Virus record (IMG/VR): IMGVR_UViG_3300003267_000132
Location: 1-64,000 of that record
Source: a virus
Length of the DNA: 64,000 nucleotides
Direction: 5' to 3' (one strand)
In this document: positions 1-64,000 of the stretch, piece after piece
Layout of the letters: each line of letters begins with the position of its first letter
How positions within the stretch are numbered: position 1 is the stretch's first letter
Position numbers and translations under genes: made by a program
The notes under the pieces: model-generated
Seen by the model: only the letters and a program-made list of their open reading frames with translations
Told to the model about the DNA's origin: nothing
The model's database searches: none

Positions 1-947
1 TAGTCGTCGTGGTTGCAGTCGAAGCGGGCGTCGTGACCGGAGTCGCCGCACACAACTTGCATCTGCACCCCGGACGCGTCGGAGTAGCACATGCGGTCGT
101 ACTCGTCGACGCAGTGGTAGTGCCCGGACGAGTGTGGCGCGGAAAGTTGGACGGCCCCGAGGGTGTGCATCAGTTCGTGGGCTTCGACGGGGCCACCCCA
201 ACACTGCGTGTCGACGCGCGCCCACGACGGCCCCGCGTTGTTGATGTTGGTCGAGGCGTTGCTGTCGTCGCTGAACACGGTGCCGATGCCGCAGTAGACC
301 TTGGCGTCGACCCAGATCAGGTACTTCCGGTCGGTGCGGCTGTATCCCATGCCGCGCAGTTCTTCGATCGTGTTGGAGAACGAGTCATCACCGCTGGCGG
401 TCAGCGTCACGTCATGCACGGTGAGGTTGCAGGCACCAGGGTCGGTGACAAAGCGCAGATGACGACTGCCCCCGGTTTCGGCTGCCGAGAGATTGAAGAC
501 GCCGTCGGCATTGGCGGCTGCGCCACGCAGGTTCGGAATCTGCGCTGCGTAGCGGGACCCGACGTCGGCGGCGTGCGCGTAGATCGCTTCGATCCGATTT
601 CCGGACGTGCCGTCGCCGTAGCAGAACACCTGCCCACCTGCTTGCGCGGCTTCTTCGGCGGTCAGCGGTGGTTGCGCGCCGAGCCGGTCGGGGCCGTGGG
701 TACAGAGGTCCTTGCCATGGACGGTCGCGATCTTGGTGCCACCGGGGCAGGGACCGGGCGGGTTGACGTGTCGGTAGAGGACCGGGCCGACGAACCAGAT
801 GACGAGGACCAGCAGTGCCAGGCAGGTCGCGAACGCCAGAACTCGCTCGATCCAGTAGCGCCTGATGTCGTGCGGTCGCCGCCCGGCGTGTGGTGGGGTG
901 TGCGGACGGAGCCGTTCGACGATCGGCCCGGAAGGCCGCCGCGTCAC
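1..947 (-). CDS. Membrane-anchored zinc metalloprotease (C-terminus cut by window edge)
   Basis: Begins at a GTG about 30 bases after the preceding gene and runs off the left edge, giving at least 315 codons. A short basic cytoplasmic stretch is followed by one hydrophobic segment (about residues 45-62), which suggests a type II membrane anchor with the catalytic part outside. Near residue 275 there is a metzincin-like zinc site AHELMHTLGAVQ followed by SAPHSSGHYHC and DEYDRMCYSD. This combination is seen in secreted actinobacterial metalloproteases. Several Cys residues suggest disulfides. It closes the lysis region, so cleavage of cell-surface or lytic proteins is a reasonable inference. 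The substrate is unknown. Confidence 0.8.
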   Translation of the reverse strand, partial: MTRRPSGPIVERLRPHTPPHAGRRPHDIRRYWIERVLAFATCLALLVLVIWFVGPVLYRHVNPPGPCPGGTKIATVHGKDLCTHGPDRLGAQPPLTAEEAAQAGGQVFCYGDGTSGNRIEAIYAHAADVGSRYAAQIPNLRGAAANADGVFNLSAAETGGSRHLRFVTDPGACNLTVHDVTLTASGDDSFSNTIEELRGMGYSRTDRKYLIWVDAKVYCGIGTVFSDDSNASTNINNAGPSWARVDTQCWGGPVEAHELMHTLGAVQLSAPHSSGHYHCVDEYDRMCYSDASGVQMQVVCGDSGHDARFDCNHDD

Positions 948-977
948 TTCATGGCGGGGCGGGAGTTCGTCGTTCAA

Positions 978-1313
978 CTACGCGCCGTCGGAAGGAATCA
1001 GCGACGGCTTCGCCGACGAATCACCCGAGTCGATGGCCTGCTTGACGTCCACGATGGTCGACGCCAGCGATGAAAACAGCATCCCGACGAGCACGACCGA
1101 TCCGGCATCCAGCGTGTGCATCGGTGCGGACAGGCCGGGCAGGGTGAGGTTGGCAGTCACGGATGCATGCGCCGACAGCGCGGCGAGCGCGATGCCCGCC
1201 CCCCAGGCCGACAACTGCGTGAGAACAGCCGACTTCTGGGTCTTCAGGTTGGTCAACTCCCGGAGGAAGTCGATCACCTGCATCACGAGGGTTGCCAGCA
1301 GAACGGCGCTCAT
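978..1313 (-). CDS. Holin-like membrane protein
   Basis: A 111-aa protein with three hydrophobic stretches: residues 2-16, about 32-46 and 70-85. There is a short polar stretch between the first two and a charged C-terminal tail. A GAAGGGAG Shine-Dalgarno precedes the ATG. Size, topology and position next to the endolysin region fit a phage holin. There is no family-specific motif I can name, so the role is inferred from context. Confidence 0.6.
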   Translation of the reverse strand: MSAVLLATLVMQVIDFLRELTNLKTQKSAVLTQLSAWGAGIALAALSAHASVTANLTLPGLSAPMHTLDAGSVVLVGMLFSSLASTIVDVKQAIDSGDSSAKPSLIPSDGA

Positions 1314-1352
1314 GGCGCGCTCCCTTCGACGGTCACGCCCGGAATGGTACGA

Positions 1353-1865
1353 CTACGGGCACAGGATCGGACGGACCACGCATGGCCGCGGCAGGGTCGT
1401 CGTCGTGGTCGAAGTGCTGGTCGTGGGTGCTGGACGGGTCGTCGTTGTAGAAGTTGGAGATCTTGTAGTCGTCGTCGAAGGGCGGGTCGTCGTGGTGGTG
1501 ACCACCGGGCGGCGACCCAGTTGGACAATCTGCGCGATCAGCGCCCCCTTCTCGGCTTCCAGTCGGGCAAGTTCAGCCCGGTCCGCGGAGCGGTCGTTGC
1601 GCAGTTCGTCGATCTTGGTTTGCAACTTCTCGACCTGGTCTTGGAGCTTGTCGTAGGCCGAGTCCTTGCGCTTCGTTTCCGAGATGGCCGCGTCGCGCTG
1701 GCGTCGCGAGTCGCGCCTGTCGGCATCCAGCGACACGACGGCAATGAATAGGGACGCGCTCAAGAGCGCAATGGCCGCGGTCAGAAGGGTGTTGCGGATC
1801 CGTCGCCACACCTGGTCGGAAGTGCGCCTGCCGTGGGGCCACAGGATGCGGTGGTCGGGGTTCAC
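1353..1865 (-). CDS. Membrane protein with coiled coil and Thr-rich tail (possible spanin-like)
   Basis: A GTG start overlaps the stop of the upstream gene (GTGA), giving 170 aa. A basic N-terminus is followed by one transmembrane helix (about 26-45), a long charged coiled coil (about 50-115), then a low-complexity tail of Thr with Pro, Ser and Arg (121-159), and a short end with two Cys. One membrane anchor plus a coiled coil beside holin genes recalls i-spanins or Rz, but the Thr-rich tail is not typical of them. Thr-rich linkers often cross actinobacterial cell walls and can be glycosylated. Function unproven. Confidence 0.6.
   Translation of the reverse strand: MNPDHRILWPHGRRTSDQVWRRIRNTLLTAAIALLSASLFIAVVSLDADRRDSRRQRDAAISETKRKDSAYDKLQDQVEKLQTKIDELRNDRSADRAELARLEAEKGALIAQIVQLGRRPVVTTTTTRPSTTTTRSPTSTTTTRPAPTTSTSTTTTTLPRPCVVRPILCP
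1389..1505 (-). repeat. Low-complexity Thr-coding repeat
   Basis: The stretch encodes TTTTT, TTTT and TTT runs separated by RPS, RSP and RPA. On the plus strand it appears as repeated gtcgtcgt and gtggtc. Slippage during replication could change its length. Confidence 0.7.
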
Positions 1866-2134
1866 TTGGCCGTCGCCGTCTTGACCGCCCACACCGCCGC
1901 GATTCCCATTCCGATCAGCGTCCCCCCGATGGTGCGGATGACCCACTGGTTGGCCTGCTCCAACCGGGTCACGCGTTCCAGGACCGCCTTGCTCTGTGTC
2001 TCCTGGACGTCGAGACGTCCGGTGATGGTCGCCTTGGCCAGTTCGATGCGCTGTTGGTTCTGGCGGTCGGAAAACTCGATCAGGTCGCGCAGGCCGTCCA
2101 GCTTGGCGTGGATCGCCTCATCGGAGGGCGGCAT
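1862..2134 (-). CDS. XhlA-like small membrane protein (holin-associated)
   Basis: A 90-aa protein with an amphipathic, coiled-coil-like N-terminal two thirds (residues 5-65) and a single C-terminal transmembrane helix (about 66-86: IGGTLIGMGIAAVWAV). This is the architecture of XhlA/DUF2746-type proteins found beside holins and endolysins. The start overlaps the end of the receiver-domain gene by 17 bases, and the stop overlaps the next start by 4. Confidence 0.6.
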   Translation of the reverse strand: MPPSDEAIHAKLDGLRDLIEFSDRQNQQRIELAKATITGRLDVQETQSKAVLERVTRLEQANQWVIRTIGGTLIGMGIAAVWAVKTATAK

Positions 2135-2453
2135 GCAACTCCTCCATCCTGAACGGTTTGAGCAGGACGGTATCAGCAGCGAGCACCGGGATCGCCGGTC
2201 CGTTGTCGCGTGCCGCGGTCATGGCGACACGCCGGATGTGCGGGTGATGTTCGGCCAGGTAATCGAGAACTGCTTGACCCGACAGGTCCGCGCCCAGCCG
2301 TAGATCGACCAGGGCGACGTCGACGCCGTCATAGAGATCCGACCCGATCAAGCGACGGAAGTCGTGGGTGACCGAGATGACGTCGTGATCAGCCAGCAGC
2401 TCCACCAGGTAGCGGCACGTCATCTCGTCGTCGTCGACCACGAGAATCTTCAT
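2118..2453 (-). CDS. Stand-alone response regulator receiver (REC) domain
   Basis: A 111-aa single receiver domain. It shows the acidic cluster D7-D9 (LVVDDDE), the predicted phospho-acceptor D50 (VALVDLRLG), the switch residue T79 (VAMTA) and the conserved K99 followed by P (LLKPF). All active-site positions for Mg2+ binding and Asp phosphorylation are present, so it looks functional. There is no output domain. The gene overlaps the upstream EAL gene by 4 bases (ATGA), so the two are probably made together. Phosphorylation by a host histidine kinase, perhaps controlling the EAL partner, is an inference. No kinase is seen in the window. Confidence 0.85.
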   Translation of the reverse strand: MKILVVDDDEMTCRYLVELLADHDVISVTHDFRRLIGSDLYDGVDVALVDLRLGADLSGQAVLDYLAEHHPHIRRVAMTAARDNGPAIPVLAADTVLLKPFRMEELHAALR

Positions 2454-3127
2454 CCCAGTACCTCGGCGGCCGGACGGGGTTCAGCGTAGAGGTACCCCTG
2501 GGCGTAGCGGATTCCCACTTCGGCGAGCCAATCCGCTTGGCGCTGCGTCTCAACCCCTTCCGCCGCGACGATGCAACGCAGCTCCAGGCCGATCCCCGCC
2601 ATCGCCCGCGTGATCGCCCGGTTGCCGGGGAAGCGGTCGAGGCCTTCGACGATGGACTGGTCGATCTTGATGATGTCCGGGTTGACCTGAATAATCGACT
2701 GCGACGACGCGTAGGCCCGACCCACATCGTCGAGGGCGACGCGCACGGCCTTGGCGTGCAGTTGCCAGATCGTGCGGTACGCGAGCAGCGGGTCGATCAG
2801 GGTCCGTTCCGACACCTCGACGACGAGTCGGGCAGCATCCGCAGATGTCAGCCGCGCCAGGTGCGACAGCACGTCGCCACGGTGCAGCGCCTCGACGGTC
2901 GCGTTCACCGCCAGATAGAGCGGTTGCGGAACTTCCGGGAGCAGGTCGACAGCCAGGTCGAAGCAGGCCATGTCGAGGTCGATGAGCGTGCCGTCGGTGG
3001 CCGCAGCCTCGAAGGCCCGCTCGGTCGGCATGTCGGGGAACCGCGCCAACGCCTCGTATCCGATGATGGTCTGCGGGTCAGCGACCGCCACGATCGGTTG
3101 AAGGTAGAGCGCAGCGGGGGCGGTCAC
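2450..3127 (-). CDS. EAL-domain cyclic di-GMP phosphodiesterase
   Basis: A 225-aa protein made of one EAL domain, which hydrolyses c-di-GMP to pGpG. All key positions are recognisable: E25 in GYEALAR, N75 in LAVNAT, E104 and E107 in VVEVSE, D133-D134 in ALDDVG, K154 in IIKID, E190 in AAEGVET and Q210 in AQGYLYAEP. Loop 6 is DDVGRAYAS instead of the usual DDFGTGYSS, a mild divergence. There is no GGDEF, sensor or membrane segment, so it should be cytoplasmic. It sits between the endolysin and a receiver-domain gene. It probably lowers host c-di-GMP late in infection (inference). A c-di-GMP-binding role without hydrolysis is possible. Confidence 0.88.
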   Translation of the reverse strand: MTAPAALYLQPIVAVADPQTIIGYEALARFPDMPTERAFEAAATDGTLIDLDMACFDLAVDLLPEVPQPLYLAVNATVEALHRGDVLSHLARLTSADAARLVVEVSERTLIDPLLAYRTIWQLHAKAVRVALDDVGRAYASSQSIIQVNPDIIKIDQSIVEGLDRFPGNRAITRAMAGIGLELRCIVAAEGVETQRQADWLAEVGIRYAQGYLYAEPRPAAEVLG

Positions 3128-3133
3128 CGCTGC

Positions 3134-3856
3134 TCAGTCGTCAGCGACAGTGACCAGCACGTAGGTCGTCGTGTTCGGTGCGCCTTCCTCGACAACCAGC
3201 GCCAGTCCGCCCTTCTCGTCCATCCACCCGACGTCCGCGATCGGTCCGCCATGCCCGTCGCGTGGAGGCCACGCCGTGCCGTGTGGCGACACCGCCAGCA
3301 CCTTGCCAATCGGAATGTCGGACGGGGTCTGCCCTTCCCCCGGCCACCAACCGCCACCGGTCGGGCCAAGGACAACAGGGATGACGTGGCGTGCCACAGG
3401 ACGACCTCCCAGGTGCAGGTGGGTGACGGTGCGGTTGGGAACGGGTTGCGGAACTGGACGGCGCGGCCATGTCAAGAACACACCCTTGTCGACCGCAGCG
3501 TGAACATGGTCATGGTGACCATCGCGGACGACCTTCGGGTAGACGAACGGCTTGCCCGCCTTGTAGCAGACGGCGGGCTTGCCATCGACCGGGCCTGCGT
3601 AGATCAGTTCGTACAGCTGCGTTTTGACCAGCGACAGCGCCTGGTAGATGTGGGCGTGTTCCAGGGTGTCGCGCCCGCCATGGCGCCCGGCGAAGTCGAC
3701 GGCCAGCCCTTGCCCACCGGTACCCTGCTGGACATGCCGCGACGTGCCCCCAGTCGAAGTCGACATCGAGTGGTTCACCGTCGACGTGACCACGTACGGG
3801 ACGCCGCTGTCGTGCACGTACGCGATCAGCGCCTGGTCCTCGCGGGAAAGCGTCAC
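3134..3856 (-). CDS. Endolysin, M15/VanY-type peptidase
   Basis: A 240-aa protein. The first 130 residues carry the LAS-type zinc peptidase signature: SRH (H41) followed by GLAVDF (D54), and later HHDHVHAAV (H117-x-H119). This suggests a D-Ala-D-Ala carboxypeptidase or L-Ala-D-Glu endopeptidase acting on peptidoglycan cross-bridges. The C-terminal 110 residues have no motif I recognise and may bind the cell wall. There is no signal peptide, so export would rely on the nearby holin candidates. Its start overlaps the stop of the small coiled-coil gene upstream (ATGA). Confidence 0.8.
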   Translation of the reverse strand: MTLSREDQALIAYVHDSGVPYVVTSTVNHSMSTSTGGTSRHVQQGTGGQGLAVDFAGRHGGRDTLEHAHIYQALSLVKTQLYELIYAGPVDGKPAVCYKAGKPFVYPKVVRDGHHDHVHAAVDKGVFLTWPRRPVPQPVPNRTVTHLHLGGRPVARHVIPVVLGPTGGGWWPGEGQTPSDIPIGKVLAVSPHGTAWPPRDGHGGPIADVGWMDEKGGLALVVEEGAPNTTTYVLVTVADD

Positions 3857-4086
3857 TTGCCCACCTTACGGGTTGCTGGCCGTGGCTTCGGGGATGAGGG
3901 TGCATCTGTCGGTGCGGCCACCGCGGGTGGTTCCCCCTGCATGACAAGGGGTGGCTCTTTGGCGTCCTTGAGTTGTCCGAGTTCGGCTCGAAGGTGCTCA
4001 ATCTCGTCGTACAGCTTGGCGTTCTCGGCTTCCAGCATCTCCAGCGTCCGCCCGAGCTTCTGGATGATGTAGAGCAAGCCGTCCAT
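3853..4086 (-). CDS. Small coiled-coil protein
   Basis: A 77-aa protein. Residues 10-42 form a charged heptad-type helix, followed by a Pro/Ala-rich basic tail. It overlaps the upstream tail gene (TGATG) and the downstream endolysin (ATGA), so it is translated with them. Function unknown. An endolysin partner or a tail-tip protein is possible. Confidence 0.6.
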   Translation of the reverse strand: MDGLLYIIQKLGRTLEMLEAENAKLYDEIEHLRAELGQLKDAKEPPLVMQGEPPAVAAPTDAPSSPKPRPATRKVGK

Positions 4087-4781
4087 CAGAACGTCTCCGT
4101 CACCGTCATGGAGGCGTGGTCGTTGTTATCCGTCACCGCCTGCTCGTCAGCGTTCTGCGTGCGCCAGCGGAGCTTGATCGTCTTGCCCGTTCCAGCAGCG
4201 ACGCCGCCGATCTCCCAGTGCTGAGAGAACTGCTTGTGCGACGACGGTTCGTTCGTAAACGCCCGCACCCACGTCTGGTCGGTCCCGTCGAGAGCGACTG
4301 TGAACTCGGTGTATCGGTTGTTGACTACGTTGACGTACCACGACAGGTGCACGTCGACAATCAGCTTCGTCGCCGCGAGCACCTTCACGAAGTTGGTCAC
4401 CTGGACGGGACCGGGATAGTCGGCCCCCGTCGTCGACGTGGTGTTGCCGCTCGTCACCGACGCGACGCCGACGGAGTCGGTGTGGGGCACCATCACAGAG
4501 AACGGGTCGAGCCGCCCGATTACGATCGGGTCGGGACCGGCGAAGTCGATGAAGACGACGTCGCCCGCCACCGGGCTGTAAGACGTCAGGAACTTGACCC
4601 CGGCGATGGTGGCGCCGCCGAGACTGATCGTGACCGAGCCGGTCTGGACCGAAGCGACTGTCGCCTGACGACGGATGCGCAGGTCCGCGCGGTCGGCGGA
4701 CAGGAGGCGGCTGGCGACGTCGATTTCGAGCGCCCGGCGGACCAGGTGGTCGGGGTGGTCGTCACCCCGGTCGAAGGTCAC
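4086..4781 (-). CDS. Minor tail / baseplate spike-type protein
   Basis: 231 aa. The N-terminal half (about residues 40-95) reads as an OB-like phage spike domain: TVASVQTGSVTISLGG, then SPVAGDVVFIDFAGPDPIVIG. The second half is beta-rich and carries aromatic residues, like a jelly-roll receptor- or carbohydrate-binding domain. It follows the hub protein gene with a 4-base overlap, which fits the tail tip. Confidence 0.65.
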   Translation of the reverse strand: MTFDRGDDHPDHLVRRALEIDVASRLLSADRADLRIRRQATVASVQTGSVTISLGGATIAGVKFLTSYSPVAGDVVFIDFAGPDPIVIGRLDPFSVMVPHTDSVGVASVTSGNTTSTTGADYPGPVQVTNFVKVLAATKLIVDVHLSWYVNVVNNRYTEFTVALDGTDQTWVRAFTNEPSSHKQFSQHWEIGGVAAGTGKTIKLRWRTQNADEQAVTDNNDHASMTVTETF

Positions 4782-5893
4782 GTGATCGACCTCTGTCCGC
4801 GCGTGGCGTACACCGCTTCCGCGGCGAGACCGATGTCGATGGTGAACTGTGACAACACGACGTTGCGCGCCAAACCCAGTCGTTCATTCTCGACGTAGAC
4901 GACGTCGGACGCGTCGTGCGCCGGGTGCGGGACGGCAACGAACGCCACGATCTCGGCGGTCCCGGCCTTCTGCAAGAGCAGATTGTTGGCCGCATCCTGT
5001 GCTTGCGCGGTGGTCGTGATCGTCGGTGACGAGAAGAAGAAAGGGCGTCGACCGAAGGTGGCCGGGAACACGGGGGACGTCGAGTCGGTGATCTCGGCGG
5101 TGGCCCGCACCGGCGTCGTCACCCCCGAGCCTTCACCCGTCACGACGACGACATTGATGGCATCGCGCGACGACTGGCGGCTGTCAGCGCGCAGGATGAT
5201 CGACTGGTTATCCGGGCGGTAGAACCAGACCGGACTGTCAAGTGTCGGGTCGGGGATCGGCTGGAGTACGACCGCGCCGTTGACGTCGAAGAAGACTTCC
5301 ATTCCGTTCGACGCGGCAAGCTGTTGGACCGACTGCCAGGGGTCGACCCCTTCGAGGAAGGTGGTCGTACCGGGCACCGTAATCGTGGTGACCGGGAAGT
5401 TGTACGTCAGACCGGCAAAGCGAGAGTTGATGATGTCGTGGATCACCGCGCCGAGTTCTAGCGACGGGGTAGCGGTCGCCACGTTGTACGGCGATTCAAA
5501 GACGGCGCGGGTGATAATCGTCGAGCGGTCGACGGCGTCGATTTCGATCAGCCCGTCCCACCGGGGATTGACGTCTTCGATACGGAAGACACCCATCGGG
5601 ACTCGTTCGACGCCGGTGTCGGACAGATTGAAGCCAACCGCCACGACCAGTTCGTTGCCATAGGGCGCTAGCAGGTCGGTCTGATCGGTGGGGATGAATG
5701 AACCGTCCGAGTCAATGACGGAACATCGCAGGCGGCGGCGGGCGGCGGCGGTGCCATCGACGGTCACCTGGCCACCAGGTGCGATTGGCAGGTCTTCGTA
5801 GATCTTGACCCCGCCGCGATAGACGTCGACGCGCGTCGATACGATGCCGCCTTCAATGAGCTGTTCGTCGAAGTCATCAGACCGCGGGTACAT
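4778..5893 (-). CDS. Tail hub protein (DUF5047-like minor tail protein)
   Basis: 371 aa, soluble and beta-rich. It resembles the DUF5047-type minor tail proteins of actinophages, which occupy the place of the gp27-like baseplate hub. Recognisable parts are RRRLRCSVIDSDGSFIPTD, VPMGVFRIEDV and a later AQDAANNLLLQ segment. It begins at a TGATG junction with the large minor tail gene and ends overlapping the spike gene. Confidence 0.7.
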   Translation of the reverse strand: MYPRSDDFDEQLIEGGIVSTRVDVYRGGVKIYEDLPIAPGGQVTVDGTAAARRRLRCSVIDSDGSFIPTDQTDLLAPYGNELVVAVGFNLSDTGVERVPMGVFRIEDVNPRWDGLIEIDAVDRSTIITRAVFESPYNVATATPSLELGAVIHDIINSRFAGLTYNFPVTTITVPGTTTFLEGVDPWQSVQQLAASNGMEVFFDVNGAVVLQPIPDPTLDSPVWFYRPDNQSIILRADSRQSSRDAINVVVVTGEGSGVTTPVRATAEITDSTSPVFPATFGRRPFFFSSPTITTTAQAQDAANNLLLQKAGTAEIVAFVAVPHPAHDASDVVYVENERLGLARNVVLSQFTIDIGLAAEAVYATRGQRSIT

Positions 5894-8800
5894 CAGGGAC
5901 GGTCGACTTCGATCAGGTCGAAGCTCACAGTGCGATGCTGGCGGTACTGCGTGTCGGCCAGGAAGTTGGTCGACAGCCGCACCGTACGGTGCTCCGGTCC
6001 GAAGCGGACGTAATACTGCTCCTGCGGGGAGGGGTCTTCGAAGTTGCGGTCGCCATAGCAGGTCTTGAACAACATGACTTCTTGCGCGGCGCGCAAGGTC
6101 TTGAAGCTCTCCCAGTCGTCGTCCTCATCGAAGTACACGGTGATGTGGAACCGCTGGCCATGCACCGTGTCGACGTTGACGACCGGGTTGCGCCGCCCGA
6201 TTGGCTGGAACTCCGACTGCGACTCGGTCGACACCGATTCGACCTGGGTGCCGGTGACACATAGACGCGACACCAGTTCCGGGTGCTCGACCGAGCGCAG
6301 GATCATGTTGCCGTCGGACTCAAGGGTGATGGGACCGGCGATCGTGTACGGCGATGCCAGGTCACCGACCTCAGTCGTTGCGTTCACCGCATCGATGCGG
6401 CTGACCTTGGCGAACATGCGCGCCCGGTACCAGAGTGCCCCGCCGCGCGGCGCTTCGTAGTCGTCGATCACCAGCCGTTCGGTGTGGTCGCCAAGGTCGA
6501 AGTTCCATTCCTCGTCCTCAACTTCATCCCACGTCACCTGGTCGTCTTGGGATCGGTCTAGCGCGAACCATTCATGCAGCTCCCCGGCGGGAACCCACAT
6601 GTCGGACACACCCTCCCAGAAGCCGAACAGATGGAACCGATGTTCCTCTCCCGCCGCTGGCGACAGGACGTTGACGACGACCCGCGCATACGCGGCATCG
6701 GATGGCGCGATCGCCACACAGCACATGAAGCTCCAGCCGCCAGCGATGGACGGCTGAAACGCCGTGCCTGTCGTCGACGCCGTAGATGATGCTGACCCGT
6801 CGGCCTTGAACCAGAAGATGTCGAAGCGCATCTGCCGGGTCGTGGTGACCGGCTTCCCCCATCCCATGAACGTGTGGAACCGGTCAGGGGTGACCGGCAG
6901 CGTCGGTGGGGTCTGCATACTCATGTCGGCTGCAGCGACTGCGGTCATGCTCCAGCACGGACCGCTGTCGAACCCCAGGTTCGCCTTTCGCTGCACCGTA
7001 GCGTTCGACTTGTTCGACCATCCGTCCTGGGTCGTCGCGGACGCCTGCGCCTCGCTGAGCAGATTCGGTCCAGCGACAAACCCGCCCGGCTGAAACCCGG
7101 TGTCCGCGCCATTGCGGGTGACCTGCACCGAGTCGATGATGTGGTTCTCATTGGCGACCGACGCCTGCGTCCCGAAGCGCAGCACCATGAATCGCGCGGT
7201 AGCGGGCACCGGCAGCGCCAGCGCGGCCGAGTTGAACGTAGCGCCGGTCCTCGCCCATGCCGTCGTGCTCTCCGTCAGCACTGTCGCCGTAGCCGACGAC
7301 CCGACCGACGCACCAGCCGCAGTCTTGAAGGTGACCGTCAGGGTGCAGGTGCGCGGGTTGCTCAGTGCGCGGAACGCGCAGCGCGCCGCCCAGTCGTCGC
7401 CCGGATTGACGGGTACGACGATCTGTGGCAATGCATCGCTGTCGAAGGTGACCCCACCGGTGCTGGTTGCCTGCACGGTGATTACGTCTTGGCCGTGCTC
7501 GGCGCGCGAGTCGGTGTTCATGGTGAGGTTGGCGACGTTGCTGATCTTGGTGAAGTGCGGGTTTCCCGAGTTATTGAGATCGAGGCCGGGACCTTCCGCG
7601 GAGATACCCTGCGGTGCCAGGTTGCCGTATCCGGTGACGATCGCGATGATCCGTTCGAAGCCCAACCCGAGCGACAAGGTCGGTGCGTTGGGGACATCAA
7701 TGGCGAGCGAGAATGCGTTGTTGTCCCAGGGTGAGTAGCGCCCGCCGCTCCCGGAGTCGCCAACCTTGACGTAGACGACGTAGCTGTTGGCGGGGATCGT
7801 GTCGCTCGTCGCCTGCTGCGCGCTGGACAACACTTCGCCGGAGTCCCACGTCGCGGTGGTCGTATCCGGGTCGAAGCTCGGCAGCGTCGTCGCGAGCAGT
7901 GTGAAGATCTTGACCCGGTACCGTTCCTGGGTGTCGACGTCCGGGTCGTAGAACGTCCACCGGACCGACACCTGACCGCTTGTGTGAAGGACCTGCCCTT
8001 CCGTTGGCGCGGTGATCCAGTTAATCGTGCCGGTCGTGATAGCAACACCGGTCGCCGTCGCACTTGCGTTGGCCGACATCGTGGGCTGCTGCACGACGTT
8101 GCCGGTGCTCATGTTGCCGGTGCCGCCGGTGCATCCCGTAAACGTCGTCGCCGTCTTGCCGGTATAGGTGACGACCTGGCGGCCTGCCGACGTGTCGATC
8201 TCGATGCGGCCCGACGCCGCGAACGTCGACGCGTCGGCCACGTTGATCGTCGCGGTAGGGAGCGCGACGCCGTTGCTGCCCGACGCAATCGTCGTCGCTT
8301 TGATCGACGCAATCGTCGTTCCCGCCGGAATGCCAGCCCCGGTGATCGATCGACCGACGTCGGTACCGGACCCCAACGCCGGACGTCGGAACAGGGTCTT
8401 CGGGCTGGTGATAATCGGGGACCCGGAAGTCGTCTGCCCGTCGTCAGTCGTGCGGGTGGAGTTCGGTGCTTCGTTCCACTCGACGATCGCCGCAATCTCA
8501 TAGATGTTCGGGATGGTCCCGCCCACTACTCCGAAGATGCGGACGCGCAGGTTGTCGATGTCGGCTTGGGTCCACGACCCGCTCGGTCCGGTTGTGTGGC
8601 TCGGACCGGTGACTGTGTGGGTGGTCCCGTCCCCAGTGACGGTACTGAAGCTGCCGATGATGCCGTCACCCGTCACGCCGTCGACGAGTCCCATCGCAAG
8701 GACCTGAGACGTCGAGCCGGAGATGCGGACTCGGACCGACACGCTTCGGATCTGTGCTCCGGTCGGAACGGTGAAGGTGCCGAGCGACACCTGGAAGTTC

Positions 8801-8958
8801 GCCGTGTCCGGACCGCCGCCGTCGCTGATGAAGGTGCTGTCGAGGTCGTCGTTGGTACACGCCGCGGCATTGGTCGGGCCGCCATTGAACGTGATGTCGA
8901 ACCGTTCGGACGTAATCTCCGCGTCGGGCCGCAGGGCCGTGGACTGATTGATCGTCAA
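5893..8958 (-). CDS. Large minor tail protein with Ig/fibronectin-like domains
   Basis: 1021 aa and strongly beta-rich, directly downstream of the tape measure gene, the usual place for distal tail proteins. The middle holds fibronectin-III-like segments (for example WITAPTEGQVLHTSGQVSV and RVKIFTLLATTL). Two carbohydrate-binding-module-like blocks follow (around residues 480-760). The C-terminal 200 residues form a compact domain with an RLVIDDYEAPRG motif typical of actinophage minor tail proteins. It likely contributes to host recognition. No enzyme motif was seen. Confidence 0.75.
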   Translation of the reverse strand: MTINQSTALRPDAEITSERFDITFNGGPTNAAACTNDDLDSTFISDGGGPDTANFQVSLGTFTVPTGAQIRSVSVRVRISGSTSQVLAMGLVDGVTGDGIIGSFSTVTGDGTTHTVTGPSHTTGPSGSWTQADIDNLRVRIFGVVGGTIPNIYEIAAIVEWNEAPNSTRTTDDGQTTSGSPIITSPKTLFRRPALGSGTDVGRSITGAGIPAGTTIASIKATTIASGSNGVALPTATINVADASTFAASGRIEIDTSAGRQVVTYTGKTATTFTGCTGGTGNMSTGNVVQQPTMSANASATATGVAITTGTINWITAPTEGQVLHTSGQVSVRWTFYDPDVDTQERYRVKIFTLLATTLPSFDPDTTTATWDSGEVLSSAQQATSDTIPANSYVVYVKVGDSGSGGRYSPWDNNAFSLAIDVPNAPTLSLGLGFERIIAIVTGYGNLAPQGISAEGPGLDLNNSGNPHFTKISNVANLTMNTDSRAEHGQDVITVQATSTGGVTFDSDALPQIVVPVNPGDDWAARCAFRALSNPRTCTLTVTFKTAAGASVGSSATATVLTESTTAWARTGATFNSAALALPVPATARFMVLRFGTQASVANENHIIDSVQVTRNGADTGFQPGGFVAGPNLLSEAQASATTQDGWSNKSNATVQRKANLGFDSGPCWSMTAVAAADMSMQTPPTLPVTPDRFHTFMGWGKPVTTTRQMRFDIFWFKADGSASSTASTTGTAFQPSIAGGWSFMCCVAIAPSDAAYARVVVNVLSPAAGEEHRFHLFGFWEGVSDMWVPAGELHEWFALDRSQDDQVTWDEVEDEEWNFDLGDHTERLVIDDYEAPRGGALWYRARMFAKVSRIDAVNATTEVGDLASPYTIAGPITLESDGNMILRSVEHPELVSRLCVTGTQVESVSTESQSEFQPIGRRNPVVNVDTVHGQRFHITVYFDEDDDWESFKTLRAAQEVMLFKTCYGDRNFEDPSPQEQYYVRFGPEHRTVRLSTNFLADTQYRQHRTVSFDLIEVDRP

Positions 8959-11231
8959 CTGGCACGCCCTGTTCCGGCCACGGCGTGGTCGATGATGCGC
9001 CGCAGCGATGCGCCAATCTCGTCGCGGGCGACGGTGCGGAACGCCTCGACGGTGGCGCGGTCAGCACTTCCCTGCACCGCGACGTTCACCTGCACAGCAC
9101 CATCCCCGATCGTTATGGTGCTGGCCGTCGAGTTGTTGACGGCCCGCCCGGACACCAATGCCTGCGTCAGCGCGGCGGGGATGACCAACTCGCCACCGTG
9201 AGCGATGACCAACTGCGGGCTGCCGACCGGACCGGCGACGATTCCTCCGCTGCCGAGGATCTGGCGCGCGACGTGGAAGATGCCGCGGGCGACACTCTTG
9301 GCGGGACCGGGAAGGATGTCGATGGCGTCGTTGATGACACCCTCGATGGCTTTCTTCACGTCACCGACGAGCGCCTTGATGCCATTGGTGATCCCGATGA
9401 TGATCGACTGCGCGAGCCGGATACCGGCCTTGGTGAAGTCGCCCACCAGGTTCTCGGCGGTCGTCAGGATGCTGCGGATGACGTTCTCGATCGTGCCCCT
9501 GATGTCATTGAAGATGTTGATGACCGTCTGCTTGATCGTATTGAACGCCCGCGACCAGTGACCGGTGAGCAGGTCGAGGAAGGTGCCAATGATGCCCAGT
9601 ACGAGATCGCGGGCGACGCGGAAGATTCCTGCGATCTGGTCCCACCCGATACGCACAAGGCCAACGATGAAGTCGAAGCCGATCGTGAAGGTCGCCCTGA
9701 TGCTTTCCCATGCCAACGTGACCAGCGGCACGACAATGTCGCTCAGAATGCGGAACGTGTTCGCCAGTTGATCGGCAAACGGTCGCAGGATCGACACCAT
9801 CAGGTCGAGAGCGCCCTGGAAGATCTGCTTGATCTCGTCCCAGTGGGTCCGCCAGAACTCGGTCAGCGCGGCGATGTTCTCCCGCAGGAACCCGACCGGA
9901 CCGGACCCACCAACGAACTCGATCACCCGTTGACCGAACCTGCCGATGGCACCGACGACATCTTCCAAGGTTCGACCGAACGCCACGAACGCGTCGCCAA
10001 CGGCATGCACGATGTCCCGGAAGGTCTGAGACTTCTGGTAGGCGATGACGATCCCCGCGGTCAGGGCGGCGACTGCGGCGATGACGATCGTGATCGGTCC
10101 GCCGATCAGCGCAATGGCACCTTCCAGTAGGGTGCCACCTTCGGCGGCGGCGGCCATTGCCCCGACAAGCTCGGAGATCACCTGGACGAAGTTGACGACC
10201 TTGATAGCCGCGAACGCCGCCGCCAAGGCTTCCAGGATGGGGACGAGATTGGTCCCGATGTGTTCGGCCAGGCCGTCAAGCGCGGGGAGCAGCGTGTCGC
10301 GCACGAACTCACCGAGAAACTTGACGGGTGGGTTCACCTTCTCAAACAGCACCGCGCCGAAGACCGCTGCCTTGGTCTGCGCGGCCCCGATCTTGTCCGT
10401 GCCTTCGCGGAACCCACCGATGAAGTCGCGTATCGGGGTAACGACACGCCCAATAGCTCGGCTTGTCGCGTCGATCGCCGCGGGCAGATGGGCGGACATG
10501 AACTCGGCCATACGGTTCAGGACCGGGAGCACCGCGTTGCCGATCTGCTCCTGAATGTTCCCGAGTTGCACCTTGAGCTTGCCAATCGGAGTGGCGACCG
10601 CTTCAGCCGACCCTCCGAACTCTGTCGTCAGTTCCTTGAGGATGATCTTCTGCGCGTCGAGGGCGTGGCCGGTCTTGACCAGCGTTTCGATCTGGTCCTT
10701 CTGTGACTGCGTGAACGACACTCCGACGCGCTGGAGAGCGGTGACGCCCTTGATCGGATCGTTGAGTGCCTTGCCCAACTGGATTGCCGACGACGACACG
10801 TCGGTCCCCAGGGCGACGCTCATGTCGGCCAGGATCGATGTCGCCTGGTTGAAGATGTCGTTGCCCTTGCCCGCTTCGTTGCGGACGTTGGTGAAGGTGA
10901 GCAGCAGGTTCTCACCCTTCTCGATGGCCTCGTCGTCGATGCCGGTCAGGTTCGACAGCGACGTCGCCAGCTTGTCGACGTCGGCGGTCGACACCTTGGC
11001 CGCGCCGCCCGTCGACTTGATCACTGCCGCCGTCTGCGCCGCGATCTTGTTCGACTCGGCCGCGGCTTCGACCGACTTCTTCACGAAGTCGAAGCCCTCG
11101 CGGACCGCGAATGCCCCGGCAAAGACGGCGGCTGCCTTCTTGGCAATGGACCCGAACCGCGACTCGGTCTCGCGTTCGAAGTCCTTCGTGTCGGGCCGAA
11201 TCCGGATACCGGCTTCGCCGATGATGTCCAC
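8955..11231 (-). CDS. Tail tape measure protein
   Basis: 758 aa. Long helical N-terminus with alternating charge, an Ala-rich hydrophobic centre (about residues 330-400, including ITIVIAAVAALTAGIVIAY), Trp-containing helical repeats (about 440-600), and a C-terminal Gly-rich GGIVAGPVG / HGGELVIPAALT segment common to phage tape measures. It determines tail length. At about 1.5 angstrom per residue it predicts a tail of roughly 110 nm. It lies directly after the frameshifted chaperone pair. Confidence 0.9.
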   Translation of the reverse strand: MDIIGEAGIRIRPDTKDFERETESRFGSIAKKAAAVFAGAFAVREGFDFVKKSVEAAAESNKIAAQTAAVIKSTGGAAKVSTADVDKLATSLSNLTGIDDEAIEKGENLLLTFTNVRNEAGKGNDIFNQATSILADMSVALGTDVSSSAIQLGKALNDPIKGVTALQRVGVSFTQSQKDQIETLVKTGHALDAQKIILKELTTEFGGSAEAVATPIGKLKVQLGNIQEQIGNAVLPVLNRMAEFMSAHLPAAIDATSRAIGRVVTPIRDFIGGFREGTDKIGAAQTKAAVFGAVLFEKVNPPVKFLGEFVRDTLLPALDGLAEHIGTNLVPILEALAAAFAAIKVVNFVQVISELVGAMAAAAEGGTLLEGAIALIGGPITIVIAAVAALTAGIVIAYQKSQTFRDIVHAVGDAFVAFGRTLEDVVGAIGRFGQRVIEFVGGSGPVGFLRENIAALTEFWRTHWDEIKQIFQGALDLMVSILRPFADQLANTFRILSDIVVPLVTLAWESIRATFTIGFDFIVGLVRIGWDQIAGIFRVARDLVLGIIGTFLDLLTGHWSRAFNTIKQTVINIFNDIRGTIENVIRSILTTAENLVGDFTKAGIRLAQSIIIGITNGIKALVGDVKKAIEGVINDAIDILPGPAKSVARGIFHVARQILGSGGIVAGPVGSPQLVIAHGGELVIPAALTQALVSGRAVNNSTASTITIGDGAVQVNVAVQGSADRATVEAFRTVARDEIGASLRRIIDHAVAGTGRAS

Positions 11232-11281
11232 GGCGCTCCTTTACCTGGATTCGGTCAGCCGCTGCACCCCGCCATGATTAC

Positions 11282-11620
11282 TCAGAGCACAGAGGCTTTC
11301 GCGGACGCACCGCGCAGAGCGAGTTGCGCTTCCGCAGAGGTGCCCCAGGTATCCGGGTTCCACTTCGACTGGGTGGGGTGACCTTCCTCGTCGTGCTCAC
11401 CGATCAGGACGTCGAAGTGTTCCCGCTGCTCCTGGTTCATCCACTCGACGATGCTGGAGTAGCCGGTGTTGATGAAGGCTCGAAGTGAGAGGCCGAGAAG
11501 ATCGGCTCCACCTCCGCGGAGTTGTCGTCCGTCAAGTTCTGCATAGTGTTCGGCCGTCCATTCCCAGAGGAATCGGACGGCTCGGTAGGGCGGCCGCCAC
11601 CGTATTCCGAGATCAGCCAC
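11282..11620 (-). CDS. Tail assembly chaperone, frameshift extension (gpGT-type second frame)
   Basis: A reading frame of up to 112 codons, -1 relative to the preceding chaperone frame and overlapping it for about 180 bases. The same frame stays open further upstream, so translation probably enters by -1 ribosomal slippage. The GTG at 11620 is then not necessarily used. The product is rich in aromatic and acidic residues (LWEWTAEHY, NPDTWGTSAEAQ). I cannot identify a perfect X XXY YYZ slippery site. GGGAAT near 11563 is only a candidate. Confidence 0.65.
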   Translation of the reverse strand: MADLGIRWRPPYRAVRFLWEWTAEHYAELDGRQLRGGGADLLGLSLRAFINTGYSSIVEWMNQEQREHFDVLIGEHDEEGHPTQSKWNPDTWGTSAEAQLALRGASAKASVL

Positions 11621-11889
11621 TGGACCAGTTCGGTCAACTGATCCAGGGTGACGATGTTGTCGCGGTCGTGCAGAACGTCGAAGAACCGCGCCGCGTCGTC
11701 GTCTTCGATGACACCCCGCAGGAACGCGTCGAGGTCGGGCATCGACACCCGGTCATGGCGCAGGATATCGGTGAACAGCCCTGCCGGAGCCGACGGGATG
11801 CAGCGGAAGCTCTGGCCACCCAGCCGGAACTCGATGGGTTCCGACTCCCGTTCCGCCACGGCGGCGTCGAAGTCACGGAATCGTGTCAT
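11437..11889 (-). CDS. Tail assembly chaperone (gpG-type)
   Basis: 150 aa, encoded just before the tape measure with an overlapping second frame downstream, the hallmark of G/GT tail chaperones. The N-terminal part reads EPIEFRLGGQSFRCIPSAPAG and then helical acidic segments, as in actinophage homologues. The last 40 residues in this frame are low-complexity Ser/Pro/Thr and probably appear only in the non-shifted product. Confidence 0.75.
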   Translation of the reverse strand: MTRFRDFDAAVAERESEPIEFRLGGQSFRCIPSAPAGLFTDILRHDRVSMPDLDAFLRGVIEDDDAARFFDVLHDRDNIVTLDQLTELVQWLISEYGGGRPTEPSDSSGNGRPNTMQNLTDDNSAEVEPIFSASHFEPSSTPATPASSSG

Positions 11890-11900
11890 GAGCCGGGAGC

Positions 11901-12314
11901 CTAGCGTTCGACCCTAAGGCTGCTGAGCATCCCGCGCGCCTTGCTGAAGCCTTCCTTCAGCTTCTTCTTCAGGTACGGCCCGAAGTCGGAGCCGGGGTGG
12001 TTGACTCGCGGCAGGAAAACGACCCGCCCGACCTTGGGCCAGAAGAAGACCAGCAGCGGATTGCCCTCGATGGGGTGCGGTCGGGTCTTGGTCTTCTCCG
12101 ACCCCACGTCGACGAAGCCACCGGTCCCGTCGACACCGACCCGCTTGACCAGTGACTGCCCCAGGAACTCCTTCGGGAACTCCGACCGCATCGCCCCGAT
12201 GGTCTCTCGCTTGACCTGCTCCGAGAAGACGATGCACAGCCGCATGGCCGGGCCGTCCTTGCCGACCAGGAGCTTGGATACCGCAATCGGGTCGAAGCGG
12301 ATATTGGTCGCCAT
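11901..12314 (-). CDS. Head-tail joining / tail completion protein (putative)
   Basis: 137 aa, basic, with mixed alpha/beta pattern. It lies between another neck-region gene and the tail chaperone, where neck (HK97 gp10-like) or tail terminator proteins are encoded. The C-terminal stretch GPYLKKKLKEGFSKARGML is a basic helix. The assignment rests on position and size. Confidence 0.55.
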   Translation of the reverse strand: MATNIRFDPIAVSKLLVGKDGPAMRLCIVFSEQVKRETIGAMRSEFPKEFLGQSLVKRVGVDGTGGFVDVGSEKTKTRPHPIEGNPLLVFFWPKVGRVVFLPRVNHPGSDFGPYLKKKLKEGFSKARGMLSSLRVER

Positions 12315-12802
12315 CAGAGGCCGATCTGGATGGTGAGCAGCATCCCCGCGAACCCGCCTTCCGGTCCGACGGCAAGGCAGCGCCCGAGCGAGATGTTGGA
12401 GCAGCGCCCGAGAATCTGGTCGTTGCCGTGACCGAGCACGACGGCTTCGACCATGAGCCAGCCGTCGATCATCCGCTGGCGGGCTTCCTGGTCGAGGACG
12501 GTCGGGGTGGGTGGCGTCTTGACGTTCGGCCCGTCAGACACCGAGGCGCAGCGCAGGATCAGAGCGCCGATCTCAAGCGTCCGCACCGAGCCGCAGTTGA
12601 GTCGATTGGTGTTCTCCTGACCGGGACCACCCGAGAAGGCACCGATCATCCCGACGACGACTTCTTCGCACTCCCACACGATCTGCCCGGTGTGGACGTA
12701 CCGGCGTTCGGGGAGAGTCACGCCCTGCGCGGTGAAGTGCGACTCGATGACCGACAGAACGTCGTGGCAGACGTCGTACAGGATGGGTGGGGCGTAACTC
12801 AC
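12314..12802 (-). CDS. Neck / tail-terminator-type protein (putative)
   Basis: 162 aa from a GTG that overlaps the stop of the glycosyltransferase gene (GTGA). The frame is open further upstream but would lie inside that gene, so the coupled GTG is preferred. The N-terminal segment APPILYDVCHDVLSVIESHF is helical and the rest is beta-rich, as in minor tail or neck proteins. It ends on the A of the next gene's ATG. Position makes a head-tail connector or tail terminator likely. Confidence 0.5.
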   Translation of the reverse strand: MSYAPPILYDVCHDVLSVIESHFTAQGVTLPERRYVHTGQIVWECEEVVVGMIGAFSGGPGQENTNRLNCGSVRTLEIGALILRCASVSDGPNVKTPPTPTVLDQEARQRMIDGWLMVEAVVLGHGNDQILGRCSNISLGRCLAVGPEGGFAGMLLTIQIGL

Positions 12803-13932
12803 AGGGCACCACCGTAGGCCCCGGTCACCACGGCTTCGCGGATCGCGACCGCCGCGCGCTGCGCCGCGCGCCCGTCGCGGGTCCATGGCGGGAACACCGA
12901 GTCGACCATGCGTTGGCGACCCAGCCGGTGCTCCGGGTAGTCGGCCAGCGCCGTCGAGATAGCGGCAGCCAGGTCGGCGGGGTCTTCGCAGTGGGGCACA
13001 TCGACCGTCCAGTCCCAGAAGCGCCCGCCATGGTGGACGTCGCGTCGGTACCACGGCGCGGACAGCCAGACAATGGGCTTGCCGGTTACCGCGAACTCGA
13101 CCCCGGTGCTGCTGTTGTCGATGACGTAGCAGTCGGCCCGATCCATGACAGCTTCGAAGGACGGTTCGAACTCGATCCCGTTCATCTCCCACCAGCGTCG
13201 CAGCCGGTCACCCCATCGTGGGTGTGCGTGACCGAACAGCCGGAAGTGCTGCGCCAAGCCGGGCACGTGCCCCCGGAAGTGCTCCCATGCCGAGGTCGTC
13301 TCGTTGATGAGCCGGATATCGGCATGGAAGGACACGCAGACAAGGGGAGGGTCGAACCCTCGCGCAGAAGGTTTGGCGACGATCGACGGAGACGTCCGAC
13401 CCTCCGTGGCGGACCCGGGGAGTCGAACCCGCGGTGTCTCCGGCTTATGAGGCCAGCGTGGAACCGTTTCACCCGTCCGCCTGTCGTCGACCTTAGTCCA
13501 GCGGTCAAGGCGTGGCGACCCGATGGTGATTGCCGGTGCGTCGGGGTAGCGGTCGCGCCAGCGGCGGGCGATCTGCTCGTTGGGGCACAGAAACAGGATG
13601 CAGTCTTCGTGTTCGACCGACCCTGCGTAGGACGGATGGGCGCAGCCCACCGGGTCGCCGTCGTAGGTCTGGCCTGCGCCGTGCTCGACGTAGATGAACG
13701 GGCGGCGGCACGCTCGCGAGTCCTGGAAACTGGCGACGACGATTGGCTGACCGTTGACGGTGGGGTGGCCATGGCGCACGTGTTCGGGGTCGACGCCGCG
13801 ACTGGTCGCGTAGAGCATCAGGTCCTGCCGCACCCACCACGTTCCGCGTTCTTCGGGGTCGAGCGCGAACCAGATGTCGAACAAGTGGTCGGCGTACTGC
13901 GACTCGCTGGCCGAGAAGTCAAGCGGCAGCAC
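12799..13932 (-). CDS. GT-B glycosyltransferase / CDP-glycerol glycerophosphotransferase-like
   Basis: 377 aa from a GTG that overlaps the end of the large glycosyltransferase gene. Motifs match the glycerophosphotransferase / GT-B fold: YVEHGAGQTYDG (about 82-93), ITIGSPRLDRW (136-146), VCVSFHAD (about 199) and DNSSTGVEFAVTGKPIVWL (about 272-290), which binds the nucleotide-activated donor. Between the two Rossmann halves there is an unusually long linker (about 145-195). Residues 151-175 of it coincide with a tRNA-like sequence. It belongs to the glycan island and probably transfers a sugar or polyol phosphate to a glycan or virion protein (inference). Confidence 0.65.
   Translation of the reverse strand: MLPLDFSASESQYADHLFDIWFALDPEERGTWWVRQDLMLYATSRGVDPEHVRHGHPTVNGQPIVVASFQDSRACRRPFIYVEHGAGQTYDGDPVGCAHPSYAGSVEHEDCILFLCPNEQIARRWRDRYPDAPAITIGSPRLDRWTKVDDRRTGETVPRWPHKPETPRVRLPGSATEGRTSPSIVAKPSARGFDPPLVCVSFHADIRLINETTSAWEHFRGHVPGLAQHFRLFGHAHPRWGDRLRRWWEMNGIEFEPSFEAVMDRADCYVIDNSSTGVEFAVTGKPIVWLSAPWYRRDVHHGGRFWDWTVDVPHCEDPADLAAAISTALADYPEHRLGRQRMVDSVFPPWTRDGRAAQRAAVAIREAVVTGAYGGAL
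13407..13481 (-). tRNA. tRNA-Met-like sequence (anticodon CAT), imperfect T arm
   Basis: Reading the minus strand, a 7-bp acceptor stem is perfect (GGCGGAC with GTCCGCC). The D stem pairs 3 of 4 (GTGA/CCAC) with GG in the loop. The anticodon stem CTGGC/GCCGG pairs fully around CTCATAA (anticodon CAT). A TTCGA T-loop is present. The T stem pairs only about 4 bases and needs a bulge or an 8-base loop, so it may be degenerate. It lies wholly inside the reading frame of a glycosyltransferase gene, in a variable linker. It could be a decayed tRNA, a real overlapping tRNA or chance. Confidence 0.4.
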
Positions 13933-16705
13933 GGGTGGCGAGCCGCGCGAAGAGTTCTTCGTAGTGCGGGATGAGCACGTCCCAGGAGATGCCCGCCGCA
14001 ATCCTGTCGGCCTCGGCTGACAGCGATGCGACTTCGGCTGGTCGCGCCGCGAGTTCGTCCATCCGGCGCGCCAGGTCGCGCGGGGACACGTCATGCAGCG
14101 GGATCGGACCGACGAGTGAGTTGAACTCGCGGCGCGACTGGCAAGGCAGGCGCATCCCCGGCGGGAGAATCTGGCGTTGCGGCTCGGCGTCGGGCATGAG
14201 CACGACCAACCCCGACGACAGCGCCTCGTTCATGGGGAGGCTCTGCCCGCCATAGCGGCGGGGAAGCACCAGGACGTCGGTGTCGTCGTAGAGCTGCCAG
14301 TAGTCGGGCATGTCGCCAATGTGGACCTCCAGGTCGATGTGCGCTCCGTAGCGCATCGGTGCCCGGCACGGCTGCATGGATCGGACGACGACGTGCATCG
14401 GTTGGGAGACGAAGCCAAGTGCTTCCCACAGCACTCTGGTCCCGGCGCGGTCATGCGCGGCGGGGTGCCCGATGACGTGCAGGAAGGTCTTCGCCTCGGT
14501 CCGCTGCCGATAGGGCAGCCGCTGCCGGTCGACGCCATGCGGAAGCAGGACCGGGTCGGGCAGTCGCTCCATGTTCCACGTCGTCGGCACCGCCAGCACA
14601 TCGGGGATCGGTGCCCAGTCCGGGGCGAGGATGTGATGGGTGAACTCGTAGTTCGCCACAAGAATCGTGTGAATTTTCATATCGGCGCACAGCCGAGTGA
14701 ACCAGGGCAGGTAGAACGTCTCGCACCCGAGCACCACGTCGAGATCCGCGAGCCAGTTGCGGACGTCGACCTCAAAGATGCGGTCATGGCGCGCCACCGC
14801 CAGCGTGGCCGGGTTGTACTCCCGCCAGCTACAAGGGTACGGGGACAGATCCCCCATGTCGATCCCGAACACCTTGGCCGGTTGCAGGTGGCGCGCTAAC
14901 TCCGACGTCTGCACCGCCAGCCCGCGTCGGTCGGCGCGTGCACCGAAGAGACCGACCCGGATGGCGCGCGATATTTCGCGCGGCGCGACGTAGGCGGCGG
15001 GCACGTCGCGGTGGGGATTGGGGGCACCGAACGGGACCATCGGCGTGTCGTAGGCCCACCGCATCTCGTACTTGGACTCACCCTCGCGCCCGTCGAGATG
15101 CGTCGACCGCTTCATGTCGCCCGACGGCGCGTAGATCCAGGTGCGGAACCGCTCCCAGCCTTCGTAGCCGTACTCCTGCCAGTGAGTGACGAGCACCCCG
15201 TACATGGAGTCCTCGATCATCGTCCGCGCTTCTCGCCCGAAGAACCGGGTGAGCATGTCGCGGTAGAAGTCGGTTCGCGCCAGGTGTGGTCGCTGGCTCC
15301 ACTGCACGGTGCGCAGTAACGGCGCTCCCGCGACGTCATGCGGCTCGGCGTCGAGAACGAGATGGCGATGCGGCTCCAGGATCGACGCTTCGTGATGGAG
15401 CCGGATCAGGTTGCAGGTGCCTTCCTGTAACCCGTCGAGCAGCGATTGCCACGGCAACTGCTCACCGAACAGCGGCGTGTCGTGTTCGACGAACAGGATG
15501 GCCGGGGTGCGCACCAGATCGAGCACCCGCCGGGTCATCTCGGCCTGATGCAGATGCTCGTCGTGCAGGACCGGCAGGACGTTGCGCCAGCGGTTGTTGG
15601 CCAGCCAGAGCAACCGCCGCGTGTACTCCGCGTAGTCGGCCCGCCGCCCTTCCTGTTCGGCGCGAACCCCGTCGACCATGACCAGGATCTCGGCGCGCGG
15701 CAGGCGTTCCCGCACCGACGCGACGGTCTGTTCAATGACCGAGGTGTCCGGGTGCGACGGAATCGGGGACGTCGGGATCAGAACGGTGATCCGGTCGTCG
15801 ACAGTCGGTTCGCTGTCGTCGGTTTGTCGGACGCTCACCAGGTCGTCGCGCAGCGCGTATGCCAGTTCCCGCTTGTGGTGCTGCCACCACGCGAAGATGC
15901 GGTTGGCGTTGGCGGGCCACTCGCGGACGAGTTCGTCGATGGCCTGGTCGATGTCGGTCCATGACCGCAGGACAGGCAACGGATGCTCGTCACCGAACAA
16001 GGTCTGCCAGTACTCGGGCGACTCGACGATGGGGATGCACCCGGCTTCCAGAGCTTCGAAGAGCCGGAAGGTGTCCGGGGTCTGCGGCCCCGCGGGACAG
16101 GGAGCGACCTTCGCCGCGACCATGCCCGCCGCGTACTCCGCGATGTCGACCCCTTCCATGAACCCCGCGGTTTCGATGACGCGCCCGTCGCCACGCCTAC
16201 GCCGTGAGAGCGCACCGGCAAGTTCCTGGCGGGACCGATGCGAGATCTGACCCGCGAAGAACCAGTTGAGCGGCTTGTCCAGGGGGTCCGCTGGCAGATG
16301 CTCGCGGTAGGACCACGCCCAACCGTCCCCCAGGGGCCTGTCTGTGCCCGTCACGCTGCCCGCGACCGGCGTCTGCACCCAGCGACGCATCTGCACGTTC
16401 GCCAGCTTGTGGCGGGGAAATACGCCCTCCTCGTCACCGGTCAGGATCACCAGCGCCCACCCCAACCGGTAGAGCCATGTCGCGATTCGGTCGGCGTCTT
16501 GGACATGCCAGCGCGCCGGGATGACGACGACCGCACCGGGAGCGTCCGCGGGGAGCGCGTCAAAGCCACCTTCGTGGTGGCGGAAGGTCGGGTGTCCCGG
16601 CGCGCGCCAGAGGGTGCCCGCCATGAGTTCTTCCAGCAGACACTGATCGGCATACCCGCGGGCACGGATGTCGTCGTGCAGCGAGAGCCAGAGGACGTCG
16701 ATCAT
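13919..16705 (-). CDS. Three-domain glycosyltransferase
   Basis: 928 aa from an ATG overlapping the methyltransferase stop (ATGA). The N-terminal third (about 1-310) resembles exostosin/GT47-like enzymes, with TFRLFEALEAGCIPIVESPEYW as the donor-site signature. The middle (about 315-600) is GT2-like, with ITVLIPTSPIPSHPDT, RAEILVMVDG and LFVEHDTPLF. The C-terminal third (about 605-928) is a GT-B/GT4 domain with VGLFGARADRRG, LLPHGVDRQRLP, DVLVLPRRYGGQSLPMNEA and a SWDVLIPHYEELF end. Such a chain suggests stepwise synthesis of a short glycan by one polypeptide, placed in the structural region beside methyltransferases. Confidence 0.8.
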   Translation of the reverse strand: MIDVLWLSLHDDIRARGYADQCLLEELMAGTLWRAPGHPTFRHHEGGFDALPADAPGAVVVIPARWHVQDADRIATWLYRLGWALVILTGDEEGVFPRHKLANVQMRRWVQTPVAGSVTGTDRPLGDGWAWSYREHLPADPLDKPLNWFFAGQISHRSRQELAGALSRRRRGDGRVIETAGFMEGVDIAEYAAGMVAAKVAPCPAGPQTPDTFRLFEALEAGCIPIVESPEYWQTLFGDEHPLPVLRSWTDIDQAIDELVREWPANANRIFAWWQHHKRELAYALRDDLVSVRQTDDSEPTVDDRITVLIPTSPIPSHPDTSVIEQTVASVRERLPRAEILVMVDGVRAEQEGRRADYAEYTRRLLWLANNRWRNVLPVLHDEHLHQAEMTRRVLDLVRTPAILFVEHDTPLFGEQLPWQSLLDGLQEGTCNLIRLHHEASILEPHRHLVLDAEPHDVAGAPLLRTVQWSQRPHLARTDFYRDMLTRFFGREARTMIEDSMYGVLVTHWQEYGYEGWERFRTWIYAPSGDMKRSTHLDGREGESKYEMRWAYDTPMVPFGAPNPHRDVPAAYVAPREISRAIRVGLFGARADRRGLAVQTSELARHLQPAKVFGIDMGDLSPYPCSWREYNPATLAVARHDRIFEVDVRNWLADLDVVLGCETFYLPWFTRLCADMKIHTILVANYEFTHHILAPDWAPIPDVLAVPTTWNMERLPDPVLLPHGVDRQRLPYRQRTEAKTFLHVIGHPAAHDRAGTRVLWEALGFVSQPMHVVVRSMQPCRAPMRYGAHIDLEVHIGDMPDYWQLYDDTDVLVLPRRYGGQSLPMNEALSSGLVVLMPDAEPQRQILPPGMRLPCQSRREFNSLVGPIPLHDVSPRDLARRMDELAARPAEVASLSAEADRIAAGISWDVLIPHYEELFARLATRAAA

Positions 16706-17328
16706 GGTCGGACCCTTCCGACGGTCCAGAGCCAGTCGGGGAAGATCTTGCCGCGCTCCTGGGTCACGTCGACCAGTCCCGCCAGGCGGAACCACTCGGC
16801 CACGACCGCGGGGGGTACATGCCCTTCATCTTCGAACTCCCGGTCGTAGACCGTCTGGATGACCAACGAGCCGCCTGGCCGCAGGTAGTGGGCGACGTTG
16901 GCGATGATGGCGAGCGCGGTCGGGCGCAGGACGTGCTGGAGGACAGCCACCGAGTACGCGGCTTCCAGGGCGAAGACCGGGAGCGGTCCTTGCGCGGGGC
17001 TGCACACGAAGTGGACTCGGTCGGTCAGTCGCCGCCGGTACGACTCCTGATGGGCGTACTCCAACAGCCGCACCGAGAAGTCGATGCCATAGACCTCGGC
17101 ACCGGGGAACGCTTCCGCGATGGGAAGGGTCAGCCTGCCGATGCCGCAGCCGACTTCCATGACGGACCGGACATCGAAGGGCAGCAACTGGCGCAGCAGG
17201 TCGACGCACTTGGTCGTCGTGGCGTCGTAGTCGTCGGGGTCGACCGACCAGACCGCGAACCGCGCTTCCGCCAGCGAGTCGGCCTGCCGGTCCCAATATG
17301 CCGGGGATGACTCCTGCTGCAAGCTCAC
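16702..17328 (-). CDS. Class I SAM-dependent methyltransferase
   Basis: 208 aa from a GTG that overlaps the FkbM gene stop (GTGA). The long in-frame extension upstream lies inside that gene and was discarded. Motif I VMEVGCGIGRLTLPIAEAF (about 50-68), motif II acidic loop AEVYGIDFS, and a later LRPGGSLVIQTV give a typical small-molecule methyltransferase fold. Located between two glycan genes, it probably methylates a sugar or nucleotide sugar. The acceptor is unknown. Confidence 0.8.
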   Translation of the reverse strand: MSLQQESSPAYWDRQADSLAEARFAVWSVDPDDYDATTTKCVDLLRQLLPFDVRSVMEVGCGIGRLTLPIAEAFPGAEVYGIDFSVRLLEYAHQESYRRRLTDRVHFVCSPAQGPLPVFALEAAYSVAVLQHVLRPTALAIIANVAHYLRPGGSLVIQTVYDREFEDEGHVPPAVVAEWFRLAGLVDVTQERGKIFPDWLWTVGRVRP

Positions 17329-18083
17329 TTCGGCTTCCGACCCAACTGGTGCCAGAACACCCAGTGCTCTTCGTGGTCGACGGCCAGGCACATGCCGACG
17401 TAGCCGACATCGGCCATGAAGTGCAGGAGGTCGGTCGGGGTGTCGCCGTACAACTCGTCCATGAATTCGGGGTGCATCGACAGGTAGACGAGTGGCTTCA
17501 TGCCGTGTAGGAGGACCCGCGCCCCGCGCAGCACCCGCAACTCCGACCCCTCGACGTCCATGGTGATCACGTCGGGGATGATGTTGGTCTGGCGCACGAA
17601 GTCGGTCAGGGTGATCTGCGGGGTCACGTCGGTTTCTTGCGCCAGGTGCCGGAAACCATGGTCCCCGATTACCGGTAATTCGGTCGCGCACCGGGGCCAC
17701 CCCGACTCGGGATCGTGGGCGAGCAACAACAATCCGGCGTCGTCGAGCAACGCCGCATCACTCGTCGCGTCGGATGCGAACCCGACCCAGGTCGCCAGCG
17801 GGTGCCGCAAGTTGTTGGCGTCCCAGATGGCCTTGATGTTCGGCCAGACCTTGGGGTTGGGTTCGAACAGGCACACCCCCCCGTTCGGCCAAACCCACGA
17901 CGCGATGAGCGCCGAAATGTCGCCTTCCTCGGCCCCGATGTCGTACACGATGTCGCCGCGCCGAATGTTGGCGTTCATCGAGTCGAGCCGTTCGACTTCC
18001 CATCCCGTCTGCCACTCCGGCCGCGCCGCCCGGTGCTCCGGGAGCATGAGGTTCCAGCGCCCGTTGATCTTCGTGTCGATCAT
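17325..18083 (-). CDS. FkbM-family methyltransferase
   Basis: 252 aa. SAM motif DIVYDIGAEEGDISALIASW, acidic position CLFEPNP, and the FkbM-type VITMDVEGSELRVLRGA segment with a preceding LTDFVRQ. FkbM enzymes O-methylate sugars or similar hydroxyls. The ATG chosen overlaps the stop of the Pro-rich protein gene. Seven codons earlier there is another in-frame start. Part of a coupled methyltransferase-glycosyltransferase series. Confidence 0.8.
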   Translation of the reverse strand: MIDTKINGRWNLMLPEHRAARPEWQTGWEVERLDSMNANIRRGDIVYDIGAEEGDISALIASWVWPNGGVCLFEPNPKVWPNIKAIWDANNLRHPLATWVGFASDATSDAALLDDAGLLLLAHDPESGWPRCATELPVIGDHGFRHLAQETDVTPQITLTDFVRQTNIIPDVITMDVEGSELRVLRGARVLLHGMKPLVYLSMHPEFMDELYGDTPTDLLHFMADVGYVGMCLAVDHEEHWVFWHQLGRKPK

Positions 18084-18394
18084 TGCATCGGGTACCGCTC
18101 GCACTGCCAGTCAATCCAGGGCTTGTCTTCCTGGAGTTGCGCGCAGAGGCCCTTGTAGTACTCATCTTCGAACGGTCGCTGGATCGGTGGCTCAACGATT
18201 GGCGGCACATCGACCACAGGTGCAACGGTGGGTGGCGCGATGACTGGGGGAGGGGTGATTACCGGTGGTTCGACGGTCGCGGGAATGGCTTGAGGAATGA
18301 TTGCCGGGGGTTCTGCTGTCTTCGCCGACCCCGCGGGTGCGGCTGGCATGACGATGGACGCCAGCGCGACGGTCACCGCTACGACGTACTTCAT
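18080..18394 (-). CDS. Secreted Pro-rich small protein
   Basis: 104 aa. The N-terminus MKYVVAVTVALASIVMPAAP is a clear signal peptide, probably cleaved near APAGSA. Then comes a Pro/Val/Ala-rich repeat (PPVITPPPVIAPPTVAPVV, about 43-72) and a C-terminal charged tail with two Cys. Probably exported and extended across the cell wall. Function unknown. It is coupled to the nuclease gene before it and the FkbM gene after it. Confidence 0.65.
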   Translation of the reverse strand: MKYVVAVTVALASIVMPAAPAGSAKTAEPPAIIPQAIPATVEPPVITPPPVIAPPTVAPVVDVPPIVEPPIQRPFEDEYYKGLCAQLQEDKPWIDWQCERYPMQ

Positions 18395-18738
18395 CGTGGA
18401 CCTCCTGCGTAGTGGACGGCGTGACCGTCCGCGACCATCTGCTCATTGACGTTCATGCCGTCGTCCCGGATCAGCACCGCCAGATAGCGACCGTACTTCT
18501 CGCGGTGGTCCTTGATGGTCCGCACGGTAACGACCCGCTCGACCAGGTGGTTGGCGGGCGAGAGTAGTTGCACCAGATGCGACGTCGCGGCGTCACCTGC
18601 GGCCGTGCCGTGCTCAGGGGCATTGATGCCGTGCAGCCGAAGCGTCACGTCGATTCGCACGTCGAGTCCCAGGTCCAGCCGGGCATGGATCGTGTCACCG
18701 TCGACCACCCGCGTCACCTCACCCCGATACTCGTACAT
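18391..18738 (-). CDS. Thermonuclease (SNase-like)
   Basis: 115 aa. Staphylococcal-nuclease fold with VVDGDTIHARLDLG (D13, D15), LRLHGINAPEHG (R34, E42) and REKYGRYLAVL (R84), which correspond to the catalytic Arg-Glu-Arg and Ca2+-binding Asp positions. No signal peptide. The start shares an A with the stop of the glycosyltransferase gene (TGATG). It likely cleaves DNA or RNA with Ca2+. Host DNA breakdown is possible. Its place within a glycan island is unusual. Confidence 0.85.
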   Translation of the reverse strand: MYEYRGEVTRVVDGDTIHARLDLGLDVRIDVTLRLHGINAPEHGTAAGDAATSHLVQLLSPANHLVERVVTVRTIKDHREKYGRYLAVLIRDDGMNVNEQMVADGHAVHYAGGPR

Positions 18739-19709
18739 CAGATCATCCCCTCCGACCGCAGCAGGTGTTCCAGTTGCTGCATCCGCACTTCGTAGGTGTG
18801 GTGCTCCAGGACGTGGGCACGACCAGCGCGGCGGACCTCTTCTCGTTCGTCGGCATTGGCCAGGTAGTAGGCGATCGTCGCGTCGAGTTCGTCCCACTGC
18901 CCCAAGAGCCACAGCGCCAGGTGCTTGCCGTCGGTGAAATGCTCGTCAATCCCGTCGACCCAGGGATGGACCAGGAATCCGCCCCGCCCGAGGGTTTCGG
19001 GGATGCGGTCGGACCAGTAGCGGGCCAGCGGTCCATCGCCGCGGGGGATCAGGCAGGAGTCTCCGACGACGACCTTGGTCGACGCGTAGACGGCGTTGAG
19101 CAGCGCGCCGCGGACGGGCTGGTTGGGGTGCGCTGGCCAGAACCGCGCGTTCCATCGGGTGCGCAGATGTTCGACGAGTCGGGGTCGATGGGTCCACTCC
19201 GGGTGGTAGCCGCCCCGCCATGATCCGACAAACGCCACGTCGGCAGCCAGCGCGGCGCGCGGCTCCTGCGGTCGGCAGTCGAACCCGGCGACGGCTGGTG
19301 GGAACCAGCGGTGATTGATCCCCACCCTGCGCCACTCGTCGTCGTGCCCGCCATCCGCAGTACACAGCAGGTTGACGCGGAAGAACGGCTCGACCGAAAT
19401 CTGGTCTTGGCGGTCCAGCCCCCACCATCGATCCAGGTGATAGCCGACGGTCGGCACGCTGTGGTCCCGCAGGACCTCGATCATCTGATGACGCTCGTCC
19501 AGCGTCCCCCCGGAAACGGCAAGGCCGTACGTTTGCGTCCACAGCAGGAAGTCGGCGTTGACCGCCATGACCGCGGACGGCACGTCGACGGCGCGGATCT
19601 CCCCTTCCTGCAAGCGGATGACGTCGTGGCCGAGCGTTTCCAGAGCTTCGGCGATGTGGCTCTCGGTCGAGAACGTCGGGCGGTGGTTGCCCAGGTAGGC
19701 GACTATCAC
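18738..19709 (-). CDS. GT-B glycosyltransferase (CgeB-like)
   Basis: About 323 aa from a GTG (VIVAYLGNHRP). An ATG at 19751 would add 14 residues. Features include VIVAYLGNH with FSTESHIAEALETLGHDV, a central VAFVGSWRGGYHPEW, then PETLGRGGFLVHPWVDG and a final acidic patch before AGRAHVLEHHTYEVRMQQLEH. These match the glycosyltransferase-1-2 / CgeB type of GT-B enzymes. First gene of the minus-strand glycan set, facing away from two plus-strand genes with only about 40 bases between. Confidence 0.75.
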   Translation of the reverse strand: MIVAYLGNHRPTFSTESHIAEALETLGHDVIRLQEGEIRAVDVPSAVMAVNADFLLWTQTYGLAVSGGTLDERHQMIEVLRDHSVPTVGYHLDRWWGLDRQDQISVEPFFRVNLLCTADGGHDDEWRRVGINHRWFPPAVAGFDCRPQEPRAALAADVAFVGSWRGGYHPEWTHRPRLVEHLRTRWNARFWPAHPNQPVRGALLNAVYASTKVVVGDSCLIPRGDGPLARYWSDRIPETLGRGGFLVHPWVDGIDEHFTDGKHLALWLLGQWDELDATIAYYLANADEREEVRRAGRAHVLEHHTYEVRMQQLEHLLRSEGMI

Positions 19710-19750
19710 GCCGGGCAGACTAACCGGCCTGAGGTCCGCGCAGGGGGACA

Positions 19751-20083
19751 ATGCTGGCGGTACCGTTCGCGGTCATGGCAGCCACTCGCGTCAAGCACGG
19801 CACACTCGTCGCGAACCAGATCGACACGGTGTCGTTCGACTTCCGGTACCGCACGGTCGAAGTCGTCAACCTCGACAGCAGCGCCCGCATCTACTTCACG
19901 ACCGACGGGTCGGCACCAAGCGTGGCCGGGGATGACGTCGATGTCGTCCCCCCGTCATCGGCCCTGCGTGTCGTGGTCGGACGACAGTCCGGTGGCCCAG
20001 CGACGCAGGGAACGACGGTGAAGTTGGTCTCGACCGGCACCCCTGCATACAGCGTCAGCGGTGACGACGAGTCGTCGGAATGA
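19751..20083 (+). CDS. Small beta-rich virion-type protein (plus strand)
   Basis: 110 aa. The ATG at 19751 has a good Shine-Dalgarno (AGGGGG) just upstream. A second in-frame ATG at 19775 is an alternative. The sequence TVSFDFRYRTVEVVNLDSS followed by IYFTTDGSAPSVAGDD looks like a small beta-sandwich decoration protein. It overlaps the next plus-strand gene by 4 bases. Function unknown. Confidence 0.65.
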   Translation: MLAVPFAVMAATRVKHGTLVANQIDTVSFDFRYRTVEVVNLDSSARIYFTTDGSAPSVAGDDVDVVPPSSALRVVVGRQSGGPATQGTTVKLVSTGTPAYSVSGDDESSE

Positions 20084-20835
20084 CACCCGAGCGCAGGTTC
20101 CTGGGTGGCGGTGGCGGTGCCGCTGGCGCGCTCGTCCCGGCACTGTCGAGCTACGCCTACCGCGGCATCGTCGGAACCTTCGCGGTGTCCGCCAGCGAGC
20201 AGACGATCTACACCGTGCCCAGCGGCAAGAAGGCGCTTCTGTTTCGACTCCAGTACTTCTACTCGTCGGGCACGCCGTCACCGCTTGTTTATCTGGTGCC
20301 CAGCGGCCAGTCAGCCAACGATCCGAACAACAAGGCGTCGACGCCGTCACTTAGTGCTGGCCCGTCCAACCCGTCGGCGGACCTGTACTCGGTCCTGTCG
20401 GCGGGCGACACCGTGCAGGTCAACACGCAGAGCTTCAACGCCAGCAGCCTGAACTACGCACTCAACGTCATCGAGTTCCCGTCCAGTGAGCCGATGTTCG
20501 GCGTGTTTCGTTCCCAGCTTGCATCCGGTGCCGACAACACCGTCTACACCGTTCCGACCGGCAAGAGCGCCCTCGTCGCCCCGATCATCGAGCCGGTCCT
20601 GCGTGCCGGGTGGGTCTACAACAACGCGGTGTCTTCGCAGGCGCTCCGCTGGAAGGTGACACCCAGCGGCGGGTCACTCACTCAGATCCGCAGCGACACC
20701 TACGGATCGAAGGCGACCGGCTCGCCTCTCAACGTGTCATTCCCGGCTGGTCTCACTTTGGGGGCTGGTGACGCGCTGGTCGTAAATCCGAACGGCAGCG
20801 GGTTCAACGTCTGGCTCGTCGGCTTGGAGCACTGA
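20080..20835 (+). CDS. Virion surface protein with duplicated YTVPxGK module (plus strand)
   Basis: 251 aa. Gly-rich N-terminus, then two copies of a beta module marked by IYTVPSGKKALLFRLQ (about residue 43) and VYTVPTGKSALVAPI (about 153). The same motif recurs in the protein encoded at 32157-33128, so these are probably related capsid or tail decoration domains. It ends LTLGAGDALVVNPNGSG, a common closing strand of phage decoration proteins. It is one of few rightward genes and converges with the minus-strand genes. Confidence 0.7.
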   Translation: MTPERRFLGGGGGAAGALVPALSSYAYRGIVGTFAVSASEQTIYTVPSGKKALLFRLQYFYSSGTPSPLVYLVPSGQSANDPNNKASTPSLSAGPSNPSADLYSVLSAGDTVQVNTQSFNASSLNYALNVIEFPSSEPMFGVFRSQLASGADNTVYTVPTGKSALVAPIIEPVLRAGWVYNNAVSSQALRWKVTPSGGSLTQIRSDTYGSKATGSPLNVSFPAGLTLGAGDALVVNPNGSGFNVWLVGLEH

Positions 20836-21031
20836 TACGTCCCACTGCCGGTGCGGGCACGGCTGGCGGTCGCACGCTGGACGGTGGTGCTGGCGGTGCG
20901 GTGATGAATGCCTGCCACCCGATCAGGACTTCGACTCCGAAGAAGGTGACCCGCCACCGCCAGTTCCGAAGGATGGTCAGGTGTGGCGCGGACGCAGGAA
21001 GACAACCCCCCGCTACGAGTCGGGTGACCAC
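20804..21031 (-). CDS. Small hypothetical protein (possible)
   Basis: A 75-codon frame from a GTG inside the end of the Cys-rich gene. A central RNWRWRVTFFGVEVLIGWQ stretch has real-protein character and is followed by a Pro/Ala-rich tail. Its stop overlaps the 3' end of the convergent plus-strand gene by about 30 bases. Uncertain. Confidence 0.35.
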   Translation of the reverse strand: MVTRLVAGGCLPASAPHLTILRNWRWRVTFFGVEVLIGWQAFITAPPAPPSSVRPPAVPAPAVGRISAPSRRARR

Positions 21032-21177
21032 TCGTCGAACATCTGACAGGGGCATCCCGGCGACTTGCATGGCACCCGGTCCCAGTGACCCCGCTCGTAG
21101 TTCCAGACCAGGTGCGCCGACCGCCTATGCCAGCAGGCTTGGCACAGTTCCCAGGGGTGGACGTTGCGGTCAGTCAC
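21013..21177 (-). CDS. Zinc-knuckle-like microprotein
   Basis: 54 aa starting at a GTG that overlaps the end of the adaptor gene. Contains CQACWHRRSAH and CKSPGCPCQMF, two Cys/His pairs that could bind one zinc. Typical of the very small actinophage proteins with CxxC pairs. Function unknown. Confidence 0.65.
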   Translation of the reverse strand: MTDRNVHPWELCQACWHRRSAHLVWNYERGHWDRVPCKSPGCPCQMFDEWSPDS

Positions 21178-22312
21178 CAGTCCGACGGACCCGACGACCC
21201 TTGTCCGGACGCAGCACCGTCGACCGCCGCGACAGCTTGTTCGGGTTCACCGAACGCAGGAACAGGTCGACTTCGTACAGCCCCGTCTTACCTTCGTCCA
21301 AGAAGGCCATCGGGTCGAGCACGACCGCCGTCACACCCTGGCGGGTGATCTGGGTGACCCGCTCCGGCAGGTTGCACGCTCCGACCGTCTCCGGCTGACA
21401 TGCCAGCGCCAGTTCGCATCCCAGCCGCGCCGCGGCGCGCATCCCCGCCACCGGCGGGGGCTGGCCGTACAGGAAGGTGACCTCCCACGTCCCGACTTCG
21501 GTCGTCGGAAGGTCCATCCGCTGGCAGCACGGCCACCCCTGCGCGTTCCCGTTCGCGTCGGCCAGACGCACCAGGTAGCGGTCGTCGTCCACGCGGTACT
21601 CCGACGACGGCAGCACGACTCCATCCATGCGGACTTCGGTCACCCGCTGGATCGGATACGCGCCAAGGGTGATCTCGGCGATCGAGCCGCACCCGGTGCG
21701 TTCGGTCCGATTGCAGGAGCAGAACCCCCACGACGGCGACCAACTCCAAGAGCCAGGAACGGGCCAGTAGGTCCCGTAGGGTGAGTAGGCCGGAATCGGG
21801 CGGCCCCGGTCGCCAGAAGCGTGCTGCGCGCAGGGACGGACCGTCGCCTGGCAGGTGCCGGGGAACTGGCGGCCCGACAGCTGGAACAGCACGTCGCTGG
21901 CCGCTTGCAGGCAGTCCATGAGCAGCAGCGAGTCGAAGGCGTAGTCGTCGCATGGTGTGCATACGTCGGTCGTCGTCGCCCACGGCTCGCACGTGAATGC
22001 GCCGGGCGACTGGAAGCTGATCGACCCGCCGTCGACCACGTCCCACTGTTCGTTGTCACAGACCGACACGCCGTTGATCACGCCGCACCAGTGGGCCGTC
22101 CACGCCCCCAGGGGAGCGAGGGCCGGGACCGAGTAGCTGTACTCGTAATGGCCAAGCGACAAGAAGGTAGGGGTGACCGGCCCGACAATCAGGACGTTGT
22201 TGGGGTCGAAGATCTGGATGGTCGGGTTGACCGGCGCGACCAGCGCCCCGGTGCCGTCGCGGTAGAACGCGTCAAGCACGATGGTGTTGCCGCGGGCGAC
22301 TCGCTGGCTCAT
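21170..22312 (-). CDS. Head-to-tail adaptor-like protein with Ig-like N-terminus
   Basis: 380 aa. Residues 1-105 look like an Ig-type beta-domain (VLDAFYRDGTGALVAPVNP, APLGAWTAHW). The rest is rich in Cys and Trp, with helical DYAFDSLLLMDCLQAASDVLFQL and AARLGCELALAC segments as in phage adaptor proteins. Large Cys-rich adaptors of this type occur in actinophages, but the identification is tentative. Its end overlaps the zinc-knuckle gene. Confidence 0.5.
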   Translation of the reverse strand: MSQRVARGNTIVLDAFYRDGTGALVAPVNPTIQIFDPNNVLIVGPVTPTFLSLGHYEYSYSVPALAPLGAWTAHWCGVINGVSVCDNEQWDVVDGGSISFQSPGAFTCEPWATTTDVCTPCDDYAFDSLLLMDCLQAASDVLFQLSGRQFPGTCQATVRPCAQHASGDRGRPIPAYSPYGTYWPVPGSWSWSPSWGFCSCNRTERTGCGSIAEITLGAYPIQRVTEVRMDGVVLPSSEYRVDDDRYLVRLADANGNAQGWPCCQRMDLPTTEVGTWEVTFLYGQPPPVAGMRAAARLGCELALACQPETVGACNLPERVTQITRQGVTAVVLDPMAFLDEGKTGLYEVDLFLRSVNPNKLSRRSTVLRPDKGRRVRRTGD

Positions 22313-22602
22313 GTCCGCGCCACGTCGCAGCTCTTACACGGACAGTCGCAGGCCCCTTCATGGGTGACCATCGTCATCGCGCAGTAGTGGCGCGCCACCT
22401 GTCGAATCATGGCTTCGGTGACCTCGACGATGGTCCCGCTTTCGTCTCGCACGTACAGCATCAGGTTCAAGCCGTCGCCGTACCGGTACTTCAACTGGTT
22501 CAGGCAGTCGCCGCAGTGCATACAGACCGCCAGGTAGCTCGGTGACGCGCCAAGGTCCTGGATCTGCAGCATCCCGATCCCGGGAACGGGAATCTCACCC
22601 AC
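22309..22602 (-). CDS. Cys-rich small protein
   Basis: 97 aa with CMHCGDC in the middle and CDCPCKSCD near the C-terminus, separated by a helix ending in HYC. Two zinc-binding clusters are likely. Its stop overlaps the adaptor gene start (ATGA). Role unknown. Confidence 0.65.
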   Translation of the reverse strand: MGEIPVPGIGMLQIQDLGASPSYLAVCMHCGDCLNQLKYRYGDGLNLMLYVRDESGTIVEVTEAMIRQVARHYCAMTMVTHEGACDCPCKSCDVART

Positions 22603-22611
22603 GATGCGATC

Positions 22612-22806
22612 CTACGCTGGCGCGCAGGGTCCGTACGTCTGCTGCTCCATGACGTCCAGACCCTCCAGTCGCTGCATAGTGTGAAGGCCACCGACGACCT
22701 CAATCCGCCAGGTCGCATCCGGCAGCATGAACATCTGGCCGCACCCTGGGCAGAAGTCTTCGACTCGGGCGCTCAGGTCGATGGGGACCGGCTCCACCTC
22801 GGGCAT
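22612..22806 (-). CDS. Zinc-ribbon-like small protein
   Basis: 64 aa. The ATG at 22806 has a strong GAGGAGG Shine-Dalgarno at good spacing, so it is preferred over an upstream in-frame start at 22830. CPGCGQMFMLPDATWRIEV followed by a late YGPC suggests a treble-clef or ribbon. Function unknown. Confidence 0.65.
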   Translation of the reverse strand: MPEVEPVPIDLSARVEDFCPGCGQMFMLPDATWRIEVVGGLHTMQRLEGLDVMEQQTYGPCAPA

Positions 22807-22820
22807 CTTCCGCTTCCTCC

Positions 22821-23153
22821 TCAGCCGCACAACCGCGCGCCGTCAATGTCCAGTGCGGTGATGTCCGGGTTGAGCAGCGTCCGGGTTTCCCGCCCCTGCC
22901 GATCGATCTCGATCGTCGCGACGACCACACCCCGCGCATTCACACCTTCGTAGGCAACTTCGTCACCGCGGCGGAGAAAGACCTCGATCCAGCCGTCCGG
23001 GTACACCGGATAGCCGGTCGACGGCCGCACACCGGGTGCGCCCCAGTAGGTCGTGTCGCCACCCACCGATGTCAGGTACGTCACGACTCCCGGTGGGTCG
23101 CTTTCCAGCAGCGGCAGCGTGCGTACACCCGGCCTGGGTACCGGCACCTTCAC
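22821..23153 (-). CDS. Hypothetical beta-rich protein
   Basis: 110 aa, predicted mostly beta (VVTYLTSVGGDTTYWGAPG, WIEVFLRRGDEVAYEGVNARG). It is coupled to the methyltransferase gene upstream by a 4-base overlap. No recognisable family. A structural or glycan-related role is possible from its neighbours. Confidence 0.6.
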   Translation of the reverse strand: MKVPVPRPGVRTLPLLESDPPGVVTYLTSVGGDTTYWGAPGVRPSTGYPVYPDGWIEVFLRRGDEVAYEGVNARGVVVATIEIDRQGRETRTLLNPDITALDIDGARLCG

Positions 23154-23740
23154 CGCTTGACCGCCTGCATCTGCACGACCATGTCGGACACCACGTTCAC
23201 ATAATGGCGGATCGCGAACTCCCGGTCGCGGTCTTCAGCCCGGTCCCACGGCTCGTTGAGCATCAGGTCCATGCTGGCGATCTTGAAGTCGGCAACGATT
23301 GGGTAGTGGTCGAGCCGCTGCGATTCCCGCCACTGGCGCTGCACGTACAGGTAGCTGGCTTCGCTCATAGCGCGCAGATGAGTCGGGTCCTGCCAACAGC
23401 GGACCGATGTCCAGTACGGGTGAATCATGGTGACGTGCGCGCCGTGGTTGCAGACCCGCCATAGCTCGTTCCAGAACTTGACGAGGTCGGGGACGTGCTC
23501 GACGAAGTGGGAGCAGTAGACCTGACCGACCGAGTCATCCTTGAACGGCCATGGCGTCGAGAACAGGTCGGCCTGGACGTAACCGGGATCGTCAGCGGGC
23601 CACGCGTTCGGGATCACGATGTCGACGCCGGTAAACCCCGGCTGGCGGTTCTGGCCACACCCCAGGTCCAGCCGCCATGCATCCTTGTCGATCACCAAGT
23701 AGGTGCCGTTATCCGTTGCGGCGACAGCAGTCGGGTTCAC
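23150..23740 (-). CDS. Class I methyltransferase
   Basis: 196 aa, GTG start overlapping the upstream stop. Motif I is DLGCGQNRQPGFTGVDI. The acidic residue follows in TGVDIV, and YCSHFVEHVPDLVKFWNELWRV matches motif IV of SAM-dependent methyltransferases of the UbiE/DUF sugar type. It sits among surface-protein and glycosyltransferase genes. Probable sugar or small-molecule substrate. Confidence 0.75.
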   Translation of the reverse strand: MNPTAVAATDNGTYLVIDKDAWRLDLGCGQNRQPGFTGVDIVIPNAWPADDPGYVQADLFSTPWPFKDDSVGQVYCSHFVEHVPDLVKFWNELWRVCNHGAHVTMIHPYWTSVRCWQDPTHLRAMSEASYLYVQRQWRESQRLDHYPIVADFKIASMDLMLNEPWDRAEDRDREFAIRHYVNVVSDMVVQMQAVKR

Positions 23741-24051
23741 GCGACGACCGTCATATCGAGTGGTTCGGCGTAACGCATTCCCGGCGCGATGTCAGCGTGG
23801 CGGCCCGCACTGCATTCGTGGACCGACGCGCGTTTGAACACATACGGGTCGCCGGTCGACGGGTCCTTCGCGCAGAAGTCGATAGCCGCCATCCGTCGAT
23901 CCTGGTCGAACTCGACCACGGTGCGCGCCCACTGCGGTCGCCGGTCCAGCGGTTGGTGCAGTTCACCGTGAGCGTCACATTCGGTGCATGACCAAGCGAC
24001 GACGGCAGCGTCTTCGCCGGTCATCTCGACCGTCAGGGTAAGGCCGGTCAT
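23737..24051 (-). CDS. Small Cys-containing protein
   Basis: 104 aa. CTECDAHGELH (about 22-32) with later Cys residues at about 60 and 80 could form one zinc site. Mixed alpha/beta. It overlaps genes on both sides by 4 bases. Function unknown. Confidence 0.6.
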   Translation of the reverse strand: MTGLTLTVEMTGEDAAVVAWSCTECDAHGELHQPLDRRPQWARTVVEFDQDRRMAAIDFCAKDPSTGDPYVFKRASVHECSAGRHADIAPGMRYAEPLDMTVVA

Positions 24052-24254
24052 TCGCCGGGCGGGGTGCCCGCGTGTTCATGGACGACTTCGCCGTCCCACT
24101 GAAACGTGATCGTGCCGTCGTCGTCGAGCGTCGCAGTCCACCGTTCCCAGTCGGTGTCGATGATGTCCGCCCATGCCCCACACTCGCTGCACGTGAACCG
24201 CGTGAAACCGAGCAGCGGGGGTGTGATTGGCGCTGGCGCTGCGTTGAGTTCCAT
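24048..24254 (-). CDS. Small zinc-binding-type protein
   Basis: 68 aa. FTCSECGAWADIIDT is a CxxC pair followed by a short beta-sheet region (TATLDDDGTITFQWDG) and an EHAG end. The ATG shares its A with the preceding stop (TGATG). Unknown role. Confidence 0.6.
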   Translation of the reverse strand: MELNAAPAPITPPLLGFTRFTCSECGAWADIIDTDWERWTATLDDDGTITFQWDGEVVHEHAGTPPGE

Positions 24255-24967
24255 CACGTTCCCGTCCACTGCGTCCGCGTCTCGACGGTGATGTCGTACG
24301 CCTTGGAGTTGAAGTCGAGGATGAATCCGCTGAGCATGGAGAATAGCGACGACGCCGAGTTCGCCGCGGAACCGCTGCCGCTGTTCGTGTTGTTGTGCAG
24401 CCCGTAGCGCCGGTGAATCTGGTCGGACGACGTCGGGGTGAAGTTCGTGTCGGTGATCTGGAAGCTGGCCGTGATGGTGCCGGTGTTGCCCGACAGACCG
24501 TATGACGGGCCTGAAACGAACGTGTTGGTGACGAATCGCACGAAGTGGGTCGTGGCGTTGGTGCCGGTGTTGAACTGGTGGGTCGAGTTCGCGACCGCCG
24601 CCGTCCCGGAGTCCACCCCGCCACCGACGACGCCGCCTGCGTTGGATGACGTGCCGCCGCCGCCAGGAATGTTCGACATCTGGAATGTGCGCCGGGCTGC
24701 GATCTCCAAGCCGCTGTTGACGGCGAGGTTGTGTTCGGCGGGCAGGTAGAGCGCGCCGTCATAGATCAGCGGGTCGCGTCCGAACCAGTCCAGTTCAACG
24801 GCGTCGACGAGTTCCTTCAGCGTCGAACGTCCGTCGACTGGCTTGATGCGCGCACCGAAGACGACGCCCTTGTCGACACCGCCCTGACGCATCTCGGCGC
24901 GGACCGTCGCTTCCGCTTCGGCCCAGGCCCCGGCGATGCGGTCAAGGACTCCTACGTCGTCTCGCAT
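24254..24967 (-). CDS. Virion-associated Gly/Ser/Thr-rich protein
   Basis: 237 aa. A helical N-terminus (about 1-55), then a Gly-rich stretch (about 100-120), then a Thr/Ser/Asn-rich beta domain with alternating hydrophobic strands. Such composition is typical of tail or capsid appendages. It is preceded by the GT2-type glycosyltransferase gene, whose end it overlaps by 16 bases, so it could be a glycosylation substrate (inference). Confidence 0.55.
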   Translation of the reverse strand: MRDDVGVLDRIAGAWAEAEATVRAEMRQGGVDKGVVFGARIKPVDGRSTLKELVDAVELDWFGRDPLIYDGALYLPAEHNLAVNSGLEIAARRTFQMSNIPGGGGTSSNAGGVVGGGVDSGTAAVANSTHQFNTGTNATTHFVRFVTNTFVSGPSYGLSGNTGTITASFQITDTNFTPTSSDQIHRRYGLHNNTNSGSGSAANSASSLFSMLSGFILDFNSKAYDITVETRTQWTGT

Positions 24968-25758
24968 GGCTGTGCTCCTTCGCAGCCAGGGCAGTGCCCC
25001 GGTGAGTCCTCATGGAAGCCGTGGTGCTCGCAGAACCAGCCGTCGCGGGTCGCGACGCGCAGGTAGCCGGTGAAATGTCCGCGGTGGATGGGCAGGACCG
25101 CCATGTGGGCGCACTCGATGTCGGGGAGTGCCCATACGTCGATCCCCATGTCGCGCACGCGGTCGAAGAACCAGACGTCTTCACCCATCGCTTCGCCGTT
25201 GCGCGGGTCGATGTTCTGCACGAACCACAACTCGTCGTCGAACTTGTCGCGCATGTTGCGGAGCAGGTCGATCCGCATGAGCACCGCACCCAGCCCGAGA
25301 CCCCCGACGCGGCATGGGTTGGGTTCGTCGACGATGCCCCAGTAGGGGCGGATCTTCTTCGGTTCCTCCGGGGGCCAGAGCCACGTGACCGGCTCGAACG
25401 GCGGGTGCTTCTTGTAGTACACGCCGCCGCACACCTGCTCCCCGGAATCGAGCAGGAACCGCGCCATCGCCGCGACCCCGGCAGGTGGGATGCAGGTGTC
25501 CTGGTCGGTCCACATCACCAAGTCGGCGTTGGACCCGCAGGCGAAGCGGGCAAGACTGTTGCGGGACACGTCGATATACGGCATCCCGCCATCTTGCGCG
25601 TCGATGTCGAACCCTTCATGCAGGGTGCGGATCTTGACCGCGGTGTCGGCCATGTCGGCTGGCGGGAAGGTTCCGCCATAGAGCGGGCGGACGAACAGGA
25701 TCTTGGCGATACCCGGCGTCCGTTCCGGCGGGTCGGCAGGCGCTTCCAAGAAGTTCAT
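24952..25758 (-). CDS. GT2-like glycosyltransferase
   Basis: 268 aa. A GT-A fold signature: KILFVRPLYGGTFPP at the start, LVMWTDQDTCIPPAG with a DxD-like DQD (85-87) for metal and nucleotide-sugar binding, and GEDVWFFDRVRDMGI near residue 195 as the acceptor-side acidic motif. The C-terminus carries CEHHGF and HCPGCEG, likely a zinc ribbon. Predicted to transfer a sugar to a virion or host glycan. Confidence 0.75.
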   Translation of the reverse strand: MNFLEAPADPPERTPGIAKILFVRPLYGGTFPPADMADTAVKIRTLHEGFDIDAQDGGMPYIDVSRNSLARFACGSNADLVMWTDQDTCIPPAGVAAMARFLLDSGEQVCGGVYYKKHPPFEPVTWLWPPEEPKKIRPYWGIVDEPNPCRVGGLGLGAVLMRIDLLRNMRDKFDDELWFVQNIDPRNGEAMGEDVWFFDRVRDMGIDVWALPDIECAHMAVLPIHRGHFTGYLRVATRDGWFCEHHGFHEDSPGHCPGCEGAQPCETT

Positions 25759-25952
25759 CGGGGTCGCCGCCGCAGGAGCCGCCGCCAGCGCGGGCGGCCG
25801 TCATGCAGGACCGTCCCGTCGTTCATCTTCAGCACCACGCCATCACCGGGCCGCAACCCGCCCGGTACGCGGATATCGAGGCCGATCTGTGTACCGATTC
25901 CCGCCGTCCCGTAGAGGTTGGTCGACGCGTCCGATCCCGATTCGTCAGGCAT
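25755..25952 (-). CDS. Small basic-tailed protein
   Basis: 65 aa from an ATG. Beta-like centre (IGLDIRVPGGLRPGDGVVLKM) and an Arg-rich C-terminus (RWRRLLRRRPR). It overlaps the glycosyltransferase start (ATGA). Unknown function. Confidence 0.5.
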   Translation of the reverse strand: MPDESGSDASTNLYGTAGIGTQIGLDIRVPGGLRPGDGVVLKMNDGTVLHDGRPRWRRLLRRRPR

Positions 25953-25990
25953 GGCCGCATCGTACCGACCTGGCGGGGTACTGGCGGGGA

Positions 25991-26269
25991 TCACAGTTTG
26001 AGCACGATCTGACCGACACCCAACCCGACGGTCACCTGGTGGGCGCAGAGGAGCATGTTGTGAACGAAGACGACGCCACTGACCGTCGTGGCAGAGTCGA
26101 TTTCGGTGACGATCATGGGCCATACCGACGCCAGGCTCACACCGAGAGGGGTCGACGGGCTGGCGTGTGGGACTTGGACACTGCCATGCCGATGGGGATT
26201 GTTGATGACGTCGACGTCTGCCGCAGTCAGCTTGTAGTACGCGATTGCACCAAGCGCGGGGAGGGCCAT
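25991..26269 (-). CDS. Small structural protein (hypothetical)
   Basis: 92 aa. N-terminus MALPALGAIAYYKLTAADVD, then beta-rich sequence ending with LGVGQIVLKL. No motif. The ATG overlaps the stop of the zinc-finger gene (TGATG). A virion component is possible from position. Confidence 0.5.
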   Translation of the reverse strand: MALPALGAIAYYKLTAADVDVINNPHRHGSVQVPHASPSTPLGVSLASVWPMIVTEIDSATTVSGVVFVHNMLLCAHQVTVGLGVGQIVLKL

Positions 26270-26412
26270 CAGGTGTTGACCGCCGCGAACGGCAACCCGC
26301 ACACCGGGCACTTGGCGTCGATCACCAAGACGCCGTTCTCGATGAGCGCGTCGATCCGTGTGGCGTCGGACTCGTAGACGTGTCCGGTCGGGCACTGGAT
26401 CTTCTGCGCCAT
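26269..26412 (-). CDS. Zinc-binding microprotein
   Basis: 47 aa. CPTGH near the start and CPVCG near the end make one CxxxH plus CxxC site, spaced by a short helix (TRIDALIENGVL). Function unknown. Part of a run of small Cys-rich genes. Confidence 0.6.
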   Translation of the reverse strand: MAQKIQCPTGHVYESDATRIDALIENGVLVIDAKCPVCGLPFAAVNT

Positions 26413-26414
26413 GA

Positions 26415-26627
26415 TCAGACCCCGTACAGGTTGTCGAAGTAGGCGACGACCTCGGCAACGGTCGCGTCGGGATTGTCCGCTTCGACGTGGCTCACGCAGT
26501 ATCGGACGCGGCGCGCCAAGTCGGCTTCGGGATCGACTTCGATGATCAACGGTTGGCCGGTGTCGGTGCCGTCGTTGATGTAGCTGACGACACCTGTCGT
26601 TGGATCGGTCGCTTTCAACCACGCCAT
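26415..26627 (-). CDS. Small hypothetical protein
   Basis: 70 aa from an ATG that shares a base with the tail protein stop. Begins MAWLKATDPTTGVVSYIND and ends with an acidic helix. No recognisable domain. Coupled to the repeat-containing protein gene. Confidence 0.5.
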   Translation of the reverse strand: MAWLKATDPTTGVVSYINDGTDTGQPLIIEVDPEADLARRVRYCVSHVEADNPDATVAEVVAYFDNLYGV

Positions 26628-28591
26628 CAGAACAGCACCAGGAAGATGTCGTCGAACCATTCGACCGAGGCGGTGCTGGACTCAAGCCACGAGAACCCGA
26701 AGAACCCGGTCGCCGCGGCGGGTGTCCCTCGCTTCGATGCGTCCCCCGGCTCGTCGGCGAAGATGCTCGTCCAGGTTCCCGCGCCGCTGAGTCGCCGGAT
26801 CGTCAGCCTGCCACCGGTCCGCTCGTCGGCAAGCCATGACAGCCACCACAGGTCGGACACCTTGTCCTGCGTGCCGTTCGGTGTCATGCCGAGTCCCGCG
26901 CCGGTCACGGTTTTGAGGACGTTCACGCCGCCCCCGCTGTCGATCACGTCGAGTTCGACGGCGTCGTTGGCGGCACCGGTGCCGTAGGTGATGTCGAGCC
27001 GGTAGGACGAGTTCTCCGAGTTGTTCGCCGCTGCCCACCAGCGGAACTGGACCGTGTTGGTGCCCGCCGCGGGTCGGGTGGTGCCGGTGCGGAAGAACGC
27101 TTCGAACGACCCGGTGTGCTGGAGCGTCGTCGTGTTCACCTTCGACGCGGCGGTGGTCGAGCCATTGGCGAGACGGCGACTGGCGGTGGTCGGGAGCGAG
27201 CCGGTGATGAGGGTGTACGCGAGCGACGTGCCACCCGAGTTCGCCAACTCACGGCTGATCGTCGGCGCGCTCAGGTTGGAGTCGCGCAGCACGATCATCC
27301 AGACCGCGCCGTCGAAGTGCGCTCGACCGGCGACGGCGGCGCCGGTGGCGTGGCGCATCGACACGTAGCCGCCGTTGATCAGGTCGTTGAGTCCGGTGAG
27401 GGTTGCCGCGACGCCGTCAACGTCGGTGCGCGCCGTCTCGGCGGTGGCGTTGTTGGTGTCGAGCAGTGGACACCAGATTGAAGCGTTGGTGTCCTGGTTG
27501 TCGACGGCGGCACCCGCCAGCGGCACCGCGAACGTCGCGCGCGCCGTGGCCGCCGCGCCCGCCTTGATTTGGTACGTGTAGGTGCCGAGCGCGTCCGCGT
27601 CGGTCGCACCCGACAGGAAGATGCGCGTCAGCGACGGGATCCATGTCCAGCCAGTGATGGACGTGAGCGTGGTGATCGACACCTGCAACTCACCGCTCGT
27701 GTTGGTGCCAATCGCGTCGTCGGCGGTCGTATTGTCGGGCTTGCCGGTGGCGTTGGCGTCACTGTTCCAGTTGGTGGACACGTCGTTGGTGGTCGTGCCG
27801 TAGAGGAACAGCACCGCGAGTCGATGTGATGCACCCACGACACCGACCGCGCCGACCGGCTCGATGATCTTGTTGAACCGCAGGATCGAATCGCCAGCAA
27901 CATTGATGGTTCCGAAGACCGGGTTGACGAGAGGCTTGAACGGGTTCCAGCGCAGCACCGTGTCGCCGCCGACGACGACGTCGCCGGTGCGCAACACGAA
28001 CGGCTTGGCACGGAAAACCGTTTCGGATGCGATCGCTATCGCTCCGAATAGTGCACGGAGCGGGTTGTACCGCAGCACCGTGTCGCCACCGATGTTGATC
28101 GCGCTTGTCAAGCCGAGCACGTCGATCCCGTTGAGCGACGCGAACTCGGCGTCGATGTTGACCGTACCGGTCTGAATCGCGAGCGGCTTCCAGCGCAAAA
28201 CCGTTTCGGAACCGACATTCACGGTGCCGACGCTCTGAATGATCTTGTTGTACCGGGCGGTCGTGTCACCCTGGATGCCGACAACACCGACCGTTTCGGG
28301 AATGAATGGCTTCCAGCGCAGCGTGTCTTCGCCGCCGATATTGACGGTGCCGACGTTCTCGATCGTGTTCTTGTACCGCAGCTGTGTCTCGCCCTGAATG
28401 TTGTTGACGCCGAAGCGGCCGCGGGTCGCGTCGGTGTTGCCGGGCAGGAACGGTTTCCACCGCAGAATGTCCATCTGCGCGGTGACTCGACCGACGTCGA
28501 AGAACAAGTCGGCTGGGTCGGGTGGGCATGGCGTCGTACCACCGCCGCCGACCGACGGGGTGCGGCTGCGGATCCGGGTGCGGATACCCAT
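26627..28591 (-). CDS. Tail fibre / surface protein with 20-residue repeats and lectin-like domain
   Basis: 654 aa. A Gly/Pro N-terminal linker, then about ten imperfect 20-residue repeats (residues 34-246), with units such as GTVNIGGEDTLRWKPF alternating with units such as GVVGIQGDTTARYNKI. The rest (about 250-654) has a concanavalin/LamG-like beta pattern with Ser/Thr-rich loops (VQFRWWAAANNSENSSYRLD). Likely an extended surface appendage with a C-terminal glycan-binding domain. Its end overlaps the next gene. Confidence 0.65.
   Translation of the reverse strand: MGIRTRIRSRTPSVGGGGTTPCPPDPADLFFDVGRVTAQMDILRWKPFLPGNTDATRGRFGVNNIQGETQLRYKNTIENVGTVNIGGEDTLRWKPFIPETVGVVGIQGDTTARYNKIIQSVGTVNVGSETVLRWKPLAIQTGTVNIDAEFASLNGIDVLGLTSAINIGGDTVLRYNPLRALFGAIAIASETVFRAKPFVLRTGDVVVGGDTVLRWNPFKPLVNPVFGTINVAGDSILRFNKIIEPVGAVGVVGASHRLAVLFLYGTTTNDVSTNWNSDANATGKPDNTTADDAIGTNTSGELQVSITTLTSITGWTWIPSLTRIFLSGATDADALGTYTYQIKAGAAATARATFAVPLAGAAVDNQDTNASIWCPLLDTNNATAETARTDVDGVAATLTGLNDLINGGYVSMRHATGAAVAGRAHFDGAVWMIVLRDSNLSAPTISRELANSGGTSLAYTLITGSLPTTASRRLANGSTTAASKVNTTTLQHTGSFEAFFRTGTTRPAAGTNTVQFRWWAAANNSENSSYRLDITYGTGAANDAVELDVIDSGGGVNVLKTVTGAGLGMTPNGTQDKVSDLWWLSWLADERTGGRLTIRRLSGAGTWTSIFADEPGDASKRGTPAAATGFFGFSWLESSTASVEWFDDIFLVLF
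27854..28492 (-). repeat. Array of about ten 60-bp coding repeats
   Basis: Imperfect in-frame repeats, each near 20 codons, encode alternating LRWKPF-type and RYNKI-type strands. The nucleotide trace is a recurring ttccagcgcagcaccgtgtc-type stretch. Units range from 20 to 24 codons. Confidence 0.75.
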
Positions 28592-30150
28592 TAGGCGACT
28601 TCCATGACCGACAGCCGCGAACTTGAACCCGAGTTGCTGATCGCCCAGATGTCGACGGTGCCGCCGCTGTCATTCTGGTCGGAGAGTTCGATGTCGACCG
28701 AGTCGCCCACGGAGAGCGGGAACCCCGTCGTCGTCGTCACCGACGCTGACGTACCGATGTAGATCACGACGTTGTTGCCGTTGTCCGGGTTCGCCTTCAG
28801 CGTGATCGTCTTCGCCTGCGCGAGCGACCTCGACACCTGCACGGAGCTTGTGCCAACGGCTTGCTGGTTGGTGGCGAACTGGGTGAGCGGCAGGATGTCG
28901 GTGCGGGTGACTTCGCCGGAGAATGTGTTGCGGGGGACGCGCTGGTTGAGAGGAACCGCGACCGGCTGCAGGCGAGATCCATCGAACTGGGTCTGCAGAT
29001 GGAACGTTCCGGTCTGCGCTCCGGTGCTCGTGTTGGTGTAGGAGACCCGGACGTAGCGAGCGATGACGGGGACCGAGAAGTGTTGACCACCAGCAGCTGC
29101 GAAGTAGGTGAACCTGAACGGGCGGTCCAGAGTGACGCCGTCGCTTGAGTAGTCGATGACGATGCCGTCGACCGCGCTGTCGACGCTGGCGTTGATCACG
29201 ACGGTCAGGGACACGTAGTTGAGAGCGTCGACGAAGGCACCGGTGAAGGTGGCACCAGCCCCGAGCAGGGCTGTGGTGGAGTTCTCGTTGCTGATCTTCG
29301 CTGGGCGCAGCGCGCCGATGGCGGAGGCGCGCCAGCTCGACGTGCCGAGTGTGATGTTGGTCGCACCCGATGTCTTCGCGACCGCCGCGCGCAAGGGCAG
29401 AGTTGGGTCCGCGATGGAGGGGTTCGCCGAGAGGTTCGGCTGGCGGACGACGTGCATTACCAGCCAGTCGCCGTCGGGTGACATCACCTCGAAGAGGATG
29501 ACGGCCGCGCCGAGCCATCCGAACCGGATGCGGAACACGTTCTCTTTGGTCGGGTCGAGTGCCTCGACGACGCCGCCCCGTGTGAAGTTCGAGGTCGCAC
29601 CGCCGTCGCACTTGTCGCCGTTCCAGGAGGTCTGCGCCGTGAACGTGTCGGCCCCAGCGTTGCGGACGAGCACCGAGAACGAGGTGCCGTTATAGCCGAC
29701 CGCGAATCCGTTGTTGGCGTCGAAGAGGCCGATCAGCGCTGTTGAGTTCGCTGCAGGTGTGCTCCACACGCCGGTGAAGAGGGCTTGGGTTTCGTGGCCG
29801 GGCCGGTAGTCGACGGAGTCGCGCGTCTGGATGGCGGCCGCACCGGTCGCGCCCGTGGACGAGGCTAGGTTGATGCGGGCGTTCGACGACGTGACCGTGC
29901 CGCCGCCGGACACCGTCTGGTCGACGAGGTTCCCAGCGCTCGCGACCGAGAAGTCGATGCTGATGTCGTCGGCTTCGAACCCGATGACCTGAGCGCCGAA
30001 GATGGCCCTGTCGCCGTGGGGTGCTCGAAACCGTTCGAGGAATCGCGAGCTGGAGACGATGAGGGGGTTGGTGTCGACGCCCTTCTCGATCCCGTTGATC
30101 TCGTCCCAGATCGAGACGTTCTCGGTCGCCTTCGTTCGGACGTCGGGCAT
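28591..30150 (-). CDS. Virion surface protein, multi-domain beta-rich
   Basis: 519 aa. Residues about 40-270 form a lectin-like beta-sandwich (DSVDYRPGHETQALFTGVW, FAVGYNGTSFSVLVRN). The C-terminal part resembles discoidin-like or F5/8-type and small barrel domains (VIARYVRVSYTNTSTGAQTG; SLSVGDSVDI-type ending at GSSSRLSVMEVA). This final domain is common in phage decoration proteins. Probably an appendage with carbohydrate-binding ability. No enzyme motif. Confidence 0.65.
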   Translation of the reverse strand: MPDVRTKATENVSIWDEINGIEKGVDTNPLIVSSSRFLERFRAPHGDRAIFGAQVIGFEADDISIDFSVASAGNLVDQTVSGGGTVTSSNARINLASSTGATGAAAIQTRDSVDYRPGHETQALFTGVWSTPAANSTALIGLFDANNGFAVGYNGTSFSVLVRNAGADTFTAQTSWNGDKCDGGATSNFTRGGVVEALDPTKENVFRIRFGWLGAAVILFEVMSPDGDWLVMHVVRQPNLSANPSIADPTLPLRAAVAKTSGATNITLGTSSWRASAIGALRPAKISNENSTTALLGAGATFTGAFVDALNYVSLTVVINASVDSAVDGIVIDYSSDGVTLDRPFRFTYFAAAGGQHFSVPVIARYVRVSYTNTSTGAQTGTFHLQTQFDGSRLQPVAVPLNQRVPRNTFSGEVTRTDILPLTQFATNQQAVGTSSVQVSRSLAQAKTITLKANPDNGNNVVIYIGTSASVTTTTGFPLSVGDSVDIELSDQNDSGGTVDIWAISNSGSSSRLSVMEVA

Positions 30151-30153
30151 CGG

Positions 30154-30288
30154 TTACTTCTCTCGGTCGCGCTTCGCTGCGTCTGCTTCCGCGACGACGC
30201 CGTCCGCGATGGCCTCCAGCGCCCGCACCACCGGATCGGCGATCCGCTCCACGACCTTGATGAGGCGATCGATCTGCGATGGCGACAT
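30154..30288 (-). CDS. Helical microprotein
   Basis: 44 aa from an ATG that overlaps the upstream stop (TGATG). Predicted as a single long amphipathic helix (QIDRLIKVVERIADPVVRAL). Possibly a coiled-coil partner of the repeat protein before it. Confidence 0.5.
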   Translation of the reverse strand: MSPSQIDRLIKVVERIADPVVRALEAIADGVVAEADAAKRDREK

Positions 30289-31496
30289 CAGACCTCGACC
30301 CAGGTCACGGTGCCGTAGACGTCGGCGGCTTGGATCGGGTCCATGTTTGTGACCAGTACGCGAAGCTTGTTGCCAGCACCGGACGCTTGGGTGATTTCGT
30401 CGGGGTCCTTGGGCTGATAGGTGAACGGCTCGCCAGCTTCCACGAACCACGTCCGCTTGGTCGTGCCGGTCGACGCGGTGAAGGTCTGCGCTTCGACCTT
30501 CAGCCGCACCGACGAGGTCGCTGTGATTTCGATGAGCTTGCCGGTCCCGGACCCGATGTCGGCAGGGGCCAGCGCGACCGACGCACCGGCGGCCAACGAT
30601 GCGCTCGTCAACTGTCCCGAGTCGACAAGCGTGCCGCGGGTTGCCTGTACGTCGACGGGGATGGGGTTGCTGACGGTGATGTCGCCGTTGGCGTTCTTGA
30701 GTCGGGTCCAGATGGCACCCGATGAGTCGGTGGCCAGCGGCGTGTAGTCCAGGTCGGTCGACGTGAGCGCGGCAAGTGCGTCGTTGCGGACACCGAGCGC
30801 GAACGATCCGATGTCACCGCTGGCGTGCCCTGCGTCTTCGGTCTTCTCGGCTCGCGCGAACAGTCGCCCCGCGCTGTCGATGCTGACTGCGCCGAAGTCG
30901 CCATCGGTCGACGTCTGCGCTGCCTGATTGTCGTTGCGGACCCCCAGGATCGCGGCTCCGAAGAACCCGGACGCCGCGGCGGCGTCTTCCTGCTGCTCGA
31001 TGGACGGGATCAGCCGCCCGGCGCTGTCGATGGCGAACCCACCGAAGTCGCCATCGGTCGACGTCAGGCCAGCGCGGGCGTCGTTGCGGACACCAAGGGT
31101 CGGTACGCCAATGAAGGCGTTGCCAGCCGCGTTGTCTTCGACGGCAGAGGCGCGGATGCCGACCCGGCCAGCGGAGTCGATCTGGATTGCGCCATAGTCA
31201 CCGTCGGTGTCGGTCAGCGTGGCGGAAGCGTCATTGCGGACACCGAGGATGAACATGCCGCGGTCACCGGATGCGGACGCGGCGTCTTCGGCCTTGGTGG
31301 CGTCGCTGGTGCTGGCCAGCGACACCCGCATCGCACCAGACAGGTCGACCGACAGCAGGACCTGACGACCTTCCGTGTAGGAGGGCGCGGCGGCGTTGGC
31401 GACAGCGGTCAGCGCGGCGACGTGGTCGCTGGTCGGCGCAGCGGCGTTGTTGGTCTTGCGGCCTTCGATCGGGAGCGGCCTGTTGGTATCAGCCAC
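30288..31496 (-). CDS. Virion protein with four 50-residue tandem repeats
   Basis: 402 aa. After an N-terminal unit resembling half a repeat, residues 70-269 contain four consecutive 50-residue repeats with a shared core LGVRNDA, TSTDGDFG and IDSAGRL. The C-terminal 130 residues form a beta domain ending TVTWVEV. The LGVRND/TDGD repeat is seen in other phage surface proteins. The exact repeat length suggests a repetitive extended stalk. Confidence 0.7.
   Translation of the reverse strand: MADTNRPLPIEGRKTNNAAAPTSDHVAALTAVANAAAPSYTEGRQVLLSVDLSGAMRVSLASTSDATKAEDAASASGDRGMFILGVRNDASATLTDTDGDYGAIQIDSAGRVGIRASAVEDNAAGNAFIGVPTLGVRNDARAGLTSTDGDFGGFAIDSAGRLIPSIEQQEDAAAASGFFGAAILGVRNDNQAAQTSTDGDFGAVSIDSAGRLFARAEKTEDAGHASGDIGSFALGVRNDALAALTSTDLDYTPLATDSSGAIWTRLKNANGDITVSNPIPVDVQATRGTLVDSGQLTSASLAAGASVALAPADIGSGTGKLIEITATSSVRLKVEAQTFTASTGTTKRTWFVEAGEPFTYQPKDPDEITQASGAGNKLRVLVTNMDPIQAADVYGTVTWVEV
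30690..31289 (-). repeat. Four tandem 150-bp in-frame repeats
   Basis: Each unit is exactly 50 codons and starts at an ED-type dipeptide: E70, E120, E170, E220 of the host protein. The units share gttgcggac and ccatcggtcgacgt-type blocks on the plus strand. The fourth is the most diverged. Confidence 0.85.
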
Positions 31497-31716
31497 CGTT
31501 GATCTCCTTGTTCAGTGCGGTCAACTCCGCGATGCGTTCCTGCGCAGCAGCGATGGCCTGCTCCGTCGCCCGGTCTCCTTCTTCCATCTGCGCCAGTTCC
31601 AGTTCGACCCGGTGACGCCGGTGTCGTGAAGCGGCGAGATTCGTCTGCAACTGCAAGACCTCGCGTTCCATGTTCAGGATCTCACCGACATAGTCGGGCT
31701 TCGGACCGTCACTCAT
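31489..31716 (-). CDS. Coiled-coil protein
   Basis: 75 aa, almost wholly helical with heptad pattern (ILNMEREVLQLQTNLAASR, then QAIAAAQERIAELTALN). The start overlaps the preceding gene by 4 bases and its stop overlaps the repeat protein gene by 8. Could trimerise an appendage. Confidence 0.6.
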   Translation of the reverse strand: MSDGPKPDYVGEILNMEREVLQLQTNLAASRHRRHRVELELAQMEEGDRATEQAIAAAQERIAELTALNKEINGG

Positions 31717-32138
31717 GTCCGGAACACCGTCCCCTCGTACAAGGAGACGTCGACCGCGTCACAGCGCACCACCAGTTCCACCTGCACTCCCGGATCGACC
31801 AGCAACTCCACCGGCGAGGTCAGCAGCAACGATTTCGCCGCGGCGTGGATGTAACCCACGAGCTTCGGTATGCCATCCAGTTCGAGCGAGAAGCGGGCGT
31901 CGCCTTCCCCCGCTGCCGTGAACCCGGCGAGGCGAGTAGGTGCTGCGGTTAGGAATGAGATGATTGCCGACGTCTGGGCGGGTACGAGCGTGTCGCTGCC
32001 ATACTCCCATGTCATCGACCCCGCAGGCGCAGCCGCGACGACGATGCTGATCGAGCCGTCGGCATTGATCTGAAGCTCGTCGCCGTCGGCATCGCAGATC
32101 TTGACGCACCCGCCCGGCCCGATAACCTCAGCCGACAC
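31713..32138 (-). CDS. Hypothetical beta-rich virion protein
   Basis: 141 aa. N-terminal DADGDELQINADGSISIVV followed by a jelly-roll-like pattern (FSLELDGIPKLVGYIHAAAKSLLL). Such short beta proteins occur among phage decoration proteins. No specific family recognised. Confidence 0.55.
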   Translation of the reverse strand: MSAEVIGPGGCVKICDADGDELQINADGSISIVVAAAPAGSMTWEYGSDTLVPAQTSAIISFLTAAPTRLAGFTAAGEGDARFSLELDGIPKLVGYIHAAAKSLLLTSPVELLVDPGVQVELVVRCDAVDVSLYEGTVFRT

Positions 32139-32156
32139 ATCGAACCTCCCGCGCCA

Positions 32157-33128
32157 TTACGGCAGCTCCCACGCGGTGATCCACAGGTTCATTGTGCTCG
32201 ATGCCGACACGGCGAGTATCTGATCTCCCGGCGGCACCAGAGTCCCCCACTTGTTGAAGAGACCCTGCGTGTTCTGCGCGACGCTGAGCGCACCGATTGA
32301 CGTCACTGACCCACCAGACTTCTTGTACTTGACCGTCAGCACCGCGGTGGCGTTCGGGTTGAAGCAAGCCGCCAACCCGAAGGACACCCCCGTAAACAGC
32401 GCTCCCTCGACGGTGCTCGGTACGGTGTAGAGCACCACGTCGGCCCCGCTGCCGACGTTGACGATCCCAGTATTGACGACGTTCTCGTCGCTCTCCAGTT
32501 CGCATGCCAGCACCAAGACGTTGACCGACTGGTCGCTGACGACGCGAAGCGTCTGACCGGCACCGAGCACGGGCAGGATCGTCTGCTGGTTGTCAAGATT
32601 CGGGTTGACCGTGATCTGGGCGAGTTGGTTCGCGGCCACCGCGGAGTCGATGTACAGCTTGACCGTCGCGGTGGAGCCGGTGTTGTTGAACACCTCGACC
32701 CGCTGAAGAACCGCCTTCTTGCCAGCCGGGCAGGTGTAGACGACCGTGTCAGTGGTTACCGCCGTCGTGATCGTCGACGTCGGGTTCTGCTTGCCTCGGA
32801 TGACCGGGAAGAACAGCAGACCGGGGCGCTCCATCGACTCCAGGAAGTCGGGTAGAACGGACACGGTCAGGGTTGCTCGCAGCGTTCCGACGCTGTCCTT
32901 GAGCTTGATCACATGCAGACCTGGCTCGGCAAAGAACGTGAAGTTGCCCAGCACGCCGGTCGACACGATGTTGTTGCCAAGTGCCGTCGCCTTGGTGCGG
33001 TCGGTCCACAGCGTGGATGCTGTCGTGCCGTTGGAGTCGTACACCTCGACGGTGCCGTTGAGTAGGGCTTCGCCATGAATGTCGATGGCGGCTTCCGGGC
33101 CGTACTGCCCGGCAAAGCGGGTGGTCAT
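32157..33128 (-). CDS. Virion surface protein with YT(C/V)P-type decoration modules
   Basis: 323 aa. Residues 1-100 are an Ig-like domain (VYDSNGTTASTLWTDRTKA). The remainder has two similar beta modules: VYTCPAGKKAVLQRVEV (about 130) and LYTVPSTVEGALFTGVS (about 230). Both resemble the modules in the plus-strand gene at 20080-20835. Directly after the major tail protein pair, so probably attached to tail or capsid. Confidence 0.65.
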   Translation of the reverse strand: MTTRFAGQYGPEAAIDIHGEALLNGTVEVYDSNGTTASTLWTDRTKATALGNNIVSTGVLGNFTFFAEPGLHVIKLKDSVGTLRATLTVSVLPDFLESMERPGLLFFPVIRGKQNPTSTITTAVTTDTVVYTCPAGKKAVLQRVEVFNNTGSTATVKLYIDSAVAANQLAQITVNPNLDNQQTILPVLGAGQTLRVVSDQSVNVLVLACELESDENVVNTGIVNVGSGADVVLYTVPSTVEGALFTGVSFGLAACFNPNATAVLTVKYKKSGGSVTSIGALSVAQNTQGLFNKWGTLVPPGDQILAVSASSTMNLWITAWELP

Positions 33129-33135
33129 ACCGGCA

Positions 33136-33807
33136 TCACGACGCGCTCAGCGTCTGCGCACCGCAGTGCGGCGTCGGGAGCGAGTTGGTCGGGAGCGACG
33201 CATAGCAGGACGTGCTCGCCACCGGCCAGTCGTTCCCCGGCCCGTTGAACCAGTTCGGGTTCTCCTGTCCCCACCCGTCCAGCACCGACAGCTGCACGCC
33301 GTCTTCCAGCTTCCGGCCACCGAAGGTCCAGTAGGTGCGGGGGAACACGAACTGCTCGTACGCGAAGGTGTCGTCCCCACCGCCATGCTGTCGTCGCTTC
33401 ATCCACACTTCCAGCGACACACCTGACGGGGTGGGGTCGATCCCGACCCGCGGGGCGGCATAGCCGGTGCGCTCCCCCGACCGCAAGACCGTGCCGCCCC
33501 GCAGAAGTTCGAACAACTCGGGGTCGTAGGGACAGATGACCAGGTTCAGCGTGACCCGCTTCAGCAGGTCGTCGGTGCGAAAACTGGCGCAGATGTCGCC
33601 CCGGCCGTTCTTGACCGTGACGTCGGTGCCCTTCTCGACTTCTTCGGTGTACGTCAGTTCGATCATGCCATCGCTGACATACAGGTTGTTCGGTCCTGGT
33701 GCCGGGACGCCGATCGCGTCGAGACGCGCCAGACGGATCGCGCAGGCTTGCAGCACGACGGGACACGTATTCCCCGAATCCGCTGGCGGGCCGACGACGA
33801 TCGGCAT
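33136..33807 (-). CDS. Major tail protein paralogue 2
   Basis: 223 aa. Clearly homologous over its whole length to the gene just upstream: shared CPVVLQACA, GPNNLYVSDGMIELTYTEE, ICPYDPELFELLRGGTVL and PNWFNGPGNDWPVAST. This family and position match actinophage major tail subunits. The duplication could provide two tail-tube proteins or a decorated variant. Confidence 0.7.
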   Translation of the reverse strand: MPIVVGPPADSGNTCPVVLQACAIRLARLDAIGVPAPGPNNLYVSDGMIELTYTEEVEKGTDVTVKNGRGDICASFRTDDLLKRVTLNLVICPYDPELFELLRGGTVLRSGERTGYAAPRVGIDPTPSGVSLEVWMKRRQHGGGDDTFAYEQFVFPRTYWTFGGRKLEDGVQLSVLDGWGQENPNWFNGPGNDWPVASTSCYASLPTNSLPTPHCGAQTLSAS

Positions 33808-33828
33808 CGAGCATCAGACCCCCGTAGA

Positions 33829-34473
33829 TTACGAAGCAGGAAGCGTGCTGTACCCGCAGTGGATGACCGGCAGGTTGTTGGTCGGCAACGACGCGTAGAC
33901 CGACGTCGACGCGACGGGCCAGTCGTTGCCGGGGCCGTTGAACCAGTTGGGGTTCTCATCGCCCCAGCCGGTGAGGACGGCGATCTGGAAGCCGTCTTCG
34001 ATCTTGCGGGAACCGAACGCCCAGTGGGTGCGCGGGAAGATGAACTGCTCGTACTGGAACGTGGGGTCGGGTGAGCCGTTGATGTACCGCTTGCACCACA
34101 CTTCCAGCGACACGCCGTTGGGCTGCGGGTCGTTGCCGACGCGCGGCGCGGCATAGCCGACTCGACCACCCGACGCCGTGAGCACGGTGCCGCCGCGGAG
34201 CAGTTCGAACAGTTCCGGGTCGTAGGGACAGATCTGCATGTCGAGGGTCACTCGCTTGAGCAGGTCCGGGCCGCGGAACGTCGCGCAGATGTTGCCGCAC
34301 GCGTTCTTGACGGTGATGTCCTCACCCTTCTCCAGTTCTTCGGTGTAGGTGAGTTCGATCAGACCATCGGTCACGTAGAGGTTGTTGGGTCCCGGCTTGG
34401 GGACGCCGTTGGTGTCAAGGCGAGCGACCCGCATGGCGCACGCCTGCAAGACGGACGGGCAGGTGTTGGACAT
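33829..34473 (-). CDS. Major tail protein paralogue 1
   Basis: 214 aa, with a good AAGGAGCG Shine-Dalgarno before the ATG. Shares ICPYDPELFELLRGGTVL, PRTHWAFGSRKIEDG and NPNWFNGPGNDWPVAST with the adjacent copy, from which it differs mainly at the N-terminus and in loops. It is the better candidate for the main tail-tube subunit because it directly follows the capsid genes. Confidence 0.75.
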   Translation of the reverse strand: MSNTCPSVLQACAMRVARLDTNGVPKPGPNNLYVTDGLIELTYTEELEKGEDITVKNACGNICATFRGPDLLKRVTLDMQICPYDPELFELLRGGTVLTASGGRVGYAAPRVGNDPQPNGVSLEVWCKRYINGSPDPTFQYEQFIFPRTHWAFGSRKIEDGFQIAVLTGWGDENPNWFNGPGNDWPVASTSVYASLPTNNLPVIHCGYSTLPAS

Positions 34474-34497
34474 GTCAGGTCGCTCCTTGCGAGGACA

Positions 34498-35388
34498 TTA
34501 CGACGCACCTCCGACGAGGCACTTGGGTAGATCGACTTCGATGGCCAGGTGGCAGCAGGTCGAGAAGTCCACGCCTGCCATCCGCTCTGCCCGCCACTCG
34601 ATGTCATTGGTGCCGCGGACCGTTGCTTCTCCGAGGGTGTCGGGGAAGACGACGATCTGACTGCGGCGGACGGTGATCATCGATGTCGCGTAGGCCCACT
34701 GCGACCCGGCGAGCGCGGGCTGGCCGTACGGACCGGACCCGTCGTATCCCGCGTCAGGGACGACGATGGTGTCGTTGATGGTCAGGATCAGGCCGTTTTC
34801 CTTGCGCAGCGCGCCACCCAGGTTCCACGCCGTGGCGAGTTCGCGGGTGCAGTGGATCATGCCGCGCGCTCCGCATCCGCAGTCGGCCAACCCCTGCTCC
34901 AGGCAGGCCAGGGCGTTGTTGACCGACAACGGCGTTCCTGGGGACGACAGCGTGTCGGACAGCGGTGACGCCAGGTACCTGTTCGGCCACCCCTGCGCGG
35001 ACGCCAGCGTGCCCTTCCAGAACTCCGCTGCGATCTGCTTGGACTCGCACGCCAGCAGGGCGCGGGTGGCCCGGCCCTTGAAGTCACGGGCCGACCACCC
35101 AAAGGTCGTGCACTTGTCGCCGGTCCAGACCTGGAACGGCTGCACCTGGACGTTGGACGGGTTGGACGGGATCGTCTTGGACGTCGTCCCGCAGGGGTCG
35201 GAAACGCCGCCCTGGTTGCACTGCTGCTCCGGGTTGTACGAGTACCCGGTTGCCCAACGAGAGACGTGCCCGTCGACGACGACAGCTTCGTCGACGGGCA
35301 GGAAGTCTCCCGAAAGTGATGCGATGAGTCCGACGCGGGGCGGGACCGCCAGCGGGGAGGGGATCGGTGCCAACGAAGGTGTCGTCAT
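34498..35388 (-). CDS. Capsid-adjacent structural protein
   Basis: 296 aa, GGAGGATT Shine-Dalgarno and ATG. Contains several Cys (GLADCGCGARGMIHC; CSAI-type spacing) and beta-rich segments such as SMITVRRSQIVVFPD. The position between the capsid and the major tail protein suggests a capsid decoration or neck protein. The end FSTCCHLAIEVDLPKCLVG resembles proteins next to capsid genes in actinophages. Confidence 0.55.
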   Translation of the reverse strand: MTTPSLAPIPSPLAVPPRVGLIASLSGDFLPVDEAVVVDGHVSRWATGYSYNPEQQCNQGGVSDPCGTTSKTIPSNPSNVQVQPFQVWTGDKCTTFGWSARDFKGRATRALLACESKQIAAEFWKGTLASAQGWPNRYLASPLSDTLSSPGTPLSVNNALACLEQGLADCGCGARGMIHCTRELATAWNLGGALRKENGLILTINDTIVVPDAGYDGSGPYGQPALAGSQWAYATSMITVRRSQIVVFPDTLGEATVRGTNDIEWRAERMAGVDFSTCCHLAIEVDLPKCLVGGAS

Positions 35389-35445
35389 CCGAAATCCTCC
35401 CTACTGACGGTGCCCGCCTGCGTGTCGTAACGCTGCACCGGTTCC

Positions 35446-37248
35446 TTACGAACCGGAGACGCAGAGGCTGCTCGTGTCGGCAAGGCTTGCGCGCTGGCCG
35501 CTCGGGCAGGTGTCGATGGTGATCTGCAGCGACTCGTGGCCGCGGAAGATCGCCTTCTCGAACGTCTCCGAGAACATCTGGAAGTTGTTCGTCGCGTTGA
35601 GCGTGCTGTCTCGGACCATGCCGAGGTTCAGTTCGCCGCCGTCGAGGAACGTCCACGCACCTTCGTGGAACAGCCAGACGATCGCCTTCGACGGCCAGGG
35701 CAGGAGTTGACCTGCACCCTGGACACCGAAGCCCTGGTTCGGGTTGGCACTGGTGGGTGAGTCCATGGCGAAGGACACGTTGACGCCGAGCGCAGCGAAG
35801 AAGCCGAGCACCGTCGACTCTGCCACCGCCCACTGCTCGTCGGTCGTGCCCAGGCCGGGAGCCTGCCGCGCGATGTCGGCCCGCATGTTGCCGAGCAGCC
35901 ACCGCGGCATGATGAGCCGCATCGGGGTCGCCGGGTCCATGCGGTGGCGGTAGCGGTAGGCCTCGACGGCCCGGCCGAGTTCCGCCAAGACTTCCGGCGT
36001 CGTTCCGACGATCTGCGCGCCGGAAGTCGTCGCCGTCGATCCGTCTGCGATCTGCTTCAGGATCGTCGCCTCACCGAGGCGAGAGTGCACCGCGTCGACG
36101 GTCTCCAGGTACTGCGCAATCTGCTCCGGGAAGAACCGCGACTGGAAGTTGCCGAACTGCACGATCGACGTCACCGCGTCGACGGTGTCTTCCTGCACCG
36201 ACTGACACACGAAGGTGGCGTGCGGCTTGGTCGTCGGGCTGGTCGGGTTGGCGTCGTTGGCCGCCGTCCAGATGGACGCCGGAGCGTCCGCGGTGACCTG
36301 GGCGAGGGTGTGCGGACGGATGTACCGCAGACCGCCGCGGGAAGCACCGAACTGGGCCAGGCCGTCACGGACCGGACGAGCCGCCGAACTGATGTTGATG
36401 ACGTTGTAGTCGACCGCCACCGGAGCGCAGATACCACCCGACGCCACCAGCGCCTCGCGACCGGCTACCGCGTCCAGCTTCCGTTCGTTGTTGATCTCGT
36501 TCTCGTCGAGCCACCGCTCGTCCGGGTACTGGACCTTGATCTGACCGAGGTAGATCAGTTCTGAGTCGGACGGACCGGCGGTCGCCTTGCGGACGGCTTC
36601 GAACTTGCGGACGACACCGCGCGCCCACTGCTCGGGATCGACCGGCTGACCAGCACTCATGCCAGGAACGTCCGCCGACGCCACCAGGACCGGGCGGGAT
36701 GCCCGGGAAGTGGCGGTCGGGACCGGCTTGTGGGCAGGCGCACGCCGCGCCGCGAGCCGGGTGATCGACGGAAGCGCGGACGCCGCGACCGGCTGACGCA
36801 CTTCACCCTCGACTGCGGGCTGGGTCTCGACTGCTTCCCCGCCGCCGTCCGCACCCTCGGTACCGTCGGGCGGGTTGACCTCGACCGGGCCGTCGCCACC
36901 GGGTTCTGCCGGAGGCGTCTCGGTGTCACCACCGTCGCCACCGTCACCTGCACCGGGGTCCGGGTCTTCGGCTGCGACCGGAGCGATCTGCTCCAGAAGC
37001 GCCTGCGCTGCGGCGGCGCGTTCCTGCTGCGCTGTCGTACGCGTCTCGATCTCGGTACGGATCAGCTGTGACGCCTGCGCGGCCTCGGTGAGCACCGCGA
37101 TGTCGTCGTCGGTCGCCGACGTCGGGTCGATGTCGCTGGCGATGGCCGCGACCCTGGACTGGAGATCCGACAGTTCCTCGTCGGAAAGGGGGTTGGCCTG
37201 CTCGGTGTCGGTCAGGCGCTGAAGAAGCTCAAGAAGCTCCGGGTCCAT
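35446..37248 (-). CDS. Major capsid protein with long N-terminal scaffold-like region
   Basis: 600 aa from an ATG with a GGAGGGAG Shine-Dalgarno. A longer frame up to 37326 lacks such support. Residues 1-190 are helical and acidic, with a Gly/Pro/Asp-rich linker (about 85-150), as expected for a fused scaffolding or delta region removed by the protease. The rest resembles HK97-fold actinophage capsids (GGICAPVAVDYNVINISSA, RPVRDGLAQFG, MRLIMPRWLLGNMRADIARQ). No separate scaffold gene lies between protease and capsid. Confidence 0.85.
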   Translation of the reverse strand: MDPELLELLQRLTDTEQANPLSDEELSDLQSRVAAIASDIDPTSATDDDIAVLTEAAQASQLIRTEIETRTTAQQERAAAAQALLEQIAPVAAEDPDPGAGDGGDGGDTETPPAEPGGDGPVEVNPPDGTEGADGGGEAVETQPAVEGEVRQPVAASALPSITRLAARRAPAHKPVPTATSRASRPVLVASADVPGMSAGQPVDPEQWARGVVRKFEAVRKATAGPSDSELIYLGQIKVQYPDERWLDENEINNERKLDAVAGREALVASGGICAPVAVDYNVINISSAARPVRDGLAQFGASRGGLRYIRPHTLAQVTADAPASIWTAANDANPTSPTTKPHATFVCQSVQEDTVDAVTSIVQFGNFQSRFFPEQIAQYLETVDAVHSRLGEATILKQIADGSTATTSGAQIVGTTPEVLAELGRAVEAYRYRHRMDPATPMRLIMPRWLLGNMRADIARQAPGLGTTDEQWAVAESTVLGFFAALGVNVSFAMDSPTSANPNQGFGVQGAGQLLPWPSKAIVWLFHEGAWTFLDGGELNLGMVRDSTLNATNNFQMFSETFEKAIFRGHESLQITIDTCPSGQRASLADTSSLCVSGS

Positions 37249-37422
37249 GTGTACGGACTCCCTCCGTGTCATGTCTTCACTTCGGACACAGAGACGGAGC
37301 TTGGTCGACAGCTGCCAGGCGGCCATCGTCCTTGATGGGCGCTCTGCTAGGCCGGGCGTCGCTCAAGGTCTCGGCGCGCAAGATACACGGCGCGTCGCAA
37401 GAAGTCGTGGACCCTTTCGGGA

Positions 37423-37638
37423 TCAGTCGTCTGCGGTGGGCAGGACCGGGTGCAACCAGTAGGGCACGGTGGGGTGCGCGGCACCCAGCATGACCCGCAT
37501 CTGCTCAGCGACCTGGCGGTCCGCGATGTCGGGCGACTGGCGAGTCTTGGTCGGCCCGTCGACGACGTACCAGGCGATCGGAGGGCGGATGGTCAGGCGG
37601 TGTCGCCCCGACGTCGTGATCGAAGCGTTCCTGCCCAC
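37423..37638 (-). CDS. Small hypothetical protein
   Basis: 71 aa, GTG start. Basic N-terminus, centre PPIAWYVVDGPTKTRQSPD and a helical part AEQMRVMLGAAHP. Lies between the capsid and a zinc microprotein. The 170 bases between its stop and the capsid start hold no gene. Function unknown. Confidence 0.5.
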   Translation of the reverse strand: MGRNASITTSGRHRLTIRPPIAWYVVDGPTKTRQSPDIADRQVAEQMRVMLGAAHPTVPYWLHPVLPTADD

Positions 37639-37656
37639 GGACTCGTAGGGTAGCGG

Positions 37657-37803
37657 CTACTCGTCGGGTTGTGTCAACGGCTCTTCGCCAGCATCGCCGA
37701 AAGATGGGACGCCGAGCAGGACCGGCATCTCACCTCTCTCGATCTGCTGGATGCGGAGCCACATCTTGCAGTCCGTCGCACCGCAGACCGGGCACGGTTC
37801 CAT
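37657..37803 (-). CDS. Zinc-binding microprotein
   Basis: 48 aa, not obvious because of its size. ATG shares the A of the capsid protease stop (TGATG). MEPCPVCGATDCKMWL holds a CxxC plus Cys knuckle. The C-terminal half is acidic. Translationally coupled to the protease gene. Confidence 0.6.
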   Translation of the reverse strand: MEPCPVCGATDCKMWLRIQQIERGEMPVLLGVPSFGDAGEEPLTQPDE

Positions 37804-39710
37804 CAGGTGTTGACCGGGGTCAGCGCGTCACCGTTGAGCGAGGCGATCAGGTGCTCGGCTGCCTGCCCGCGGACCGCGCTGGTGACCCGCTCTGCCCGAT
37901 CGAGTCGTTCCCGCAACGCCGCGACTTCGGCGCGCAGTGAGTGCACGGCTTCTTCCCATGGCAGGGGACGGGGGACGATGCCCGCGGCGACGAGTGCTGT
38001 GACATGCCCGTCAGACCACCCCATCTTGGGCATCATTGGCGCGCCGGACGCGGCGATGGGGAACCCTTGGACCGGGACCGACAGGACCGCCAGCAGTTCC
38101 AGTCCTTCGCCGGGGACGACTTCGCGCCAGTCACCCGACAGACCTTGCGCGCAGAACTCGCGGATCTGTTCGTCGGTCACGCCGGGTCGGAGCGCACCCG
38201 CACACCAGATGCCGTGCTTGTCTTCACCCGCGGTCACGTCGGCCATCTGGACCGCACCGGGACCGCCGTCGTAGTGAGCCTTGGCGAGCTTCGCTCCCAA
38301 GCTCGGGGAGTCGGAGGCGTGCCCGCAGCCCATTGTCAACTGGCCGACCCGGACCGTCGTGCCTTCCTTGGTCACCAGCGCGCCGGTCGTGAAGAAGGCG
38401 TACCCCGACCGGGAGTGGGGCGGACGCACGCACTTGTTGGCGAATCCGGTGTGGCACGACTCCCACGCCGCGATGTGTCCGTAGACGCGACCTTCCGGCG
38501 TGACCGTCAGCGGCGTCGGCTTGGTCAGGTGCGGGTCTTCGAACCACTCGGCGGGGGGACGCAGCGGTGCTGCCGCGGCGGCCAGCGGTGCTGCGGATGT
38601 CGACATGTTGTTGCTGACTCCGCTGGCGACCCATGCGCCATTGGTGGCCTTGAACGTCGTCCGAATCGCTTCGCTGACGGTCGACGACTGCGCACCTGGG
38701 GCATTGAGGTCGATGCGGATGACGCCACCGGTGGCTTGCTGTTCGCAGTCGACGCACGGCTCGCCAGCAGCGTTGACCGTCTGCTGGTTGAGTTCGATAA
38801 AGGCGTCTTCGAACGCGGGGAATGGGGTGCCGGTCAGACCCATCACCCGGATCAGCGAGAACCGCATCTCGCCGTCGATGCAGTACCCGTCCTCATCGAC
38901 GTCGGTGCAGATCATCTCACCTTCGGCTTCGGCGACGTCGATGCTGACACCGAAGCGGCCGCGCGCCGAGATGATGTCGCGGAACTGGCGACCGGCGTCG
39001 TTGTCGTCGAAGGTTCCTGCACCGACGGCGACCTCCCCGATCATGCCGACGCTGGTAATGGCCCCGGCCAAGACCGCGCCGAAGTGACCGATCTCGGTTT
39101 CGGTCTGGAGCATCAACGGCATCGGGCAGTCGCGGAACTCGATGGCTCCTGATTCGATGAAGCGACCGTCGCCGGTCGAGCGGTTCTCGAACGCCATGTC
39201 GCTGCGCCACAGTTCGGGGAGCACCCCGCCCTGCTGCATGGTCTGACCGATCTTGGCCACCGCTTCCTGGTAGGTCCCGAAGGAACCCGCGGGAGCACCC
39301 TCCTTGTCGTACAGCGTCCACGACTCGGGGTGATCGTCGTCACCCGGCACCTGCTCGACACCCCACGGCGATCCGAGCACGGTCATGGCCGCGGTCAACG
39401 ACTCGTAGACGGGGCCAGGCGCCTCTGTGCCGGTCCTGACGAACCCCGCGGCACCCAGCGGTCCCTCGACCGGGACGGCGGGGAGACGCATGCCGTGGTC
39501 ATGGCCATGGTGGGCGTCCCCGTTGTGGGAGTGCATGTGTTCGTGGGTCACGTCGCCCCCCTGGGAGCCATACGCGGCGTGCGCGTGGGTGTGCGCGCCA
39601 TTCACCGGGCCGTGGTTGGCCATGACGTCGTCGTGGTCGTGGTCCATGGTCATCTCCGGTACCTCGGTGGCGGTTGCGAGCAACTGGCGGGCACGGTCGA
39701 CGGTGGTCAT
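37803..39710 (-). CDS. Capsid maturation protease
   Basis: 635 aa. Located between portal and capsid, as in actinophages, and matching their large protease family by GRFGVSIDVAEAEGEMIC, LTVTPEGRVYGHIAAWESC, RVGQLTMGCGHAS and a final coiled-coil EEAVHSLRAEVAALRERLD. A His-rich stretch at about residues 23-73 (HDHDD, HTHAHAAYG, THEHMHSHNGDAHHGHDHG) is unusual and could bind metal ions. Expected to process the capsid's N-terminal arm. Confidence 0.8.
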   Translation of the reverse strand: MTTVDRARQLLATATEVPEMTMDHDHDDVMANHGPVNGAHTHAHAAYGSQGGDVTHEHMHSHNGDAHHGHDHGMRLPAVPVEGPLGAAGFVRTGTEAPGPVYESLTAAMTVLGSPWGVEQVPGDDDHPESWTLYDKEGAPAGSFGTYQEAVAKIGQTMQQGGVLPELWRSDMAFENRSTGDGRFIESGAIEFRDCPMPLMLQTETEIGHFGAVLAGAITSVGMIGEVAVGAGTFDDNDAGRQFRDIISARGRFGVSIDVAEAEGEMICTDVDEDGYCIDGEMRFSLIRVMGLTGTPFPAFEDAFIELNQQTVNAAGEPCVDCEQQATGGVIRIDLNAPGAQSSTVSEAIRTTFKATNGAWVASGVSNNMSTSAAPLAAAAAPLRPPAEWFEDPHLTKPTPLTVTPEGRVYGHIAAWESCHTGFANKCVRPPHSRSGYAFFTTGALVTKEGTTVRVGQLTMGCGHASDSPSLGAKLAKAHYDGGPGAVQMADVTAGEDKHGIWCAGALRPGVTDEQIREFCAQGLSGDWREVVPGEGLELLAVLSVPVQGFPIAASGAPMMPKMGWSDGHVTALVAAGIVPRPLPWEEAVHSLRAEVAALRERLDRAERVTSAVRGQAAEHLIASLNGDALTPVNT

Positions 39711-39732
39711 GGCGCCTCCTTGCCCGCCAAGG

Positions 39733-42240
39733 CTACGACTCCGGCAGCAGGATCGTCGGGATCATGTCGCACACACACCCATCGTGGTCACCGGGGAAGA
39801 AGTACGGCACCGGTGGCCACCCTTCGGTGTTGGCCAGGACCGGCTCGTCGAAGGCAACGAACTCCGCGCCGTCGAGTTGCCGATGCGGTTCGAACGGGGA
39901 CTTGCGTGGGGCGCTGCCGTAGTCCCACACGTACCCCTGGATTCCCGCCCCCTGATCGGTGAGCAGCGCCAGGATGTCACTGCCTGCCGCGACACCGCCG
40001 ACCGGCTTGTCGTCCAGCAGCCCGACGACCGCCCCCTCCTGCTCAGCGACGTCGTCGCCACCCGCCACCGCCAGTGCCTCGCGGACGTAGGAAGCGGGGA
40101 TACGCAGCACGACGTCTTCCTCACCGGTGATGATTCGCGGCCGGGGTGCAGCGGTGATCGCGGTCGGGTCGTACAGCCTGCGGGCCGCGAGTGCGAGGAG
40201 CTTGGAGTTGAACAGCCTCCAGGCTTCGACACGCAGGACGGCCTGCCGGTGGCGCAATGTCTCAAGAACGTGAGGATCGATTGTCGTCCTGCCCTGGTTG
40301 GCCAGCGCGGTGTTGACGAGCCGAATGGCGTCTTCCTGAGCCTGGGTGACCTGCTGGTCGAAGTCGACGGCCAACCGATCAAAGGCGCGTTCCAGCAGTT
40401 CCTGGTCGGTCAGGCCGAGCGACGCGATGAGTGTCGGGCCAAGGGTGGCGCAGATGCGGTCGGCGCAATCGGCCGACGCCGCGACCGCGGCAGCCGTGGC
40501 GTCACCTTGGGCGCGCGAGTTGGCGCGGTTGCCCGCCTTCTCCAGCGCCCGGTTCATGGCCTGGTCTGCGGCGACCCGCAGACGTGTGCGCAACTCCCGG
40601 TCGATGGCGACCAGCCGCTGGCCGAGCCTGGTCGCCGCGGACCGCGCTGCTGCCGCGGTGACGGGTGGCGCGGACGACGACGCTTCCGGGACTTCCAGGC
40701 CGGGGGCCATCCCGGTCATCACCAAGATCTGCGCCAGCAGGTTCGGGTCGCTGATGGTCCCCGACGTCACCATGCGGCGCAGCACTTCGATGGGTTCGGG
40801 GGCATCCGCTTCGCTGTACCCCTGGTAGCGGCGGCGCGCCTCGTCGGAAATGACGCCGTCTTCGTGGGCCTTCTCGGCGTTGTCGGTCGGGTCGGGAGCG
40901 GCGATGCAGTCGGTCGGATCGAACCAGATGAACAGGTCACGGGCGACTTCGGGTGCGATCCCGGCTGCTTCCAGCGCGGGCTGGTAGTACCCGGCGGTCA
41001 GCGCGTCGCACATGAGGACGGCGCGCGGTTCACCGTAGCTGTCCCACTCCGACTTCTTGACCTGCGCGGCGTTGGCAAAGGTCGTCTCCTGCAAGCCGGT
41101 GGTTACTTCGACCGGCATGTTCAAGCCGCGCGCCAGTCGCATGACCCGACCTTCGATGCGCTTGTCGAGACCTTCGTCCATGGCGCGACCGAAGGTCAGC
41201 AACCGGAACACTTCGGGCTTGAGAAACTCGGCAGGACCACGGACGACACCGGGTGCGACTGCGGCTGCGGAACCTTCGTCGGTGATCGGAGAGATCAGGG
41301 TGTCGAGCAGTTCGTCGTCGAAGGGGTCGTCGGTTTCCTCCCCGTCCGACTGATCGCGGGTCGGGTCCTTGGGGCCGAACGACAGCTCCTGGGGAACCAG
41401 CAGCAGACCCGCCGACAGCCGGGACTTCGCGACCGCCCTGATCTCCCGACCGAGCAGCAGCAGCGATTCCATTTCCGCGACCTGGCGGCGCATGGCGCTC
41501 ATGGCCAGTTGGGAGAAGCGGGGATGACGTTGCCAGAGGCGCACGACCAGATCTTCGGGTGGAATCTTGACCACGGCATTGTTGTCGAGTCCCATCCGCA
41601 AGCCGAACATATCCGACTGGACGACCAACTCATCGACCGAACGGATGTTCCACTCTTCCTCGCCGGTCTCCGGGTCCAGATGCGCGTGCAGGTAGCACTC
41701 GCCCGCCACGTCGAAGTTGATCGTGATGTCGCGCTGGAGCGCGGCCTGCCCACCCTGCGCGGACGACAACCGCCGCAGCGTCTCGATGCAGATCTTGGCC
41801 GTCGTCGGGTCGACCCCGGCTTCTTCGTCGTCAACTGGGACGGGGGCATCCTGGGTGTCGACGCGGGTGGCCGCGAACAACCGGAGCTTGGACAGCAGGT
41901 TTCCCGCGAAGTCGACAGTCGCCCCCGCTTCGGGTACCTCGTCGTAGTAGTCCCACGCTTCGGTCTGCCATGCCTGACGACGACGACGCAACGCCGCGAC
42001 CGACCGCTTGTCCTGCATGTCGATCTGAGCCGCCGACGCAATGATCGCGTTGTGCTCGCCGGGTCCACGCTTGCGCCCGTAGGTACGCCCAGGTTCCTCG
42101 ACGAACTCGACTTCCGGCTCGGCCTTCCCCGCTGCGGCATCGCGCTCGCGTCGCGCCGCGGGACTGTCGGTGGTGCGCAGCCGCGCCGGTGCCTTCTTGG
42201 CGGTCTTCTTGGTCGGCTTCGACGGCTTGTCGTCTGTCAT
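39733..42240 (-). CDS. Portal protein with C-terminal MuF-like domain
   Basis: 835 aa. Lys/Ala-rich N-terminus, then a portal core (about 100-480) with AWDYYDEVPEAGATVDFAGN, WNIRSVDELVVQSDMFGLRMG and IEGRVMRLARGLNMPVEVTTG. Helical region 520-660, then a MuF-type end with VPYFFPGDHDGCVCDMIPTI, resembling the HxxCRC motif of the minor head protein. The gene thus seems to fuse portal and MuF. It lies directly before the protease gene. Confidence 0.8.
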   Translation of the reverse strand: MTDDKPSKPTKKTAKKAPARLRTTDSPAARRERDAAAGKAEPEVEFVEEPGRTYGRKRGPGEHNAIIASAAQIDMQDKRSVAALRRRRQAWQTEAWDYYDEVPEAGATVDFAGNLLSKLRLFAATRVDTQDAPVPVDDEEAGVDPTTAKICIETLRRLSSAQGGQAALQRDITINFDVAGECYLHAHLDPETGEEEWNIRSVDELVVQSDMFGLRMGLDNNAVVKIPPEDLVVRLWQRHPRFSQLAMSAMRRQVAEMESLLLLGREIRAVAKSRLSAGLLLVPQELSFGPKDPTRDQSDGEETDDPFDDELLDTLISPITDEGSAAAVAPGVVRGPAEFLKPEVFRLLTFGRAMDEGLDKRIEGRVMRLARGLNMPVEVTTGLQETTFANAAQVKKSEWDSYGEPRAVLMCDALTAGYYQPALEAAGIAPEVARDLFIWFDPTDCIAAPDPTDNAEKAHEDGVISDEARRRYQGYSEADAPEPIEVLRRMVTSGTISDPNLLAQILVMTGMAPGLEVPEASSSAPPVTAAAARSAATRLGQRLVAIDRELRTRLRVAADQAMNRALEKAGNRANSRAQGDATAAAVAASADCADRICATLGPTLIASLGLTDQELLERAFDRLAVDFDQQVTQAQEDAIRLVNTALANQGRTTIDPHVLETLRHRQAVLRVEAWRLFNSKLLALAARRLYDPTAITAAPRPRIITGEEDVVLRIPASYVREALAVAGGDDVAEQEGAVVGLLDDKPVGGVAAGSDILALLTDQGAGIQGYVWDYGSAPRKSPFEPHRQLDGAEFVAFDEPVLANTEGWPPVPYFFPGDHDGCVCDMIPTILLPES

Positions 42241-42458
42241 TGGTCACCTATGTCGAGCACGACGTGCAGTTCCGCCGACCCTTGAGACAGGTCGTCCCAC
42301 AGTTCGCGGTGCGGGGAGCACAGTCCGATGACCACGACCATCTGTCCCTGCACGCGGCACACCCGCAGTACGTCGGCTTCATTCTGGCAGGGATGGTGCC
42401 GTTCCGCCCCGCTCTCGGTCAGCCCGCCGGTCGGATACGCGGCGGCGCACTTGTTCAC
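42237..42458 (-). CDS. Small hypothetical protein
   Basis: 73 aa from a GTG overlapping the preceding stop, and overlapping the portal ATG at its end. CxxAAAYPTGG start and a single VVVIGLCSPHRELW hydrophobic strand. Possibly a beta-alpha fold with three Cys. Function unknown. Confidence 0.5.
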   Translation of the reverse strand: MNKCAAAYPTGGLTESGAERHHPCQNEADVLRVCRVQGQMVVVIGLCSPHRELWDDLSQGSAELHVVLDIGDQ

Positions 42459-42742
42459 GCCGACACCTCGGCCAGCAACCCGCTCACAGCGGAGAACGCC
42501 AGCACGCGGCGCATCGACTTCCACCACGCGAATCGCTTGACGACGAACACCAGTCCCAGTGACACCCACATCGAGAAGCACCACGGGCAGGTGATCAGTT
42601 CGGCGTACGGCGAGTCCTTGCCACGCTTCTCGTCCCACTCGATCAGCGCCTCCCGCGCCTTGCGGACCGGGGGCAGCGTGTCCTGGGTGACCAGCCTGGT
42701 CAGTCGGAAGACAGCCAGCGCGTCGAGCACGTCGTCTTCCAT
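42455..42742 (-). CDS. DUF1360-like small membrane protein
   Basis: 95 aa. Contains FRLTRLVTQDTLPPVRKAREALIEWDEK and then YAELITCPWCFSMWVSLGLVFV, the pattern of DUF1360-type membrane proteins often found near phage portal/terminase genes. One to two transmembrane helices at the C-terminus. A GTG six bases further upstream is an alternative start. Confidence 0.7.
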   Translation of the reverse strand: MEDDVLDALAVFRLTRLVTQDTLPPVRKAREALIEWDEKRGKDSPYAELITCPWCFSMWVSLGLVFVVKRFAWWKSMRRVLAFSAVSGLLAEVSA

Positions 42743-42744
42743 GC

Positions 42745-43062
42745 TCACGCCGGTACGCCAGCGAGATCGAGCAACCCGCGTACCGATGCGCGCTTGAGCG
42801 GATTTCCGCAGCCGCAGCCGCGCGACTGGATGACCCGCCAGGTCGTGCCGTCTTCCAGCGTGAACAGCCACGGCCCCAGGCCGCGGACCTCACTGATGTT
42901 CCAGTCGACGAAGCGCAAGGCGCGGAGCAGTTCGACCCCCTGCGGACCTGACTGGAATAGCAACAGCCAATCTTCAGCGACCAGGGCGCGCACGGTCTGG
43001 AACGCGCCCTCTGGTGACTCCACCAGGGCAGGGAAGACATCGAGCATCGGCGTGCCGCTCAT
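42745..43062 (-). CDS. Hypothetical protein
   Basis: 105 aa from MSGTPMLDVFP; an ATG at 43089 would add nine residues. Helix-rich with strands, ending RGCGCGNPLKRASVRGLLDL, where two Cys lie close together. Function unknown; the C-rich CGCGNP motif recurs in actinophage proteins near the portal. Confidence 0.5.
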   Translation of the reverse strand: MSGTPMLDVFPALVESPEGAFQTVRALVAEDWLLLFQSGPQGVELLRALRFVDWNISEVRGLGPWLFTLEDGTTWRVIQSRGCGCGNPLKRASVRGLLDLAGVPA

Positions 43063-43110
43063 CGCTTCTTGCAGCGTAGAGCACCGCATCGGATTCGTCG
43101 TTGACCCGAA

Positions 43111-43335
43111 TCAGAGCATTCCGTTGGTGACGTGCACGTCCTGGTAGCGCGACGAGTTCAGGTCGATGTCGAGCAGGGCTTCGAGGATCCGCTCGATGCG
43201 GGTGATGCGGTGCTCAAGTTGTTCCAGCCGTTCCTCATCAAGGGTGAGTTGCTGGCGCATCCCACCCGTCTCGACCTGTGCTCGGCGTACCGCCAGCAGA
43301 ACGCCGCGGTCTTGGAGGGGGTCTCGACCGGCCAT
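43111..43335 (-). CDS. Coiled-coil hypothetical protein
   Basis: About 74 aa from the ATG at 43335, helical and charged (LTLDEERLEQLEHRITRIERILEALL). The frame is open further upstream, towards the divergent plus-strand hydrolase, but has no supported earlier start. Unknown function. Confidence 0.45.
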   Translation of the reverse strand: MAGRDPLQDRGVLLAVRRAQVETGGMRQQLTLDEERLEQLEHRITRIERILEALLDIDLNSSRYQDVHVTNGML

Positions 43336-43467
43336 CGCAGATCGCACGATAGCGTCGTGTCGTTGGCGAGCGGCACGATCCACAACCTGGACGATAAACC
43401 CAGTGCCGTACCCATGTCCGGGCAAATCCAACACTTGTTCTTCGAATGGGGTTAAGGTCCCCCGCTG

Positions 43468-44082
43468 GTGACCCCGAGGAAGGCGGGGGTCGCGCTCCCC
43501 GCGCTTCTTCTGGCGGCGACCGCGTTCTCGTCCCACCCGGTGCGACCCGAGGGCACCCTCATGGTGCACGCGTCTGCTCGGTTCGCGGAACCCGTCGTGG
43601 CACCGGCCACACCCACGACGGCTTCTTCAGCGAACCCACCCAGATCACGCGCAGTGACGACGCGGCAAGCGTCACCCAGGGTCGCCAGCAACCGAGCGTC
43701 ACGCTCCGTTATGCAACGGAGCATGGTCCATGGTCCATGCTCCATGCCCTGCACCCCGGTCGCCGCGGCGCTGTCTATGGTCGGCACGCCGTACCGGTGG
43801 GGTGGCTCGACACCGTCTGGCTTCGACTGCTCCGGTCTGACGATGTGGGCTTGGTCGAAGGCGGGTGTCGCGCTTCCCCATAACGCTGCGGCGCAATATC
43901 GGTCACGACCTCATGTAGCGGTCGCACAACTGCAGCCTGGCGACCTCGTCTTCTATGGTCGCGGTCCGGGTCACGTCGTCATGTACGTCGGGAACGGGAT
44001 GATGATCCACGCGCCAGGGCGGGGACGCCGCGTGCAGGTAGTACCGCTGCGACCGGGAGCGGTCGGCGCTATCCGGCCCTGA
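43468..44082 (+). CDS. Secreted NlpC/P60 peptidoglycan hydrolase (plus strand)
   Basis: 204 aa from a GTG. N-terminal signal peptide ([18 protein letters not shown]), a variable Ser/Thr/Pro linker, then an NlpC/P60 domain (about 97-200) with the catalytic Cys in [12 protein letters not shown] (C121), His in [10 protein letters not shown] (H169) and MIHAP (H181). It cleaves peptide bonds in peptidoglycan stems. The opposite orientation and signal peptide suggest independent expression and Sec export, distinct from the main endolysin. The weak Shine-Dalgarno AAGG lies about 10 bases before the GTG. Confidence 0.85.
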
Positions 44083-44278
44083 AGGCGCCCGGCCTGGTCG
44101 GCCAGTCCCACTTATCGGAAGGGCGTTGCCAGCGGCACCGCTCGCACGCCTCCCAGAACGCGCCAGGAAACTGCGGGTCGTCGGGACGCTGATACCACCG
44201 GAACCGGTGCCCGCCGCGCAGGCGACACCGCAGCATGCCGAGCCGGGTCCAGTTGGCGCGTGAGTGCACGACGATCAT
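44069..44278 (-). CDS. Small Cys/Trp-rich protein
   Basis: 69 aa. [19 protein letters not shown] and [15 protein letters not shown] suggest a compact zinc site with many aromatic residues. ATG overlaps the preceding stop. The end overlaps the convergent plus-strand hydrolase by 14 bases. Confidence 0.6.
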
Positions 44279-44556
44279 GGCGCGCACTCTGGCCCGATAG
44301 GACCGACCCATGCGGGCAGCGACGAGCCAGTAGCGACGGCGCGTGAGTGCGCGTCCCGCTCGCACGGCCAGCCCTCGCGTGGGCGGTCGGTCATGCACGA
44401 CGGTTCGGTCGAGCATCCGAACGAACAGGTGCCCTCGCCTCGGTAGTAGGCGCAGGTGCCGCGGTCCACGTACCAGCACTCGTCGTTCGGTTCGTGCATC
44501 GGGTAGCCGCACGACGGGCAGACGGCATCACTCAGCGATGTCACTGTTTTGCCCAA
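44275..44556 (-). CDS. Cys-rich small protein
   Basis: 93 aa (an internal GTG at 44544 is an alternative start). CPSCGYPMHEPNDECWYVDRG then CAYYRGEGTCSFGC and later Cys, enough for two zinc sites. Function unknown. Confidence 0.6.
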   Translation of the reverse strand: MGKTVTSLSDAVCPSCGYPMHEPNDECWYVDRGTCAYYRGEGTCSFGCSTEPSCMTDRPREGWPCERDAHSRAVATGSSLPAWVGPIGPECAP

Positions 44557-44785
44557 CCAGAAACTTGCCGTGGACGTGGCAAAAGCTCATGCCATCCACG
44601 CCGCAGGCGCACTCGGGTGTTTCCACGATGCGGGCTTTCGCTTCTGCGATGGCCTCTTGTAGTGCATACCGCTCACGGACCACTTGACTGATAGCTCGTT
44701 GTCGCCACTGGTCGGGCGTGCAGCGGTCCTCAGCGGCATACTGCTCGACCAGTTCGTCAAGGTGCTCCAGAATCCAACTCATCAC
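44528..44785 (-). CDS. Helical small protein with CxC-type site
   Basis: 85 aa. Helical start (WILEHLDELVEQYAAED), then TPECACGVDGMSFCHVHGK, which could bind zinc with Cys and His. No known family. Neighbours are similar small accessory proteins. Confidence 0.55.
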   Translation of the reverse strand: MMSWILEHLDELVEQYAAEDRCTPDQWRQRAISQVVRERYALQEAIAEAKARIVETPECACGVDGMSFCHVHGKFLVGQNSDIAE

Positions 44786-44788
44786 ACC

Positions 44789-44953
44789 TCAATCCCTCTT
44801 CGGTTCCCATGATGTTCCACATGACGGGCAGATGTGCGGGAGTTCGCACGGTTTCACAAGGTCAGCCCGTATGTACTCAACGGCCACATCGGGACGCCAC
44901 GTTCTCGCCGTCACATCACCAGGAACGGTCGCATGAGTCGCCTCAGTCCGCAT
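44789..44953 (-). CDS. Zinc-ribbon microprotein
   Basis: 54 aa from MRTEATHATV. Ends PHICPSCGTSWEPKRD, one CxxC with an upstream Cys (KPCELP). The ATG lies inside the end of the preceding gene. Unknown role. Confidence 0.55.
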   Translation of the reverse strand: MRTEATHATVPGDVTARTWRPDVAVEYIRADLVKPCELPHICPSCGTSWEPKRD

Positions 44954-45347
44954 GGTCAGCCTCTTGCCCAGGCCAAACCCAGTAGCCAATGCCGTCCCTT
45001 ACTTCAAGCACCTTGCCTGGCTCATATCTCGTTGGGTCGTTGGTCTCCTCGGGCGCGGCTGTGGGCACTCGACCGTGAAGGCGGGCGTGCTCAAGCACGG
45101 CCTCGAACGCCGTGAACAGGTCGTCCTCGTCAACGCCCTCGAACCGCCACGGTTCCTTGCCGTCACCCTGGATGGACCACCCGAGCGGTTCTTTTGAGTC
45201 CTCGCCGTATTCGACGGCAAGCGCGAACCCACGAGGGTGAAAGACGACTCGGTTGATGAGCCAGAGGACGCCCGTGTCGTGCAGTCGGTGAAAGCCGAAG
45301 GCGACACGCTCGCCCTGGGGTTCGACTTCGGTCACTGGCCTACTCAT
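44943..45347 (-). CDS. Hypothetical protein
   Basis: 134 aa. Mixed beta/alpha with VLWLINRVVFHPRGFALAVEYG and VDEDDLFTAFEAVLEHARLHG. No motif known to me. Overlaps the zinc microprotein; the ATG lies two bases from the frameshifted gene's stop. Confidence 0.55.
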   Translation of the reverse strand: MSRPVTEVEPQGERVAFGFHRLHDTGVLWLINRVVFHPRGFALAVEYGEDSKEPLGWSIQGDGKEPWRFEGVDEDDLFTAFEAVLEHARLHGRVPTAAPEETNDPTRYEPGKVLEVRDGIGYWVWPGQEADHAD

Positions 45348-45583
45348 CGACCCGCTCCTCAGTCCCTTCTTGCCCTAGCGCAGCTTCGATGCGCGCCACG
45401 ATGTCGATGTAGCCCTGGTCGCCCTGGATGATGTCGGCCGCTTCCCGCAGTAGGGACTCGGCTTTCTGGGCACGGCGATGGATTCGGCTCTTGGGCGTCG
45501 CGCAGCGCGTCGCGCTCTGCTTCCAGCTCCGCGATGCGCCGCGCCTGCGACTTGATCCGGTCCGCCGCGGTCTCTGTCGTCAT
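45340..45583 (-). CDS. Small helical protein, interrupted by a frameshift
   Basis: The start is coupled to the upstream gene (ATGA). The N-terminus reads TAADRIKSQARRIAELEAERDALRDA in one frame. The sequence then continues coherently in the +1 frame as SRIHRRAQKAESLLREAADI, ending VARIEAALGQEGTEERVDE just before the next ATG. The switch is near a GCCCAAG run at about 45490. A one-base insertion in the CCC, a real pseudogene or a programmed +1 shift would explain it. Confidence 0.55.
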
Positions 45584-45870
45584 CCGACCTCGCCGCCGTC
45601 GAAGATATGCCACACGAACGGTCCGTCTTGCACCGATCCGACGTAGCGCGCTTCGTTCATGGGGGGAGCAGGGTTACCAGTACCGACGACAGCGATCCGA
45701 CGAGAGCATGTTGGTTCTTCCCGGTCAACCCAAGCCCACAGCTGGATCCACCGCAGCCGCCCTTCGTTCGGGTGTTGGATACCGACGTGGAGCAGAGCCG
45801 CCCCGCTCGGCATCATCACCTCTTGGACGTCGGTCACGGCGAGGTCGTACTTCCAGACGGTGCTAGGCAT
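45580..45870 (-). CDS. Hypothetical protein (DUF7352-like)
   Basis: 96 aa, mostly beta. Starts MPSTVWKYDLAVTDVQEVMMP and contains ALLHVGIQHPNEGRLRWIQLWAWVD; this pattern resembles small conserved actinophage proteins that I associate with DUF7352. Function unknown. Confidence 0.6.
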   Translation of the reverse strand: MPSTVWKYDLAVTDVQEVMMPSGAALLHVGIQHPNEGRLRWIQLWAWVDREEPTCSRRIAVVGTGNPAPPMNEARYVGSVQDGPFVWHIFDGGEVG

Positions 45871-46195
45871 CCGGTGTCAGTTCTTGTTCGTCGTCGAAGT
45901 CGCGCGCCAGGTGGTCGGTCAGCACATCGACCACCTTCTGCGCGTCCGTCAGCATGACAGCAGCCGATGTACTCGCCCTGCGTGCATGTTGCAAGGGCAT
46001 GGGTTTGGGTCGCCGCTGGCGAACGTTCGCGTCGTCGCTGATCCGCCAGCGTGACGAGATACCGGTCGGGTTCTGGCTGTTCACGAACGCTTCGACTTCT
46101 TCCACCGGCGTGTCGGCAGGTGCGCACACCGAGCAGTAGACAAGCCCGCTCCGGTAGATGCCGATGGCGTCTTCATCCCATGGCAGGTCGCTCAC
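45863..46195 (-). CDS. Hypothetical protein with CxxC
   Basis: 110 aa. IYRSGLVYCSVCAPADTPVEEVEAFVN resembles other actinophage proteins that carry a single CxxC and a bulky loop. The middle (SSRWRISDDANVRQRRPKP) is basic; the C-terminus is helical. Confidence 0.55.
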   Translation of the reverse strand: MSDLPWDEDAIGIYRSGLVYCSVCAPADTPVEEVEAFVNSQNPTGISSRWRISDDANVRQRRPKPMPLQHARRASTSAAVMLTDAQKVVDVLTDHLARDFDDEQELTPDA

Positions 46196-46368
46196 GATCC
46201 CGTCTCGATCGAGAGCGCGCTTATGGCCAGTTCCATTGTGAGCAGGTCGCGGTCCCGCTCCGTCGTCCGCCAGTCGATGGCGAGAATCTCCGATGCTTCG
46301 GCGCGACCGATCACACCGTCGTCGTCTTCGAAGTAGATCTGCACCCGTTTCACATTCCGCAAGTTCAC
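46192..46368 (-). CDS. Small hypothetical protein
   Basis: 58 aa from a GTG. VQIYFEDDDGVIGRAEASEI followed by a helix DRDLLTMELAISAL. It follows a conserved upstream element at 46379-46392. Confidence 0.55.
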   Translation of the reverse strand: MNLRNVKRVQIYFEDDDGVIGRAEASEILAIDWRTTERDRDLLTMELAISALSIETGS

Positions 46369-46378
46369 GCCCGCCAGT

Positions 46379-46392
46379 CTAAGGGCGCTTAG
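46379..46392 (-). promoter_or_regulatory. Recurrent CTAAG...CTTAG element, copy 1
   Basis: The plus strand reads ctaagggcgcttag, an inverted repeat CTAAG-N4-CTTAG eleven bases before the GTG of the gene at 46368. One of seven similar sequences in front of minus-strand genes from 46 to 62.5 kb. Confidence 0.5.
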
Positions 46393-46443
46393 GAATGGCG
46401 GCAATGACGTTGCGACTCGCTCGCCAGCGGGTAGATCAGCGGC

Positions 46444-46545
46444 ATGATTGCAGGAGCTATCGGCACGCTGTTCTGGATCATTGTCATCGGCTTGATCTTG
46501 CTCGGCGTCCTCATTGGGGGGACGCTGTTCCGGGGGCGCGGCTAG
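46444..46545 (+). CDS. Single-transmembrane microprotein (plus strand)
   Basis: 33 aa: a short start, one hydrophobic helix (FWIIVIGLILLGVLIGG) and a basic end. Its stop shares the palindromic CTAG with the stop of a converging membrane microprotein. No obvious ribosome site precedes the ATG, so translation is uncertain. Confidence 0.4.
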   Translation: MIAGAIGTLFWIIVIGLILLGVLIGGTLFRGRG

Positions 46546-46613
46546 AAGACGTGCAGCGCCTTGAGAATCAAGACGGCCAGGATGATGCCTGCGGCGATGA
46601 TGATCACGCTCAT
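46542..46613 (-). CDS. Single-transmembrane microprotein
   Basis: 23 aa, almost only a transmembrane helix (VIIIAAGIILAVLILKAL). The ATG overlaps the stop of the winged-helix regulator (ATGA), which supports coupled translation. Converges with the plus-strand microprotein at a shared CTAG. Confidence 0.5.
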   Translation of the reverse strand: MSVIIIAAGIILAVLILKALHVF

Positions 46614-46876
46614 GGCCACATTGTGCCCTGGATGTCGGTGACGAACCCGACCTTCGGGTGGATGGTGCCGTGCTTGCCGTCCTCATAGTCAAGCAAGCCG
46701 TGGTCGCGGAGTCGCCGGGTGTGCAGCCACACCGTCGAAGTCGACAGGCCCAGCCGCCGCGCGATCTCGGTCATGTTCCACTCGCCATCGAGAATGGCCA
46801 GCATGATCCGGGTCGCGGAGTCACCGAGTGGACGCGTACGCCGCGTGCTGGCGGCCCGACGAAAGACCCTGGTCAT
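46610..46876 (-). CDS. Winged-helix transcriptional regulator
   Basis: 88 aa. An Arg-rich N-terminus, then a typical winged HTH: LGDSATRIMLAILDGE, MTEIARRLGLSTSTVWLHTRRL as the recognition helix region, and LLDYEDGKHGTI as the wing. ArsR/MarR-like DNA binding. No effector domain. Could regulate nearby early genes. Confidence 0.8.
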   Translation of the reverse strand: MTRVFRRAASTRRTRPLGDSATRIMLAILDGEWNMTEIARRLGLSTSTVWLHTRRLRDHGLLDYEDGKHGTIHPKVGFVTDIQGTMWP

Positions 46877-47448
46877 CCGGGCACCGGGACCGGGATCAGC
46901 CGCCGTACCTGCAACCGCGCCGCGACACGTTCCCGAATCGTCTTGCCAGACCCACCCTTAAACATCGTCGAGCAATACAGCGCCGACAGGTAGAGCGGCC
47001 AGTGCAGTAGACCCCAGGTGTTGTCCAGGTACGCCCGCGTCAGCGCGGTGCCAAACGCATACGACACGACGACGATGACACCCAGGAGCTTGCGGAAGCG
47101 GATGATCGGCGAGAGCAGGTTGACGTCCCTGAGCGACAGCGCGTTGTCGCCGTTGTCGAGCCGATCCTGCAACGCTTCCAGCTTGCGGGTCCGCCGCCAG
47201 TCGGTCGGGAGAATCCAGGCGAACCACCACGCGTCGACGAACACCATGAGCAGACTTCCGTCGACGTGCATCGTGTACAACTCGCTCGCCGCGAAGATCA
47301 CGCCGAAGCACAACAGCAGGCATCGCGCCAGCGTCTGCGTCGACCACCCCGTTTTCAGACACACCCAGTGGACTGGCGGCATCACGACTCGCTCCGCGAT
47401 CATCTGATCGACGCGGCCACGCGACAAGACCCAGATGCCGTCGTTCAT
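46873..47448 (-). CDS. Multi-pass membrane protein
   Basis: 191 aa with about four hydrophobic segments: LARCLLLCFGVIFAASEL, LLMVFVDAWWFAWILP, KLLGVIVVVSYAFGTAL and LHWPLYLSALYC. Basic C-terminus. Coupled to the regulator and to a two-TM protein. No enzyme motif. A role at the membrane such as exclusion is possible but unproven. Confidence 0.6.
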   Translation of the reverse strand: MNDGIWVLSRGRVDQMIAERVVMPPVHWVCLKTGWSTQTLARCLLLCFGVIFAASELYTMHVDGSLLMVFVDAWWFAWILPTDWRRTRKLEALQDRLDNGDNALSLRDVNLLSPIIRFRKLLGVIVVVSYAFGTALTRAYLDNTWGLLHWPLYLSALYCSTMFKGGSGKTIRERVAARLQVRRLIPVPVPG

Positions 47449-47609
47449 CGCCAGCCCGCCAAGATGCCAGCGACGACAAGGCCATTGACCAGGACGATGA
47501 ACGTCGCGGCCTGGGGCGTGATCGGTTCGCGCGGCTTGTCGACGATGGCCACGTTCACCAGAGCCGACGACGCGAACAGCGCGACGAGCACCCAGTCGAA
47601 CCAGGTCAT
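47445..47609 (-). CDS. Two-transmembrane small protein
   Basis: 54 aa. WVLVALFASSALVNVAIV and FIVLVNGLVVAGILAGW, with a short charged loop DKPREPI. Overlaps start and stop of both neighbours by 4 bases. Typical of small phage membrane proteins; function unknown. Confidence 0.55.
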   Translation of the reverse strand: MTWFDWVLVALFASSALVNVAIVDKPREPITPQAATFIVLVNGLVVAGILAGWR

Positions 47610-47917
47610 CGGATCACCACGTGGTCACCCTCGTGCATCGTGCTCCATTCTGACCGCTGGAGGTAGACGGGGTGGCGCTTCTTGTCCTTGTCCCCCAGGA
47701 CGACCACCCAGTACTCGGTGTCGACGTGCTCGGTCCAGGAATACGGCACCCACACGATGCAGCCGTACTTCCCCCACGCCGCGCACAACATCGTCTGCCG
47801 GAACTCTTCGTGCTCGGGGTTGGTGCCCTTCCCCATCACGACACCCGGACCCTTCCAGTGCCCGCAGCCGCTCAGCAGGGCGACGGCCAGGACCAGCAAC
47901 GCCAGCCGTCGCTTCAT
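47606..47917 (-). CDS. Lipoprotein
   Basis: 103 aa from MKRRLALLVLAVALLSGC, a signal peptide ending in the lipobox LLSGC, so the Cys should be lipidated. The mature part has Trp/Tyr-rich strands (VWVPYSWTEHVDTEYWVVVL). Located on the outer face of the host membrane. Superinfection exclusion is a common role of phage lipoproteins, offered here only as inference. Confidence 0.75.
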   Translation of the reverse strand: MKRRLALLVLAVALLSGCGHWKGPGVVMGKGTNPEHEEFRQTMLCAAWGKYGCIVWVPYSWTEHVDTEYWVVVLGDKDKKRHPVYLQRSEWSTMHEGDHVVIR

Positions 47918-48369
47918 CGTCCGTCGCTCCACTCGCCTTCGCCCCAGTAGCGCGGCTCGACGTCGAGCGCCCCGTCTGGACCGCGCAGGTCGTTGTCTTC
48001 GGTCGGGATGCGCTGCAGTCCGACCTTCCGCAGGTCATCGTCGGACAAAGACTCGATCGACACTCCCGCGCTTGCCTGCTGCACGACGACCGGCATCTTG
48101 ATCTCATCTGCGAGATGTTCCGCCAGCCGCCTGACGCCCTCTCGGTCATTGAGATTGTCGAAGACGATCAGCATCAGGCGGGCCTCGTCCAGGTCGACCA
48201 ATCGCCCCTCGACGAATCGCCCGTCTTCTCCCGGCGCGACGGTCCCGATGGCATAGACCGGAACCCGCCCCGGATGCTCGTCGTCATTGATCGTCGCGTC
48301 GTTGTCGCGCAGCGAGAAGCGGGGGTCCCAGTTCTTGACGTAGCCGACTTTGACCAGCGGGAGGCTCAT
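47914..48369 (-). CDS. Hypothetical protein
   Basis: 151 aa from an ATG overlapping the previous stop. N-terminal half beta (VPVYAIGTVAPGEDGRFVEGRLVD), then DEARLMLIVFDNLNDREGVRRLAEH, suggesting an alpha/beta fold. An acidic C-terminus. No known family. Confidence 0.5.
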   Translation of the reverse strand: MSLPLVKVGYVKNWDPRFSLRDNDATINDDEHPGRVPVYAIGTVAPGEDGRFVEGRLVDLDEARLMLIVFDNLNDREGVRRLAEHLADEIKMPVVVQQASAGVSIESLSDDDLRKVGLQRIPTEDNDLRGPDGALDVEPRYWGEGEWSDGR

Positions 48370-48602
48370 CGGCTTCCCTTCGGTAGCGCCACCGGCTTGT
48401 CGTCGTCGTAGAGCACGCGGCTGAACATGACCTCGTCGACCCAGTGCGCAGGCTTGGGGTGCCGGTTGGTGATCGTCTGCTTGGTCAGGTCGCGGTCGAG
48501 CTTCTTGGCCACGCGCAGCAACGCCTTCTGCTCGGCGTCGGTGCGGCTCTCGGTCAGGCACGCCAGACCCAGGACCACTTCCGGGTCGTCGCGGTTGGTC
48601 AC
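48366..48602 (-). CDS. Small helical hypothetical protein
   Basis: 78 aa from a GTG. Helical with CLTESRTDAEQKALLRVAKKLDRD and a C-terminal FSRVLYDDD. Coupled to both neighbours. Unknown. Confidence 0.5.
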   Translation of the reverse strand: MTNRDDPEVVLGLACLTESRTDAEQKALLRVAKKLDRDLTKQTITNRHPKPAHWVDEVMFSRVLYDDDKPVALPKGSR

Positions 48603-49021
48603 TCGTCGTCTTCCTTCCCTCGGTCGAACTGGGTACGGACGCTCCGCAAGAGCTTGACTGCGGCGAGCACGACCTCGCCGGGCACTGGTGCGTCGGAGTT
48701 CAGGTCCAGCTTCTCGATCAACGTGCGCAGGTCGTCGACCTCGCGCCATCCGACGTGGACCGCGTGGCAGTCCTGCCCGATGGGGTAGACCGGCTCACCG
48801 CAGGTGATGTGGACGTCGCACACCATGTAGGTCTGGACGTCGAGCACGCCACCCTGACTGCGGTCCCGCTTGCCGACCCTGATCCACCCGACCGTTACCC
48901 GGTCGCAGAAGTCGCATGAGAAGCCATTGCCCCCGACGCGCATCCAGCGCGACTCGTCGTAGCGTCGGAATTGGTCGCGGTGCATCATGTCGCGGAGCCG
49001 CCAGCGGACCTCGTCGTTCAT
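48599..49021 (-). CDS. Cys-containing hypothetical protein
   Basis: 140 aa from MNDEVRWRLRDMMHRDQ. Zinc-type CDFCDRVTVGWIRVG with later VCDVHITC, then helices rich in Leu/Asp. Possibly nucleic-acid related because of the finger; no family recognised. Confidence 0.55.
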   Translation of the reverse strand: MNDEVRWRLRDMMHRDQFRRYDESRWMRVGGNGFSCDFCDRVTVGWIRVGKRDRSQGGVLDVQTYMVCDVHITCGEPVYPIGQDCHAVHVGWREVDDLRTLIEKLDLNSDAPVPGEVVLAAVKLLRSVRTQFDRGKEDDE

Positions 49022-49359
49022 CTGGCGTCCTCGACCAGGCGGTACTGCCAACTGGTCCCGCCGCCAGGATGCGGGCGCTTCTCGATGACGATCGGGAACC
49101 GCGCTTCGGCTTCGCGCAGACGGCGCAGCCCTTCGGACCCACCGACCTCAGGGGTGGTGAGTTCGGTCCCGTCGACCCACACGTTGGGGCGTGCCCGCAG
49201 GTAGCGCAGCACTCGGCGGACCTTGGTGTCTCGGGTCGGTTCGAACAGGCGGGCCGCGGTGTGTGCTGTCGACGGGTCGCTGGCGCGGACGATGGGAGGC
49301 CGGTCGCCATGCCACGGCTGAAGCGGGCGCGGCGCGTTCGGGTCGTCGAAGAGCGTCAT
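49018..49359 (-). CDS. Winged-helix-like protein of actinophage type
   Basis: 113 aa. SDPSTAHTAARLFEPTRDTK and VRRVLRYLRARPNVWVDGTEL, then GGSEGLRRLREAEARF, which fits a small winged helix, common in actinophage accessory regions. A promoter-like element precedes it. Confidence 0.6.
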   Translation of the reverse strand: MTLFDDPNAPRPLQPWHGDRPPIVRASDPSTAHTAARLFEPTRDTKVRRVLRYLRARPNVWVDGTELTTPEVGGSEGLRRLREAEARFPIVIEKRPHPGGGTSWQYRLVEDAR

Positions 49360-49367
49360 CGGGGCGC

Positions 49368-49395
49368 AGCATAATGCGGCTTAGCGCCCGGATAA
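49368..49395 (-). promoter_or_regulatory. Promoter-like site with recurrent element, copy 2
   Basis: On the minus strand, TTATCC is followed after 16 bases by TATGCT, just upstream of the gene at 49359. It contains ataatgcggcttag (plus strand, 49371-49384), part of the recurring motif family. Confidence 0.45.
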
Positions 49396-49401
49396 GGGAT
49401 A

Positions 49402-49803
49402 TTAGGTTGTCTGGACCAGCCAGACTTCGGGACCCAGCCGACGGAAACCTTCCGCGAGCACGACCGGCTCGTCGGCGCGCGCCCACTCACCCTTCGGGTT
49501 GATGATGACCCGGCTGCACCCCGACCGCACGACGGCACGCAGCGTGTCCGGTCGAAGCTGACCCAGGGGTGCACCGACGCGGCGCAGCCGACCGATCAGC
49601 TTGACGATGCTCATGTCCTCGTGGGTGAACAGCCGGGCACTGCCCGATCCGCGGCTTTCCGCCATGGACGGCGCGACGAGTCCGATGCGGACCCAGTAGT
49701 CGAGCATTCGGTAGGACACCCCGGCCATCAGCGCGACTTCGTCGGTGCGGTATCCGGCGGGGACGGGGAGTGCCAGTCTCAGTTCTTCGGCGGCTACAGC
49801 CAT
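49402..49803 (-). CDS. MerR-type DNA-binding regulator
   Basis: 133 aa, AGAGAGG Shine-Dalgarno. The N-terminal HTH reads YRTDEVALMAGVSYRMLDYWVRIGLV, the wing RGSGSARLFTHED, then MSIVKLIGRLRRVGAPLGQLRP, the MerR pattern. The C-terminal half has no ligand motif I recognise. It could act as an activator of nearby genes or as an excision factor. Confidence 0.75.
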   Translation of the reverse strand: MAVAAEELRLALPVPAGYRTDEVALMAGVSYRMLDYWVRIGLVAPSMAESRGSGSARLFTHEDMSIVKLIGRLRRVGAPLGQLRPDTLRAVVRSGCSRVIINPKGEWARADEPVVLAEGFRRLGPEVWLVQTT

Positions 49804-49862
49804 GACGTCGCCTCTCTCTGAAAACTGCCGACCGTTGCCATCCCGGTAGTTTACGAGGATTA

Positions 49863-49895
49863 GCCCTGGTCAAGCGGCATTTACCCCACCAGGGC
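49863..49895. promoter_or_regulatory. 8-bp inverted repeat between terminase and MerR gene
   Basis: GCCCTGGT and ACCAGGGC are perfect inverted arms separated by 17 bases, in the 116-base gap after the large terminase. The left part overlaps a TTGACC hexamer on the minus strand that could be a -35 box for the MerR gene. It may be an operator of this regulator. A terminator is less likely because the loop is long and no U run follows. Confidence 0.45.
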
Positions 49896-49919
49896 ATGAA
49901 ATGAATCTGAATTCTGTGA

Positions 49920-51605
49920 TCAGCGACCCAGCCGTGTGATTCGCGCGGTGTGCGCCGGGCGGGTGTTGATCGGCGTCTTGGGGAGTTCGCCGCGCCGCGC
50001 GAACGCCGCTGCTTCCGAGTGCGACAGCTTCGACAGGGCTTGGCTCATGGCGTCCACCTGGTCGTCGTGGGCACCCTGCGGGAACGACGACGTCTCGTCG
50101 ATGAACACACCGAGCCACACGGCGCGCGCTGGCAGGTGGACGTCGCCTGCTTCGATGTACGGGGCGACGGCTCGGGCGCGGACGGCCTTCGGTCCCTTGG
50201 GGGTGTTGGCGACCAGCCCTGGTAGGCCGCGCTGGCGCAGCGCCGTCACCTTGTCGCGTTCGTCTCCAACCATGCCGAGTTGCCCGGCCATCTCGTCGGA
50301 CACGACGTAGGTGGGAAGCGGGGTGCGCAGCGCGGCCATGACCTCGGGTCCGTTGCCGGTGTTCTCGATGACGTGCATGGCGGCATACGGGTGGCGGATC
50401 GCCATGAGGGCGATCGCGTTGATCGTCGTCGCCTGGTCCCACTGGCCGCGCAGCTGGTCGATCATCCAGAAGTCGCGCCCGGTGCGGCCCCAGACCTGAC
50501 CGACCACGTAGTCACCCGACTCTTTGTCCTTGAGCTTCATGTCCCACGACGACAGCGCCTGGTCGTACTGGGCGGGCAACGCGTCCTCCAGCTTCCACCA
50601 CGCCCGCTTGATCTCCCCGCCTTCTTCGGGCGCGGGGCGCTGCTGGTGCATCCCCGCCCAGAAATACGACTGGGCCGACAGCTTGCGGGCCGCGACGGCT
50701 TCTGCGTCGAAGCGACCTGGTTCCAGGATCTCGCCAGGACTGCGCCCAAGAGGATCTGGCAGCCTGAGCACCGGGTCGAAGGCTTCCGGGTCATGGGTCT
50801 CTGCCACTTCCGGCAGGCGCACCAGTTCGAACGGCTCACCCCGCCCCTCCAGCCCGTCGACGTAGAGCTGACCCGCGAGGTCGTGTTCGTGCCATCGGGT
50901 CTGGACCAGGATCAGGAACGCGTCCCCCGACGTGAAGCGTCGGGTGAACACCGAGCGGTACTGGTCGACGACGAGCTGGCGATACGCGGCGCTGTGGGCC
51001 TGGACCCAGTTGGAATACGGGTCGTCGATGACGATGCCGTGGGCACCGAAGCCGGTCGCCTCACCCTTGATCGTCGTGGCCAGCAGGCCGCCGCCCTGGT
51101 CGGTCGAGAAGCGGTCTTGGCGTTGCTGGTCGGGCCGCAGGATGACGTTGAGGGCGTCATGGGTGCGCAGGATGCGGCGCACCTCGTAGCTGTTGCGGGT
51201 GGCGATGTTGGACCCGTACGACGCGAGCAGGATCCGCTTGTTCGGGTAGCGGTCCAGGAACCAGGCCGGTCCCCACTGCGACGCCACGGTCGACTTGCCG
51301 TACTGCGGGGGCAGCGTCCAGATCTGCCGTCGGCTGCGGCCCTCCACCGCGTCGACGAACTTCTCGCCCAGGAGCTGGCTGTAGCGGAACAGCCTGACCT
51401 CGCCGCGCGTCAGGTGATGCGCCATGGTCACAGGCGTCGCTCGCCAGTCTGCGGCCCGGTCGGTGTCGGCCTGGGTCACCAACGCTTCCGCTTCGGTGAG
51501 CCGCTGCATGACCACCGGCGCGGCGTCGGGATTGACCTTGAGGTAGGCAAGCAACTCGTCGGGGCTGAGTCGCAGAAGCTGTCTCGCGAAGGTGTCCAGC
51601 GACAT
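49920..51605 (-). CDS. Terminase large subunit
   Basis: 561 aa. ATPase part: LPPQYGKST (98-106) as a divergent Walker A, GIVIDDP (190-196) as Walker B, LVQTRWHEHDLAG as the coupling motif. Nuclease part: SWDMKLKDKESGDYVVGQVWG and AHDDQVDAMSQAL with catalytic Asp residues (RNase H-like). It packages DNA into the head through the portal. Ends near an inverted repeat; a gccttagctaaggc palindrome lies just upstream of the ATG. Confidence 0.93.
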   Translation of the reverse strand: MSLDTFARQLLRLSPDELLAYLKVNPDAAPVVMQRLTEAEALVTQADTDRAADWRATPVTMAHHLTRGEVRLFRYSQLLGEKFVDAVEGRSRRQIWTLPPQYGKSTVASQWGPAWFLDRYPNKRILLASYGSNIATRNSYEVRRILRTHDALNVILRPDQQRQDRFSTDQGGGLLATTIKGEATGFGAHGIVIDDPYSNWVQAHSAAYRQLVVDQYRSVFTRRFTSGDAFLILVQTRWHEHDLAGQLYVDGLEGRGEPFELVRLPEVAETHDPEAFDPVLRLPDPLGRSPGEILEPGRFDAEAVAARKLSAQSYFWAGMHQQRPAPEEGGEIKRAWWKLEDALPAQYDQALSSWDMKLKDKESGDYVVGQVWGRTGRDFWMIDQLRGQWDQATTINAIALMAIRHPYAAMHVIENTGNGPEVMAALRTPLPTYVVSDEMAGQLGMVGDERDKVTALRQRGLPGLVANTPKGPKAVRARAVAPYIEAGDVHLPARAVWLGVFIDETSSFPQGAHDDQVDAMSQALSKLSHSEAAAFARRGELPKTPINTRPAHTARITRLGR

Positions 51606-51614
51606 CGCAGAGGG

Positions 51615-51637
51615 AGCGTAGCCGCCTTAGCTAAGGC
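51615..51637 (-). promoter_or_regulatory. Palindrome and recurrent element upstream of terminase, copy 3
   Basis: Contains the perfect 14-bp palindrome GCCTTAGCTAAGGC (51624-51637) and a TACGCT hexamer on the minus strand, 10 bases before the terminase ATG. A TTG-type -35 is not evident. It shares the CCTTAG core with the other copies. Confidence 0.45.
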
Positions 51638-51877
51638 TCACGCGAGTGGAGTCGTCACAAAAGAGCGCCAGAAGCCGAGCGCGGCGCGATCAGGGATGCG
51701 ATTCGGAACACCGTTCGGGATGCGGGTGGGGACGCGGTCGGCGGCATCGATGCGGGTGGTTCGTTCGGCTGGCGTCAGGTTGGTGAACCAGTAATCCGGG
51801 GTGTCGTCGGCTTCTTCGTCGTCGTCCCATTCGGGCACGTCGGTCAGGTCGAGCGGGACGGGTTCGGGGTCGGTCAC
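51638..51877 (-). CDS. Acidic small hypothetical protein
   Basis: 79 aa. An acidic N-terminus (EPVPLDLTDVPEWDDDEEADD) and an Arg-rich, repetitive VPTRIPNGVPNRIPDRA segment. Coupled to the membrane microprotein upstream. Confidence 0.5.
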   Translation of the reverse strand: MTDPEPVPLDLTDVPEWDDDEEADDTPDYWFTNLTPAERTTRIDAADRVPTRIPNGVPNRIPDRAALGFWRSFVTTPLA

Positions 51878-51990
51878 GTGACGATCCAGTGCAGGATCAC
51901 GGCCAGCACACCGACGACAATGATCGTCGCCAGCGCCAGGACGAATCCGCCGATCAGTTCGCTCGGGGTGTCTTCGTCGTCGTCGATCAT
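51874..51990 (-). CDS. Single-transmembrane microprotein
   Basis: 38 aa. An acidic head (DDDEDTPSE) and one transmembrane helix (LIGGFVLALATIIVVGVLAV). The ATG overlaps the preceding stop. Function unknown. Confidence 0.55.
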   Translation of the reverse strand: MIDDDEDTPSELIGGFVLALATIIVVGVLAVILHWIVT

Positions 51991-52196
51991 GGCTCGATCC
52001 TGCGCCGGTAGCGACCGGCGAAGACGTCGCCGCAGCGCAGGCAGCGGCGGGGCGGGATGGTCTGGTCGTGGTAGCTGACGAAGCGGGAGCCGCAGCGGGG
52101 GCAGACGCCGCGCCGGGAGGAGGCGACGGTGGCCACGACCAGGGCCAGCAGGACGTACGCCGACGCCACGACCACGAAGACCTGGAGGACGGTCAC
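51987..52196 (-). CDS. Membrane-anchored zinc-ribbon protein
   Basis: 69 aa from a GTG. An N-terminal transmembrane helix (LQVFVVVASAYVLLALVV) followed by CPRCGSRFVSYHDQTIPPRR and CLRCGD, a complete four-Cys ribbon, and an Arg-rich tail. Function unknown. Confidence 0.65.
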   Translation of the reverse strand: MTVLQVFVVVASAYVLLALVVATVASSRRGVCPRCGSRFVSYHDQTIPPRRCLRCGDVFAGRYRRRIEP

Positions 52197-52636
52197 GCGT
52201 CGCGCTCCAGGAACGGGTTGCGGGTGCCAAGCCACTGACTGCGGAACCGGCCTCCGGGCCACAGGTCGGGTTCGAAGATGTGCGGGTGGCCTTCGACCTT
52301 CTCGTGGTCCCGCGGGAGCAAGCAGCGCCAGTCGGTCAGGAACGGGCCGAGCCGCCAGACCTTGCACCGGCGTTCTGCGCCATGCCATGGGAAGCGGCTG
52401 CGGTGGTGGCGCTGAACCTTGTCCAGCGCGTCGGTGCAGCGGGTGGCGTCGTCACGGGCATCGACCCATCGCTTCCCAAGCTCCAGCGTGGCTTCGCGGC
52501 GCGCGGTCTTCTCGCGGGTGAGTTTGGCCCGGAGCATGAGCACTTCGTCGATGAGTTGCTCGCTCTCGGCCAGGCCGAGCCGCCATCCATCTGCCAGCCG
52601 CCGTTTCCAGAACTTCAGTTGCTCGTCGTTCAACAT
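52193..52636 (-). CDS. Hypothetical protein, helical N-terminus
   Basis: 147 aa from MLNDEQLKFWKRRLADGW. Helical to about residue 80, then HGAERRCKVWRLGPFLTDWRCLLPRDH and a Trp-rich C-terminus. Actinophages encode similar proteins near the terminase. No catalytic motif known. Confidence 0.5.
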   Translation of the reverse strand: MLNDEQLKFWKRRLADGWRLGLAESEQLIDEVLMLRAKLTREKTARREATLELGKRWVDARDDATRCTDALDKVQRHHRSRFPWHGAERRCKVWRLGPFLTDWRCLLPRDHEKVEGHPHIFEPDLWPGGRFRSQWLGTRNPFLERDA

Positions 52637-52668
52637 CGTCCGGTCGCCCCCTGGGTACATGCGCCAGC

Positions 52669-52866
52669 ATGAAGCTGCCCGACCCGAACCCGAAGACCAT
52701 GGTCCGGTTCCATCTCGGAATGATGGGCCTGTGGCTCGCAGTCACACCGGTCACCTTGATCTATCCCAAGAGCGTGCTCTGGGTGGCGATCATGTCCCAA
52801 TACGCGAATTTCGTCGGGCACTTCGCGGGGTACGACGCCGCCCGCGCCGAGAAGAACTCCAAGTAG
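52669..52866 (+). CDS. Small membrane protein (plus strand)
   Basis: 65 aa. Start MKLPDPNPKTMVRFHLGMMGLW, then two hydrophobic stretches (WLAVTPVTLIYP, VLWVAIMSQYANFVGHFAG). Divergent from the neighbouring minus-strand gene by about 30 bases. Similar small proteins occur in actinophages. Function unknown. Confidence 0.6.
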   Translation: MKLPDPNPKTMVRFHLGMMGLWLAVTPVTLIYPKSVLWVAIMSQYANFVGHFAGYDAARAEKNSK

Positions 52867-52868
52867 GG

Positions 52869-53039
52869 TCATGGCGCATCGCCTTCCAAGGCCTGGATGA
52901 CGACCTCGCGCGGCAGCGACCGCAGGGCGTCGAGCACCCGCATCTCGGTTCGCATCATGAGCTGGTCATAGGTCCAGTCCGGTGTGCTCAGCGCCGCCCG
53001 CCGAATGGCCGCGAGCACGGTCGCCTCATCTTCGGTCAT
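52869..53039 (-). CDS. Small helical hypothetical protein
   Basis: 56 aa. MTEDEATVLAAIRRAALSTP and LMMRTEMRVLDALRSLPREVV, both helical. ATG overlaps the preceding stop. Unknown function. Confidence 0.5.
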   Translation of the reverse strand: MTEDEATVLAAIRRAALSTPDWTYDQLMMRTEMRVLDALRSLPREVVIQALEGDAP

Positions 53040-53269
53040 AGCGTCCACCCGTCCGAGTCGACGTGAACCGTGATCGTCTCGGTGAACTCCGGGTCACCTG
53101 CACTGATCGGCGGCATCCGGCCCAGTTGTGCAGACGCATGCCACACCGCGTGACGATCGGTGTCGTGGACTAGCGCGGCGCAGGTCAGACACGCCCACGG
53201 TGAACGGCGCGCCCACCATCCCATACTGCGTCTGAACCGGGTGGTGCTGACGACCTGGCGTTCGGTCAC
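53036..53269 (-). CDS. Small hypothetical protein with CxxC
   Basis: 77 aa from a GTG. RSPWACLTCAALVHDTDRHAV carries the CxxC and nearby His. A Thr/Asp-rich tail. Coupled to the HNH gene before it. Confidence 0.5.
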   Translation of the reverse strand: MTERQVVSTTRFRRSMGWWARRSPWACLTCAALVHDTDRHAVWHASAQLGRMPPISAGDPEFTETITVHVDSDGWTL

Positions 53270-53553
53270 TGATCCTCCCAGGAGTGGCGCAACAGCCCCC
53301 GCTGTTCGGCTTCCAGCGGGTGGTCGTGGACCCAGTCGTGGTGCTGGCGGCACAGGGCGACGGCGTTGTCGGGGTCCAGGATCGAGCCGCCGCGGGCGCG
53401 GGTCTTCGGTTCGTGGACGTCGAAGCTGTCGCGGCGACACTCGGGCCACTGGCACACCGGGTGCTGGCGCAGGAAGTCCGCCACGAACGCGCGGCGGTGC
53501 ATGGCGCGCTCGACCGCCTTGGCCGACTGGCGCGGCAGCCGCGACCGCTTCAC
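53266..53553 (-). CDS. HNH endonuclease
   Basis: 95 aa from a GTG. CQWPECRRDSFDVHEPKTRARGG and NAVALCRQHHDWVHDHP give the paired Cys and the HNH (His-Asn-His) active site. Small HNH proteins next to terminase genes assist genome packaging in many siphoviruses. About 1.7 kb separate it from the terminase. Confidence 0.85.
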   Translation of the reverse strand: MKRSRLPRQSAKAVERAMHRRAFVADFLRQHPVCQWPECRRDSFDVHEPKTRARGGSILDPDNAVALCRQHHDWVHDHPLEAEQRGLLRHSWEDQ

Positions 53554-53771
53554 CAGAACACGTCCCACTGCAAGCGGATCGGTTCGCCGTCGTACGGGAA
53601 CCAGCCCGACCACGCCGAGTAGACCCTGCCCAGGAAGGGCAGCACCCGGACCCGCGGTCGGAAGGCCCGGAAGCGAACCGAGTTCGGTCCCAACGGCCCC
53701 AGTTCGATGAACGCCTCGATGCCAGACCGGGGCGGCAGGTCCACGACGAACAGCTTGCGCGGGTCGATCAA
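53550..53771 (-). CDS. Small hypothetical protein
   Basis: 73 aa from a TTG in a coupled junction. Beta-strand rich (FVVDLPPRSGIEAFIELGPLG and VRVLPFLGRVYSAWSGWF). No family. Confidence 0.45.
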   Translation of the reverse strand: MIDPRKLFVVDLPPRSGIEAFIELGPLGPNSVRFRAFRPRVRVLPFLGRVYSAWSGWFPYDGEPIRLQWDVFW

Positions 53772-54193
53772 AGATCACGCTCCCGGAGTTCCCTGCGCAC
53801 CGCGATGGGGACGACCTTGGCCACCTCGGCCTGGACCAGCTTGTGCACACCGTCGAGGGCCGCTTCGCTGGCGGCGTCCATGGCCTTGGTCATGGCCCTG
53901 GCCCACATGTCCCGGTTGGCCGTGACGTAGCTGTCGAAGTGGGCGATGCCCCGCTCGACCAGGGCGGTCATGCGGTCCGCCGTACCTTCGGTGGCGTCCG
54001 TCACCAGCGACTTGAGCTGCGACCGGGCGTCGTCCATGACGATCTCGACCGCCCGCTTGACCGTGCCCGGCATGTCGCTGAAGCCGAGGTCGGTCATGGT
54101 CGCCTTGATCTCGCGCAGCGTGGCGCGGGCGTCCTTGGTGGCCGCGTGCAGGTCGCGGATGAGTTCCCTGATGGCTTCCGGGTCGTCAGTCAT
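53768..54193 (-). CDS. Helical hypothetical protein
   Basis: 141 aa, long amphipathic helices (REIKATMTDLGF, MWARAMTKAMDAASEAALDG) with no hydrophobic segment. Its composition recalls phage scaffolds or DNA-associated helical proteins. Coupled to the preceding gene. Confidence 0.5.
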   Translation of the reverse strand: MTDDPEAIRELIRDLHAATKDARATLREIKATMTDLGFSDMPGTVKRAVEIVMDDARSQLKSLVTDATEGTADRMTALVERGIAHFDSYVTANRDMWARAMTKAMDAASEAALDGVHKLVQAEVAKVVPIAVRRELRERDL

Positions 54194-54485
54194 TGAACAC
54201 CCGCACACGGCAGTCGGGGTTGGCCCCAGGCTGACCCGGCGCGACCACCAGGTCCCAGTGGGTCAGGTCGTCGTCTTCGTCATGGCCAATCTCGTCGATC
54301 ACAAAGACGACCTCGCGACCGGTACGCGCCGACACCAGCGTCAGACCTTCGTCGCAGGCGTCGGCGTAGACCCGACCGAACTTGACCGGCAGCGACGACG
54401 CTTCCGCCACGAACGTGCGGATGTCGTTGCACCAGGTGAAGAACCGGGTCGAAACGGGGGACGGGTGGAGCAGGTTGCTGGTCAT
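54186..54485 (-). CDS. Hypothetical protein
   Basis: 99 aa from an ATG with an AGGAGGGC Shine-Dalgarno, preferred over an earlier in-frame ATG at 54521. PVKFGRVYADACDEGLTLVSA followed by a beta-alpha segment VVFVIDEIGHDEDDDL. First gene after a good promoter-like site. Confidence 0.5.
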   Translation of the reverse strand: MTSNLLHPSPVSTRFFTWCNDIRTFVAEASSLPVKFGRVYADACDEGLTLVSARTGREVVFVIDEIGHDEDDDLTHWDLVVAPGQPGANPDCRVRVFND

Positions 54486-54527
54486 GCTTTGCCCTCCTAC
54501 AGGCGCTTGGGTGATCGGCATGACCTG

Positions 54528-54556
54528 AGCATAATGCGCCTTAGCTTGCCGTTCAA
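54528..54556 (-). promoter_or_regulatory. Promoter with TTGAAC and TATGCT, recurrent element copy 4
   Basis: Minus-strand TTGAAC (54551-54556) and TATGCT (54528-54533) are separated by exactly 17 bases. The spacer contains ctaaggcgcat. It should drive the gene at 54485 and those downstream. It has the best spacing and hexamers of the motif-bearing sites. Confidence 0.6.
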
Positions 54557-54633
54557 GTGCCCGGCCCCGCCAAGCCTACGGATTCGGCTTTGCCCGCCGC
54601 TGACGGGTGCCGAGGGTCAGCGGGACCGGACGG

Positions 54634-55215
54634 CTACTCGCCCGTCGCCAGCGCCAGGAACTCGCTCCGGCAGCGGGCGTCTTCGTAGAAGCACCCGCGC
54701 AGGGTGCTGGTCACCGTGGGTGCGATGCGGCGCACGCCGCGGACCGCCATGCAGGAGTGGGTCGCCTTGACGACGACTCCGACACCCGCGGCGTCGACGT
54801 GGGTCGCCAGCGCATCCGCGATCTGGACCGTCATCCGCTCCTGCACCTGGAGCCGGTGGGCGAAGACGTCGACCAGCCGCGCCAGCTTCGACAGCCCGAC
54901 GACGCGACCGCGCGGCACGTACCCGATGGCGGCCGTGCCCGTGAAGGGCAGAACGTGATGTTCGCAAAGGCTGGCGAACTCGATGCCCTGGACGACGACC
55001 ATCTCGTCGTACTCGCACTCGAACGTCGCACCCAGGACGTCGGCGGGGTCCTGGAGCATCCCCTTGGTCATTTCCCGCCAGGCCCGCGCCACTCGCTCGG
55101 GGGTGTCGCGCAGGCCGTCGCGCTTCGGGTCTTCCCCGATGGAGTGCAGCAGATCGATCACGGCAGCTTCGGCGAAGGGGTAGTCGAATCGGTCCTCTGC
55201 GGGGCTGGCGGTCAC
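54634..55215 (-). CDS. folE: GTP cyclohydrolase I
   Basis: 193 aa from a GTG. EGHDRDTPERVARAWREM-like LRDTPERVARAWREMTKG, the zinc motif SLCEHHVLPF (C84, H86-H87), YVPRGRVVGLSKLARLVD and SCMAVRGV (C155) match type I FolE. It converts GTP to 7,8-dihydroneopterin triphosphate, the first step to 7-cyano-7-deazaguanine. Found with queD, queE, queC and a DpdA homologue in the same window. Confidence 0.93.
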   Translation of the reverse strand: MTASPAEDRFDYPFAEAAVIDLLHSIGEDPKRDGLRDTPERVARAWREMTKGMLQDPADVLGATFECEYDEMVVVQGIEFASLCEHHVLPFTGTAAIGYVPRGRVVGLSKLARLVDVFAHRLQVQERMTVQIADALATHVDAAGVGVVVKATHSCMAVRGVRRIAPTVTSTLRGCFYEDARCRSEFLALATGE

Positions 55216-55772
55216 AGTTCGTCCGTTCCGTCGACTGCCCGATAGATGGCCTGCGCCCACAACGCGTCGCCCATTGCGGTGTGCCGGGGGAACCGGTCAG
55301 GGTCGACGCCGAGGTACTTCGACAGTTCGTCCGAGTCCCACGGCAGCTGCGGTTCCTGGCCCCGCGCCCGCATGTAACCGACCGCCAGGGCTTCCACGTC
55401 GATGATGTGGTAATGCCAGGACGGCACTTGGTCGTGCTTGTAGAGCAAGCGACGGAGCCGTTCCTCGTCGAAGGACACGACCGCTCCCGCCAGATGAACA
55501 CCGTGGGTGAGTTCCGCGAAGTCGAGAGCGAAGTCCGCAGGGTCGGTGATCGGGGTGGTCACCTTCCCTTCGTCGGGTTGGTTGTTCCCCCAGGGGTGAC
55601 GGTCGTGGTAGCCGCCGATCGAGAGCGCCACCGGGTCGGCGCGGTCGAGCCGTTTGATCGGCAGCCACCAGTGCCGCGGGTTGTCATCGATCACCAGCGC
55701 GACTTCGTAGATCTCGTGGACGTGCGCCAGCAGCCCCGTCGTTTCGGTGTCGACGAACGCGATCTTGCTCAC
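55212..55772 (-). CDS. DEDD-type 3'-5' exonuclease
   Basis: 186 aa from a GTG. ExoI motif FVDTETTGL (D8, E10), ExoII region with VVSFDEERL (about 100), and ExoIII-type HTAMGDALWAQ (H164, D169) place it in the DnaQ-like DEDDh group. It degrades DNA or RNA ends; a proofreading or repair role is possible. Coupled to folE and to a zinc-ribbon gene. Confidence 0.8.
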   Translation of the reverse strand: MSKIAFVDTETTGLLAHVHEIYEVALVIDDNPRHWWLPIKRLDRADPVALSIGGYHDRHPWGNNQPDEGKVTTPITDPADFALDFAELTHGVHLAGAVVSFDEERLRRLLYKHDQVPSWHYHIIDVEALAVGYMRARGQEPQLPWDSDELSKYLGVDPDRFPRHTAMGDALWAQAIYRAVDGTDEL

Positions 55773-56038
55773 AGGTTCACCATCTTTCCGCACTTGCACG
55801 CCAACCGACCGCGGCCCGCCGAGTGCATGTTGCTCCCACAGGCCGGGCAGGTTTGCCAGCGCCGTTTGGTTGTCCCGGTCGGTGTCGGTTGCGGTCGGAG
55901 CGCGGCGCGCGCCGTGAGGACTCGGGTCGCCGCGGCCGCGATCCGTTCGACGTCTTCGTCGTCGATGACCTTCCAGGACCGGATCGGCGCTTCGATCAGC
56001 GTCGCCACCGCGACCTTTACGTCGGCTTGCGTCACCAT
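55769..56038 (-). CDS. Small zinc-ribbon protein
   Basis: 89 aa. A helical N-terminus (KVAVATLIEAPIRSWKV, DDEDVERIAAAATRVLTARA) and a C-terminal CPACGSNMHSAGRGRLACKCG ribbon. Coupled to the exonuclease; possibly a nucleic-acid-binding partner. Preceded by the recurrent element. Confidence 0.65.
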   Translation of the reverse strand: MVTQADVKVAVATLIEAPIRSWKVIDDEDVERIAAAATRVLTARAALRPQPTPTGTTKRRWQTCPACGSNMHSAGRGRLACKCGKMVNL

Positions 56039-56040
56039 GG

Positions 56041-56054
56041 GTAAGGCACCTTAG
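56041..56054 (-). promoter_or_regulatory. Recurrent element, copy 5
   Basis: gtaaggcaccttag, with TAAGG-CA-CCTTA as an inverted repeat, three bases before the ATG at 56038 and in the short gap after the HTH gene. Confidence 0.45.
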
Positions 56055-56079
56055 ACGCTGGCGGACCGGGCGGCGCGGA

Positions 56080-56751
56080 TCAGGCTTCTTCGACGTCGTC
56101 CAGCAGTTCGGCGTCGACGATCTCGTTGTCGTCCAGCAGCGCACGCAGCCCACCGGGACGGGCCTGAAGTTCGGCCAGACGGCGGGCAGCCTCGCGGGCG
56201 ATACGGTCGGCTTCCGCGTCCTCATCGGTGTGGACGGTCAGGTCGACTTCGACCGGCGCGGGCCGCAGCTTGGATGCGCGCCAGATGAGTGCCCGCACGT
56301 CGGGTGGTGCTTCGATGACCGTCGTTTCCGCGGCGTAGACCGGATTGCCCCGTTCGTCGAACTGCCCCGTCCATCGCTGGCGGGTGGTGCGCGTCACCTG
56401 CGGGCGGGTACCGGCGTCGACGATGCGCGCCACCAGTCGGGCGTATCCCTCCGACTGCGCGATCGGAAGCGCGTCCGCGAATCGGATGCACAACTTCTCG
56501 TGCGGGGTGATCGGTTCGCCCCGGTTGAGCTTGGCGGTGGCGTGCTTGGCGTAGCGCAGCCAGTGGTACACCGCCATCTTGTGTACGCCGTTGATCTGGC
56601 ATGCGTCGGTCAAGTACTGGCCGGTGCGGATGGCCTGGCAGATGGCGTCGATAAGTGCGACGGTGAGCTTCGGGGGCCGCCCACCGCGGGCGACCTGCTG
56701 CGACATGGGGATGACCTTGGCCGGTTCGGCATTCTGGTCAGGCTCGGCCAC
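56080..56751 (-). CDS. HTH DNA-binding protein, possible terminase small subunit
   Basis: 223 aa. GGRPPKLTVALIDAICQAIRTG, then YLTDACQINGVHKMAVYHWL, an N-terminal HTH that fits terminase small subunits or related regulators. Middle: a conserved ARLVARIVDAG helix. The C-terminal acidic region is NEIVDAELLDDVEEA. It is 4.5 kb from the large terminase, so the assignment is not certain. Confidence 0.55.
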   Translation of the reverse strand: MAEPDQNAEPAKVIPMSQQVARGGRPPKLTVALIDAICQAIRTGQYLTDACQINGVHKMAVYHWLRYAKHATAKLNRGEPITPHEKLCIRFADALPIAQSEGYARLVARIVDAGTRPQVTRTTRQRWTGQFDERGNPVYAAETTVIEAPPDVRALIWRASKLRPAPVEVDLTVHTDEDAEADRIAREAARRLAELQARPGGLRALLDDNEIVDAELLDDVEEA

Positions 56752-56767
56752 GGCCCCGAAGATACCG

Positions 56768-57394
56768 TCAGACGCCCAGCGTTGGCGACCACAGATGCCG
56801 GTTCGTGTCGAGGTGCTGCAACCAGCCGATCAGCTTGGGCAGATTCACGTCGGGACCGAATCCGGTGTAGTTGCCGTCCGCCGAGTCGAACAGTGAAAGC
56901 GACGCGGCGCGCAGGCGGCGAAACGAGTTGACCCGGCCCATGTGAACCCACTTGTTCCGTTCGCACGCTTGGTCGGCCAGCCGATAGGCGTCTTCGGACA
57001 GCTTCCAACGGGTCGTCCCGCCGATGAACAAGCAGTCGAACTCGTCCCAGGGTGGGTCAGTCAGTCCGTCCTGAGCGACGAGCGCGGCGCGGAACCCGTG
57101 GTCGCGGAGCAGCGGCAAGACTGGTTCGGCGACCGTCCAGGTGGCGGCGGGGTCAGCCAGCCGGTCGGGGGCGGTGATGAACAGCGCATCGCGTGGGAAC
57201 GGGTCGAGCCACGCAAGATACTGCCCCAGGTCGAAGGAGTCCGGTTTGGTGAAGCAGCCAGTGTCCGCCGCCCACGCCGTGTACGTCGTCGTGTCGGGTC
57301 TGCCCCAACGGGCCGGGGTCAGCATCACGCCGATCCCGTGCCGACGGTACAGAGCGGCGCGGTCTTCGGTCGGCGGCGTCGCGAGATAGATCAT
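56768..57394 (-). CDS. dpdA: DpdA-like DNA guanine transglycosylase (TGT family)
   Basis: 208 aa from MIYLATPPTEDRAAL, overlapping the queC stop. The TGT-like phage DpdA group is recognised by ATPP, GVMLTPARWG, WAADTGCF with Asp44 as the likely nucleophile or general base, VAQDG (108-110) and IGGTTRWK (124-131), HMGRVNS (151-157) and SADGN. It would exchange selected guanines in phage DNA for the 7-deazaguanine base made by folE, queD, queE and queC, protecting DNA from host restriction. The base inserted cannot be known from sequence alone. Confidence 0.8.
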   Translation of the reverse strand: MIYLATPPTEDRAALYRRHGIGVMLTPARWGRPDTTTYTAWAADTGCFTKPDSFDLGQYLAWLDPFPRDALFITAPDRLADPAATWTVAEPVLPLLRDHGFRAALVAQDGLTDPPWDEFDCLFIGGTTRWKLSEDAYRLADQACERNKWVHMGRVNSFRRLRAASLSLFDSADGNYTGFGPDVNLPKLIGWLQHLDTNRHLWSPTLGV

Positions 57395-57951
57395 GCGAGC
57401 GCCCGCGCACGCTCGGTGCAGGCCAGACAGGTCAGGCACGGCGAAGTGCCGTGCCCGTAACACGACCAGGTCTGGTCAAGCGGCGCTCCCAGCGCGCGAC
57501 CAAGCTCGACGACCTTGCGCTTGCCGAAGTCCAGGAACGGCGTCCACAACCACACCTTTCCGTCGGTCGCGACCCGCAGGACTTCGTTCATCGCTTCGAT
57601 GAACTTCGGGCGGCAGTCGGGGAACAGCGCGGCGTCGTCGGCGTGGGGTGAGAAGCCGACCGCGACCGCGCCGACCTGCAAGGCATGCGCCGCGGCAAGA
57701 GAGACCAGGATGGCGTTGCGGTTCGGAAATATCAGGTCGTCGGGCACCCCGAACGTGCCGCTGACTTTGACTTCGTCGTACCAGACCCCCGCTTCCTTGG
57801 CGATGACGTAGGCGGCTTCCAACTCCTTCACATGGGGCTGTCCGTAGTCGACACCGAACGCCTGCACGGCATCGAACTGCGTGCGCGCCAGGTACAGCGC
57901 CACCGTCGAGTCGATGCCGCCGCTGAACAGGATCAGGCACTTAGACGCCAC
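57391..57951 (-). CDS. queC: 7-cyano-7-deazaguanine synthase QueC
   Basis: 186 aa, GTG start. The PP-loop FSGGIDSTVALYLA (9-22), FPNRNAIL for the PGRN-type motif, VGFSPHADD and the zinc motif C164 with C172, C175 and C178 (PCLTCLACTER). It turns 7-carboxy-7-deazaguanine to preQ0 using ATP and ammonia. Overlaps queE by 11 bases and the transglycosylase by 4. Confidence 0.92.
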   Translation of the reverse strand: MASKCLILFSGGIDSTVALYLARTQFDAVQAFGVDYGQPHVKELEAAYVIAKEAGVWYDEVKVSGTFGVPDDLIFPNRNAILVSLAAAHALQVGAVAVGFSPHADDAALFPDCRPKFIEAMNEVLRVATDGKVWLWTPFLDFGKRKVVELGRALGAPLDQTWSCYGHGTSPCLTCLACTERARALA

Positions 57952-58666
57952 GGCGATCTCCCCACAACATGACGTGCTGACGTCCCGACAGATTCCATCC
58001 TCGCCCGATCACCCACGGCGCGAGTTCCTTCGCGCGTGCCGTAAGCGTGTCCGCGTCGGTCCCGGCGGGCATCACCCACACAGTCTCCGGGCACAAGCCA
58101 TGCACCTTCGCGAGCACCGCAATCTCGTCAAGGTCGGACACATCTGCGGCGACGAACTTGAAGCATGCCTTCCCGCGGGTAGCCAGACTTACGAATCGGT
58201 CCAATGCCTCGGGGTTGTAGCGCGCATGCGGATCGCATCCGGAGTTCGACAGCTTCGGTGACACGTTGAACCGAGTCACCCAAGGCACCAAGTTAGGCCC
58301 TGGGATTCGGGTCCCGTTCGTTTCGATCTCGACTTCGGTGAACGCCGCCAGACGAGGGGCGAGTTCCAGCAGGGCGTTCTGCTGGATCATCGGTTCCCCT
58401 CCGGTGATGACGACCAGCCCTACCGGGCGGACCTGGCTGACGACTTCGTCGACGGTCATGCCATGCAGTTCTTTGGCGGGGTCCTGCGCAGGCCCGATCT
58501 TGCCCCGCCAGTCCCACGTGTACGGCGTGTCGCACTTCCACCCCGCGCCACTACCGGATCCACAGTCGAGGTTGCAGCGACCCAGCCGCAGGAAGAACGC
58601 GCGGCGACCCGCTGACGGGCCTTCGCCCTGGATCGAGTCGAACATCTCATTGACGACCAGCTTCAT
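57941..58666 (-). CDS. queE: 7-carboxy-7-deazaguanine synthase QueE (radical SAM)
   Basis: 241 aa. The radical SAM cluster Cys are C31 and C35 (CNLDC) and C45 (KCDTPYTWDW), with nine residues between the second and third, instead of the usual CX3CX2C. ITGGEPMIQ (88-95) is the GGEP SAM-binding motif. The later RFNVSPKLSNSG is the strand that closes the barrel. It rearranges carboxy-tetrahydropterin to 7-carboxy-7-deazaguanine. Overlaps the 86-aa gene. Confidence 0.9.
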   Translation of the reverse strand: MKLVVNEMFDSIQGEGPSAGRRAFFLRLGRCNLDCGSGSGAGWKCDTPYTWDWRGKIGPAQDPAKELHGMTVDEVVSQVRPVGLVVITGGEPMIQQNALLELAPRLAAFTEVEIETNGTRIPGPNLVPWVTRFNVSPKLSNSGCDPHARYNPEALDRFVSLATRGKACFKFVAADVSDLDEIAVLAKVHGLCPETVWVMPAGTDADTLTARAKELAPWVIGRGWNLSGRQHVMLWGDRRGV

Positions 58667-58923
58667 GCGTCCGCCTTGTCGAGCAGGAGCGAAAGCGCCT
58701 GGATCAGTTCGGTATGGACCGTGGCCCCGAGCGGCAGGTTGGCCAGTTCGCCGTACTCGCGGACCTGCCACACGACCCGGGGTGTCGTGCGCAGCGACGG
58801 CGAGGTGTTGCGGTCCTTGGCCTCTCGGCGCGCCGCGGCGCGTGACTGCATCGGCTCGACCTCCAGTACCTTGCCAGTGTCGAGGTTGACTTGCAGCAGC
58901 ACGGCACCGGGCAGATCGGTCAC
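58663..58923 (-). CDS. Unknown 86-aa protein within the preQ0 operon
   Basis: A beta-strand N-terminal part (GAVLLQVNLDTGKVLEVEPM) and a helical C-terminal half (ELIQALSLLLDKAD). No known motif. It lies between queD and queE with 4-base overlaps on both sides, so it is translated in the same operon. It might bind deazaguanine-pathway enzymes or phage DNA; this is an inference from position. Confidence 0.6.
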   Translation of the reverse strand: MTDLPGAVLLQVNLDTGKVLEVEPMQSRAAARREAKDRNTSPSLRTTPRVVWQVREYGELANLPLGATVHTELIQALSLLLDKADA

Positions 58924-59357
58924 GGTCGATACGCCGCGCTATTGACGGCGGTCTCCTGAATGTGCACCGACTCGACGAACGCTTCGGCGACGACCAAGCC
59001 GTTGTCGGTCATGCGGTACAGCATCTCGTCTACCCGGTCGTAGAGCAACCGCGCCAGCCCCTCGGTCGTCGGGTCAACGTGGAGCCGGGTGACAGACGAC
59101 CCATGCTGCTCCAGCGGGTCAGCGACCGGGTCGAGTTCATTGAGCAGGATGCTGTGATCCCACTCGGAGTCGAGCATTCCCCGGACCTCTCGCTTGAGCG
59201 GTCCGAAGTCCACGATCATTCCGTACCTGTCGACATCGGGTGCCGCGACGGTGACTTCCGCCAGGAACGAGTGGCCGTGGACGTTGTGGCACTTCCCGCT
59301 GGTCAGCCACAGCCGGTGCGCCGACTCGAAATTGTGCTTGATCGACACCCGGTACAT
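58920..59357 (-). CDS. queD: 6-carboxy-5,6,7,8-tetrahydropterin synthase QueD
   Basis: 145 aa. H14 (FESAHRL), C23 and H27, H29 (CHNVHGHSF) with the zinc ligands, D67 and H68 (WDHSILLN), PTTEGLA with E99, and ESVHIQET near the C-terminus. It makes carboxy-tetrahydropterin from dihydroneopterin triphosphate. First gene of the queD to dpdA operon, with the recurrent element just upstream. Confidence 0.92.
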   Translation of the reverse strand: MYRVSIKHNFESAHRLWLTSGKCHNVHGHSFLAEVTVAAPDVDRYGMIVDFGPLKREVRGMLDSEWDHSILLNELDPVADPLEQHGSSVTRLHVDPTTEGLARLLYDRVDEMLYRMTDNGLVVAEAFVESVHIQETAVNSAAYRP

Positions 59358-59366
59358 GCGGTGCAG

Positions 59367-59380
59367 CCTAAGGGTGCTGG
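59367..59380 (-). promoter_or_regulatory. Recurrent element, copy 6
   Basis: cctaagggtgctgg, 9 bases upstream of the queD ATG, resembling copy 1 in its TAAGGG part. The right half is diverged (no CTTAG). Confidence 0.35.
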
Positions 59381-59398
59381 CGCTGCGATGGGGAGATA

Positions 59399-59683
59399 TC
59401 ACCACGGCGGTTCGCGGGTCATCTCGTCTTCCCGTCCGCCACGGTCAACGGCAGGGCACGCCAACCAGCCGTCCGGTAGTTGCGCCATCTCGTCGTCGGT
59501 CAGGGGCCAGCGGAAGTGAAGCGACCAGCGATCGGTGTGCCAAAACCCGCGCTCGTGGTCACCGACACCTTCTGCGAGTTGTTGCACCTTGACCTTGAGC
59601 AGGAGCCGAGTCGGCTGGGTGATGTAGCGAATCGGCGTCGGGTCGCCCGCTCGCCATCCTGCGGACACGCTGACTTCCCACAC
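59399..59683 (-). CDS. Hypothetical protein
   Basis: 94 aa, GTG start. Beta-rich (VSAGWRAGDPTPIRYITQPTR, RWSLHFRWPLTDDEMAQL). Not recognised. It precedes queD in the transcription order. Confidence 0.5.
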   Translation of the reverse strand: MWEVSVSAGWRAGDPTPIRYITQPTRLLLKVKVQQLAEGVGDHERGFWHTDRWSLHFRWPLTDDEMAQLPDGWLACPAVDRGGREDEMTREPPW

Positions 59684-59707
59684 GGGGATGCCGTCGAAGA
59701 TGTTGAG

Positions 59708-59845
59708 TCACCGGTTGACAGTCAGGCCCGACGTCAGCAGTTGCCCACGCATCGGGGACTTCTCGACCCGCCAGAACCGGGAGTGCAGGATCTCTGGTGC
59801 CCGCCCGCAGGGGTGCGCGAGCGCCGTACGCTGGCGCTCGTTCAT
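59708..59845 (-). CDS. Small basic protein
   Basis: 45 aa from the ATG coupled to the upstream stop (TGATG); a start two codons earlier is possible. Basic with RFWRVEKSPMRGQLLTSG. Function unknown. Confidence 0.4.
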   Translation of the reverse strand: MNERQRTALAHPCGRAPEILHSRFWRVEKSPMRGQLLTSGLTVNR

Positions 59846-60045
59846 CACCATGTCCAGTCGACGTGGCGGTAGAGCGGGATGAGCACGGCGTCGACCCCTT
59901 GCTCTTCCAGCCACTGAGTAGCCTCGGCATCCGTCGCGAACGGGCCGAAGTAGCAGTCCGATCCGTTCGGTTGACGGTAGTGAACGGCGATCCAGCCGGT
60001 CGCGGCGTCCAGCCGTTCCTGGCGTTCTTGGTCGGTCCGCCTCAC
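59845..60045 (-). CDS. Small hypothetical protein
   Basis: 66 aa, GTG start overlapping the preceding stop. WIAVHYRQPNGSDCYFGPFA then DAEATQWLEEQGVDAVLIPL looks like a small alpha/beta fold. Unknown. Confidence 0.5.
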   Translation of the reverse strand: MRRTDQERQERLDAATGWIAVHYRQPNGSDCYFGPFATDAEATQWLEEQGVDAVLIPLYRHVDWTW

Positions 60046-60290
60046 GTCGGAATGAAGTCGAAGTACAGCCGGGGCTGGTGGATGAACTCCAGCGTGCCCT
60101 GCACCCCGTCGCTCTTGCGGCGCACCAGCACGAACGGGGCGGCGAAGCTCAGGACGTCAAACTCATTGGTCAGGTCCGCCGTCTGCCACACCGGGCCACC
60201 CGCGTCGAGGATATGCCCCAGGTCGATCTGTGGCACCCCCGCTTCGATCAGGGACTTGCGCAGGTCCGCCATTCCATCGTCGGTCATCAT
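60042..60290 (-). CDS. Small hypothetical protein
   Basis: 82 aa. Helical start, then beta (FVLVRRKSDGVQGTLEFIHQ). Coupled at both ends. Unknown. Confidence 0.5.
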   Translation of the reverse strand: MMTDDGMADLRKSLIEAGVPQIDLGHILDAGGPVWQTADLTNEFDVLSFAAPFVLVRRKSDGVQGTLEFIHQPRLYFDFIPT

Positions 60291-60634
60291 CGGTTTCCCC
60301 CTGGCCGCAGGACTCGTCCACCCCGCCTAGGCGCCTGCGTGTCGCTCTCGGGTGGGGGTGCTGCACTGCTTGGCGCGGGCGGGTCGGTTGGGCCAACAGG
60401 CGGCTTCCCTTCCCACACCCGCAGCATGTCGACAACCAGGTCCCACGTCGCTTTCGACGGCGGGTGCACGTCGATCACTTCCGCCAGCGCGCGCTGCCCC
60501 GCTCGGGACAGGTTGACCGCCAGTTCCGAGTCCGCCAGGTCGGCGTCCCGGTTGATCCACCGGAACTTCTCCGCGAGGCGCAGCGCCTTGATGGCGCGCC
60601 AGTGCGCGAAGTGGTCCTCCTGGCTCGGTATCAC
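60287..60634 (-). CDS. Hypothetical helical protein
   Basis: 115 aa, GTG start. The first 80 residues are helical (AHWRAIKALRLAEKFRWINRD); the C-terminal 35 are Pro/Ala-rich. Unknown function. Confidence 0.5.
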   Translation of the reverse strand: MIPSQEDHFAHWRAIKALRLAEKFRWINRDADLADSELAVNLSRAGQRALAEVIDVHPPSKATWDLVVDMLRVWEGKPPVGPTDPPAPSSAAPPPESDTQAPRRGGRVLRPGGNR

Positions 60635-61128
60635 TCGGGCTTCTCCTGCGGCAGTCCGAGGTCATGGCGCAGCAGCGTGGTCGCCGCGACGCGCTTGGAG
60701 GTCAGGTCGGCCACCTTCTGCAGCGACTCGCGGAACGCGAAGTTGTCGGGATCGGCCAGCGCCTGGCGCAGCATGGTCACCGATTCGACGACGATCGACA
60801 GCAGCGACCGCAGATCGGTCCGCGCCGGTTCGGTCATCTTCGGTTCCAGCGTCAGTAGCCCATCGCGGTAGTTCTCGAACAGGACGGCAGCCGACGCCAT
60901 GACCTCGCGGATGGCGGGGTAGTCGGACTCACCGGCTGCGTCGAGCCGGTCGGTGACTTCAGTGAACCGCGCGTTCAGTCCGTCAACCAGACGGCTGTAC
61001 TCGTCGGCTACCAGCGCGTCGTCGCGCGCAGCGACTTGGACGACCGGTGGTGCCGCCTTCGGTTTCTGCGCCGCCGCGCTGTGACTGCATGCCGCCAGCG
61101 CGACGAGCAGGACCGCCATGCGTTTCAT
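60631..61128 (-). CDS. Lipoprotein with long helical mature part
   Basis: 165 aa from an ATG preceded by AAGGAGG. The signal peptide MKRMAVLLVALAACS contains a lipobox-like LAAC. The mature region is helical and charged (DEYSRLVDGLNARFTEVTDR). Anchored at the outer face of the host membrane. Function unknown; a surface protein that blocks superinfection is one possibility. Confidence 0.65.
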   Translation of the reverse strand: MKRMAVLLVALAACSHSAAAQKPKAAPPVVQVAARDDALVADEYSRLVDGLNARFTEVTDRLDAAGESDYPAIREVMASAAVLFENYRDGLLTLEPKMTEPARTDLRSLLSIVVESVTMLRQALADPDNFAFRESLQKVADLTSKRVAATTLLRHDLGLPQEKPE

Positions 61129-61139
61129 CGGTGCCTCCT

Positions 61140-61412
61140 TCACGTCGACAATCCCAGCTTCTCCCGCCAGTCCCGCTCCAGCCGTCCGATCACGTTCTCG
61201 ATCTCGCGGATCATGCGGTTCCTGGCCTCATTACCGATGATCGTCACGACGGTGTCGACTTCCGCGTGGATGGCATCGGCAATGACCTTGCGGTGTGACT
61301 TGATCACGTCCTGCGCCGCGGCCCGCGCTTCGTGCAGCTCCCGGACGGCGTCCTTGGCCTCCAGGATTGTCGCCGTGAGTTTGCGCAGCGTCTCTTCGGG
61401 TGCGGCGGGCAT
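61140..61412 (-). CDS. Helical small protein
   Basis: 90 aa, ATG coupled to the previous gene. Helix-rich (LRKLTATILEAKDAVREL, DVIKSHRKVIADAIHAEVD). Composition resembles the helical protein at 53768-54193, but I could not show clear homology. Confidence 0.5.
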   Translation of the reverse strand: MPAAPEETLRKLTATILEAKDAVRELHEARAAAQDVIKSHRKVIADAIHAEVDTVVTIIGNEARNRMIREIENVIGRLERDWREKLGLST

Positions 61413-61633
61413 CAGCGCCTCCTGATCTTGCGGCGCGCAGGTCGGCTGTAACCACCCTTGGGTGGCGGACCGACCCCGACCCACACGGTGTTGAACGCGA
61501 CCGGCTCACCGGGGTGCTCCTGCTGGTAGTGGCCGTCGGTCAGATCGATCTGCTCGGCGTCGAAGAACTCCATGCCGCAGTGAGAACAAACCACCTTCCA
61601 GTTCTCACCGTTGGCCGGGTTCATGTCGCGCAT
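61412..61633 (-). CDS. C2H2-like zinc-finger protein
   Basis: 73 aa. CSHCGMEFFDAEQIDLTDGH (then YQQEH) has a CxxC and a His-rich end, like a small finger. The C-terminus is basic (YSRPARRKIRRR), suggesting nucleic-acid binding. Coupled to its neighbours. Confidence 0.6.
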   Translation of the reverse strand: MRDMNPANGENWKVVCSHCGMEFFDAEQIDLTDGHYQQEHPGEPVAFNTVWVGVGPPPKGGYSRPARRKIRRR

Positions 61634-62049
61634 CAGTCGCTCGCCCATCCGAAGAAGATGAACTTGCCGCCCGGTGCTGCGAAGCACCCCGCCGGTCCCC
61701 ACTTGTCGTCGACCTTGCGCCCGATGTCGAGCGCCGCCTGCCATTGCGGCTCGGTCAGTTCCACGTAGTCGTAGTCGAGCCACCGCTTCTTGGCGTCGTA
61801 CGGCTCCTGCTGGTCGGCTGCCCAGTCCCAGGTCTCGCCGAGGATGTTGCAGCACACGTAGGCGTACTTCATCAGCAGGTTCGGCGGGATCCCCGATGGC
61901 GGGGTCAGCACGACGAACGAGTCCTTCTCCGCGATCGTCCCGGTGTAGCCGCCGTGGCCATGGTCGTACTGCGCCCGTTCGACTGCATCGTGGAAGGCCT
62001 GCTGCGCGCTGGCCCCCTCCTGCACGGTGACGAAGATCGATGATCCCAT
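61633..62049 (-). CDS. Hypothetical actinophage protein
   Basis: 138 aa from the ATG at 62049. MGSSIFVTVQEGASAQQAFH, ERAQYDHGHGGYTGTIAEKD and KWGPAGCFAAPGGKFIFFGW; the first two are typical of a conserved actinophage protein without known function. No catalytic motif seen. Confidence 0.65.
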   Translation of the reverse strand: MGSSIFVTVQEGASAQQAFHDAVERAQYDHGHGGYTGTIAEKDSFVVLTPPSGIPPNLLMKYAYVCCNILGETWDWAADQQEPYDAKKRWLDYDYVELTEPQWQAALDIGRKVDDKWGPAGCFAAPGGKFIFFGWASD

Positions 62050-62222
62050 CACGCCCCCTTCGAGTGCGCGACGAGACGCCGCGACGCCTCGCGCATGATT
62101 GCCCTGGTCAAGCCCTTGTGGGTCTTGAGCGCCCGCGCCAGCAACTCGGTCGCCAGCCGCTCGTCATCCATCATCGACGCCTGCAACTCGTAGGCGTCGT
62201 CGTCCTGGCGCTCGCGGCTCAC
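62049..62222 (-). CDS. Small helical protein
   Basis: 57 aa, GTG start. AYELQASMMDDERLATELLAR and basic REASRRLVAHSKGA; coupled at both ends (GTGA, TGATG). Unknown. Confidence 0.5.
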   Translation of the reverse strand: MSRERQDDDAYELQASMMDDERLATELLARALKTHKGLTRAIMREASRRLVAHSKGA

Positions 62223-62428
62223 TCGGCACCCGCCTGCGTCGCAGCGTGCTTGACCAGGTCAGCGAACGCGGCCGCGTCCTCGACAGCGACCGACCCGATC
62301 GCGGGCCAGTTGATCTGCACGTCGCGGTCCGGGATGGCATAGGCCGTGACCGTCACCTTGCGACCGGACACCGGCAGCGTTGCCGTGTACTCCACGACAT
62401 CACCGCAATCGAGCACCTGAATCTGCAT
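62219..62428 (-). CDS. Small hypothetical protein
   Basis: 69 aa from an ATG with a strong AGGAGGAAG site, preferred over an earlier ATG. CGDVVEYTATLPVSGRKVTV is beta-rich. Preceded by a promoter-like element. Confidence 0.55.
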   Translation of the reverse strand: MQIQVLDCGDVVEYTATLPVSGRKVTVTAYAIPDRDVQINWPAIGSVAVEDAAAFADLVKHAATQAGAE

Positions 62429-62461
62429 CGCTTCCTCCTCTTGGATGATCGGCATACCGCC

Positions 62462-62491
62462 ATGCTAATGCGGCTTATGCCGTCCGTTCAA
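62462..62491 (-). promoter_or_regulatory. Promoter-like site with recurrent element, copy 7
   Basis: Minus-strand TTGAAC (62486-62491) with a TTAGCA or TAGCAT hexamer 17-18 bases downstream; plus-strand gctaatgcggctta (62464-62477). It overlaps the 3' end of the HAD-QueC gene and lies before the gene at 62428. Confidence 0.5.
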
Positions 62492-63648
62492 GTGGTGGAG
62501 CGCAGAGATTCGATGACCGCCAGCGTCGACCGGCAGCGCGCCGGGCTGTACCGCGAGTAGTCACCGGTGTCGAGCGCGGAACGCATCAGCGGCTCGTACT
62601 TCTCGATGTGCGGGGTCCAGTCGGCACCGTCGAACTCTGGCGTCGGGACGCCGCAGGCGGTGAAGGCGACGAACTTGCGGAAGCACGTCTGGCACTTCCC
62701 GCACGCCCGCGCGAACTCGTCGAAGCACGACTTGGTGTTGCGCAGCAGGTCGATCTGGCCGCGCGCCTGCCACCAACGGACCAAGTCGACCTTGTCCATG
62801 CCGCGCAACGGCGACATCAGATGAACGTCGTAGCCGAGCACGGTCAGCAGATGCTGCGTCGTCAGCATGAAGCGGGCGCTCTTGTCGCCCCCGATCGCGG
62901 GCGTCTCCCCGGCCAGGTTCCCCAACCAGAGTTCGCCCCACCACCCAGCCGCTTGCATGTACCGCGCCACCGTGAAGATCACGGTCGCGTTGCGGCCCGG
63001 AATGATGTGTTTGAAGCGGCGGGGCAAGTGCGTCCCGGTCAGCCACACCGGCTGCCTGCACAGTGACGACGCTGCTTCCAGTTCGGCGGCGGCATACTCC
63101 TGACCGACGTCGACATAGACCGGGGCCGGGTCCAGTCCCGCCTCGATGGCCATCCACCACAGCGTCGTGGAGTCCATGCCCCCCGTCACCGGAATGACGA
63201 CGCGGTACTTGTCGGCGCGACGCCGTGGCACCAGGTCGGGGTTTTCCGGGACGGCGTCCTGGTCGATTGCCCAGTGGCTTGCCATCGTTCCGTCACCGAG
63301 CGCACCCAGCGGGTCGTCGTGTTCCTTCCATGCGATCAGCGCGTCGAGTGCTTCCAGGCAGGGGAACAGACCGGCGTCGTCGATGAACAGATCGGCGGGC
63401 GGCTTCGCTCCGCACGCGACCTGGTGGAAGTGGAGTTGCCGTTCCCGGCACCACTGTTCAATGGCGGGGCCATGCGACACCGGGCGGGACGAGTGGACGA
63501 CGACGTTCCACCCGCGTGCCGCGGCGTCGTTGACCAGATCGATCATGTCCCAGTTGGCTTGACCCGGTTCAGTCGACCGCGTGTCGCGACAGAGCGTCCC
63601 GTCGAAGTCCACTGCCAGCGTGCGGCGGTCGTAGTGGTTGCGGATCAT
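62488..63648 (-). CDS. HAD phosphatase fused to a QueC-like PP-loop ATPase
   Basis: 386 aa from MIRNHYDRR, ATG overlapping the previous stop. Residues 1-110 are an HAD-type phosphatase: DFDGTL (D14, D16), HSSRP (S53/S54), K82, and DLFIDD (D86, D90) as motif IV. Residues 145-386 are a QueC-like synthase: IPVTGGMDSTTLWW (155-160), GQEYAAAELEAA, PGRNATVIF, and Cys C308 with C316, C319 and C322 (CGKCQTC). It is distinct from queC at 57.4 kb. It may modify or recycle a deazaguanine intermediate or nucleotide; unknown. Confidence 0.8.
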   Translation of the reverse strand: MIRNHYDRRTLAVDFDGTLCRDTRSTEPGQANWDMIDLVNDAAARGWNVVVHSSRPVSHGPAIEQWCRERQLHFHQVACGAKPPADLFIDDAGLFPCLEALDALIAWKEHDDPLGALGDGTMASHWAIDQDAVPENPDLVPRRRADKYRVVIPVTGGMDSTTLWWMAIEAGLDPAPVYVDVGQEYAAAELEAASSLCRQPVWLTGTHLPRRFKHIIPGRNATVIFTVARYMQAAGWWGELWLGNLAGETPAIGGDKSARFMLTTQHLLTVLGYDVHLMSPLRGMDKVDLVRWWQARGQIDLLRNTKSCFDEFARACGKCQTCFRKFVAFTACGVPTPEFDGADWTPHIEKYEPLMRSALDTGDYSRYSPARCRSTLAVIESLRSTT

Positions 63649-63713
63649 TCCCATGACCAATGACCCTTCGGATGCCGCGGCAGGCGGGCACAGGGGCGCA
63701 CAGGCGGTGTCAT
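63645..63713 (-). CDS. Coupled 22-aa ORF
   Basis: A 22-codon frame, MTPPVRPCARLPRHPKGHWSWE, whose ATG overlaps the preceding stop and whose stop overlaps the next ATG. Might encode a real microprotein or only serve translational coupling to the HAD-QueC gene. Confidence 0.35.
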   Translation of the reverse strand: MTPPVRPCARLPRHPKGHWSWE

Positions 63714-63991
63714 TCCTGCTCGGCCGCGACCTTGGACGCCTGGACGAGATGCGGGGGATATCCGTCGACGATGTAGATCTTCGGGCCGGTGAGGTACCGC
63801 ATCGTGTCGGAGTAGAACGTCGACAGGTACAGCTTCAGACCCTGCGCCGCCAGCCCCAGGTCCGGGGTTTCGGTGTGGACCCCGCGGCTCCCCCGCGAGT
63901 CGGCCAGATATACGCGCAGGTGATCCGGCTCGACCATGCCACGCGGCGGGCCGATGGGACCATGCCGTCGCCGCAACCACTGTTCGAACAT
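63710..63991 (-). CDS. Hypothetical protein at window edge
   Basis: 93 aa, first ATG at 63991 near the right edge, so an upstream start cannot be excluded. Segments RVYLADSRGSRG and SDTMRYLTGPKIYIVDGYPPH suggest an alpha/beta fold. No family recognised. Confidence 0.5.
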   Translation of the reverse strand: MFEQWLRRRHGPIGPPRGMVEPDHLRVYLADSRGSRGVHTETPDLGLAAQGLKLYLSTFYSDTMRYLTGPKIYIVDGYPPHLVQASKVAAEQE

Positions 63992-64000
63992 CAGCCAGGC

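Follow-up and report, generated by a model that had tools for sequence, protein, structure and literature searches.

A predicted c-di-GMP phosphodiesterase and a lone receiver protein encoded in the lysis region of a phage with a likely actinobacterial host

Introduction

Can a phage tie the c-di-GMP level and the kinase signalling of its host to its own late functions? The question was raised by a gene for an EAL-domain protein and a gene for a receiver (REC) protein, which lie next to each other in the lysis region of the phage studied here. REC regulates EAL in cis in RocR, PvrR and the actinobacterial REC-EAL fusions, and in EAL enzymes regulation is relayed through loop 6. The usual view is that the timing of phage lysis is governed by a clock in the holin itself. 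Searches of the open-licence literature found no phage lysis cassette described as carrying an EAL or REC gene, which is weak evidence that such genes at this site are novel. In this study, the two proteins, their neighbours and their relatives were analysed computationally in a DNA stretch of 64,000 nt (the window).

Results

The phage and its late operon

The window was taken from IMG/VR virus record G000, which is 66,303 bp long with 65.8% G+C. Nearly all genes of the phage are carried on the minus strand, and terminase, portal, major head protein, tape measure and tail proteins were recognised by PHROG profiles. Since the relatives of the major head protein are phages of Mycobacterium, Gordonia, Microbacterium and other actinobacteria, the host is likely to be actinobacterial. 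Record G001 represents the same phage (99.96-100% identity across window positions 20677-56700) and stops short of the EAL-REC locus, which is known from a single contig. Chimeric assembly was judged unlikely, with phage genes flanking both sides, the gene at 978-1313 common to phage G010 and the overlapping operon unbroken.

Neighbouring genes abut or share 1 to 17 bp all the way from the tape measure gene (8955-11231) to the XhlA-like gene, and the sole gap consists of the 6 bp between the stop of the upstream gene and the GTG start of the EAL gene (Table 1). A scan of window positions 1-6000 revealed no promoter-like sites above chance within the operon. The codon usage of both genes falls inside the phage's own range (38th percentile for EAL and 12th percentile for REC). 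Neither a histidine-kinase ATPase domain (HATPase_c) nor a GGDEF domain was found in the phage, so the signal input or kinase partner and the c-di-GMP substrate must be supplied by the host. There were no Rfam matches or tRNAs in the window, and PADLOC made no call for the EAL or REC protein.

Other features were observed elsewhere in the window. Homologues of FolE, QueC (twice), QueE and QueD at 54634-63648 make up a 7-deazaguanine (preQ0) pathway whose probable role is in modifying DNA. A virion-region gene is tandemly duplicated at 33136-34473 (-), with about 75% protein identity between the copies and a single match region in related records, and a cluster of glycosyltransferase-like and methyltransferase genes is inserted among the tail and structural genes at 12799-19709 (-). 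An ORF of 101 aa with an NlpC/P60 domain (E=5e-29) lies at 43777-44082 (+), on the strand opposite nearly all genes, and is possibly a second cell-wall hydrolase or a virion lysin fragment.

Table 1. Features of the lysis region and late operon of the window, and loci in other records with related domains
Feature	Position	Strand	Basis or context
Small membrane protein, 36% conserved in related phage record G010 (lysis cassette)	978..1313	-	Sequence comparison
Probable membrane-anchored coiled-coil protein, Thr-rich C-terminus, same operon downstream	1353..1946	-	ORF, hydropathy
XhlA/holin-like protein, 90 aa, coiled coil and C-terminal hydrophobic segment	1862..2134	-	Sub-cutoff PF10779, PHROG 1193, hydropathy
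Stand-alone receiver (REC), 111 aa, ATG start	2118..2453	-	PF00072, model, prophage relative
ATGA, overlap of EAL stop and REC start, translational coupling signature	2450..2453	-	Sequence
EAL-domain protein, predicted c-di-GMP phosphodiesterase, 225 aa	2450..3127	-	PF00563, catalytic residues, AlphaFold2 model
Candidate endolysin, 240 aa, M15-peptidase-like His/Asp motifs	3134..3856	-	Position and motifs only
Late operon upstream of the lysis genes: tape measure, tail proteins, small genes	3853..11231	-	Mostly 1- to 4-bp overlaps; ORFs, PHROG
Degenerate EAL and EAL-PAS genes	L180:3464-5725, L181:3306-5565, L182:4840-7101		Beside tail-fibre genes
REC locus of prophage G344:C39	L262:7749-9467		REC and coiled-coil genes overlap by 4 bp

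The EAL protein keeps a complete active site

The first-pass annotation had described an EAL protein with every catalytic position present, and this was confirmed by profile search and residue check. The match to PF00563 (E=3.4e-40, 138.3 bits against a curated cutoff of 31.3) spans the protein almost end to end, and 11/11 catalytic, metal and substrate positions are present (E25, N75, E104, E107, D133, D134, K154, D156, E190, E193 and Q210), all of them invariant in alignments with bacterial EALs. By the field criterion that a predicted-active EAL conserves all signature residues and keeps the EGVE glutamate (PMC12900916), the protein, which keeps this glutamate, is predicted to be active. 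The AlphaFold2 model, with 22 sequences in the alignment, gave an EAL TIM-like barrel with a mean pLDDT of 93.7. Its best PDB matches were c-di-GMP- or metal-bound EAL domains (TM 0.82-0.88), and comparison with 5m1t and 3n3t (c-di-GMP-bound) and 4lyk (Mg-bound) gave TM values of 0.84-0.88.

The only clear departures from bacterial EALs are in loop 6 and at the short N-terminal edge of the domain, where Pfam positions 1-13 are missing; the reading frame has 227 open codons in total and no earlier start is usable. Loop 6 reads DDVGRAYASS as against the DFG[TA]GYSS-like loop of class I enzymes, with the substitutions R137, A138 (in place of the nearly invariant glycine G138) and S142, while the loop-stabilising E107 is kept. 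The protein resembles stand-alone EAL phosphodiesterases (RimA-like and similar minimal proteins) in its single EAL domain and complete active site, and differs from them in its phage origin, the shortened N-terminus, the atypical loop 6 and NCBIfam equivalog matches far below their cutoffs (39.6 bits against a cutoff of 580 for the PvrR model). The best bacterial matches in 396 actinobacterial genomes showed 35-38% identity and were mainly REC-EAL fusions, together with GAF-EAL-like and other EAL proteins. A single-protein scan of IMG/VR detected no close viral relatives.

The REC protein is a receiver with atypical output features

The first-pass claims of a lone REC with its phosphorylation site and of a 4-base overlap with the EAL gene were likewise borne out. 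The REC matched PF00072 (E=2.6e-12, 47.3 bits against a cutoff of 30.2) and has a complete site with the acidic pair D7/D8, the phospho-acceptor D50, T79 and K99. ATGA was found at the junction of the two genes, which are separate ORFs and do not encode one polypeptide. The REC model (pLDDT 90.5) has a clear overall REC fold with a Z of 16.4 to 3nns (DrrB). Helix alpha4 was not predicted, in a block with a pLDDT of 58 and a shallow alignment, and the beta5 aromatic (the Y/F switch residue at the K-3 position) is replaced by V96; the helix and the aromatic are traits of canonical output-switching receivers and are not needed for PF00072 membership.

REC domains without alpha4 have been described in REC-only phosphorelay proteins (PMC9981736) and in CckA (PMC5964349). 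The phage REC shares with Sma0114, SdrG, MrrA and the CckA Rec the phosphorylation site, the missing beta4-beta5 helix (predicted here) and the lack of a beta5 aromatic (PMC9981736, PMC5964349). In contrast to Sma0114, SdrG and MrrA, it is encoded by a phage and has no FATGUY motif, and no kinase or general stress locus lies nearby. Assignment as a FATGUY-type single-domain response regulator was rejected, as the protein reads VAMTAARD at beta4 and the following loop and has the missing alpha4 alone in common with that type. Jumbo phage cREC domains are also phage-encoded and receiver-like, but those domains have diverged and are linked to NAD/cyclic-nucleotide conflict systems, whereas the window REC keeps the classical phosphorylation residues and lies in a lysis cassette (PMC7824862). 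REC relatives were absent from INPHARED and from an IMG/VR scan, and PLSDB gave a single weak match.

Neighbouring lysis genes

The two genes had been placed between endolysin and holin-like genes. Their position stood, and the identities of the neighbours are softer, the endolysin being assigned by position and motifs and the holin-like match lying below the Pfam cutoff. The candidate endolysin had no Pfam, PHROG or NCBIfam family match and no relatives in an IMG/VR scan. The start of the XhlA-like gene overlaps the REC end by 17 bp; its product scored 25.5 bits against the PF10779 cutoff of 34.7, being similar in architecture only, and matched PHROG 1193 'hemolysin' (E=3.6e-6). After the lysis genes, a secreted-looking protein with an HExxHxxG zinc-protease motif is encoded at 3-977 (-), where G010 has a DUF1996 protein.

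The pair in related phages and other virus records

The same pair was looked for in related phages and was absent from the 26 terminase-related records (0/26 with an EAL or REC domain), most of which are fragments possibly not covering the locus. In these records no tail or tape-measure protein could be recognised, so most of the records are uninformative on the lysis region and only G010 informs; an IMG/VR scan with the tail protein found no relatives. The lysis cassette of G010 (terminase identity 46%) comprises a VanY-type peptidase, small genes, a coiled-coil/TM gene and then the homologue of window 978-1313, with neither EAL nor REC, and for this reason the EAL and REC genes are accessory. 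Six of the 42 virus records with an EAL also hold a REC, and no adjacent stand-alone EAL-REC pair was seen among the 42. The absence of the pair in related phages weakens the claim of pairing; the view that phages carry signalling domains in late regions is strengthened.

When IMG/VR was scanned with the EAL profile, 48 loci were obtained; most encode multidomain proteins, often close to a contig end, and are probably host DNA. Records L180-L182 stand apart: each holds the same two genes next to tail-fibre genes, one for a degenerate EAL of 246 aa and one for an EAL-PAS protein of 393 aa in which every catalytic residue is present, and the three prophages differ in their tail modules. L180-L182 hold independent EAL cargo, so phages carry catalytically complete EALs in more than one case and at differing cargo sites. 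Like the window EAL, theirs is a phage-borne, catalytically complete cargo protein; unlike it, theirs belongs to a different EAL subfamily with PAS, sits at a different genomic site and is accompanied by no REC. INPHARED EAL matches were not counted as phage EALs, as those inspected were multidomain or lay in contamination-like records or unverified gut scaffolds. CAKLQH020000001 (L299) and its sister contigs, recorded as 'Acinetobacter phage MD-2021a', carry bacterial chromosomal genes (mutS, lrp and lipid A genes), so the EAL matches there are not phage genes.

A second REC in a prophage lysis cassette

The best REC relative in the 396 actinobacterial genomes (41% identity, E=9e-16, 59.7 bits; next match 34.7 bits) was found in G344:C39, and is also a stand-alone protein of 111 aa. 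The gene order there is prophage-like, with a tail collar fibre (PF07484), an amidase endolysin (PF01510, PHROG 880), the REC and then a coiled-coil gene whose product bears a C-terminal hydrophobic segment, followed by an HNH-like gene and bacterial transporter-like genes (both by reading translations). No EAL was found in the stretches of contig C39 examined (about 49 of 53 kb). Besides the REC, one notable match, short at 79 residues, joins the two phages in an 18-kb C39 stretch. The phosphorylation residues are kept between the two RECs, which are only 41% identical, and the two form a supported clade (99/94) in the tree. No third close member emerged from an additional search, which covered 395 genomes of the same class. 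Origin of the phage REC as the split-off REC of an actinobacterial REC-EAL fusion was rejected; it is not of the NarL-like type of those fusions in alignments, and the tree disagrees. Since its closest relative is a stand-alone REC at the equivalent prophage spot without EAL, the REC appears to be a recurrent component of lysis cassettes and not an obligate EAL regulator, the link between REC and lysis resting on two loci.

Discussion

We read the EAL and REC genes, with moderate confidence, as late-expressed host-signalling cargo, in which the REC would function with the lysis or envelope genes and the EAL protein would independently lower c-di-GMP. The genes are co-directional, translationally overlapping and placed between the candidate endolysin and the XhlA-like gene. 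Because both sit in the late operon, it is reasonable to infer that they are expressed late and have access to host c-di-GMP and kinases. As its fold and its intact active site suggest, the EAL protein would hydrolyse host c-di-GMP to pGpG late in infection, and the loss of c-di-GMP would reduce signalling for matrix, aggregation or development, by which burst and progeny spread are otherwise impeded. The REC would be a single-domain phosphoryl acceptor that is phosphorylated by host kinases, and it is probably a phosphoryl sink or docking adaptor instead of a classical dimerising switch, because it has no predicted alpha4 and no Y/F switch residue. Its output is more likely to be lysis- or envelope-related than to be EAL regulation, because an unrelated, EAL-less prophage has the same kind of REC immediately ahead of a coiled-coil/TM gene.

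The first-pass annotation had proposed that the phage ties host c-di-GMP and kinase signalling to late functions through a coupled unit. Of this proposal, the protein identities, the ATGA overlap and the late operon were upheld; the EAL-REC functional unit was not, with the pair not conserved and the nearest REC relative without an EAL.

The main rival is a split REC-EAL response regulator, in which the REC, phosphorylated by host kinases, acts in trans by binding the EAL protein and turning the phosphodiesterase on or off. The phage proteins share an EAL catalytic and a receiver domain with REC-EAL response regulators (RocR, PvrR and the actinobacterial fusions), and such regulation would suit the ATGA overlap, the many fusions among the nearest bacterial relatives of the EAL (35-38% identity) and the alteration of loop 6, which relays regulation. 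However, the phage has two separate proteins, EAL first, in a lysis operon, and its REC is of a different type, without predicted alpha4 and, by alignments and tree, not NarL-like as in the fusions. The nearest REC relative lies in a lysis cassette without EAL on the covered contig stretches, and related records do not conserve the pair, so that we consider a split regulator possible but unlikely.

The loop 6 substitutions R137, A138 and S142 relative to bacterial EALs could also point to a catalytically weak EAL which acts as a c-di-GMP receptor or scaffold and senses the messenger rather than changing it; this is improbable, since receptor-type EALs usually lose some catalytic or metal positions and every one is kept here, the EGVE glutamate included. 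A role in counter-defence, with the EAL degrading a cyclic dinucleotide that serves as an alarm signal (in c-di-GMP type CBASS or a similar system) and not the host lifestyle c-di-GMP pool, draws on the fact that EAL enzymes cleave a cyclic dinucleotide and on the known ability of phages to deplete or sequester cyclic-nucleotide alarm signals (PMC12657218, PMC12043709). It is highly improbable, as the late lysis operon position is a poor fit for an anti-CBASS gene and the REC is left unexplained. That the two are passenger host genes, picked up by chance and without a selected role, would agree with the absence of the pair from related records and is nonetheless hardly credible given that the active sites are intact although the proteins have diverged deeply from all bacterial relatives, that codon usage is phage-like and the overlaps are tight, and that the REC recurs in the equivalent place of another phage.

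Beside the reading of late host-signalling cargo, we advance a bolder proposal as speculation that will rather doubtfully hold. The REC would belong to an undescribed family of phage lysis-cassette receivers, which lets host histidine kinases or phosphoryl drain tune lysis timing via the adjacent XhlA-like protein, and in the phage studied here, together with a c-di-GMP phosphodiesterase, lysis and second-messenger state would be set together.

If true, the presence of a phosphorylatable receiver in the lysis cassettes of two unrelated actinobacterial phages would mean that host two-component signalling could feed the lysis-timing decision, and a phage-made c-di-GMP phosphodiesterase in the lysis operon would be a direct late handle on host biofilm, aggregation or development.

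Follow-up and report, generated by a model that had tools for sequence, protein, structure and literature searches.

The capsid and tail tube proteins of the mycobacteriophages Che8, Corndog and Myrna are reportedly O-glycosylated at their C termini. According to two articles (PMC12363180; PMC12619734), in which Freeman (2023) is cited, C-terminal glycans occur on the capsid and tail tube of mycobacteriophages, and for Che8 they are described, from the literature cited there, as O-glycans on both structures. In the chlorovirus PBCV-1, soluble virus-encoded glycosyltransferases and methyltransferases (A064R, A075L, A111/114R) build the glycan of the capsid, and some of these enzymes contain three catalytic domains. 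The locus considered here lies in a window of 64,000 nucleotides, which comprises positions 1 to 64,000 of the IMG/VR virus record IMGVR_UViG_3300003267_000132. With a probability of roughly 0.8, we regard it as a mobile module whose enzymes assemble a methylated glycan at the serine that ends the major virion proteins.

Enzyme genes and the conserved module

Between positions 12799 and 25758, profile matches bore out the content that an earlier note had read there, namely four glycosyltransferase and three methyltransferase genes, two of the latter adjacent, and every one of them is encoded on the minus strand. Gene A (18738-19709) encodes a GT4-like glycosyltransferase, which matches phrog_28745 and PF13524 (71.2 bits against a gathering cut-off of 25) and adopts the GT-B fold with Z 21.7 to GT4 enzymes. 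The adjacent methyltransferases are the product of gene B (17325-18083), which is of the FkbM type (PF05050, E 9e-10) and is predicted to O-methylate a sugar, and a class I SAM methyltransferase (16702-17322; Methyltransf_25, E 8e-14), referred to as MT, which is an optional member of the module. The transferase encoded by gene E (12799-13932) is TagF/TarL-like and has two invariant motifs, HG (H83-G84) and HP (H236-P237); its score for PF04464 (20.5 bits) stays under the gathering cut-off of 22.1, and its profile matches the solved structures of TarL with E 2.9e-5 and Cps3D with E 0.014. The third methyltransferase (23150-23740; Methyltransf_11, E 6e-8) stands apart and belongs to phrog_6636, which also has a member in the module of the phage locus L002. 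Together with a GT-A-like glycosyltransferase (24952-25758; phrog_34859/12406, PHROG glycosyltransferase E 2e-8), it lies beyond the head-tail adaptor gene (21170-22312), and the two are at most candidate members of the module. Other genes of the interval without a glycan function are a nuclease gene (18391-18738) and a gene pair on the plus strand (19751-20835). From the nuclease gene down to position 12799 the genes are tightly packed, with overlaps of 1 to 14 nt and a single gap of 2 nt.

The remaining glycosyltransferase gene (13919-16705, minus strand) encodes a fused C-D protein of 928 aa, for which profile and fold comparisons upheld the three catalytic domains already recognised in the earlier note, in the order GT47-like GT-B, GT-A and GT4-like GT-B. 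The N-terminal domain of C (aa 1-295; 15821-16705) is of the GT47/exostosin type and closest to the chlorovirus enzyme AO75L (Z 16.1 over 228 residues, rmsd 3.6), the proposed xylosyltransferase of the chlorovirus capsid glycan. It matches the profiles of solved GT47 chains with E 1.6e-4, and its 24.4 bits for PF03016 are below the gathering cut-off of 33.4. The second domain of C (aa 296-545; 15071-15820) clearly adopts the GT-A fold, and its E-x-D motif, which reads EHD in the window, is invariant; its best Z score is 18.2 to B4GALNT1, and exostosin is absent among the matches listed. In a Foldseek comparison of C, the EXT1/EXT2 complex ranked first with E 1e-11 at a poor overall superposition (TM 0.34). 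The D domain (aa 578-928; 13919-14974) is a GT4-like GT-B, and in the other loci that have both C and D these are separate genes. A single-protein scan recovered only two close viral relatives of the fused protein, tblastn gave no match among the INPHARED phages, and GTDB contigs yielded no relative that could be confirmed; profiles were therefore used instead. A mixed alignment of C plus D was discarded, as its D rows were only 13-22% identical to the window, apparently because D had been aligned with the N-terminal domain of C, both being GT-B.

The genes recur in the order A, B, MT, C, D, E on one strand, between the head and the tape-measure genes, in about 30 contigs of uncultured phages, which excludes chance for the core of the module, and in the loci seen they are placed among late structural genes. 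A DNA-level search of the INPHARED phages gave no match. The major capsid protein (MCP) of the window has actinophage hexamer proteins as relatives, and two of the module contigs were binned as Acidimicrobiia; the source virus thus appears to infect actinobacteria, in agreement with the earlier guess of an actinophage. The enzyme set appears to be portable.

Since gene A shares its GT-B fold with the T4 alpha-glucosyltransferase (Z 20.9), the glycosyltransferases could instead modify bases of the phage DNA, and the phage does possess QueC and GTP cyclohydrolase genes of a deazaguanine pathway. However, GT4 enzymes acting on small metabolites score equally high or higher against A, no gene for hydroxymethyl-pyrimidine synthesis was recognised in a non-exhaustive scan of the proteins, and DNA glycosylation would leave the association with protein ends described below unexplained, which makes it extremely unlikely. 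No gene for nucleotide-sugar synthesis turned up among ten other phage proteins that were scanned.

Serine ends of the virion proteins and gene A

Outside the enzyme interval, at 33136-37326, lies the proposed acceptor signal, which the earlier note had not seen. Four virion proteins encoded there on the minus strand end in a small residue followed by serine, referred to here as the tag. The major capsid (hexamer) protein (35446-37326) ends in LCVSGS, with the codon of the proposed acceptor serine at 35449-35451, and the adjoining phrog_779 protein (34498-35388), presumably the vertex or pentamer protein, ends in VGGAS (serine codon 34501-34503). Tail tube protein 1 (33829-34473; phrog_792) ends in TLPAS (serine codon 33832-33834), and its 75% identical paralogue, tail tube protein 2 (33136-33807), in TLSAS (serine codon 33139-33141). 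The capsid and tail tube ends SGS, PAS and SAS of the window thus have their counterparts in Che8, where the MCP ends in TGS and the tail tube protein in DGS.

The collection was scanned for MCPs with a 4-row alignment, as a 12-row version was too diverse. In the phrog_777 family, each of the 29 hexamer capsid proteins from phages with gene A carries a terminal serine (29/29), 27 of them as [AG]S, whereas 47 of 49 homologous capsid proteins from phages without A lack it and 2 of 49 have it. Among unique capsid sequences, the serine end is present in 27/27 with A and in 2/40 without (Fisher p 1e-16 on these unique sets, uncorrected for relatedness), and the strict [AG]S end of unique tail tubes in 22/28 and 0/31, respectively. 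The presumed vertex protein is tagged in about half of the loci with A (10/19), against a background of 9/289 for other genes of these loci. Gene E was rejected as a predictor of the tag, as the loci L118/L119 have E alone and no tag.

Related proteins may share their ends by descent, and the capsids without gene A fall mostly into one clade, so the serine end could be a lineage marker of the capsid, or a site at which another protein docks, with the glycosyltransferase module doing something else. In a capsid tree built without the C terminus, however, A changes five times, and in the pairs that were counted the tag changes in the same direction; the sister loci L118/L119 and L110/L114 have neither A nor tag beside relatives with A. 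These independent pairs, two on well-supported branches and five on the best tree, are too few for a sign test to reach significance. The end also recurs on non-homologous proteins, namely hexamer and vertex proteins, several tail tube families and, in L002, a phrog_10-type MCP ending in PASS (tail tube VVAS), and it is found with unrelated enzymes in Che8 and in the GMA2 and Forza groups. We therefore consider an explanation by lineage or docking to be improbable.

The two serine-ended capsids without A come from Gordonia phages, one group being that of GMA2 and the other that of Forza; these encode their own, unrelated glycosyltransferases in the structural region, and their hexamer protein and the products of the next two genes (head/tail) end in TGS/VGS/SGS. 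Several further cases are awkward. In L003, which has A and another capsid family, the MCP is untagged (YITV), although the tail tube, of an unrelated family, agrees with the rule in ending in PTGS; the tail tube of L048 is untagged as well (VATT). L147, which is only a fragment, has a tagged tail tube and gene E, with A not found. A distant A is also present in the Streptomyces phage Yara, whose ends are nevertheless GLNS and AQTA, and in Myrna the MCP ends in RKA and the neighbouring gp98 in AGGS.

The earlier note had left it undecided whether the glycan decorates the virion or the host cell wall. In the latter case the enzymes would remodel wall glycans, to exclude superinfecting phages or to convert the serotype, with no relation to the serine end, a reading that draws on the resemblance of E to the teichoic-acid polymerases TarL/TagF and on the serotype-altering glycosyltransferases known from temperate phages (PMC12619734). 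However, no hydrophobic segment of the membrane type was predicted in the glycosyltransferases and methyltransferases of the window, the genes belong to a late structural operon, and L118/L119 carry E alone without the tag. Activity on the host wall is quite unlikely, as it would also leave the tracking of A by capsid and tail tube ends, and the match with Che8, without explanation. The virion is favoured as the target by the co-occurrence of module and [AG]S and by the same ends in Che8.

Proposed working and comparison with known systems

For virion glycosylation we infer the following chemistry and order of steps. During late expression, soluble phage enzymes would link a sugar to the serine at the C terminus of those proteins that are most abundant in the virion, with the hexamer capsid protein, the presumed vertex protein and the tail tube as putative acceptors. 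The first link is most likely formed, or made possible, by A, as this is the gene that goes with the tag. The chain would then be lengthened by C with its GT47-like and GT-A domains, by the GT4 enzyme D and by the TagF-like E, and the FkbM and class I methyltransferases, whose neighbouring genes suggest that the chain is methylated, would cap it with O-methyl groups. The benefit would be a glycan coat of head and tail tube.

Beyond this locus, we lean towards -[AG]S-COOH as marking the acceptors of virion glycosylation in phages generally, a code which would be gained and lost with glycosyltransferase genes on hexamer, vertex and tail tube proteins of unrelated families, and which several non-homologous enzyme sets would serve, one of them the transferable exostosin-like/TagF-like/FkbM module. 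Virion glycosylation was described in 2023 for a few mycobacteriophages; the module would widen the idea to many uncultured actinobacterial phages with different enzymes and make the acceptor recognisable by a simple signature in the sequence. Owing to the natural losses in L118/L119 and L110/L114 and the independent cases of GMA2/Forza and Che8, the rule can be tested in phages of Gordonia and mycobacteria that are in culture. If it is true, genome sequences would reveal, through the tag, the phages with sugar-coated virions and the proteins that bear the sugar.

The module differs from the Gtr-type operons of serotype conversion, which lie beside an integrase and comprise membrane-anchored glycosyltransferases and a flippase, in that the enzymes of the window are without membrane segments and encoded in a structural cluster. 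With GMA2 and Forza it shares glycosyltransferase and methyltransferase genes in the structural region, glycosyltransferases adjoining tail genes, and -GS ends; their enzymes, however, are of the GT2 type where recognised, and tblastn over a phage collection containing both phages gave no homologue of gene A. Protein C resembles human EXT1/EXT2 (GT47 plus GT64) in having a GT-B (GT47) followed by a GT-A domain in a single chain, but its GT-A half fits B4GALNT1 best. The likeness to PBCV-1 extends from soluble enzymes and three-domain proteins to the first domain of C, whose closeness to A075L/AO75L suggests parallel solutions to capsid coating in bacterial and algal viruses. PBCV-1, however, carries N-glycans on an unrelated capsid protein, its three-domain proteins have other domain sets, and there is no evidence for a common ancestry of the two systems. 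The mycobacteriophages share phage-encoded glycosyltransferases, the capsid and tail tube as targets, which are putative in the window, and, in Che8, the -GS ends. Che8 gp108-110 gave no E below 0.01 against the profiles of A-E or against the glycosyltransferase and methyltransferase genes of the window, and the set found here is larger, with GT47-like, TagF-like and FkbM enzymes inside the structural operon of uncultured, Acidimicrobiia-linked phages. On the best reading, the module would therefore resemble mycobacteriophage virion glycosylation in its working, with different enzymes.

Gene set and the three-domain glycosyltransferase

The record of this uncultured virus totals 66,303 bases, of which the window covers 64,000, and all genes of the glycosyltransferase and methyltransferase set lie on the - strand. 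The compact part is transcribed from gene A, a glycosyltransferase of PF13524 (18738-19709), through a short SNase-like nuclease (18391-18738), a Pro-rich secreted-looking peptide (18080-18394), the FkbM methyltransferase gene B (17325-18083), a class I methyltransferase (16702-17322) and the three-domain glycosyltransferase C-D of 928 aa (13919-16705) to gene E (12799-13932), with adjoining genes either overlapping by 1 to 14 nt or standing 2 nt apart. A fourth glycosyltransferase (24952-25758) and a third methyltransferase (23150-23740) are located upstream of the head-tail adaptor gene. Gene positions, families and packing thus bear out the earlier note, which had described four glycosyltransferase genes, one with three domains, and three methyltransferases, two of them adjacent, among the structural genes. 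A sequence scan of these glycosyltransferases and methyltransferases revealed no membrane-type hydrophobic segment. Between A and the head-tail adaptor gene, a + strand pair (19751-20083, which matches phrog_32632, and 20080-20835) interrupts the otherwise - strand late operon.

The first 577 residues of C-D fold as two domains in an AlphaFold2 model (14 sequences, mean pLDDT 85, pTM 0.87). In the fold comparison, the best match of the first domain (residues about 20-290) was AO75L, with Z 16.1 over 228 residues and an rmsd of 3.6 A; at sequence level, the profile also matches AO75L and exostosins in the PDB (E 1.6e-4). For the second domain, which has the GT-A fold, the best match was human B4GALNT1 (Z 18.2, 190 residues), and the third (578-928) is GT4-like. 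Foldseek with the whole chain of the model ranked the human EXT1/EXT2 complex first; since the global superposition is poor, our claim for C is limited to the order GT47-like, then GT-A. In L002, L003 and the other phages having both C and D, each is a gene of its own, so this fusion is seen once, and it may be an assembly artefact joining two frames. In the related locus L021 (10492-12249), the open frame of D also encodes an additional C-terminal domain of about 240 aa; fusion among module genes thus takes more than one form.

A conserved and mobile module

Searching with C-D yielded two viral contigs, L002 and L003, which both carry A, B, C and D, L003 additionally E, and whose major capsid proteins belong to phrog_10 and not to phrog_777 as in the window. 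A scan with the A profile yielded 27 loci, in which profile searches showed the genes to be mostly arranged as A-(B)-(MT)-(C)-D-E on a single strand, following the capsid or head-tail adaptor gene and ahead of the tape-measure gene; B or C is missing from some loci, and the order differs in a few (L003, L039). In the A tree, the proteins of L003 (phrog_10 capsid) and L016 (phrog_777 capsid) form a sister pair with a support of 100/99, and the module therefore moves between phages with different capsids. An HNH endonuclease gene sits inside the module of L003 (9414-10004), and the module of L002 contains a PIG-L type deacetylase (8875-9480), hinting at an N-acetylated sugar in its glycan.

Two contigs with A were binned as Acidimicrobiia, and the window-type capsid protein is related to the actinophage "major capsid hexamer protein", which makes an actinobacterial host likely, though not certain. 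Elsewhere in the window, GTP cyclohydrolase I and two QueC homologues (54634-55215, 57391-57951, 62488-63660) form part of a preQ0/7-deazaguanine pathway, probably serving DNA modification, and a 654-aa protein (26627-28591) contains eight imperfect VGTVNIGGDTVLRWKPF-like repeats of about 20 aa, spaced mostly 60-63 nt apart.

A C-terminal serine that accompanies gene A

In phages with the module, the capsid and tail-tube proteins, which are the most abundant ones of the virion, terminate in a serine that nearly always has a small residue before it. In the window only 5 of 60 predicted genes encode this tag: the hexamer protein (SGS), the phrog_779 protein encoded after it, a presumed vertex protein (GAS), the two tail tubes (PAS and SAS) and the tape measure protein (RAS). 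The tail tubes (33136-33807 and 33829-34473) are tandem paralogues with 75% identity, both with the -AS end.

Homologous capsid and tail-tube proteins were collected regardless of the module, and whole records were searched for A; 78 records were kept after excluding contigs truncated close to the capsid gene. The capsid protein ends in serine in 29 of 29 records with A versus 2 of 49 without, or in 27/27 versus 2/40 unique sequences (Fisher p 1e-16, ignoring relatedness). The strict form [AG]S gives 25/27 versus 2/40 for unique capsids and 22/28 versus 0/31 for tail tubes. Presumed vertex proteins are tagged in 10 of 19 cases in loci with A, against a background of 9 in 289 other genes of these loci. 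A capsid tree computed with the C terminus left out shows five changes in A and six in the tag. The tag follows A on the two well-supported independent pairs, and the best tree holds five pairs; a sign test cannot reach significance with so few, which is the main statistical limit of the association. L118/L119 and L110/L114 have neither A nor tag beside A-bearing relatives.

Unrelated families show the tag as well: in L002, the major capsid protein ends PASS and the phrog_2491 tail tube VVAS, and the phrog_117 tail tube of L003 ends PTGS. Contrary cases are the L003 major capsid protein (YITV), the L048 tail tube (VATT) and the Myrna major capsid protein (RKA), next to which gp98 ends AGGS. 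The two tagged capsids without A come from phages of Gordonia, namely GMA2 and, in the Forza group, Mareelih. The structural regions of GMA2 and Forza contain glycosyltransferases unrelated to those of the module: two GT2-like proteins accompanied by a TylF-like methyltransferase in GMA2, and gp93 and gp94 in Forza. In GMA2, [AG]S ends occur in only 3 of 25 inspected proteins, all consecutive (hexamer ATGS, then STGS and VTGS); in Forza, the same three are tagged, plus two further proteins.

Proposed mechanism and known glycosylation systems

Most simply, the C-terminal serine would be the acceptor of an O-glycan, and we put the probability of virion glycosylation at the C terminus at about 0.8. 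A would start this glycan or be required for it; A is preferred to E as the starter because E by itself is not accompanied by the tag, and we give the role of A as the initiating enzyme roughly even odds. C, D and E would then add further residues, which B and the other methyltransferases would cap, and the resemblance of E to TarL/TagF leaves open a polyol-phosphate in place of a sugar. Labour is divided in a comparable way in PBCV-1, which serves as the precedent: A064R combines two rhamnosyltransferases with a methyltransferase and A061L provides a second methyl group (PMC9614988).

According to PMC12363180 and PMC12619734, which cite the work, Freeman et al. (2023) reported glycosylation of the Che8 virion, as well as glycans at the C termini of the capsid and tail-tube proteins of mycobacteriophages. 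The glycosyltransferases of Che8 are gp108-110, its capsid ends TGS and its tail tube DGS, and sequence comparison revealed no recognisable kinship of these enzymes to A-E. PMC12363180 reports that the mycobacteriophage glycan coat shields virions from antibodies, an unlikely reason for a coat in environmental phages that face no immune system. The window system would resemble mycobacteriophage virion glycosylation in its workings, whereas its enzyme set is different, larger and transferable, and can be tracked by a sequence tag.

What the first reader, a model, noticed from the sequence alone, without database searches (positions are those of the whole stretch)
56768..59357. Compact queD-X-queE-queC-dpdA DNA-modification operon with folE nearby
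folE, queD, queE, queC and a DpdA-like gene together predict 7-deazaguanine in phage DNA, probably preQ0. No Gat-QueC fusion or QueF-like amidotransferase or reductase was seen, so the extra HAD-QueC could be the step that diversifies the base. The known phage Rosebush-type pathway supports this, but the actual base is unproven.
Basis: partly seen in the sequence, partly recalled or inferred. Interest (0 to 1): 0.72.

Follow-up and report, generated by a model that had tools for sequence, protein, structure and literature searches.

The report
Remodelled HAD-QueC in deazaguanine phage
This phage carries the genes to replace guanine in its DNA with a 7-deazaguanine, and it also carries a second, phosphatase-fused version of the QueC enzyme that belongs to a phage subfamily with an altered active site I could not find described, so these phages may make a DNA base that nobody has looked for yet.

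Summary
The operon is real: queD-X-queE-queC plus a TGT-like gene, four junctions overlapping by 4-11 bases, with folE nearby. One assignment changes. The 208-aa 'DpdA' at 56768-57394 is a small TGT-like paralog. The canonical phage DpdA (343 aa) starts beyond the window edge (record 63710-64741), between a ParB-like gene and HAD-QueC (62488-63654).

HAD-QueC is the surprise. It belongs to a QueC subfamily ('DK-QueC'; 45 phage sequences in the residue count) that keeps the ATP loop, PxRN and zinc cysteines but has lost both substrate tyrosines that are essential in E. coli QueC, and the YPDC cysteine; canonical QueC, Gat-QueC and Cap9 keep the tyrosines. DK-QueC sits in DpdA/QueD/QueE/FolE operons and is the only QueC in almost every other record. 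A HAD phosphatase is fused or nearby in 13/47 DK loci versus 0/73 canonical loci (p = 1.6e-6); inositol-phosphate synthase accompanies 6/47 versus 0/73.

Best reading: DpdA puts 7-deazaguanine into the DNA, and HAD-QueC performs a non-canonical ATP-dependent step on the base's C7 group. The product is unknown. New variant of a known kind; isolated Menderavirus phages make it directly testable.

The parts
62488..63654 (-). HAD-QueC: N-terminal HAD phosphatase domain (about 1-140, DFDGTL/HSSR/KPPADLFIDD motifs) fused to a divergent 'DK' QueC domain (about 147-388; TGGMDS loop, IPGRN, GGDKSARF, four zinc cysteines)
   Evidence: Pfam QueC 1.3e-13; NCBIfam BT0820-type HAD phosphatase 1.2e-4; AlphaFold model, QueC part mostly pLDDT >90; PDB matches QatC Z 18.5, Cap9 Z 17.2, QueC Z 16.5; residue comparison
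63710..64000 (-). C-terminal part (inside the window) of the canonical phage DpdA; the whole gene is 63710-64741 of the 66,303-base record, 343 aa
   Evidence: phrog_887 queuine tRNA-ribosyltransferase 4.3e-48; invariant DSGA, D69, H146 (HGFG), D165-SS in alignment A8; ORF
   Evidence: phrog_15826 4e-50; hhalign to DpdA 94.4% E 8.6e-8; AlphaFold TIM barrel pLDDT 93.5, TGT Z about 15
57391..57951 (-). QueC, canonical motifs (SGGIDS, VDYGQPHVKE, FPNRN, FPDC, zinc cysteines): CDG to preQ0
   Evidence: Pfam QueC 1.4e-45; motif table
57941..58666 (-). QueE, radical-SAM 7-carboxy-7-deazaguanine synthase
   Evidence: phrog_2076 8.8e-51; several NCBIfam QueE models to 1.6e-17, below cut-off
58663..58923 (-). 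ORF X, 86 aa, unknown; overlaps queD and queE by 4 bases
   Evidence: no Pfam or PHROG match
58920..59357 (-). QueD, 6-carboxytetrahydropterin synthase
   Evidence: Pfam PTPS 1.5e-26; NCBIfam QueD 2.3e-22, below cut-off
54634..55215 (-). FolE, GTP cyclohydrolase I
   Evidence: Pfam 1.3e-69
61633..62049 (-). 138-aa protein starting MGSS, third gene downstream of HAD-QueC; considered as a possible N-terminal-glycine substrate, not supported
   Evidence: relatives begin MGA in Gordonia, Caulobacter and Rhodococcus phages; no MG-start partner recurs beside DK-QueC

Best explanation
The phage makes CDG and preQ0 (FolE-QueD-QueE-QueC) and inserts 7-deazaguanine into its DNA with the canonical DpdA encoded next to HAD-QueC; the small TGT-like protein may insert a second base. 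HAD-QueC is not a spare preQ0 synthase. Its QueC domain uses ATP to activate the C7 group (carboxylate or amide) of a 7-deazaguanine, either free or already in DNA, in a remodelled pocket, and delivers a product other than preQ0, for instance by joining it to a nucleophile other than ammonia. The small HAD domain removes a phosphate from that co-substrate or product. Shown here: gene content, gene order, residue losses and gene linkage. Inferred: DNA as target, ATP activation of C7, phosphatase role, identity of the base.
For: Complete CDG/preQ0 gene set plus canonical DpdA. ParB-DpdA-[HAD-]QueC order as in Sonali, Finch and relatives L022-L025. DK-QueC: ATP loop, PxRN, Lys and four zinc Cys kept in all or nearly all of 45 sequences, but canonical Y36 (100% of 74 canonical sequences), Y110 (91% Y, 9% F) and C113 (100%) lost, D112 kept, Lys in 93% at the Cys position; the matching E. 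coli residues Y35 and Y131 are essential when changed to Ala (PMC13329287); Gat-QueC keeps both tyrosines and Cap9 is reported to keep the YxDC motif. Canonical QueC forms one side of a 100/99 branch, DK-QueC the other. HAD fused or within 2.5 kb in 13/47 DK versus 0/73 canonical loci, p = 1.6e-6. DK-QueC near DpdA in 30/44 and near some que/dpd gene in 40/44 other loci. This phage also has an intact QueC, whereas 17 other DK-QueC records searched whole hold a single QueC gene and one holds two divergent ones, which argues against simple redundancy here.
Against: In most relatives DK-QueC is the only QueC beside FolE/QueD/QueE, so it may simply make ADG or preQ0 with a different pocket. Two relatives (L025, L070) have no QueD but a YhhQ-type transporter, so CDG is not clearly the substrate in all. 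The HAD domain is modelled poorly (block-mean pLDDT 76 or less). Three of the four nearest relatives of the window (L022-L024) have neither HAD nor Ino1 nearby, and the fourth (L025) has Ino1 only. No biochemistry exists.
Confidence: 0.5

Rival explanations
1. DK-QueC is an ordinary QueC in function: it converts CDG to ADG/preQ0 with a diverged pocket and hands it to DpdA; in this phage it is a duplicate of QueC, and HAD has a housekeeping role.
For: It is the sole QueC in 17 of 18 DK-QueC records searched whole and sits with FolE, QueD, QueE and DpdA in many loci, e.g. L019, L071, L042. 9g Gat-QueC makes preQ0 that is channelled to DpdA and not to tRNA (PMC6884629), a precedent for a specialised QueC.
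Against: Loss of both tyrosines whose equivalents are essential in E. coli QueC, which Gat-QueC keeps and Cap9 is reported to keep; recurrent HAD linkage absent from canonical QueC; this phage keeps an intact QueC.
Confidence: 0.27
2. HAD-QueC is a protein deazaguanylase like Cap9/QatC, joining 7-deazaguanine to the N-terminal glycine of a partner (for example the nearby MGSS protein).
For: Best structural matches are QatC (Z 18.5) and Cap9 (Z 17.2); an MGSS-start protein lies three genes downstream.
Against: Sequence profile prefers QueC over Cap9 and QatC; no MG-start neighbour recurs across 47 DK loci; MGSS relatives occur in Gordonia and Caulobacter phages that were not among the listed QueC-type hits; neighbours are DNA-modification genes.
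Confidence: 0.08
3. DK-QueC with Ino1 and HAD builds a cyclitol-conjugated 7-deazaguanine: Ino1 makes inositol-3-phosphate, HAD dephosphorylates it, DK-QueC joins it to the base; the window phage takes inositol phosphate from its host.
For: Ino1 beside DK-QueC in 6/47 versus 0/73 canonical loci (p = 0.003), 5 of the 6 in one Menderavirus-type clade with HAD and the sixth in L025; Ino1 identity by Pfam/NCBIfam.
Against: No Ino1 in this record; most DK-QueC loci lack Ino1; QueC chemistry normally uses nitrogen nucleophiles; the phage's host is unknown.
Confidence: 0.1
4. HAD-QueC is a counter-defence factor that consumes or sequesters CDG, starving type IV CBASS of its modifying base.
For: Cap9 uses CDG for immunity; QueC-like fold closest to immune QueC proteins.
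Against: The phage itself makes CDG; conserved operon position directly after DpdA; HAD linkage unexplained.
Confidence: 0.05

Closest known systems
[quoted passage not shown] PMC6884629)
   Same: Same biosynthetic genes and a canonical DpdA; no Gat-QueC, no QueF.
   Different: Here a second, divergent QueC fused to a HAD and a second, small TGT-like protein are present.
Canonical QueC (PF06508 cluster 1; PMC13329287)
   Same: PP-loop SGGxDS, PxRN, Lys, Asp of the YPDC motif, four zinc cysteines.
   Different: DK-QueC lacks Y of YxQxHxxE, Y and C of YPDC, and has a C-terminal extension; linked to HAD.
Gat-QueC of phage 9g type
   Same: QueC domain fused to another enzyme domain, next to DpdA pathway genes.
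   Different: Partner is a HAD phosphatase, not a glutamine amidotransferase; Gat-QueC keeps both tyrosines.
Cap9 (type IV CBASS) and QatC (qatABCD)
   Same: Closest solved folds; QatC also lost the base-recognition residues.
   Different: No CD-NTase, QatA/B/D neighbours; Asp kept, Lys instead of Cys; phage DNA-modification context.
Menderavirus que cluster (PMC9025141)
   Same: Separate HAD + DK-QueC + TGT-like + QueE + FolE, QueD elsewhere; HAD labelled polynucleotide kinase.
   Different: HAD not fused; carries Ino1; no canonical QueC found in the one Menderavirus record searched whole.

Membership tests
phage DpdA (canonical) | TGT catalytic Asp in DSG motif, second Asp, DpdA histidine | tested here: met
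   63710-64741 ORF: D33SGA, D69, H146, D165SS invariant in A8; phrog_887 4e-48. Activity not tested.
phage DpdA (the 56768-57394 protein) | homology to DpdA/TGT with conserved Asp and His | tested here: inconclusive
   Profile match 94.4%, E 8.6e-8, DTG and His aligned; D44, D77, H151, D173 invariant in 43 relatives; but unrelated TIM barrels score as high as TGT and most of 80 viral loci show no que or dpd neighbour.
DpdA: TGT Pfam domain | PF01702 match | tested here: inconclusive
   No match in the record for either protein; the model also misses the canonical phage DpdA, so it is insensitive.
canonical QueC (57391-57951) | SGGxDS, YxQxHxxE, VPxRN, YPDC, zinc Cys | tested here: met
   SGGIDS, YGQPHVKE, FPNRN, FPDC, four Cys; Phe for Tyr is partly active in E. 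coli.
canonical QueC (HAD-QueC) | YxQxHxxE and YPDC substrate motifs | tested here: not met
   VGQEY and GGDK instead.
canonical QueC (HAD-QueC) | PP-loop and zinc site | tested here: met
   TGGMDS, PGRN, C-x7-C-x2-C-x2-C.
Gat-QueC | N-terminal class II glutamine amidotransferase | tested here: not met
   N-terminal domain carries HAD motifs and its hits are HAD families.
Cap9 | H(x)4YxDCxxxF motif and adjacent CD-NTase | tested here: not met
   Motif absent; neighbours are ParB, DpdA and small unknown ORFs.
QatC | Thr/Thr substrate residues and qatA/B/D neighbours | tested here: not met
   Asp-Lys at that site; no ATPase or TatD match among the adjacent genes scanned.
QatC | fold | tested here: met
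   Z 18.5, 255 residues, rmsd 5.0.
HAD phosphatase | DxD, Ser/Thr, Lys, acidic pair motifs | tested here: met
   DFDGTL, HSSR, AKPPADL, IDD; BT0820 family 1.2e-4, below the curated cut-off; fold not tested (low pLDDT).
7-deazaguanine-modified phage | modified base in virion DNA | not testable with these tools
   needs LC-MS.

The most novel reading that the evidence does not exclude
DK-QueC plus HAD (plus Ino1 in some phages) is a phage-specific branch of deazaguanine chemistry that builds a not yet described C7-conjugated 7-deazaguanine in DNA, possibly on DNA after DpdA insertion.
Probability: 0.3. Interest if true: 0.85.

Novelty: new variant of a known kind. Interest (0 to 1): 0.6.

Why it matters
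Phage 7-deazaguanine bases are anti-restriction devices. A widespread QueC subfamily with an altered substrate pocket and a recurrent phosphatase partner points to a base that targeted LC-MS panels would miss. It also extends the theme that the QueC fold is repurposed (Cap9, QatC) from bacterial immunity to the phage side. Cultured phages (Menderavirus, Bacteroides phage BS162P1) carry the gene, so the question can be settled with one nucleoside analysis.

Tried and rejected
(1) Small TGT as the DpdA of the pathway: weakened once the canonical DpdA was found past the window edge. (2) Protein-deazaguanylation with an adjacent MG-start partner: no recurrent MG-start neighbour in 47 DK loci. (3) Inositol route in this phage: no Ino1 in the record. 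(4) QueF or QueF-L in the record: only folE itself matched. (5) HAD-QueC relatives by single-sequence scan of viral contigs: none; among named phages at E 1e-5: none; a profile was needed. (7) DpdL and the four 2023 phage bases: the paper is not in the library, so I could not check whether DpdL is related to DK-QueC; that would change the naming. (8) Pfam TGT model on the record: no hit, insensitive. (9) pdb_via for the small TGT cannot separate TGT from other TIM barrels. The 'HAD nearby' counts use a motif pattern applied equally to both sets; ORFs were called mechanically.

Full report
What is there. The window is bases 1-64000 of a 66,303-base viral record of a tailed phage (portal, major head protein, tape measure, terminase). 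On the minus strand lie queD (58920-59357), an 86-aa ORF X, queE, queC and a TGT-like gene (56768-57394); the junctions overlap by 4, 4, 11 and 4 bases, and folE is at 54634-55215. Families were confirmed by Pfam, PHROGs and NCBIfam. No tRNA gene, no QueF beyond folE itself, no Ino1.

Correction of the dpdA call. The fifth gene belongs to a family of roughly 200-230 aa (phrog_15826) that is annotated 'DpdA-like' in actinophages. In Sonali, SHIN8 and Vibrio phage R29Z a relative occurs in the same record as other que genes, and in Sonali and SHIN8 also with a separate gene annotated as TGT. Of 80 viral loci with this family only five (plus Sonali itself) show que neighbours, but in L131, L178 and L180 it abuts or lies near queC and no canonical DpdA is found in those records. 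It is a TGT-superfamily protein by profile with a confident TIM-barrel model; whether it transglycosylates DNA is unknown. The canonical DpdA is the ORF cut by the window end, record 63710-64741, preceded by a ParB-like gene and followed 55 bases later by HAD-QueC. Sonali and Finch have ParB-DpdA-QueC in the same order, so HAD-QueC stands where QueC stands in those phages.

HAD-QueC. The N-terminal domain has HAD motifs and weak HAD family matches; the C-terminal domain is QueC-like. Its best single-sequence PDB match is Cap9; a profile of the subfamily prefers QueC, then Cap9, then QatC; the AlphaFold model is closest to QatC (Z 18.5), Cap9 (17.2) and QueC (16.5). The HAD part of the model is of low confidence.

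A phage QueC subfamily. From Menderavirus and faecal-phage relatives a profile found 80 viral loci. After removing near-copies, 47 carry a D[K/Q] motif where canonical QueC has YPDC. In 45 of them aligned with 74 canonical sequences, the ATP loop, PxRN, the conserved Lys and the zinc cysteines are kept, while canonical Y36, Y110 and C113 are lost; D112 is invariant in both and Lys follows it in 93% of DK sequences. Published mutagenesis shows the equivalents Y35 and Y131 of E. coli QueC to be essential when changed to Ala, Y131F being partly active (PMC13329287). Gat-QueC keeps both tyrosines; Cap9 is reported to keep the YxDC motif. In a maximum-likelihood tree canonical QueC is one side of a 100/99 branch; on the other side lie a large group, a five-member group with the window protein, and the Menderavirus group (midpoint root for drawing only).

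Genomic linkage. DK-QueC lies near DpdA in 30 of 44 and near at least one of DpdA, QueD, QueE, FolE in 40 of 44 other loci. A HAD gene is fused or within 2.5 kb in 13/47 DK loci and 0/73 canonical viral QueC loci (Fisher p = 1.6e-6); Ino1 in 6/47 versus 0/73 (p = 0.003). HAD-bearing loci are scattered over all three tree groups. The p-values treat near-copy-filtered loci as independent, which they are not fully. 17 of 18 DK-QueC records searched whole contain a single QueC gene; one has two divergent ones. The window phage, with an intact QueC and a DK-QueC, is the exception. L025 and L070 have no QueD but carry a YhhQ-type transporter (L025 by Pfam; L070 by eye), and L025 also a weak QueF-like ORF and Ino1; CDG is therefore not certain as substrate everywhere. 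L023 and L024 have methyltransferase-like ORFs beside DK-QueC (for L023, by eye, for L024).

Mechanism. Established knowledge: QueC adenylates CDG, adds ammonia to give ADG, then dehydrates it to preQ0. DK-QueC keeps the ATP and zinc machinery, has lost the aromatic residues that stack on and face the base, and recurs with a phosphatase. I infer an ATP-dependent reaction on the C7 group with a different product or a macromolecular substrate, the HAD removing a phosphate. The product is unknown. The main rival is an ordinary ADG/preQ0 synthase with a drifted pocket; its weak points are the lost essential residues and the intact QueC in this phage.

Known or new. The PF06508 survey (PMC13329287) treats ten large clusters covering 98.5% of sequences; its main text does not mention HAD, and the clusters it details do not match this one. 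The paper on four further phage 7-deazaguanines, which (from my own knowledge) names DpdL, DpdM and DpdN, is not in the library, so overlap with DpdL could not be checked. I rate this as a new variant of a known kind.

Noticed in passing
61633-62049: 138-aa MGSS-start protein with a conserved HGxGYTGTIAEK stretch; relatives start MGA in Gordonia, Caulobacter and Rhodococcus phages; function unknown.
   Followed up: partly
L018 4642-5762 (Stenotrophomonas phage Bhz51): Menderavirus 'polynucleotide kinase' next to QueC is a HAD of the DK-QueC module, beside an inositol-3-phosphate synthase gene.
   Followed up: partly
L020 4677-6875 (MT835482); L080 8686-10881: L020: DpdA with an intein-like insertion of about 430 aa between its TGT motifs. 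L080 has a hit of similar length, not inspected.
   Followed up: no
L025 7028-10802: Operon DpdA, DK-QueC, Ino1, weak QueF-like ORF, YhhQ-type transporter; no QueD found in the 54-kb record.
   Followed up: partly
L070 6752-11038: Transporter-like ORF, DK-QueC, HAD, DpdA and two ParB-like genes in a row (transporter and ParB by eye).
   Followed up: no
L102-L181: The small TGT-like family is common in viral contigs and mostly occurs without any deazaguanine gene nearby.
   Followed up: partly
L046, L047, L054, L061, L062, L064, L259: Another viral QueC-like group with [YF]WDG in place of YPDC and no que or dpd neighbours.
   Followed up: no
L026 7890-9621: Two divergent QueC-like genes in tandem in a 115-kb phage record.
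   Followed up: no
L023 7243-7782; L024 3627-4274: Methyltransferase-like ORFs directly beside DK-QueC (weak Pfam match for L023; L024 by eye).
   Followed up: no
58663-58923: ORF X between queD and queE, no family match, overlapping both neighbours by 4 bases.
   Followed up: no
13919-16705: 928-aa protein with a weak glycosyltransferase match in its C-terminal third.
   Followed up: no
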